The notes under the pieces: model-generated
Database searches by the model: none
What the model was told of the DNA's origin: nothing
Seen by the model: the letters and a program-made list of their open reading frames with translations, nothing else
From: a virus
DNA length: 21,452 bases
Virus record (IMG/VR): IMGVR_UViG_3300010354_010060
Coordinates: 1-21,452 of that record
Direction: 5' to 3' (one strand)
Program-made: the position numbers and the translations under genes
In this document: one piece after another, positions 1-21,452 of the stretch
Layout of the letters: each line of letters starts with the position of its first letter
How positions within the stretch are numbered: position 1 is the first letter of the stretch

Positions 1-1
1 C

Positions 2-394
2 TATGCAAGCTCGATTGTTGTTGCAATGAGGAAACTCAAACTCAAAGAAGACGAAGATGGCAACAAGATTTCAGAAGTCAAGGGTATTCGTGCAGCTTGC
101 AAGATTATGAAAACTCGCTATGCCAAGCCGTTTGAAAGTGTACAAGTCAAGATTCCGTATGAGTCTGGCATGAATCCGTATTCGGGTCTAGTTGACATGT
201 TTGAAGGCAAAGGATTATTGCAAAAAGAAGGCAACAGTCTTAAATACACGCTAGCAGATGGTACAGTTATCAAGCAGTTCCGTAAAGCATGGGAACGCAA
301 TGAAGATGGTTCATTGGACAAAGTCATGCATGACTTTGCTCAAAATCCACACAAACAATCTGCTGATCAACCGGAAGAGGAAACTGCGGAATGA
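2..394 (+). CDS. uvsX: UvsX (T4-type RecA recombinase), C-terminal part
   Basis: This is the 3' end of a gene that begins before the window. The frame is open from base 2 (YASSIVVA before the first Met at base 26), so that Met is internal. UvsX forms filaments on single-stranded DNA and drives strand exchange for phage recombination-dependent replication and repair. The visible 130 residues line up with the end of T4 UvsX: a beta strand YASSIVVAMRKLKLKED matches MYSADTVFIIGKRQIKEG, then come basic residues KIMKTRYAKPFE, then MNPYSGLVDMFE matches IDPYSGLLDMALE. After this comes an acidic tail rich in E and D, typical of UvsX and RecA. The stop overlaps the next start as ATGA. The T4-like gene order (uvsY-like gene at 1855) supports the call. 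The alternative is a cellular RecA, but the YSGL.DM match and the context favour UvsX. Confidence 0.85.
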   Translation, partial: YASSIVVAMRKLKLKEDEDGNKISEVKGIRAACKIMKTRYAKPFESVQVKIPYESGMNPYSGLVDMFEGKGLLQKEGNSLKYTLADGTVIKQFRKAWERNEDGSLDKVMHDFAQNPHKQSADQPEEETAE

Positions 395-609
395 GCATCG
401 ATGTTGAAGTCTTAATTGAATCTTATATTACACTTAAAGAATATATTCCAGCGAAAGAGCGACAGGCTGCTGCTGACAACTTGGTTAGCATGCTTGTTGA
501 TAATTTAAGCGACAAGGAATTGCGAGAATTTAGTGGAGCAGATAGTTATACCAAGAGAGCCATAGAAGAGTATATTGACGACGATGACTATGAATCATAT
601 GAAGAATGA
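391..609 (+). CDS. Small acidic protein of unknown function
   Basis: A 72-aa protein that I do not recognise. It is predicted to be mostly helical and strongly acidic, ending in a run of Asp, Glu and Tyr (IDDDDYESYEE). It has no signal peptide or membrane segment. It is translationally coupled on both sides: its ATG overlaps the uvsX stop (ATGA) and its stop overlaps the radical SAM start (ATGA). Its place directly behind uvsX suggests a recombination or replication accessory role, or simply a small phage gene carried along; the sequence does not decide. An acidic tail of this type could mimic DNA or contact a basic partner, but that is speculation. Confidence 0.7.
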   Translation: MSIDVEVLIESYITLKEYIPAKERQAAADNLVSMLVDNLSDKELREFSGADSYTKRAIEEYIDDDDYESYEE

Positions 610-1868
610 GCATCAAAAAAGAAAAATATTTTCCAATATCCACTGACACTGCCTGTAAATTAAAGTGGACTTGGTCTGCGCTCTATCTAGATAGAGCGCA
701 TTCTGCTACTTGCCATAGAACTGCATATTACCCTTTAACTGTCGAAAACTTTGCCAATTTCCATAATAATCCTTTGGTAATACATGATAGACAAAACATG
801 TTAGAAGGCAAATGGCCCGAGCAAAGTTGTAAGTATTGTAAAAATATAGAAGACAGTGGCGGGGTCAGTGATAGATTGCACATGTTGTCGCAGCCTGGAT
901 TGATTCCTCCGGAACTAGATAGTGATCCTAATGCAATAAATGTGACTCCTAGAGTATTAGAAATTTTTATTAACAATGTTTGTAACCTATCTTGTTTGTA
1001 TTGCAGAGGAGACTTGAGTAGTAAAATTAATCACGAAAATAAAAAATTTGGTAAATTTGAAAAAAATGGAGTAGTGCTGGAAGAGATACCTATCAATCGG
1101 TCCGATGATCTTATATCTTCTTCTTTAACTTGGCTTAAACAAAATTATCAACATCTCGAGAGATTGCATTTTCTAGGCGGTGAGCCTCTTTTGCAAAAAG
1201 AGTTTGAAATATTTTTAAAATTTTTACAGGAAAACAAAAATCCACGTTTAGAAGTTAACATTATAACAAACTTAATGATTAGCGAAAAACGACTAAAGAA
1301 TTACATTCAAATTTTTAGACAGTTGATAGTTGAAAAAAGAATTAGAAGATTAGATATTACATGCAGTATCGACAGTTGGGGCGATGAACAAGAATTTGTA
1401 CGACACGGAATCGACCTAAAGGTCTGGGAGAAAAATTTTAATATCCTATTAGAAATACCATGGCTAATCTTGCACATAAATCAAACAATTACTAATTTAA
1501 CAGTGAAACACATGCCGACGTTGATTAAAAAATTAGTACAGTGGAGAACTAAAAAGAATGTGGGACATTATTTTTCGACTGTCAATCCTGGTCCAAGTTA
1601 TATGTTTCCCGCAATACTAGGGCCAGAAGAATTTGCCAACGACTTTGAAGAGGTTTTACAATTGATGCCCAAAGATACCGGCGAGGATCAAATTAAATTT
1701 GAGTACATGCACGGCATAGTGAAGGAATATCAAAAAAATTCACAGATAAACCCAGACGAAATTAACAAACTGTTTACTTTCTTGAACGAAATTGACAGAC
1801 GTAGGAACACTGATTGGCAACAAATATTTCCATGGTTATTAAAGTATAAAAAATATGTGGTACAATAA
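606..1868 (+). CDS. Radical SAM protein (twitch-domain type)
   Basis: A 420-aa radical SAM enzyme. The canonical cluster motif CNLSCLYC supplies Cys126, Cys130 and Cys133 for the 4Fe-4S cluster that cleaves S-adenosylmethionine to a 5'-deoxyadenosyl radical. The SAM-contact motif LGGEPLL follows at about residue 190. The N-terminal 80 residues carry four more cysteines (C17, C36, C75, C78) in a CKLKWTWSALYLD...CHR...CKYC arrangement. This is typical of the poorly characterised twitch-domain radical SAM proteins found in marine phages and bacteria, and probably binds an auxiliary metal centre. The C-terminal half has almost no Cys, so there is no C-terminal SPASM domain. The gene is visibly AT-richer than its neighbours (long A and T runs near 1020-1080), and sits between uvsX and uvsY-like genes with overlaps on both sides. 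The substrate is unknown. Confidence 0.88.
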   Translation: MSIKKEKYFPISTDTACKLKWTWSALYLDRAHSATCHRTAYYPLTVENFANFHNNPLVIHDRQNMLEGKWPEQSCKYCKNIEDSGGVSDRLHMLSQPGLIPPELDSDPNAINVTPRVLEIFINNVCNLSCLYCRGDLSSKINHENKKFGKFEKNGVVLEEIPINRSDDLISSSLTWLKQNYQHLERLHFLGGEPLLQKEFEIFLKFLQENKNPRLEVNIITNLMISEKRLKNYIQIFRQLIVEKRIRRLDITCSIDSWGDEQEFVRHGIDLKVWEKNFNILLEIPWLILHINQTITNLTVKHMPTLIKKLVQWRTKKNVGHYFSTVNPGPSYMFPAILGPEEFANDFEEVLQLMPKDTGEDQIKFEYMHGIVKEYQKNSQINPDEINKLFTFLNEIDRRRNTDWQQIFPWLLKYKKYVVQ

Positions 1869-2307
1869 AATAGTTGCAGATCTTGGTAACATACCGGCCT
1901 TCATTGATTATTACGAAGGTGAGCTTGCACAGGCAAAAACGGAAACATTTATAAAAGGCAATGTTGAAAAATCCGCTGCGAATCTACCGGGCATTACAGA
2001 GCACAGGTTTAACCAGCTTCAGGAGATCGAAGCTGTACTTAACTATCTTAATATACAACTTCGCAAGATTAGACGAAAGCATTTTCAAAAGTACTTGGAA
2101 GCTTATGCCCGAGCTCTTACAAGTCGCGACGCAGAGAAATACACAGATGGCGAGGACGAAGTCATTGACTTTGAAACTATCATTAACGAAGTTGCTTTGC
2201 TTAGAAACAAATGGCTTGGAGTCATGAAAGGCCTTGAAAGCAAAAACTTTATGTTAGGTCATGTGGTTAGACTTCGAACAGCAGGTATGGAAGACATTGT
2301 GATCTAA
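1855..2307 (+). CDS. uvsY: UvsY-like recombination mediator
   Basis: A 150-aa helical, charged protein. UvsY is the T4 mediator that loads UvsX onto gp32-coated single-stranded DNA. The match is by pattern: a helical N-terminal part, a middle YARALTSRDAEKYTDGEDEV resembling LDYYSGRGDGDEF, and an end LRNKWLGVMKGLESKNFMLGHVVRLR resembling YWGILLDFCSGALDAIKSRGFAIKHIQDMR of T4 UvsY. Length is close to the T4 protein (137 aa). It starts inside the last codons of the radical SAM gene (14-base overlap), and its TAA overlaps the next ATG (TAATG). Nearness to uvsX strengthens the call. The match is weak at residue level, so an unrelated small helical DNA-binding protein remains possible. Confidence 0.62.
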   Translation: MWYNKIVADLGNIPAFIDYYEGELAQAKTETFIKGNVEKSAANLPGITEHRFNQLQEIEAVLNYLNIQLRKIRRKHFQKYLEAYARALTSRDAEKYTDGEDEVIDFETIINEVALLRNKWLGVMKGLESKNFMLGHVVRLRTAGMEDIVI

Positions 2308-2558
2308 TGGACTACAAAGAACACGCTAATAACATATTGCGAGAGTGGACCTTGTGTTCCAGTGCTCGCCCCAAAAACAATGCAGTAGATATTCAAATTG
2401 AAAAAGATGTTTGCGGCAGATGGGCAGTTAATCTTATTCACAATCTAAATTGGGGATCAGATGTAGAGTTAGCCGAAGCATGCCATCAACTTGAATCAAG
2501 ACTCAAATTACTTAAAGAAAAAATTGTTATCGAGGTGCTAAAAAATGGAACAGTTTAA
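2307..2558 (+). CDS. Hypothetical protein, 83 aa
   Basis: Unrecognised small soluble protein. It starts MDYKEHANNILREW, contains CGRWAVNLIHNLNWGSD in the middle, and ends in a Leu/Lys-rich helix (HQLESRLKLLKEKIVIEVLKNG) that could form a short coiled coil. No signal peptide, membrane span or catalytic motif is visible. It is coupled to the uvsY-like gene by a TAATG overlap, and overlaps the methyltransferase gene downstream by 14 bases, so it is probably co-translated with both. No function can be proposed. Confidence 0.6.
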   Translation: MDYKEHANNILREWTLCSSARPKNNAVDIQIEKDVCGRWAVNLIHNLNWGSDVELAEACHQLESRLKLLKEKIVIEVLKNGTV

Positions 2559-3306
2559 AAATGATACAGAAAGCCACGAACATAGTTTAATTACATTAGA
2601 TACATTGTATGGATATGATAGTTTTTTAGATAGTTTAGAATTTATAGCTGATTTTGGCTGCGGCTCGGGATTGGATACAAATTGGTGGGCAACACTAGAG
2701 ACGAGAGACAGTCCGCCGGAGCCTAGAAATTATAAAGTTTATGCAATAGATAAAAATATTGATCAAATTGATAACAGTATAGCAATGCATCCCAATGTGC
2801 ATACTTTTGATTATGATCTAGACGATCAGTATTTTTTATTGCCCAAGCCGGTGGATTTTGTTTGGTGTCATAATACTTTTCAATACATGATCAATCCAGT
2901 TAATGCTTTAAAAACTTGGAACAAGTCAATGAACGTGAATGCCATGATGGTTTTGATATTGCCTCAAAGTCAACATTATCAGTATAATAGATTTCTGGCA
3001 CACAGTTACAACAATGTGTATTTTAATTACAACATAGTAAATCTAATGTACATGCTTGCAGTAAATGGATTTGATTGCCAAGACGCCTATTTTCTTAAAG
3101 AGGAAAATAGTCCATGGTTATATGCAGCAGTTTACAAATCCGACATTCCTCCAATGGATCCAACCACTACCAATTGGTATCATTTGGCAGAACTTAACTT
3201 GCTGAATGACAGTGTGGTAAGTTGTTTAAAAAGATACGGGCATGTTAGACAGGAGGAAATAGTTACAGCGTGGTTAGACAAAGATTTCCATTATTCAAAA
3301 GAATGA
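2545..3306 (+). CDS. Class I SAM-dependent methyltransferase
   Basis: A 253-aa protein with a class I (Rossmann-fold) methyltransferase core. Motif I is DFGCGSG (residues 36-42), followed by an acidic residue at the end of strand 2 in YKVYAIDKN that would bind the SAM ribose. Motif IV-like VDFVWCHNTFQYMINP comes next, then MMVLILPQSQH as the following strand. This matches the Methyltransf_11 style of fold. A GAGGTG sequence lies about 8 bases before the ATG. The substrate cannot be read from the sequence. The neighbouring nucleotidyltransferase suggests a small-molecule or glycan role, while the location beside uvsX and uvsY would allow a nucleic-acid role. Its product S-adenosylhomocysteine would be a substrate for the hydrolase at 7603. 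Confidence 0.82.
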   Translation: MEQFKNDTESHEHSLITLDTLYGYDSFLDSLEFIADFGCGSGLDTNWWATLETRDSPPEPRNYKVYAIDKNIDQIDNSIAMHPNVHTFDYDLDDQYFLLPKPVDFVWCHNTFQYMINPVNALKTWNKSMNVNAMMVLILPQSQHYQYNRFLAHSYNNVYFNYNIVNLMYMLAVNGFDCQDAYFLKEENSPWLYAAVYKSDIPPMDPTTTNWYHLAELNLLNDSVVSCLKRYGHVRQEEIVTAWLDKDFHYSKE

Positions 3307-3728
3307 AAATAGTTTTAGTTACGGGCGGCTTTGACCCAATACATTCAGGGCACATACGTTATTTTAAAGCAGCAAGAACTCTGGGCGATATGTTAATTGT
3401 AGGGCTAAATTCTGACGAATGGTTAGAACGTAAAAAAGGTCGTGCTTTCATGCCATGGCACGAAAGATTATGTATAATTAACAATCTCGCAATGGTAGAT
3501 GAAGTTTATACGTTTGACGACGAAGATGGTTCAGCTCGACATTTTATCCAACAAGTTAGAGCACACTATCCCGATGCAGAATTAATTTTTGCCAATGGTG
3601 GAGATCGTACGCTAGAAAACATTCCAGAACTAGGCGAACCGGGAGTGGAATTTGTGTTCGGGGTCGGCGGTACGAAAACCAGCAGCAGCAGCGATTTTTT
3701 ACAGCGTTGGTTAGATACCAGCGTTTAA
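3303..3728 (+). CDS. Cytidylyl/adenylyltransferase-like protein (RfaE2/TagD family)
   Basis: A 141-aa nucleotidyltransferase. The start chosen is ATG at 3303, because it begins with the strand MKIVLVTGGFDP and overlaps the methyltransferase stop as ATGA; the frame is open further upstream but only as overlap. TGGFDPIHSGHIRYF contains the HxGH motif that binds the nucleotide phosphates. The C-terminal KTSSSSDFL corresponds to the STS-type motif of the family. These enzymes transfer a nucleotide monophosphate to a sugar or alditol phosphate; RfaE2/HldC (heptose 1-phosphate) and TagD (glycerol 3-phosphate) are the closest models. It is a distant paralogue of the gene at 20400 but stands outside the sugar island. 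The insertion ANGGDRTLENIPE near residue 100 replaces the usual VKGGDY, which is a common feature of phage members of the family. The substrate is uncertain. Confidence 0.8.
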   Translation: MKIVLVTGGFDPIHSGHIRYFKAARTLGDMLIVGLNSDEWLERKKGRAFMPWHERLCIINNLAMVDEVYTFDDEDGSARHFIQQVRAHYPDAELIFANGGDRTLENIPELGEPGVEFVFGVGGTKTSSSSDFLQRWLDTSV

Positions 3729-3786
3729 GCTACGCAAATATTGATCTGCTTGTCTTTGTCTACATTTGATAATAGCAAGAATTATT

Positions 3787-3951
3787 TTATACATTTGGCC
3801 AATTTTTACCGGAGTATGTGTATTGCTGAAGCCAATATTCAACATCTGAAGTTGTCTTAGGATTTTTACTACTAATAAATTTTTCAACATCGCTTTTGTA
3901 CTGATCGGGGAACATTTCTTGTAGACGTTCCACAAGACTTCGAAAGTCCAT
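3787..3951 (-). CDS. Small hypothetical protein, 54 aa
   Basis: Short gene on the minus strand starting MDFRSLVERLQEMFPDQYK and ending QQYTYSGKNWPNV before TAA. It is supported mainly by its signals: the sequence before the ATG is AAGGAGATAAT, a near-perfect Shine-Dalgarno at optimal spacing, and a late-promoter-like AATAAATA lies 23 bases upstream. The protein looks real in composition (amphipathic helix, few rare residues, mixed charge) and has no membrane span. It is the only minus-strand gene within about 8.9 kb of plus-strand genes. A tiny 27-codon frame (ATG at 3794) overlaps its stop and could be coupled to it. Function unknown. Confidence 0.72.
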   Translation of the reverse strand: MDFRSLVERLQEMFPDQYKSDVEKFISSKNPKTTSDVEYWLQQYTYSGKNWPNV

Positions 3952-3974
3952 ATTATCTCCTTGTGAGTGTACAA

Positions 3975-3982
3975 TATTTATT
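3975..3982 (-). promoter_or_regulatory. T4-late-like promoter element AATAAATA
   Basis: On the minus strand the sequence reads AATAAATATTGT, seven of eight matches to the T4 late promoter TATAAATA. It lies 23 bases before the ATG of the 54-aa gene, leaving room for a short leader with AAGGAG. Two other copies with nearly the same spacing (13687, 14736) support a functional role. The assignment relies on analogy with T4 and cyanophage late promoters. Confidence 0.5.
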
Positions 3983-4016
3983 GCAACGCAACATAGATTA
4001 ACAGAATAGATAAAAC

Positions 4017-4024
4017 CATAAATA
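4017..4024 (+). promoter_or_regulatory. Possible late-promoter-like CATAAATA before the 515-aa gene
   Basis: CATAAATA followed by TTATAC directly before the ATG at 4032, with only seven bases between. If used like a T4 late promoter the transcript would start within a base or two of the ATG, giving an essentially leaderless message. No Shine-Dalgarno sequence is visible there, which is at least consistent with this. Spacing differs from the other three copies, so confidence is low. Confidence 0.25.
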
Positions 4025-4031
4025 TTATACT

Positions 4032-5579
4032 ATGCGTGATTTAATTAATATAATAAACGAAGCCACTGGACTAGCAGGTCGCGGTCCTGGGGATATTTTC
4101 ATTGACGACAACGGTAATGAAGTCATGTTCCGCGAACTTAAATTTTACCCCACAGTGGGAAGATTCAATACCAAAGAAGAAATGGCTGCTGCTGTTGCAG
4201 ATATCGGCGAACAATTACAAAGATCCGGCATAGACGTAGTAGAAACAAACGCCGATCGCGGAATGTTAGCGTTTGGTGTTGCTATGTTTACCACACAAGA
4301 CAATACCGTACGTGCTTACATTAGATACTTTCAAAGAATTGCACACAATTTCAGATCTAATTTTTGGGACAATAACGCTATTCCTGGTCTCAAACTAGGT
4401 AAAAAAAGCAGTGAAAAACTACGTGTAGGTTATTCTCCCAGTGAAGTATTGACACAGCTAGATGATCTCACTCCAGATAAAATCATAGAACAGATTGCAG
4501 CCAAATTTGGCCCTGACAGTGTGTTTACTCAGGTGGCTGTCCGAGTCAGCCAAGGCGGAACATCCAATATTGTAGTTCCTGCAGAGGGCATACACTTTGA
4601 AGCATTCAGAGATTTATTTTGTGAAATACTACACCCTATTGCTCTTAAATCTGGATTTTTTACAGGAGCTGTAAAAACATCTGCCACAGTGGCAGAAGAA
4701 AAGTTTTTAGGTCCAGGTGGATTTCAAACTGCACTTATCAACTTCAGCTCATCCAAGACTGAAGGCTTAAGCGATAGTTTGCTAGTTGGCCCAAGTGGTG
4801 TGTCGTTGAAATTGAGCAGTAAAAACAAAGTAGGCAGTGCCAAGGCCAGTGTGACCAATTTGGCAGTAGAAGCCAGAAAAATGACCGATGGCATAGATCA
4901 ATACAAAGAAGCAATTGATATTATCAATTTGATCGAAAAGTCAGATGCAAAAATTGCTCCGTTGTTGTTAGCACAAAAATTTGGTTTAATTGATGAAAAC
5001 GAAGTGTCTACTGTTATGAGTCTTAGAAACATAACTTCATTCGAAGAAGTGGCTGTGAATCTAGACCAATATACCGGAATGACAGACAATTTGAAAAATA
5101 TATGGCGTCGCCGTCGTGCTAAAAATATGGCAGACAGTGTTCCATTTTTTCATATGATAAGTGGTATTGCCCATACTGTGGCCGAATACATCAACAAGAG
5201 TACAGATTTTGGTCGAGCAGCATCTACGATTTTAAATAATGGCGCATTGATTCAAGTGTACACAAATATCAAAAATATGGGTGGTAAAATTGAACTATTC
5301 CCATTCCAAACACAATATCCAAGTGAAACAATTACTGGTGTAGTCATTGATGCTGGTACAAGATACAAGAGCACTGCAATCAATGGCAAGTTTGGATTTC
5401 AAATTCTTAAAAATGGTGCCAGCCCAGAAATTACTGACAATGAATTAGATGGCGAAGAACCATCAAAGAAAACAATGGATTTTGATCCAGACCAAGTAAG
5501 AGTACAAATTAAACCAAAAGGTCGTCAAGCCCAGCCTAGAGATAAAGATTCCACTCCAAGACAACGACGCGATAAGTAA
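4032..5579 (+). CDS. Large phage protein of unknown function, 515 aa
   Basis: I cannot assign a function. It begins MRDLINIINEATGLAGRG, a helical start, and ends in a basic, Pro/Arg/Lys/Asp-rich tail (KPKGRQAQPRDKD...) that is probably disordered and could bind nucleic acid or a virion partner. In the middle, DSLLVGPSGVSLKLSSKNKVG (near residue 250) has the spacing of a D...(S/E/Q)xK element. It is followed by GSAKASVTNLAVEARKM. This loosely resembles the PD-(D/E)xK nuclease active site but is not proof. A run RRRRAK (about 360) adds to the basic character. There is no signal peptide and no clear membrane span. The gene has no Shine-Dalgarno sequence and starts right after TATTATACTATG. The five-base gap to the next gene suggests an operon with the radical SAM gene downstream. 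Confidence 0.8.
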   Translation: MRDLINIINEATGLAGRGPGDIFIDDNGNEVMFRELKFYPTVGRFNTKEEMAAAVADIGEQLQRSGIDVVETNADRGMLAFGVAMFTTQDNTVRAYIRYFQRIAHNFRSNFWDNNAIPGLKLGKKSSEKLRVGYSPSEVLTQLDDLTPDKIIEQIAAKFGPDSVFTQVAVRVSQGGTSNIVVPAEGIHFEAFRDLFCEILHPIALKSGFFTGAVKTSATVAEEKFLGPGGFQTALINFSSSKTEGLSDSLLVGPSGVSLKLSSKNKVGSAKASVTNLAVEARKMTDGIDQYKEAIDIINLIEKSDAKIAPLLLAQKFGLIDENEVSTVMSLRNITSFEEVAVNLDQYTGMTDNLKNIWRRRRAKNMADSVPFFHMISGIAHTVAEYINKSTDFGRAASTILNNGALIQVYTNIKNMGGKIELFPFQTQYPSETITGVVIDAGTRYKSTAINGKFGFQILKNGASPEITDNELDGEEPSKKTMDFDPDQVRVQIKPKGRQAQPRDKDSTPRQRRDK

Positions 5580-5583
5580 TTCT

Positions 5584-6438
5584 ATGCAAAGACCAACTCT
5601 CGAAATAACAACCATGATTGGTTGTCCTTTGATGTGCAACTTTTGTCCTCAAGATAATCTAAGAGACTCATACGGCACACAAGAAGTAAAGTATATGCCA
5701 TTGCAAACGTTTATAACTGCCATAAACAAGATTCCAGCTAACACCAGGATTGATTTTAGTGGAATGGCCGAAGCATGGGTTAATCCAGAATGCACAGACA
5801 TGTTAGAATATGCTCTTGAGAAAGGGCATAATGTTGCAATTTATACTACATTATACAATTGGACTGTTGATACAGCACGTAGAGTCGAAAAACTTTTACA
5901 TCAATATAGAAGACAAGTAGAAGTATTAAGTGTTCATTTTCCTGACGAGTATGGAAACATGAAAGGTTGGAAGTTTTCCGAAGAATGGGTTTCTGTTTTT
6001 CATATTGTTACAAATGCAGTTCAATCCGCTGGAATAAAATTAGAAGCCATGACAATGAGTGATCATGGTAAAATTCACAAGGACCTGCAATTTTTAGGCG
6101 TGCAATTGTATAACTGGTTCGGGCATGATCGTGCCGGCAGTCTCAATCGCGAACAGGTAACTGAGCAACCAATAAATTTTATTGAAAAACACGAACATCC
6201 AGTGAGATGTAGCAAAACAATCAATTATGATCAACATGTTTTATTACCAAACGGCGATATAGTTTTGTGTTGCATGGATTATAACACAAAGCACATATTA
6301 GGTAACTTGTTAACTGGTACATACGAGGACTTATTTACAGGTCCGGGCATGATGTCTTTACTACGGGAAAATACCAAATCCTGTTACAGTGCATCCAGCT
6401 TATGTAAGAGTTGCACTGATGCTGAATATTATGTATAA
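5584..6438 (+). CDS. Radical SAM protein with SPASM-like C-terminus
   Basis: A 284-aa radical SAM enzyme. CPLMCNFC gives the cluster ligands Cys14, Cys18 and Cys21. IDFSGMAEAWVNPE occupies the place of the usual GGEP motif. The C-terminal third has RCSKTINYDQHVLLPNGDIVLCC, then GNLLTGTYEDLF, then LCKSC. This is the typical shape of a SPASM or twitch domain, in which extra Cys residues hold one or two auxiliary 4Fe-4S clusters. SPASM proteins often modify peptides or sugars, for example sactipeptide maturases and aminoglycoside dehydrogenases. No small Cys-rich precursor peptide is visible next to it, so a sugar or nucleotide substrate is as likely as a peptide. It lies in a cluster with a ferredoxin 460 bases downstream, a plausible electron source. 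Confidence 0.87.
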   Translation: MQRPTLEITTMIGCPLMCNFCPQDNLRDSYGTQEVKYMPLQTFITAINKIPANTRIDFSGMAEAWVNPECTDMLEYALEKGHNVAIYTTLYNWTVDTARRVEKLLHQYRRQVEVLSVHFPDEYGNMKGWKFSEEWVSVFHIVTNAVQSAGIKLEAMTMSDHGKIHKDLQFLGVQLYNWFGHDRAGSLNREQVTEQPINFIEKHEHPVRCSKTINYDQHVLLPNGDIVLCCMDYNTKHILGNLLTGTYEDLFTGPGMMSLLRENTKSCYSASSLCKSCTDAEYYV

Positions 6439-6463
6439 TAGTATTTTAATTTAAATCAACAAA

Positions 6464-6640
6464 ATGAAAATTTATATTGCCATGGCCGAGCTCGAGGACG
6501 GAAACAGAATGTTCGAACGAGCATACAAAACATATTCGGCTGCTGAAATTGCAGCACAAAAAATGATTGATGATGTTCACGCAAATACCAATTGGACAGT
6601 TGTTCCTATTGTAGAGGATATTGAGTTAGTAGATGAATGA
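6464..6640 (+). CDS. Small hypothetical protein, 58 aa
   Basis: A short gene starting MKIYIAMAELEDGNRMFERAYKTYSAAEIAAQ, with a central part [15 protein letters not shown] and an acidic end. The pattern beta strand, helix, beta strand (KIYIAMAE / SAAEIAAQKMIDDV / WTVVPIVEDI) suggests a compact small domain. It fills the only gap between the radical SAM gene and the MazG-like gene, and overlaps the latter by eight bases (ATGAATGA), which supports translation. No Shine-Dalgarno is evident before the ATG (upstream AATCAACAAA). Function unknown. Confidence 0.68.
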   Translation: MKIYIAMAELEDGNRMFERAYKTYSAAEIAAQKMIDDVHANTNWTVVPIVEDIELVDE

Positions 6641-6902
6641 TAAACAACGAGAAATTCTTGTTATAACACAAGAAGAATGCGCCGAAGTTATACAATCAAT
6701 ATCAAAAGTTTTCAGATTTGGAATTGACAACGAACACAAATCTGGCCTATCTCAACGAGAAGCTTTAGAAAAAGAGGTAGGAGATCTACTGACCATGATT
6801 GACTTACTTCATGAACACGATTTGGTTAGGAAAGATCAAACACAAAAAGCTGTGCAAGAAAAAAAAGATAAACTTAAAATATGGAGTAACATTTATAAAT
6901 GA
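6633..6902 (+). CDS. MazG-like nucleotide pyrophosphohydrolase
   Basis: An 89-aa all-helical protein with the metal-binding pattern of the MazG/dUTPase superfamily: EECAE (residues 14-18, EExxE) and EVGD (Glu48xxAsp51, ExxD) in a second helix. Such enzymes hydrolyse nucleoside triphosphates, or ppGpp-related and damaged nucleotides, to the monophosphate plus pyrophosphate. Single-domain MazG proteins are common in marine T4-like phages and may shape nucleotide pools during infection. It overlaps both neighbours (8 bases upstream, ATGA downstream), placing it in the same operon as the ferredoxin and AdoHcy hydrolase. Substrate preference cannot be read from the sequence. Confidence 0.83.
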
Positions 6903-7225
6903 CTTATGTGGTAACAGAATCTTGTATTAACTGCAAGTACACCGACTGTGTTAATGTGTGTCCGGTCGACTGCTTTTATGAAGGACCAAATTTTTTAGTA
7001 ATCAATCCCGAAGAGTGTATAGATTGTGCAGTTTGTGTACCCGAATGTCCGGTGAACGCTATTGTAGCAGACACAGATACTTCGATTGAAAATTTAGATT
7101 ATTGGATTGAATTAAATGCTACTCTGACCAAAACATATACCAGCATTACTAGAAAAAAAGACAGACTTCCACAAGCGGACGAATTTAAAGATATCAAAGA
7201 CAAAAAACATCTATTGGAAAAATAA
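6899..7225 (+). CDS. fdxA: 7Fe ferredoxin, FdxA family
   Basis: A 108-aa ferredoxin very close to Azotobacter FdI / FdxA in length and sequence. It starts [25 protein letters not shown] and continues [23 protein letters not shown]. By analogy with FdI, Cys9, Cys17 and Cys50 bind the 3Fe-4S cluster; Cys21, Cys40, Cys43 and Cys46 bind the 4Fe-4S cluster. All are present. The C-terminal [16 protein letters not shown] block also matches the cellular family. It should carry electrons at low potential in the cytoplasm. A phage ferredoxin of this bacterial-like class is uncommon; with two radical SAM enzymes in the same window, supply of electrons to them is the simplest hypothesis. It was probably acquired from a proteobacterial host. 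Stop and next start overlap (TAATG). Confidence 0.93.
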
Positions 7226-7602
7226 TGACATCACTTTACAGAGGAATTTTAATAGTTTTAACCAACAAGTTTTATGAACTAATTCTATCGTTACGATCAC
7301 ATATTCAATCTTTTAAACAAGATACTTCGGACCCTTACAATTATTTTGATGTAGGAGTATTAGGGTTTTGGAACTTGATGTTAGAAGTTGTCGTGTCGCT
7401 GTTTGCTTTGTTATGTTTGTTGTTGGGCGTGAGTTTGGTAGCAATACTTGCTGTCATTTTTTATCCACTACATGCAGTTTTGCAGTATTCGTCGCTGTTA
7501 TTAAAAAACACACGTAATCCTCCGCCTGAAATGTCAACAGTAAAAGAACAAGTATCGCCGCATGCGGAATCACCAGTTATTATCAAAAAGGAAAAAGAAT
7601 AA
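7225..7602 (+). CDS. Membrane protein of unknown function, 125 aa
   Basis: Unrecognised protein with a strongly hydrophobic segment at about residues 48-80 (LMLEVVVSLFALLCLLLGVSLVAILAVIFYPL) that can span the membrane once as a long helix or twice as a hairpin. The N-terminal 40 residues are polar with one moderately hydrophobic stretch (RGILIVLTNKFYELILSL). The C-terminal 35 residues are polar and Pro/Lys/Glu-rich and probably disordered. It has no cleavable signal peptide. It lies between fdxA and ahcY in one operon: it starts on the fdxA stop and its TAA is immediately followed by the ahcY ATG. A role as a membrane anchor or holin-like protein is possible but unsupported. Confidence 0.68.
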   Translation: MTSLYRGILIVLTNKFYELILSLRSHIQSFKQDTSDPYNYFDVGVLGFWNLMLEVVVSLFALLCLLLGVSLVAILAVIFYPLHAVLQYSSLLLKNTRNPPPEMSTVKEQVSPHAESPVIIKKEKE

Positions 7603-8895
7603 ATGGATTATAAAATTGCAGATATTGCCCTAGCAGACTGGGGTAGAAAAGAAATTGCCATAGCCGAGCACGAAATGCCTGGACTAATGGCCATTAGAAA
7701 AAAATACATGTTAGAGCAACCGCTCAAAGGTGCTCGTATCGCTGGCAGTTTGCATATGACTATTCAGACTGCTGTGTTAATCGAAACTTTGATTGACCTA
7801 GGTGCAGAAGTACGGTGGTCAAGCTGTAATATTTTTTCCACACAAGATCATGCAGCGGCCGCACTTGCAGCTCGAGGTATTCCTGTGTTTGCCTGGAAAG
7901 GTGAAACGGAACAAGAGTACTGGTGGTGCATTGAACAAACACTGAGTGGCCCTGATGGTTGGACACCTAATCTATTGTTAGACGACGGACACGATTTGAC
8001 AGGATATGTTCATGATCGTAAACCAGAACTTATTGGTAGCATCATTGGAGTCAGCGAAGAAACAACCACAGGTATTCATAAACTCATTGAAAGAATACAC
8101 AATCAAACACTACTAATGCCTGCTATCAATGTAAATGATAGTGTAACAAAATCAAAGTTTGATAATCTATACGGTTGTCGTGAAAGTTTGGTAGACGCTA
8201 TCAAACGTGCAACTGATGTAATGATTGCAGGTAAAGTTGCCGTTGTGGCAGGCTACGGAGATGTTGGTAAAGGATCGGCACAGGCTCTAAGAGCTTTGTC
8301 TGCGCAGGTATGGATTACTGAAATTGATCCTATTTGTGCTTTACAGGCAGCGATGGAAGGCTATCGTGTGGTCACAATGGATTATGCAGCCGACAAAGCC
8401 GATATTTTTGTCACTGCCACAGGCAACATCAATGTAATCACTCGAGCGCACATGAGTGCAATGAAAGACAATTCTATTGTTTGCAACATTGGGCATTTTG
8501 ACAGCGAGATTGACATTGCCAGTATCCAAGATTGGTCATGGGACGAAATCAAGCCATTGGTAGATCATGTAACAAGACCCGACGGCGGAAAAATTATTGT
8601 GTTGGCAAAAGGCAGATTGGTCAATTTAGGCTGCGCAACAGGACATCCCAGTTATGTTATGAGTAACAGTTTTACCAATCAGGTCCTGGCACAAATTGAA
8701 CTTTGGCAAAATCAAGATACAGACAAGTATCAAGAAAACAAATTGTACCTGTTGCCTAAGTCAGTGGATGAAGAAGTTGCAAGATTACACTTGGATCATG
8801 TGGGTGCAGAGTTGACTTCGTTGACCGCTGCACAGGCCGACTACATTGGAGTCACTGTACAAGGTCCTTACAAGCCAGACACTTATAGGTATTAA
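7603..8895 (+). CDS. ahcY: S-adenosylhomocysteine hydrolase
   Basis: A complete 430-aa adenosylhomocysteinase. It reversibly splits S-adenosylhomocysteine (SAH) into homocysteine and adenosine using tightly bound NAD. Recognisable blocks in order are the N-terminal [54 protein letters not shown] (usually DDGGD), [33 protein letters not shown], the NAD-binding [31 protein letters not shown], and the C-terminal PYKPDTYRY whose Lys and Tyr reach into the partner subunit NAD site. All appear intact, so the enzyme is probably active. An AAGGAAAAAG sequence precedes the start. A full-length SAH hydrolase is unusual in a phage; the methyltransferases in this window give it a clear job, because SAH inhibits them. 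Its stop codon directly abuts the stop of the convergent dehydratase gene. Confidence 0.95.
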
Positions 8896-9846
8896 TTACC
8901 AGACAAAGTTCTTGGTATAATATTTTACAATATTTGCCAATTCAGTTTCAAACACAGCCTTTGGTTCCCAACCAAGGGCTTTTAATTTTGTATCATCGAT
9001 ACTATATCTTACATCTTGTCCGGGTCTAGTAATACTCAAATCCAAGTGATCGGAATATTCAGACTGGTGAGGGAAAAAGGAATCAATTATCTGCATGGCA
9101 ATATTTAGATTTTGTTCTTCGTAATTGCCAGATATGTTATAAATTTCGTTTTCAACACCTGCTTCAATGATATGAATAACTGCACTAGCAGTATCGCTCA
9201 CGTGCAACCAAGTACGTCTTGGCGTGCCGGCATCGTGCAATGGAATAGTTCTTCCCAACTGTAAGCTTTTAACACTCTTGGGAATGAACTTTTCTGTGTA
9301 TTGACCAATTCCGTAGTTATTGGTGGGTCTTACAATCACATAAGGTACTCGAAATGTACGAGCCCATGCCAATATCAGTTGATCCGCCGCTGCCTTGGTA
9401 GCCGAGTAAGGATTACTGGGTTTTAGTAAATCTGTTTCTGTATGGCTACCTGATTCGATATCTCCGTACACTTCATCTGTACTAAAATGTAACAGCGTGG
9501 GCATTTTGAAACGATGACGTTCTTTAATTAAATTGAGTAAATGATGTACACCATTTACATTGCTTCTTAAGAAAACGTCAGAACTTACAATACTGTTATC
9601 AACATGTGTTTCTGCTGCGGTATTGATAATATAATCGCAGTCGTATAACATATCCAAATCATTAATGTCTGATTCGATAAATTTAAACTTGGTATCTTGT
9701 GTTAGGTCAGGCAGAAACTGTTTGTTGGCTGCGTAAGTAATTTTATCAACTCCAATCACATACCAACCTCGGTCTAAACAGGCTCGAGCGACATGATATC
9801 CAATAAATCCTAAACAGCCGGTTACATAAACTACTTTTGTACTCAT
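8896..9846 (-). CDS. rmlB: dTDP-glucose 4,6-dehydratase (RmlB type)
   Basis: A 316-aa extended short-chain dehydrogenase. VTGCLGFIG (Gly10, 13, 16) is the NAD Rossmann motif. AAETHVDNSI, FSTDEVYGD (Thr123, Asp124, Glu125, the catalytic dehydration pair) and NPYSATKAAAD (Tyr147, Lys151) are the RmlB signatures. IVRPTNNYGIGQYTEKFIPK binds the dTDP-sugar region. It converts dTDP-glucose to dTDP-4-keto-6-deoxyglucose, the entry to rhamnose and other 6-deoxysugars. No RmlA, RmlC or RmlD gene is visible in the window. It is the last gene of the minus-strand operon, coupled by ATGA to the transketolase subunit before it. It is slightly shorter than typical cellular RmlB (about 340-360 aa). A related UDP- or CDP-sugar dehydratase is the main alternative. 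Confidence 0.85.
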   Translation of the reverse strand: MSTKVVYVTGCLGFIGYHVARACLDRGWYVIGVDKITYAANKQFLPDLTQDTKFKFIESDINDLDMLYDCDYIINTAAETHVDNSIVSSDVFLRSNVNGVHHLLNLIKERHRFKMPTLLHFSTDEVYGDIESGSHTETDLLKPSNPYSATKAAADQLILAWARTFRVPYVIVRPTNNYGIGQYTEKFIPKSVKSLQLGRTIPLHDAGTPRRTWLHVSDTASAVIHIIEAGVENEIYNISGNYEEQNLNIAMQIIDSFFPHQSEYSDHLDLSITRPGQDVRYSIDDTKLKALGWEPKAVFETELANIVKYYTKNFVW

Positions 9847-10325
9847 ATTTTTCTTGTAAGGTTAAGATATTCTGGGTTATTGCTGTTGATAAAACGATCC
9901 CAAATGTTTTCTAAATCAATTATACCACTGGGTTTATAACAACCAATATTGGGCAAAGCTTTGAGAACTAGTTCGTCGTCATGTGCCCAATGACTGATGC
10001 CATCGTGACTATAATCATAGTCTCGACCACTACCAATCAGTTTAACAGGAATGTTCTCTGGACTTACATAATTGCGTAATAGTTCAAATGGGCGATATAG
10101 TAAGAAACTGCTCATTGAATAGCACACAGGTTTTAGTCCTTCGTTGGCCATGCCAATAGCAGTGCCTATCATCAAAAATTCAGCTGCACCCACATTATAA
10201 AAACGTTCCGGAAATGCATTTCGAATTTGATCTAGTATGCCAAAACCCAAATCGGCTGTAATGACTCTTATACTTTCATCTTCTACCATTGATTGCAAAA
10301 GGAGGTTAGCACATTCTTTTCTCAT
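9843..10325 (-). CDS. Transketolase-like subunit, pyrimidine-binding domain only
   Basis: A 160-aa protein that corresponds only to the middle (Pyr) domain of transketolase. RFYNVGAAE places the catalytic Glu49 that activates thiamine diphosphate (TPP). ITADLG, IGTAIGMANEGLKPV and the SGRDYDYSHDGISHWAHDDELVLKALPN block are typical transketolase strands. The third, C-terminal transketolase domain is missing: split transketolases usually have a second subunit near 300 aa. It starts by ATGA overlap with the stop of the TPP-binding subunit, so the two are almost certainly made as a pair. Likely reaction: transfer of a two-carbon ketol unit between sugar phosphates or a related carboligation on a sugar. 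The exact substrate is unknown. Confidence 0.85.
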   Translation of the reverse strand: MRKECANLLLQSMVEDESIRVITADLGFGILDQIRNAFPERFYNVGAAEFLMIGTAIGMANEGLKPVCYSMSSFLLYRPFELLRNYVSPENIPVKLIGSGRDYDYSHDGISHWAHDDELVLKALPNIGCYKPSGIIDLENIWDRFINSNNPEYLNLTRKI

Positions 10326-10936
10326 CCTATCAACTCCTCATAATCTTCGGGCTTTAAAACATAATAGTGTGTAAGTAAATTTTTAGCAAACGACCAAGTT
10401 GGGGGATCCGACAGTCTAATATTGATCATGGGAAAGAACGATTTTAGTCTGGCGGTTAGGGATAGTACATCTATACTGTCATATGCTCCCATTCCGTTTA
10501 TGTTGGCATAAACTTTTATATTTTTTAAATTTTTTTCATTTATGTAACGTAAAGCTTCCCATATGCTTCCTTCAGCACATTCACCGTCGCTAATCATTAC
10601 CCAAACATTTCGATCTGGTCTAGCCAATGCGTGGCCTACAGCGATAGGTAGTCCTGATCCTAAACTTCCGGTTGAGCAATATAAATGATTTTCTAAATCT
10701 CTACCAGGATGTATACCATGTTTGTGCAACATTGCCACAGGATCAACGCCGTAGTATTTTTCTAAAACTACATACAGAGCCAAACCGGCGTGTCCATTAC
10801 TTAAAATAAACACTTCGTCGTCTTTACGCTTTGCGTAAATTTCTTCAATGATTGGCAAAGCACTTAGTGTACTGCTGAGATGACTAAGGCGTTCTTGATA
10901 GGTGATATCTATTAATCTACGTTCGGTTGATGTCAT
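10322..10936 (-). CDS. Transketolase-like subunit, TPP-binding domain
   Basis: A 204-aa protein matching the N-terminal (PP) domain of transketolase. LSNGHAGLALYVVL holds the conserved His49. STGSLGSGLPIAVGHALA and VMISDGECAEGSIWEAL followed by NING (Asn147) form the TPP/Mg motif. The first Gly of the canonical GDG is Ser here (SDG, residues 116-118). Usual N-terminal subunits of split transketolases are about 270-300 aa, so this one is compact. It acts with the Pyr subunit encoded next. It overlaps the methyltransferase gene upstream in the operon by 20 bases. Transketolase can make sedoheptulose 7-phosphate, the precursor of the heptose made by the genes at 19341-21452; alternatively it may build a branched sugar for the dTDP branch. 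Both roles are inference. Confidence 0.85.
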   Translation of the reverse strand: MTSTERRLIDITYQERLSHLSSTLSALPIIEEIYAKRKDDEVFILSNGHAGLALYVVLEKYYGVDPVAMLHKHGIHPGRDLENHLYCSTGSLGSGLPIAVGHALARPDRNVWVMISDGECAEGSIWEALRYINEKNLKNIKVYANINGMGAYDSIDVLSLTARLKSFFPMINIRLSDPPTWSFAKNLLTHYYVLKPEDYEELIG

Positions 10937-11489
10937 AATCTATTTCAACAAAGCAAGCAGAACCACCAATGGAATTGTGTTCTGTTATTATGGTTTTATT
11001 TTCGTCTAAAAATTCATTATAGGCTTTTAAAACATCTGACACATGAGTATCGTCAAAGATAATTAGTCCTTTGCCTTGTTTTGTTAGAAGTTTTAGGCTT
11101 AGTTTGTAATCATTTACCACATCCGAATAATGATGACTGCCGTCTATCACAATTATAGAAATATTCATGTCGTTGACCAATTGCTCAGTCAAGTTTGTGT
11201 AAAAACTTGTACTTGTTTCTTCAAACAGTTTTACGTTTGTTAAATCAGCTGTGTGTTCAATGAAACTTAGTTTTTGAGCATTCATTCTTTCACCGGATCT
11301 AACACCCGATGTGTGCTGTGTATGTCCATCTTCAATAAAGGGATCAATGGCATAGCACATTTTATTTGTGTGTTTGTTTGGAATCAATGCAAAACCATCC
11401 CCATTAAAAACACCAATTTCTAAATAATTGCCAGGAAAATCTGTTAATCTATCTAACACAAAATTGTAAAAATGATCTCCAAATGCCAT
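10917..11489 (-). CDS. Class I methyltransferase (Methyltransf_24-like)
   Basis: A 190-aa compact methyltransferase. YLEIGVFNGDG (residues 22-32) is the SAM-binding motif I. CYAIDPFIED follows as strand 2 with its acidic residue. IIVIDGSHHYSDVVNDYKL (about 113-131) is the signature of the Methyltransf_24 and cephalosporin-hydroxylase-like family, whose Asp and His residues often bind a metal. GLIIFDDTH is the following strand. Relatives modify sugars or polyketides by O-methylation, and often sit in surface-glycan clusters. It lies between the FkbM methyltransferase (2-base gap) and the transketolase genes, with a GGAAA sequence before the ATG. The most likely target is a sugar hydroxyl of the glycan made here. 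A hydroxylase-like role is less likely. Confidence 0.75.
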   Translation of the reverse strand: MAFGDHFYNFVLDRLTDFPGNYLEIGVFNGDGFALIPNKHTNKMCYAIDPFIEDGHTQHTSGVRSGERMNAQKLSFIEHTADLTNVKLFEETSTSFYTNLTEQLVNDMNISIIVIDGSHHYSDVVNDYKLSLKLLTKQGKGLIIFDDTHVSDVLKAYNEFLDENKTIITEHNSIGGSACFVEIDYDINRT

Positions 11490-11491
11490 AA

Positions 11492-12199
11492 TTATTTCCA
11501 GGCCAATAGTTGATCGTGAATCACAGATTCGGTTTGATATCCGTGTCGTTGAAACAGCTCGGCAAGTTGTTGTCTATTAGATTCTAAGTTGCCAGGCCAG
11601 GCACTTTCTTTGACATTGGTTTGATGTACTTCCACAAACCAAAAATCTACTCGTCCGGCGATCGGTCCAAGTGTGTCATCTGTAAGTGCTTGCATTTCGG
11701 AACCTTCGATGTCGCATTTTATAAAATCCACATGATCGAGCCCTTCTTTGAATAACAGGGTTTCTAACGTCATGCACTGTACTTGAGTCTCAACACCATT
11801 ACGATCAAGCATGCTATTTGTAGTGCTGTTTTCGTTTATGTAAAATGAAATCATTTCATTATGTGGGCCAATGGCCAATTGTAAAGGTGATATATTTGTA
11901 TGATCTTTTACAATTTCTTTTAATACAGCGAATGTAGACGGAGTAGGTTCTACAGAAACAATTTTACTGCAACTGTCAGCAGCATACAAACTGAATAGAC
12001 CGCAATTGGCTCCTAGATCCAGTATTACCATATCTGTACGATCGGCAAAGATAGGATCATACATTCTATCCTCGTTGATTTGTTTTAAAATAACATCCGT
12101 GTGATTTTCAGGATTGCCAAACCAAGCGGCGACATCTGTGTGTCCACTTTGGTATACATAATCGTTGTGTTTACTTGTTTTAATTTTCTGTTCTATCAT
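11492..12199 (-). CDS. FkbM family methyltransferase
   Basis: A 235-aa SAM-dependent methyltransferase. ILDLGANCGLFSLYAA (about 59-74) is motif I, IVSVEPTPSTFAVLKE is motif II, and FIKCDIEGSEMQAL (about 160-173) is the diagnostic FkbM motif (D.KCDIEG.E). These enzymes O-methylate sugars and natural products and are common in lipopolysaccharide and exopolysaccharide gene clusters. Its product glycan cannot be named. The gene overlaps the epimerase gene upstream in the operon by 20 bases. Confidence 0.88.
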   Translation of the reverse strand: MIEQKIKTSKHNDYVYQSGHTDVAAWFGNPENHTDVILKQINEDRMYDPIFADRTDMVILDLGANCGLFSLYAADSCSKIVSVEPTPSTFAVLKEIVKDHTNISPLQLAIGPHNEMISFYINENSTTNSMLDRNGVETQVQCMTLETLLFKEGLDHVDFIKCDIEGSEMQALTDDTLGPIAGRVDFWFVEVHQTNVKESAWPGNLESNRQQLAELFQRHGYQTESVIHDQLLAWK

Positions 12200-13022
12200 A
12201 ATTTGCCTTTAGTAAAAAATCTCTAATGCCTGTTTCTAACGTGTATTCGCAATCGAATCCCAATTTGAATGATTTAGCTGTATCGCATACCCATACTGTG
12301 TTTTCAAAAGCCTTGCGCATTTCTGCCACTTTGGCAATTGGAGCATCTAGTTTACCAGTTACTTTTATCCATAAATCTAACAAATCAAAGTTACTGGTTT
12401 GCGTTCCGCTGCCAAAATTTACTATTTCGCCAGGTGCCAAATTCCATTCCTGTAGTACCAAATTGATTCCGCGAACAAAGTCATTGATGTAAATGAAATC
12501 ATGATGTCCTTGATAGAGTGTCATTGGTTCATCATATTTGAATGCACGATACAATCTAGGAAACAGTCGGTGCATGCGTTCACCTGGGCCATAAACACTG
12601 TAAGGGCGCACAATCCAAATTGGCAAATGATGTAGTCTAGCCCAACCTTGACACATTAGACTGGCAGCACCCTTGGTAGCTTGATAATAATCAACTGGCT
12701 TAAGTGAATCTGTTTCGGCGCTGGCGTGATTGGTTGGACCATATTCACTGCTGCTGCCAATTTGTATAACTTTACATGATTGTTTGCATTCTCTTACGTA
12801 TTCTAAAATTGTCTGAACCATTAGTATATTGGGTTCAAACATATGTTCATAATCGTAAATTTCCGCAGCAGAATTTATAATAGCATCGGGTTGAAATTTA
12901 TGCAAACATTCATATAGATGTTCATTTCTCTGAAACTGATAAATTTCATGACCGCGTTCGCTATAATATCTGACTAAATTTTTTCCAACGAAACCTGTGG
13001 CACCGGTTATAAAAATTTTCAT
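12180..13022 (-). CDS. NAD-dependent nucleotide-sugar epimerase/dehydratase
   Basis: A 280-aa extended SDR enzyme. FITGATGFVGKN (Gly7, 10, 13) binds NAD(P). IGSSSEYGPT supplies the catalytic Ser/Thr, and DYYQATKGAA holds the Tyr113-x3-Lys117 pair. RPYSVYGPGERMHRLFP and INDFVRGINLVL are typical of the family. It lacks the Asp-Glu pair after Ser/Thr that marks a 4,6-dehydratase, so epimerase, 4-reductase (RmlD-like or GDP-mannose reductase-like) or dehydrogenase activity is more likely than dehydration. It could act on the product of the RmlB enzymes in the same island. ATGA overlap with the glycosyltransferase gene upstream shows operon coupling. Confidence 0.83.
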   Translation of the reverse strand: MKIFITGATGFVGKNLVRYYSERGHEIYQFQRNEHLYECLHKFQPDAIINSAAEIYDYEHMFEPNILMVQTILEYVRECKQSCKVIQIGSSSEYGPTNHASAETDSLKPVDYYQATKGAASLMCQGWARLHHLPIWIVRPYSVYGPGERMHRLFPRLYRAFKYDEPMTLYQGHHDFIYINDFVRGINLVLQEWNLAPGEIVNFGSGTQTSNFDLLDLWIKVTGKLDAPIAKVAEMRKAFENTVWVCDTAKSFKLGFDCEYTLETGIRDFLLKANYDRTEN

Positions 13023-13660
13023 TTTGCGTGATTTGATAGGTGATAGTTGGCTCTTTCTAATCTCGTGGGTTTATGTGTGCCGGGCCAATGAACAATCCAA
13101 TCGCCGGGTTCCCATGCACCACTATTACCCAGTATGTCAAATCTGGCGTCGCAGTAATCATAAATTTCAGGTTCATAACTGTTCATGAATTTTTGTGGAA
13201 CAATTTTTACAATGTTTTGATACTGTTCAATGGTATCAATAATAACCTGTTGTTCTGCCCACTCGACAGCTTTGTACTCTGATTCTCGGTCAATGATCAT
13301 TTGTAAGTATGCTCGACCTTGTTCTGAATTGCGTACCAAGAAGTTACCCGAATTAAGATTGAGACGATCTACAGGAACAATAAAATGGTAGTTGTCGTCA
13401 ATTCGATCTTGGATACTGATAGTTTGATTGGTAATCATTGCATCGCATTCACTAAACAACAACCATTCTATTTCTGGATGTGTATTGAGCACTTCCAGAG
13501 CAAAGTGAATTTTGTTAAAACCGGTAATTGTGCTATACTTCATTTCAGTAAGCACATGAAATTGATAACCATATCTATCGCAATATTCTTTTTTAGATTG
13601 GTCAGTTAGTGCAGCCAAATCAGCATAATTGGCATCATGTAAACTAGCAACAGCATGCAT
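13019..13660 (-). CDS. GT34-like glycosyltransferase
   Basis: A 213-aa GT-A fold protein, first gene of the minus-strand operon. YCDRYGYQFHVLTE, then HPEIEWLLFSECDAMITNQT (the acidic ECD near residue 71 sits where the metal-binding DxD lies), LNSGNFLVRNSEQG, and DWIVHWPGTHK at the end follow the order of the GMA12/MNN10 (GT34) galactosyl/mannosyltransferase family. It probably transfers a sugar from a nucleotide sugar. The exact DxD is degenerate (E-C-D), so activity is plausible but not certain. A late-promoter-like AATAAATA lies 26 bases upstream of the ATG, and AAGGATACTT provides a weak Shine-Dalgarno. Confidence 0.72.
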   Translation of the reverse strand: MHAVASLHDANYADLAALTDQSKKEYCDRYGYQFHVLTEMKYSTITGFNKIHFALEVLNTHPEIEWLLFSECDAMITNQTISIQDRIDDNYHFIVPVDRLNLNSGNFLVRNSEQGRAYLQMIIDRESEYKAVEWAEQQVIIDTIEQYQNIVKIVPQKFMNSYEPEIYDYCDARFDILGNSGAWEPGDWIVHWPGTHKPTRLERANYHLSNHAK

Positions 13661-13686
13661 AAGTATCCTTGAAATTCAATGTAAGG

Positions 13687-13694
13687 TATTTATT
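13687..13694 (-). promoter_or_regulatory. T4-late-like promoter element AATAAATA of the minus-strand operon
   Basis: On the minus strand the gap reads TATAATAAATACC, with AATAAATA 26 bases before the ATG at 13660. It is the only promoter candidate for the seven-gene operon. The same bases, read on the plus strand, form TATTTATTATACTA ahead of the GT17 gene, so the site may be shared by divergent transcripts. Confidence 0.5.
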
Positions 13695-13709
13695 ATACTA
13701 AGTATTGTC

Positions 13710-14567
13710 ATGAAAATCTACGATTGTTTTACATTTTTTAACGAGTTTGAATTACTAGAACTTAGACTACGTGAGCTTTATGATCACGTGGATTATTTTG
13801 TTTTGGTTGAAGCCAATAGAACATTTCAAAATAAGTTTAAACCATTATACTATGCAGATCGCAATCAACAGTTTGATCAATGGAAAGATAAAATCATCTA
13901 CGTGCCTGTAACAGACATGCCTACGGACACTGATCCATGGGGTCGAGAACGACATCAACGTGATGCAATACTACGTGGCTTGCCCAATGCTGATGCCAAT
14001 GATATTGTCATGATTGGTGACGCAGATGAAATACCCAGACCTGAAACTGTACAGCGATTGCGTACAAGTGCATCGTCGGTTTGGGGATTTAGAATGCCGT
14101 TGTTCAATTTCAAATACAATTATATGATGGTAACACAGGATCTATATTCAGTGTGGTCCGGCGCTGTGCGTAGACATGCCCTAACCAGTCCCGAAGACTT
14201 CCGTCGCATGCGTCATGCATTAAATGGATTTCCGTTAAATCATAGCGATGGTACAGTAGAGATTGTGGAACATGCCGGTTGGCATTTTACATATTTAGGT
14301 ACAGAAGATTTTGCTCGTAGCAAGATACAAAGCTTTGCACACGACGAAACCAATCGTCCAGAAATACTAGATCAATTGGATATAGAGGATAGTATACAAC
14401 GAGGGGTCGGTATCATACGTACCAATGAAGATTATCGATTTGTTCCGGTTGTGTTAGATGAATACTTTCCAAAAACAGTTGTGAACAATTGTGAACAATT
14501 TGCAGATCAAATTATTTTAGACACTGCTACCACAAGTGCTAGACAATACCTTCCTCCAATGCTATAA
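13710..14567 (+). CDS. GT17 family glycosyltransferase
   Basis: A 285-aa protein; ATG at 13710 is chosen because MKIYDCFTFFNEFELLELRL is the conserved start of glycosyltransferase family 17, and upstream codons overlap the divergent gene and promoter. HVDYFVLVEANRTFQ, FDQWKDKIIYVPV, RERHQRDAI and MIGDADEIPR (Asp104-Ala-Asp106, DxD metal site) are all family hallmarks; EHAGWHFTYLG follows. In animals the family adds a bisecting GlcNAc to N-glycans; bacterial and phage members have unknown acceptors. It starts the plus-strand half of the sugar island. No Shine-Dalgarno sequence is evident. A direct repeat GTGAACAATT at 14480-14501 lies inside the gene. Confidence 0.9.
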   Translation: MKIYDCFTFFNEFELLELRLRELYDHVDYFVLVEANRTFQNKFKPLYYADRNQQFDQWKDKIIYVPVTDMPTDTDPWGRERHQRDAILRGLPNADANDIVMIGDADEIPRPETVQRLRTSASSVWGFRMPLFNFKYNYMMVTQDLYSVWSGAVRRHALTSPEDFRRMRHALNGFPLNHSDGTVEIVEHAGWHFTYLGTEDFARSKIQSFAHDETNRPEILDQLDIEDSIQRGVGIIRTNEDYRFVPVVLDEYFPKTVVNNCEQFADQIILDTATTSARQYLPPML

Positions 14568-14590
14568 TAACGATTCATAATGGAGGTCCT

Positions 14591-14740
14591 ATGTTTGAAT
14601 CGATTGAAATTCGTCAAGTTGCAAATGGTTTTATTGTAACTGTAAATCTTGAAGATGAAACCCGAGAGTTTGTGTTTGATACTGCTCGCAAGGCAATGAG
14701 TCATATCAAGCAATTTGTTGCCCCAAAAGCGGGCGAATAA
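14591..14740 (+). CDS. Small hypothetical protein, 49 aa
   Basis: Short gene starting MFESIEIRQVANGFIVTVNLEDETREFVFDTARKAMSHIK. It is preceded by TGGAGGTCCT, an excellent Shine-Dalgarno six bases before the ATG. The predicted fold is a three-stranded beta hairpin followed by a helix, a pattern seen in many small proteins of T4-like marine phages. It has no membrane or signal segment. The TAA stop lies within the late-promoter-like AATAAATA of the next gene. Function unknown; the real ribosome binding site and the ordinary codon use make it a convincing gene. Confidence 0.75.
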   Translation: MFESIEIRQVANGFIVTVNLEDETREFVFDTARKAMSHIKQFVAPKAGE

Positions 14741-14743
14741 ATA
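14736..14743 (+). promoter_or_regulatory. T4-late-like promoter element AATAAATA
   Basis: GCGAATAAATACATTTTTC, with AATAAATA 26 bases before the ATG at 14770, the same spacing as the copy at 13687 on the other strand. GAGGATTC before the ATG serves as Shine-Dalgarno. It probably drives the plus-strand sugar genes from 14770 on. Confidence 0.5.
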
Positions 14744-14769
14744 CATTTTTCAACTATAATTGAGGATTC

Positions 14770-15804
14770 ATGTCAAAAAAAGTATTAATCACCGGCGGTG
14801 CTGGATTTATTGCGCATCATGTAATTGATTTAATTTTACAAACTACAGATTGGCATATAGTATGTTTGGATAGACTAGATATTTCTGGTAATCTGAATCG
14901 ACTACACGATATGTTACAGGATCATGATCCTCATGAAGTAGCACGTCGTATGAAAATTGTGTTTCACGATCTCAAAGCAGAAATTAATAGTCAAATCGTA
15001 CACGACATTGGTCCAGTGGATATCATTCTACATCTAGCAGCCGGTAGTCATGTGGATCGTTCAATTGCTTACCCCATGGAGTTTGTGCAGGACAATGTGA
15101 TTGGCACTGTCAATATGTTAGACTATGCACGAAAAAATCTTCCCGGTCTCGAACGCTTTGTATATTTCTCGACGGACGAGATTTATGGGATTGCACCGCC
15201 CGGTGTGGCTTATAAGGAATATGATCGATATAACTCGACCAATCCCTATTCGGCCAGCAAGGCAGCAGCCGAAGAGTTTTGCGTGGCGTATGAAAATACT
15301 TACAAAATGCCTATCGTTGTTACGCACACTATGAACGTGTTCGGCGAACGTCAGCATCCGGAAAAATTCATTCCGGCCACTATTCAAAAGGTGAGAGATG
15401 GGGAAACAGTCATCATACACAGTGATCCAACCCGTACCGTGGCAGGTTCGAGAATGTACATCCATGCTAGAGATGTCGCTGAGGGTCTTATGTTCATACT
15501 CGGCCTCGAGGATTATCGTCACCAAGGGGATTACGGACATGCTCACTGCCCAAAGTTTAATCTTGTTGGTACTGAAGAAATTGATAATCTTACCCTAGCA
15601 CAAATGATTGCACGAGCCGTAGGCCAAGAACTCAAGTATGAGATGACAGACTTTCATACCAGTCGTCCAGGCCACGACATGCGTTATGCACTAGATGGCG
15701 GACTGCTAAAGAGTCTAGGGTGGGAGCCAAGAATCAAGTTGAGCGAACGCATTGATGAGATGGTGCAGTGGACTTTGGCAAATGAAAGATGGTTACGTAA
15801 ATGA
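14770..15804 (+). CDS. dTDP-glucose 4,6-dehydratase-like protein, second copy
   Basis: A 344-aa RmlB-type enzyme, a full-length match to cellular members. ITGGAGFIAHH binds NAD, with Ala15 in place of the third Gly. HLAAGSHVDRSI, FSTDEIYG (Thr135, Asp136, Glu137) and NPYSASKAAAEE (Tyr160, Lys164) are the catalytic signatures. GERQHPEKFIPATI, RDVAEGL, RPGHDMRYALD and LGWEP complete the family pattern. It should produce a 4-keto-6-deoxy nucleotide sugar. It differs clearly from the 8896 copy, so it may use another sugar nucleotide or come from another donor. Bases about 15120-15540 are near 48% GC by hand count, above the surrounding DNA, which suggests recent acquisition. It has GAGGATT as Shine-Dalgarno and overlaps the next gene (ATGA). 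Confidence 0.88.
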   Translation: MSKKVLITGGAGFIAHHVIDLILQTTDWHIVCLDRLDISGNLNRLHDMLQDHDPHEVARRMKIVFHDLKAEINSQIVHDIGPVDIILHLAAGSHVDRSIAYPMEFVQDNVIGTVNMLDYARKNLPGLERFVYFSTDEIYGIAPPGVAYKEYDRYNSTNPYSASKAAAEEFCVAYENTYKMPIVVTHTMNVFGERQHPEKFIPATIQKVRDGETVIIHSDPTRTVAGSRMYIHARDVAEGLMFILGLEDYRHQGDYGHAHCPKFNLVGTEEIDNLTLAQMIARAVGQELKYEMTDFHTSRPGHDMRYALDGGLLKSLGWEPRIKLSERIDEMVQWTLANERWLRK

Positions 15805-16511
15805 TTAAACATGGTTTTGTAGTTACTTCTGCTGTTAACAGTAAGTTTGGTGTTTATAGCCCGGCTGCACGTATGCAACAAACCTTGACTACGTTGCAGA
15901 ATGTTAGAGCAAAGGTTCCTGATTGTAAAATTATTGTCATGGAATGTGCAGGTACTGCACTAACGGATGCACAAAGCGAACTGATCGAAGAAAATTGTGA
16001 TTTACTGTTAGACTTTAGTCGTGATCCTGATGTGCAGGCAATTTACCAAAGTGATAATTGGGATGTGGTAAAAAACTCCACAGAGATAATGTGTTTTGGT
16101 CGCGCCTTGCGTATGTGTCAGGATGATGGCGATTTTGCAGGCTTAGATAGAATTCATAAAATGTCCGGTCGGTATATTCTCAACAATGAATTCGACTTAG
16201 ACGTGTATGAACAACACCCCGACCGTATTATTATTGGCCCAAAACATGCCAGTCAATTTCCATTGGAAATAACCGGTATTGAATTACAGTACATGGCAAG
16301 ATTATGGTCTTGGCCGGCTGATCAAACTGAACGTGTAATTCAAGTATACGAAGATAGTTTAAGTTACATTGGTCAAAGAGTAAGTCAAGGCGGCTACGCT
16401 GATATTGAACATGTGTTATATAAATTTTTACCGGCAGACTTGGTAACAGAATTACCTGTGTTGGGAGTTGAAGGTTCCATTGCTCCCAATGGCGTTGCTA
16501 TAAGGAACTAA
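15801..16511 (+). CDS. Unknown protein in glycan cluster, 236 aa
   Basis: I do not recognise a named family. It has an alpha/beta look: MIKHGFVVTSAVNSKFGVYS, then CKIIVMECAGTAL, then NCDLLLDFSRDPD. A central HKMSGRYILNNEFDLDVYE resembles the K.SGRY element of several bacterial cell-surface glycosyltransferase-like proteins. IIIGPKHASQFPLEITGIELQYMARLWSWP follows, where an Asp/His-rich nucleotide site is not obvious. No membrane span or signal peptide is seen. It is coupled to the dehydratase by ATGA and followed one base later by the methyltransferase, so it belongs to the sugar operon. A GT-A type glycosyltransferase is the best guess. Confidence 0.5.
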   Translation: MIKHGFVVTSAVNSKFGVYSPAARMQQTLTTLQNVRAKVPDCKIIVMECAGTALTDAQSELIEENCDLLLDFSRDPDVQAIYQSDNWDVVKNSTEIMCFGRALRMCQDDGDFAGLDRIHKMSGRYILNNEFDLDVYEQHPDRIIIGPKHASQFPLEITGIELQYMARLWSWPADQTERVIQVYEDSLSYIGQRVSQGGYADIEHVLYKFLPADLVTELPVLGVEGSIAPNGVAIRN

Positions 16512-16512
16512 A

Positions 16513-17733
16513 ATGCACAGTTATACAGAACTAAATGAATGCATTGCATGCGGATGCAACGATCTAACCCTTACAATCGATCTTGGCAGTCAACCGTTGG
16601 CCAACGGTTACCTTGACGACCCTGACGACAAGTTCAAAGAGACTCATTATCCATTGGCAGTATATCGATGCACAGATTGTAATCATTTACAGTTGTCGCA
16701 TATTGTAGATCCGCAATTGATTTATAAAGACTATGCTTATGTAAGTGGCACAAGTCAAACATATCTTGATTATATGGATTGGTTTGCACGTTGGTGTAGA
16801 GAATATACCGAATGTTGGCACGGTCATGTATTGGACATTGGCTGCAATGACGGCAGTCAGCTGGATGCTTTTGCTGCGATTGGATTTAGTACACACGGCG
16901 TGGATCCTGCAGAAAATCTTTATAAAGTCAGCAGTAAAAAAGGACACAAAATTGTTCAAGGGTTTTGGGACAAACATTCTATTAAACAACTTAAACACAA
17001 CAAATTTGACATAGTGGTTTCGCAAAATGCCTTTGCTCATGTTCCTGATCCTGTAAAATATCTAGAACTGCTAGAACCAGTGATGCGTGAAAAGGGATTG
17101 TTGTTCGTGCAAACAAGCCAGGCTGACATGGTGTTGAATGGAGAGTTTGATACTATCTATCATGAGCATATAAGTTTTTATTGTATAGAATCCATGCGAG
17201 CATTGGCCAAACGAGCAGGATGGAATTTGATCGACGCTGTTAAGACTCCCATTCACGGAACAAGTTATGTGTTTGTGTTGAGTCCCAATTACAAACGTCC
17301 CAAGCATATTAAAAATTTGATTGCCATGGAGTCTGCATTGCAGAATCCGGTCACATATGAAAATTGGTCTAATCAAGTGACCGGAATTCGAGACTCACTT
17401 GTTAGTGTATGCAACGAATATCAACAGTTGGGGTATCGTCTAGTTGGATATGGCGCTGCGGCCAAAGGTATGACTTTGCTAAACTATACCAATTTGGCTC
17501 TAGAATGTGTGATTGACGACAATCCGTTAAAACAAGGACGTTATACACCTGGCAGTGCTGTACCTATTGTGGGCAGGGACTACCTTGATCAATTGACTGA
17601 CAAAGACAAGGTACTGTTTGTTCCTTTGGCCTGGAATGTGTTTGAGGAAATCAAACAAAAAATTATCAACAGTCGATCCAATCCCGACGATCGATTCCTG
17701 CGTTATTTTCCAGAGGTAGAAGTTGAATATTGA
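16513..17733 (+). CDS. Sugar C-methyltransferase (TylC3/NovU type)
   Basis: A 406-aa three-domain methyltransferase. Domain 1 is a zinc-binding module with Cys10, Cys13, Cys53 and Cys56 (CIAC...CTDC). Domain 2 is the SAM core with LDIGCNDGSQ (about 107-116), FDIVVSQNAFAHVPDP and the YHEHISFY signature (Tyr216, His217, Glu218, His219), which supplies the catalytic base. Domain 3 begins at about 310 with RLVGYGAAAKGMTLLNY and VIDDNPLKQGRYTPGS, the C-methyltransferase C-terminal domain. Relatives add a methyl group to C-3 of dTDP-4-keto-deoxysugars, making branched-chain sugars such as mycarose or noviose. Two RmlB-type enzymes in the island could supply the keto-sugar. A GGAAC sequence precedes the ATG. 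Confidence 0.9.
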   Translation: MHSYTELNECIACGCNDLTLTIDLGSQPLANGYLDDPDDKFKETHYPLAVYRCTDCNHLQLSHIVDPQLIYKDYAYVSGTSQTYLDYMDWFARWCREYTECWHGHVLDIGCNDGSQLDAFAAIGFSTHGVDPAENLYKVSSKKGHKIVQGFWDKHSIKQLKHNKFDIVVSQNAFAHVPDPVKYLELLEPVMREKGLLFVQTSQADMVLNGEFDTIYHEHISFYCIESMRALAKRAGWNLIDAVKTPIHGTSYVFVLSPNYKRPKHIKNLIAMESALQNPVTYENWSNQVTGIRDSLVSVCNEYQQLGYRLVGYGAAAKGMTLLNYTNLALECVIDDNPLKQGRYTPGSAVPIVGRDYLDQLTDKDKVLFVPLAWNVFEEIKQKIINSRSNPDDRFLRYFPEVEVEY

Positions 17734-18595
17734 ACGTCCGTTACAAATATTAGTGCGTAGACGTGCAGCACTTGGTGATGTGATCATGAGCACGGGTGTG
17801 GTCCGCGAACTTAAAAATAGATACACATGCGAAATAGACATAGCCACAGAGTTTCCTAATGTGTACGATAACAATCCACATGTGAGAGCAATCTATCATA
17901 CCAACGCAATGCCGGAGCCAGCAAATTATGATTTATACGTTAATTTGGATGATGCCTACGAGCTTAATCCTCTCAATCATTATCTGGACAGTTATTTCTA
18001 TCGTGCTTTTGGTTCATCAACAGTGGATCAAAAAGAACCAGAACTGTTTGCCAGCCAATTTGATATAGATGCTGTCAATCATTTTTTTGAAGACAACGAA
18101 ATAGATGAATACATCGTAGTGCATATCAGACAATGGTATTGGCCATTAAAAAATATGAACTGGGATACTTGGTACGCAGTATTTGAACGACTATTCGCAG
18201 CAAGAACAGATTTTAAAATTGTGTGTGTGGGAACTGCACAAGATGGGTATGTGGAACACCCGTTGTTTGTTGATGCTAGAGATCAATTGAGTGTGCAGCA
18301 ACAGAAACTTTTAATGGATCACGCTAGATGTTTTGTGGGTATAGACAGCGGACCTTATCATATTGCAGTGGCCAGTGGCACACACATCATAAGTTTGCAC
18401 ACACACTTGTTACCAGAACGAATAGCACCACTGCACAAACCATATACTCCTATCTTGAGTGCAGTAGATTGTGTGGGTTGCAATGACAATCAAGAACGAC
18501 CTGTGCGACAGGTTGTTTGTAAACACGGTGATTTTAGATGTAAAGATAATTTTGATGCAGATAAAATCGCTAAAAACATTTTAGAGTTACTATGA
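17723..18595 (+). CDS. GT9-family (heptosyltransferase-like) glycosyltransferase
   Basis: A 290-aa protein. The start is TTG at 17723: an in-frame TAG lies two codons upstream, and the next start codon (GTG) would cut the first beta strand. AGAGGTAGAAG in front supplies a Shine-Dalgarno. ILVRRRAALGDVIMSTGVVRELKNRY is the classic GT9 beginning. EYIVVHIRQWYWPLKNM and FVGIDSGPYHIAVASGTHIISL (about 211-232) are the nucleotide-binding second half. CVGC...C...C near the end is often seen in GT9 proteins. GT9 enzymes transfer heptose from ADP-heptose to lipid A-core or protein acceptors, which fits the heptose genes downstream. Ten-base overlap with the preceding gene. Confidence 0.88.
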   Translation: MNIERPLQILVRRRAALGDVIMSTGVVRELKNRYTCEIDIATEFPNVYDNNPHVRAIYHTNAMPEPANYDLYVNLDDAYELNPLNHYLDSYFYRAFGSSTVDQKEPELFASQFDIDAVNHFFEDNEIDEYIVVHIRQWYWPLKNMNWDTWYAVFERLFAARTDFKIVCVGTAQDGYVEHPLFVDARDQLSVQQQKLLMDHARCFVGIDSGPYHIAVASGTHIISLHTHLLPERIAPLHKPYTPILSAVDCVGCNDNQERPVRQVVCKHGDFRCKDNFDADKIAKNILELL

Positions 18596-19341
18596 TTTTT
18601 AGACATTCAGGAACATTTGGTGATTTAATTTACAGTTTAAGTGTAGTCAAAAAAATGGGCGGCGGCACTTTTGCTGTACACATTGAAAACATTGAAAAGT
18701 GTGTGGCCCAATATGGTTACAGACCAGACGAAGTAGATCCTGCGCATCAAGGAAGATTTCGTAATGCGGACTTTGACCTGCTTAGACCCTTGCTATCAAG
18801 ACAATCATACATTGATAAAGTAACAGTATGGACCGGCAATCACGATGTTGATCTAGATCGTTTCCGCGGTGTATTGTTTAGAGGTTTTGAAGGTAACTAT
18901 GTCGAAGCATACTATAGAACATTCAATATACCTTTCACTACGGATGTGTACAATGAAACTTGGTTAGAGGCAGATGCCAAACGAGTGGCACCTATTGTTA
19001 TTAATAGAACATTTAGATATCGTTGCCCAGAAGGCAACGGAAGTTGGCAAAACATTTTAGCGCAATCTGACATTGTAAATAATGGGGTGTTTGTTGGCAC
19101 TGAAGAAGAGCATGAAGATTTTGTGCGAGTCACTGGTTTTCCTGTAAAATACTATGCTGTGAAAGATTTTAAGGAACTAGCAGATGTGATTGCTGGTGCA
19201 GATTTGTTTATGGGCAATCAAAGTGCTGCATACAGTATTGCCATGGGATTGGGCAAATCCTCGATTCTAGAAACAATTAAAATTAAACCATTGGCAAATA
19301 ACGAATGTTATTTTCCAAGAGACAACTGTCAATATTTTTAA
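18592..19341 (+). CDS. GT9-like glycosyltransferase, second copy
   Basis: A 249-aa protein with the same layout as GT9: MIFRHSGTFGDLIYSLSVVKKMGGG at the start resembles the ALGD...S..VVR element, and ADLFMGNQSAAYSIAMGLGKSSILE near residue 200 matches the DSG..H.A..... motif with Asn-Gln-Ser in the place of Asp-Ser-Gly. It is divergent, so donor and activity are uncertain; phages and marine bacteria carry many such short GT9-like proteins. ATGA overlap with the previous gene and TAATG overlap with the kinase after it put it in the heptose operon. Confidence 0.72.
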   Translation: MIFRHSGTFGDLIYSLSVVKKMGGGTFAVHIENIEKCVAQYGYRPDEVDPAHQGRFRNADFDLLRPLLSRQSYIDKVTVWTGNHDVDLDRFRGVLFRGFEGNYVEAYYRTFNIPFTTDVYNETWLEADAKRVAPIVINRTFRYRCPEGNGSWQNILAQSDIVNNGVFVGTEEEHEDFVRVTGFPVKYYAVKDFKELADVIAGADLFMGNQSAAYSIAMGLGKSSILETIKIKPLANNECYFPRDNCQYF

Positions 19342-20072
19342 TGAAGATTCTATTAGTAGGCGACAACGGTATTGACCAATACCAATTTGGAACAGTGACT
19401 AGAATCAGTCCTGAAGCTCCTGTGCCCGTTCTAAATTATACACATACAGTTACAAAACCTGGCATGGCAGCTAATGTTCGAGACAATCTAGAACGATTAA
19501 AATGTGATGTAGATTTTGTGCATGGCGTTAAAACCTGTATCAAGACTCGAGTAATTGATCAAAAGACCGGCCAACATCTAGTAAGGATAGATCAAGACAT
19601 ACCTAGCAAGCCCGTTAAAATTGACTACACTGACATCGACAAGTATAATGCTATTGTTGTCAGCGATTATAACAAAGGATCAGTAGAATATGAGACTGTC
19701 GAAGATCTTCGCAAGAATTATTCGGGTCCTATTTTTGTTGACACTAAAAAAACTGATCTCGCGAGATTTGAAGGGTGTTTTGTTAAAATTAATGCGGTTG
19801 AATATGCTGCTGCTAAAACAGTGCCCACAGAACTTATTATTACTCTCGGCCGAGATGGAGTACAATACCAAGAACATAAGATTTCTACTCCACAAGTAGA
19901 GGCGTTTGATGTATGCGGGGCAGGTGATACTTTCTTGTCTGCTCTCGCATACAACTACGTTTTATCTGGAGATATACTTGCTGCCATTCAGTTTGCCACT
20001 CGAGCAGCCAGTGTAACCATTCAACACATTGGTGTTTACAGTCCCACATTAGAAGAAATTGAGAAAACATGA
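19341..20072 (+). CDS. hldA: D-glycero-beta-D-manno-heptose 7-phosphate kinase (PfkB family)
   Basis: A 243-aa ribokinase/PfkB-type kinase; ATG 19341 is chosen because MKILLVGDNGIDQYQFG is the conserved start and it overlaps the previous stop (TAATG). RISPEAPVPVL (residues 21-31) followed by PGMAANVRDNL is diagnostic for the kinase half of HldE/RfaE. VSDYNKG (108-114), VDTKK and DVCGAGDTFLSALAY (Gly193-Asp196, Asp196 the catalytic base) complete it. It phosphorylates heptose 7-phosphate at C-1. It is much shorter than the cellular kinase domain (about 310-320 aa). The binding-site Gly-Gly of PGGAANV is Gly-Met here. In many bacteria this domain is fused to the adenylyltransferase; here the two are separate genes with a cupin between. 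Confidence 0.87.
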   Translation: MKILLVGDNGIDQYQFGTVTRISPEAPVPVLNYTHTVTKPGMAANVRDNLERLKCDVDFVHGVKTCIKTRVIDQKTGQHLVRIDQDIPSKPVKIDYTDIDKYNAIVVSDYNKGSVEYETVEDLRKNYSGPIFVDTKKTDLARFEGCFVKINAVEYAAAKTVPTELIITLGRDGVQYQEHKISTPQVEAFDVCGAGDTFLSALAYNYVLSGDILAAIQFATRAASVTIQHIGVYSPTLEEIEKT

Positions 20073-20437
20073 CAAGATTAAATGGAAAAGTTGATAAGCT
20101 TTGGGGATATGAAGATATTTGGTGTACTAACGATCTGTATTGTGGAAAATTCATGCACTTCAATACAGATTCTAGATTTAGTATGCATTTTCATTCTGTC
20201 AAAGATGAAACATGGTATGTGTTAAGCGGTAAGTTTATAGTTAAAACCATTAATACTCAAGATGCCACGCAAAGTGAAACAGAATTGAATGTTGGCGATA
20301 CTTGGCATAATCCACCATTGTTGCCACATCAATTGATTTGCATAGAAGAAGGCACTATAATAGAAGTTTCAACCGCAGATTCAGTAGAGGATAATTATCG
20401 TGTATTCCCCGGGGATAGCCAGAAGAGTAATAGTTAA
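20069..20437 (+). CDS. Cupin-domain protein
   Basis: A 122-aa single-domain cupin. The first motif is MHFHSVKDETWYVLSG (His40, His42, Glu47). The second is NPPLLPHQLICIEEGTIIEVST (His87). These are the usual metal ligands, so an intact metal site is expected. It resembles the type II mannose-6-phosphate isomerase-like domain of sugar-nucleotide pathways. It sits between the kinase (ATGA overlap) and the adenylyltransferase (38-base overlap). A role as a sugar-phosphate isomerase or epimerase, perhaps in the heptose steps not otherwise covered here, is inference; binding or regulatory function is also possible. Confidence 0.8.
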   Translation: MTRLNGKVDKLWGYEDIWCTNDLYCGKFMHFNTDSRFSMHFHSVKDETWYVLSGKFIVKTINTQDATQSETELNVGDTWHNPPLLPHQLICIEEGTIIEVSTADSVEDNYRVFPGDSQKSNS

Positions 20438-20819
20438 TGGAACTTTCGACATACTACATCGTGGGCACATTGAAATGCTTAACTTTGCCAGGAGTCAAGG
20501 TTCATATTTGCTAGTTTGCATAGACAGTGATAGATCGGTTCGCGAACTCAAAGGCGAATCAAGACCCATTAACAATCAAGAAGATCGCAAGTTTGCCCTA
20601 GACAATCTAAAATGTGTTGACGCAGTATGGATCTTTGACACACAAGCGGAACTAGAACACATTTGTAAATTGGTCAAACCAGACCTAATGGTCAAAGGAT
20701 CAGACTACCAACACAAACCTATTACTGGCAGACAATATTGTAAAGATGTAAAATTTTATCCGCTGGTACAAAACTATTCAACGAGTAAAATAATTGAAGA
20801 TATTAATAACAGGAAGTAG
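20400..20819 (+). CDS. hldC: D-glycero-beta-D-manno-heptose 1-phosphate adenylyltransferase
   Basis: A 139-aa nucleotidyltransferase. The likely start is GTG at 20400, with AGAGGA eight bases upstream and no ATG before the first motif. RRVIVNGTFDILHRGHIEML carries the HxGH motif (His20-His23). CIDSDRSVRELKGESRPINNQEDRKFAL, KPDLMVKGSDYQHK and NYSTSKIIEDI match the HldE C-terminal domain / HldC very well. It joins AMP to heptose 1-phosphate to give ADP-D,D-heptose, the substrate of the epimerase that follows. Its stop lies 26 bases into the next gene. Confidence 0.88.
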   Translation: MYSPGIARRVIVNGTFDILHRGHIEMLNFARSQGSYLLVCIDSDRSVRELKGESRPINNQEDRKFALDNLKCVDAVWIFDTQAELEHICKLVKPDLMVKGSDYQHKPITGRQYCKDVKFYPLVQNYSTSKIIEDINNRK

Positions 20820-21452
20820 AGGATTCATTGGCAGTCATGCTGTAAGCTTTTGGCACAAGCTGGGCGACCATGAAATCGTCACCTACGAATGGGACGAGCA
20901 CACATTACCTAGAATCGAAGGCCTAGACTGGGTTTTTCATTTTGGTGCAATAAGCAGCACTACCGAACGAGATGTAGCTCGAGTCATGCGACAGAATGTA
21001 GACTTTAGCATTTGGTTATACGAGGAATGTAGAAAACACGATGTCAATCTTCAATGGAGTAGCTCTGCGAGCGTGTATGGCCTTGGTACAGATTTTAGAG
21101 AAACCGCGCCCGTTGATCCGCGGAGTCCGTATGCGTGGTCCAAATACCTCTTCGAACACTACGTGGAAAAGCATCCGACGCATGTTCGGTGCCAGGGATT
21201 TAGATACTTTAATGTATATGGTGCAAACGAAATGCACAAAGGAACACAAGCTAGTCCTTACTATCAGTTTGCTGTTCAGGCACAATCCACTGGAATTATA
21301 AAAGTATTTGAAGGAAGCGACAATTTCCGTAGAGACTTTATATCAGTTGATCATGTATTAGGTGTTCAATTTCAATTTGTAAATTGCGACATCAAAGAAA
21401 ACGGCATATGGAATGTAGGCACTGGGCAAACAAAGTCATTTATGGATATTGC
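20794..21452 (+). CDS. hldD: ADP-L-glycero-D-manno-heptose 6-epimerase (partial, runs off the window)
   Basis: Extended SDR gene, 219 codons visible and open at the end. The start is TTG at 20794, because an in-frame TAA lies directly before it and the conserved MKILITGSRGFIGSH begins there. WSSSASVYG and SPYAWSKYLFEHY hold the Ser, Tyr and Lys catalytic residues. FRYFNVYGANEMHKGTQAS, FEGSDNFRRDF and GIWNVGTGQTKSF are characteristic of HldD/RfaD rather than other sugar epimerases. It converts ADP-D,D-heptose to ADP-L,D-heptose. It overlaps the adenylyltransferase gene by 26 bases. Bases 21040-21200 reach about 53-55% GC by hand count, above the surroundings, so this stretch may be of cellular origin. 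Confidence 0.88.
   Translation, partial: MKILITGSRGFIGSHAVSFWHKLGDHEIVTYEWDEHTLPRIEGLDWVFHFGAISSTTERDVARVMRQNVDFSIWLYEECRKHDVNLQWSSSASVYGLGTDFRETAPVDPRSPYAWSKYLFEHYVEKHPTHVRCQGFRYFNVYGANEMHKGTQASPYYQFAVQAQSTGIIKVFEGSDNFRRDFISVDHVLGVQFQFVNCDIKENGIWNVGTGQTKSFMDI

Follow-up and report, generated by a model that had tools for sequence, protein, structure and literature searches.

Clusters of 'LPS' genes are known from T4-like cyanophages (P-SSM2, S-SM2, S-SSM7, S-CAM1 and P-TIM68), and T4-GC 304, 305, 307 and 308 were listed in 2010 as co-occurring LPS genes of cyanophages (PMC3037559). The idea that such clusters are 'stuffer DNA' was raised in the same paper, and in 2010 the question of function or filler was left undecided for the 'LPS' genes of T4-like phages. 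Pelagimyophages, which are also T4-like, carry rfaE and glycosyltransferases in the host-recognition clusters of a hypervariable island, for which serotype conversion and avoidance of co-infection are proposed (PMC7029224). The same superinfection idea had been put forward for the present locus in an earlier sequence-only reading.

The stretch of DNA analysed here (the window) makes up an entire IMG/VR contig of 21,452 bp, from a lake-water T4 relative. About 17 apparently soluble enzymes are encoded in a cassette with the same module as the cyanophage clusters; they are predicted to activate a seven-carbon sugar and two unusual sugars and to link these in a short chain. The sequence-only reading had regarded such a route as unusual in a T4-like phage. 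Comparison with T4-like genomes did not support this: the kinase is present in P-SSM2, P-SSM5, S-CAM1, S-CAM3, S-SSM7, S-SM2 and P-TIM68, and the entire kinase-adenylyltransferase-cupin-epimerase module was found in the three genomes inspected (P-SSM2, S-CAM1 and P-TIM68).

Gene order and phage flanks

The glycan genes lie between T4-type genes, as in the surface-glycan ('LPS') islands of T4-like phages, with uvsX and uvsY on the left and, in overlapping contigs, a UvsW-like helicase on the right. The window ends inside the HldD-like gene, so that gene content beyond this point is legible only in relatives. A megablast search of the window against phage isolates returned zero matches. The gene types named in the sequence-only reading were all recovered, their ORFs being intact and their profile matches significant, and the two divergent operons it placed around 13687 correspond to two arms pointing apart from a 49-bp gap. 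Its count of at least four glycosyltransferases holds for the GT34-like, GT17, GT9a and GT9b genes, but its list lacked a fifth, at 15801-16511; the split transketolase pair, the cupin and a small ORF of 49 aa had also been missed. The features outside the arms, and the small ORF, are as follows.

2..394, plus strand: C-terminal part of uvsX (T4-type recombinase), left core anchor (phrog_97, 6.5e-16)
1855..2307, plus strand: uvsY recombination mediator, left core anchor (phrog_231, 9.7e-15)
7603..8895, plus strand: AhcY, S-adenosylhomocysteine hydrolase (PF05221, 6e-132)
13661..13709, no strand: divergent gap between the arms, 49 bp (sequence)
14591..14740, plus strand: small ORF, 49 aa, resembling L012_6 (57 aa) (read from sequence)

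The AhcY gene abuts the cassette and is convergent with the first RmlB-type gene; its product could recycle the SAH left by the cassette methyltransferases. Phage AhcYs form a single clade (support 100). The nearest bacterial sequences are scattered over Legionellales, other proteobacteria and Ignavibacteria, and the best match is 71% identical, so no host can be named. A limited search of the open-access literature found no paper that describes AhcY from phages of this group.

Predicted sugar activation and transfer

The left arm, and the GT17 gene that co-varies with it, comprise:

8896..9846, minus strand: RmlB-type NDP-sugar 4,6-dehydratase 1, RmlB_1 (TIGR01181, 301 bits, cut-off 365; STDE/YxxxK)
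9843..10325, minus strand: transketolase pyrimidine-domain half, 160 aa, without C-terminal domain (PF02779, 5.7e-19)
10322..10936, minus strand: transketolase TPP-domain half, 204 aa (split-chain transketolase 6yak, 2.5e-10)
10917..11489, minus strand: methyltransferase, Methyltransf_24 (PF13578, 3.4e-10)
11492..12199, minus strand: FkbM-type methyltransferase (PF05050, 2.5e-16)
12180..13022, minus strand: NDP-sugar epimerase/reductase, SSSE in place of the TDE motif (PF01370, 6.4e-36)
13019..13660, minus strand: GT34-like glycosyltransferase (PF05637, 3.1e-20)
13710..14567, plus strand: GT17 glycosyltransferase (PF04724, 1.4e-31)

TPP and pyrimidine domains adjoin a 4,6-dehydratase, an arrangement by which these genes are predicted to act in two-carbon sugar branching. 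Faecal 'bacteriophage' records matching the transketolase resemble contigs of bacteria and were uninformative about the pathway.

The right arm contains:

14770..15804, plus strand: RmlB-type dehydratase 2, RmlB_2 (TIGR01181, 240 bits, cut-off 365; STDE/YxxxK)
15801..16511, plus strand: predicted GT-A-fold glycosyltransferase, no Pfam match (AlphaFold2 pLDDT 92; Foldseek)
16513..17733, plus strand: predicted sugar 3-C-methyltransferase (MtmC 4rv9, 4e-60; TcaB9, 1.7e-43; CxxC/CxxC zinc motif, YHEH)
17723..18595, plus strand: GT9a, heptosyltransferase-like (PF01075, 1.9e-9; TIGR02201, 6.6e-12)
18592..19341, plus strand: GT9b, predicted heptosyltransferase fold (AlphaFold2 pLDDT 91; Foldseek)
19305..20072, plus strand: minimal HldE-N-like heptose-7-phosphate kinase (TIGR02198, 8e-41)
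20069..20437, plus strand: cupin (phrog_7851, 2.1e-39)
20400..20819, plus strand: HldE-C-like heptose-1-phosphate adenylyltransferase (TIGR02199, 3e-39; NGTFDILHRGH)
20794..21450, plus strand: HldD-like ADP-heptose 6-epimerase, C-terminus truncated by the contig end (TIGR02197, 6.5e-50; 1eq2, 2.9e-33)

Both RmlB copies carry the S-T-D-E and YxxxK motifs of the extended-SDR family and are predicted to be RmlB-type enzymes, with scores (301 and 240 bits) under the cut-off for the dTDP-glucose family; RmlB_2 is mostly 64-94% identical across phages. The heptose-containing, methylated, possibly branched glycan suggested by the sequence-only reading is supported; the C-methyltransferase matches the sugar 3-C-methyltransferases MtmC and TcaB9 and has the Methyltransf_13/23/14 domains, the zinc cysteines and Y-x-E-H. 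The model of the 15801-16511 product resembles glycogenin and alpha-1,3-GalT (Foldseek E ~2e-7, probability 1.00), and this protein is predicted, on its fold, to be the fifth glycosyltransferase of the cassette. GT9b had no match in the Pfam search, but its model matched 3tov, WaaC and TibC (E 6e-7 to 2e-5). The N-terminal GD motif is invariant in the alignment of GT9a, and the catalytic Asp in those of both GT9 proteins, which are assigned to this fold by PF01075 (GT9a) and by the model (GT9b) and may use heptose as their substrate.

The kinase has the RISPEAPVPV and GAGDT motifs and scores 140 bits, against an equivalog cut-off of 345; phage kinases have 243-271 aa and bacterial ones 304-313 aa. 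The best solved-structure match of the HldD-like protein is E. coli HldD (2.9e-33). Together with the adenylyltransferase, these proteins are predicted to belong to the ADP-heptose pathway, all three, like both RmlBs, scoring below the NCBIfam equivalog cut-offs. Homologues of the cupin are labelled 'cysteine dioxygenase' in cyanophage records.

The description of the route as near-complete proved too strong. GmhA (the SIS_2 sedoheptulose-7-phosphate isomerase) was found in none of 35 viral records, three complete cyanophages included, and TIGR01656, for the GmhB-type phosphatase, was matched only by G024 and G026; in the window's own clade, where the records are fragments, neither was found, nor was a small HAD phosphatase or an enzyme of RmlA type. 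Host precursors would therefore be needed. The 'phosphoheptose isomerase' of cyanophages was rejected as the missing GmhA on its HAD-type DxDGT/DDK motifs; a homologue of this protein weakly matches a capsule phosphatase family.

Recurrence, exchange of the left arm and selection

The right arm is common to 17 viral contigs, three of which also have left-arm genes; both arms occur together in L009 and L036. GT17 is 74% identical in these two contigs and 45-57% identical in L007, L008, L014, L018 and L020. Among the phages sharing the right arm, the left arm contains the split transketolase with a dehydratase, RfbH, or UDP-Galp mutase, the last two scoring above their NCBIfam cut-offs. In the right-arm tree (1516 columns), the left-arm types were scattered, with at least three changes, and L007 (RfbH) and L009 (transketolase) were sisters with 100/100 support. 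The left arm has thus been exchanged between phages with a common right arm, in the manner of O-antigen serotypes.

Most of the gene families are of bacterial origin, as would be expected if a bacterial contig had been misjoined to a phage, an error for which the sequence-only reading had allowed. The probability of this is negligible, and we reject an assembly chimera: independent contigs reproduce the cassette and its core flanks, with L009 and L036 holding both arms, L052 and L053 linking uvsX/uvsY to AhcY and RmlB_1, and L010, L014 and L020 linking HldD to the UvsW-like helicase. Moreover, the phage kinases have deletions in common and group in a single clade separate from bacterial HldE. 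The T4-like context given in the sequence-only reading is supported. The island position and the differing gene content of relatives might suggest non-functional filler DNA, but this is highly improbable, as frames stay open across the right-arm contigs and median dN/dS was 0.04-0.16 across the testable cassette genes (the Methyltransf_24 and C-methyltransferase genes being too divergent for inclusion), against 0.075-0.089 for uvsX/uvsY. Filler DNA was rejected on this purifying selection. The tested genes are under constraint comparable to that on recombination genes, and one of the arms is traded like an O-antigen serotype, so that the cassette is very probably of importance to the phage.

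Proposed glycan, its acceptor and known relatives

We infer substrates, sugar order, acceptor and benefit as follows. Host-made heptose phosphate would be converted to ADP-heptose by the kinase, adenylyltransferase and HldD and passed to one or two GT9 heptosyltransferases. RmlB_2 and the 3-C-methyltransferase would produce a methyl-branched 6-deoxy sugar, added by the GT-A enzyme, and the left arm would make and attach a further, exchangeable sugar. Here this is probably a methylated 4-keto-6-deoxy sugar, which the split transketolase would extend; sister phages with RfbH would make a 3,6-dideoxyhexose, and those with Glf a sugar of galactofuranose type. Donor and acceptor specificity is illegible from sequence at these identities. 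We consider this a phage-owned, all-soluble glycosylation cassette, and virion proteins of the tail or fibre are the most likely site on which its glycan is assembled, in the cytoplasm (probability about 0.5).

Transmembrane-like segments were absent from the cassette proteins, except for a marginal one at the start of the RmlB_2 Rossmann fold; the cassette therefore encodes no flippase, polymerase or initiating phosphoglycosyltransferase, and export genes, like precursor genes, are absent from the records examined. The heptose module adjoins tail fibres in P-SSM2 and S-CAM1, RCC1/LamG giant proteins in L022 and L025, an Mtd_N-type protein in L033 and virion structural proteins in L045 and L048, and the sole phage-isolate match of the 15801-16511 protein is in S-SRM01, close to the gene for the distal long tail fibre. 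Apparently soluble enzymes and repeated proximity to virion genes in other clades make virion proteins our first choice of acceptor, in preference to the surface of the infected cell. Against this choice, no ORF of at least 850 aa was found in the window's own clade over the ~10 kb read on and about the module, and a product linked to lipid could be handled by flippases of the host. The window has no site for the T4 late-promoter motif TATAAATA, and hence no sign of late expression, but only two would be expected by chance. Extension or capping of the host LPS core or O-chain, against competing phages and re-adsorption of released virions, is possible but the less likely destination: heptose and GT9 enzymes are hallmarks of the LPS inner core, exchange involving RfbH and Glf resembles O-antigen serotype variation, and cytoplasmic enzymes acting on lipid-linked intermediates would suffice for a lytic phage given a host flippase and ligase. 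Host O-chain modification is favoured by the authors of PMC2984593 and PMC7029224. It is improbable that the sugars are placed on modified DNA bases for restriction evasion, as practised by T4 relatives, virus-encoded DNA glycosyltransferases being cited in PMC12619734. PF00303 (the thymidylate synthase/hydroxymethylase family) was not found in L012, L014, L015, L017 and L019, which are clade fragments. We know of no use of C-methyl or ADP-heptose chemistry on DNA. Cyanomyoviruses have yielded no evidence of modified bases (PMC2984593).

If the glycan is on virion proteins, trading of the left arm would change the glycan type of the particle. We tentatively suggest that freshwater T4-like phages have glycan 'serotypes', with a constant virion heptose core, traded sugar caps and a dedicated AhcY relieving SAH inhibition of the sugar methyltransferases. 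A virion glycan would mean that the phage itself heptosylates proteins and has a way of varying the surface of its particles; a host glycan would be a phage-made serotype switch.

Among bacterial systems, WaaC/WaaF and the protein heptosyltransferase TibC have the N-terminal GD motif and the GT9 fold predicted here; the cassette GT9 genes share an operon with ADP-heptose genes, and GT9b differs from GT9a in its length (249 aa only) and in having 'GNQS' in place of 'GIDSG'. The match of the C-methyltransferase to MtmC and TcaB9 is full-length, with CxxC/CxxC and YHEH in common, but in a phage context. A split transketolase pair also adjoins an NDP-sugar 4,6-dehydratase in a bacterial O-antigen-type operon with RfbF-RfbG-like genes (e.g. 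L245), in which the halves are longer (273 + 311 aa, against 204 + 160 aa in the phage, which lacks the C-terminal domain). Among phage isolates, GT9a had no match, and the C-methyltransferase and split transketolase no close match. Cyanophage kinases have the same shortened form as that of the window, in one phage clade as against bacteria, but the three inspected cyanophage genomes encode the additional small HAD-type protein that the window's clade lacks. Freshwater pelagimyophages are reported to be without LPS genes (PMC7029224); the exchange of a defined arm, the selection and the C-methyl sugar genes are additions relative to the passages of that paper considered here. The cassette is of a kind already known from marine phages; what looks new is the trading of an arm, together with the particular sugars implied and the indication of selection.

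Gene content and phage origin of the cassette

The window is a complete 21,452-bp viral contig, identified as T4-like by the presence in its left third of uvsX (C-terminal part) and uvsY. From 8896 to the contig end, the genes form two divergent runs, 49 bp apart. All the gene types listed in the sequence-only reading were confirmed by Pfam, NCBIfam, PHROGs and PDB comparisons, but four features had been overlooked: a split transketolase pair, a cupin, a 49-aa ORF and a fifth glycosyltransferase. The features concerned, and their neighbors, are:

606-1868 and 5584-6438, radical-SAM proteins
7603-8895, AhcY, an S-adenosylhomocysteine hydrolase, abutting the cassette
9843-10936, minus strand, split, minimal transketolase pair
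14591-14740, small ORF (49 aa) with a Shine-Dalgarno-like GGAGG
15801-16511, plus strand, fifth glycosyltransferase, without a Pfam match, GT-A by AlphaFold model
18592-19341, plus strand, second "GT9-like" gene, with an AlphaFold model resembling the GT9 enzymes WaaC and TibC

The model for 15801-16511 (pLDDT 92) resembles enzymes of the GT-A type, glycogenin and alpha-1,3-galactosyltransferase among them. Pfam and PDB sequence comparisons yielded nothing significant for 18592-19341. The 49-aa ORF resembles a 57-aa ORF at the equivalent place in another viral contig (L012:5016-5189).

The cassette is phage DNA. Relatives of its kinase are encoded by 46 viral contigs, 17 of which (L006-L021 and L036; 76-90% identity) fall within the window's clade. 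The right arm is common to all 17, to the extent that each contig reaches, and the left arm is also found in L009 and L036, and partly in L018. Contigs L052 and L053 link uvsX and uvsY to AhcY and onward to RmlB_1, L054 links uvsY to AhcY, and the HldD side continues toward a UvsW-like helicase in L010 (phrog_16, 3.4e-75), L014 and L020. The phage kinases (243-271 aa) share gaps and are shorter than bacterial HldE kinase domains (304-313 aa); they form a single clade separate from the bacterial enzymes, with an unsure internal branching order due to long branches on some phage rows.

AhcY relatives were found in more than 100 viral contigs, and 80 of these loci (L052-L131) are 76-90% identical to that of the window. 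The sampled phage proteins form one fully supported clade distinct from bacterial AhcY (best bacterial match found, 71% identity), and only three matches were obtained among phage isolate records. AhcY would relieve the inhibition of methyltransferases by SAH. Its tie to the cassette is one of neighborhood and logic and, as AhcY also occurs without this cassette, is non-exclusive. In another clade (L067:5193-6911 and L077:2518-4281), a class II aldolase-like gene is followed by a heptose module and AhcY, with a peroxiredoxin-like gene also at this site in L067. The surroundings of uvsX/uvsY and AhcY in this phage group show repeated insertion of various radical-SAM proteins (also in L087, L097 and L116), one of which has a SPASM domain. 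A second HldE-C-like nucleotidyltransferase lies near uvsY (3303-3728), and its homologues (56-82% identity) recur in AhcY phages, outside the glycan island.

Exchange of the left arm and selection

The left arm is exchangeable between phages. When mapped onto a tree built from six right-arm proteins (1516 columns), the distribution of transketolase-type (window, L009, L036 and L018) and RfbH-type (L007, L008, L014 and L020) left arms requires at least three changes; this concatenation may itself be recombinant, and the sister pairs are the firmest part of this evidence. L007 and L009 are sisters (100/100) with unlike left arms. L018 was assigned through its FkbM, epimerase and GT34 genes, as the contig stops short of the transketolase, and the RfbH of L014 exceeds the NCBIfam cut-off (445 vs 423 bits). 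GT17 partly follows left-arm type, with 74% identity to the window in L009 and L036 versus 45-57% in L007, L008, L014, L018 and L020. L018 combines a window-type left arm with a different GT17, and the exchange breakpoints therefore differ. This swapping is similar to O-antigen serotype exchange.

L010 encodes a UDP-galactopyranose mutase exceeding the NCBIfam cut-off, and rfbH is in two frames in L007:1-1369 (1-639 and 641-1369), through a frameshift or sequencing error. In L012:3-4011, the left-arm site is occupied by genes for secreted proteins resembling, as judged by eye, PstS phosphate-binding proteins and a phosphate porin. Downstream of HldD, the sister phages L010 (13000-14202) and L020 (14786-15961) have a gene for an aminotransferase of class V that closely resembles BhcA, the aspartate-glyoxylate aminotransferase (592 bits, under the cut-off of 650).

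Median pairwise dN/dS against relatives was 0.04-0.16 for the testable cassette genes (a set leaving out MT24 and the C-methyltransferase), and 0.075 and 0.089 for the comparison genes uvsX and uvsY; dS was high, often 1-3, making these values rough. The direction of dN/dS is clear and argues against filler DNA.

Predicted chemistry and glycan acceptor

Almost the entire C-methyltransferase aligns with MtmC (4e-60) and with TcaB9, and the enzyme retains the CxxC, CxxC and YHEH motifs; from these features, its product can fairly be predicted to be a 3-C-methylated 6-deoxy sugar. In the bacterial contig L245, a homologous split transketolase pair adjoins an RfbG-like dehydratase and an RfbF-like cytidylyltransferase (identified by eye from the sequence), suggesting that the phage left arm may extend a 4-keto-6-deoxy sugar by two carbons. 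Heptosyl transfer is the obvious putative use of the two GT9 proteins, which adjoin the ADP-heptose genes.

Of the five ADP-heptose steps, the cassette covers three. A search of 35 viral records, three complete cyanophage genomes among them, recovered no SIS_2 (GmhA) protein, and GmhB-type phosphatases were almost absent from the viral records searched, many of which are fragments. The window's clade yielded neither the small HAD-type protein that bears the label "phosphoheptose isomerase" in cyanophages nor an RmlA-type nucleotidyltransferase, one of which occurs in the more distant record G060. This pattern suggests that heptose phosphate and NDP-hexose are supplied by the host.

No convincing transmembrane segment was detected in any cassette protein, indicating a pathway without its own flippase, polymerase or initiating phosphoglycosyltransferase. 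The heptose module adjoins virion genes in other phage clades, and the fifth glycosyltransferase has a single homologue among isolates, encoded in S-SRM01 close to the gene for the distal long tail fibre. On these grounds, we rank virion proteins first as the candidate acceptor (probability about 0.5), by analogy, as no large virion-type gene lies near the module in the window's own clade. Remodeling of the host surface, ranked second, is a possible but rather doubtful alternative; the associated superinfection idea has been restated (PMC2984593), but the module's position beside virion genes in other clades and the cassette's lack of export and initiation genes argue against it.

Relation to known phage islands

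The cyanophage genes annotated "phosphoheptose isomerase" (L003:14740-15084 in P-SSM2, and in the cyanophage records L004 and L005) encode motifs of the HAD phosphatase type, and those genomes yielded no SIS_2 domain; this annotation looks wrong. The cyanophage "cysteine dioxygenase" is a plain cupin.

The cassette had been considered unusual for a T4-like phage, but the heptose module is not: the cyanophages P-SSM2, S-CAM1 and P-TIM68 carry the kinase, adenylyltransferase, cupin and HldD-like epimerase, as the window does, and tail fibre genes flank the module in P-SSM2 and S-CAM1. These clusters have been listed as T4-GC 304, 305, 307 and 308, co-occurring in three phages, and the question of their being functional or "stuffer DNA" has been posed (PMC3037559). 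Lake Baikal viral-fraction transcripts include heptose kinase and UDP-galactopyranose mutase (PMC9611531), and islands of pelagimyophages have been described as containing rfaE and glycosyltransferases (PMC7029224). The cassette is real, under selection and T4-phage-borne, and is a variant, itself new, of the known surface-glycan islands of cyanophages and pelagimyophages.
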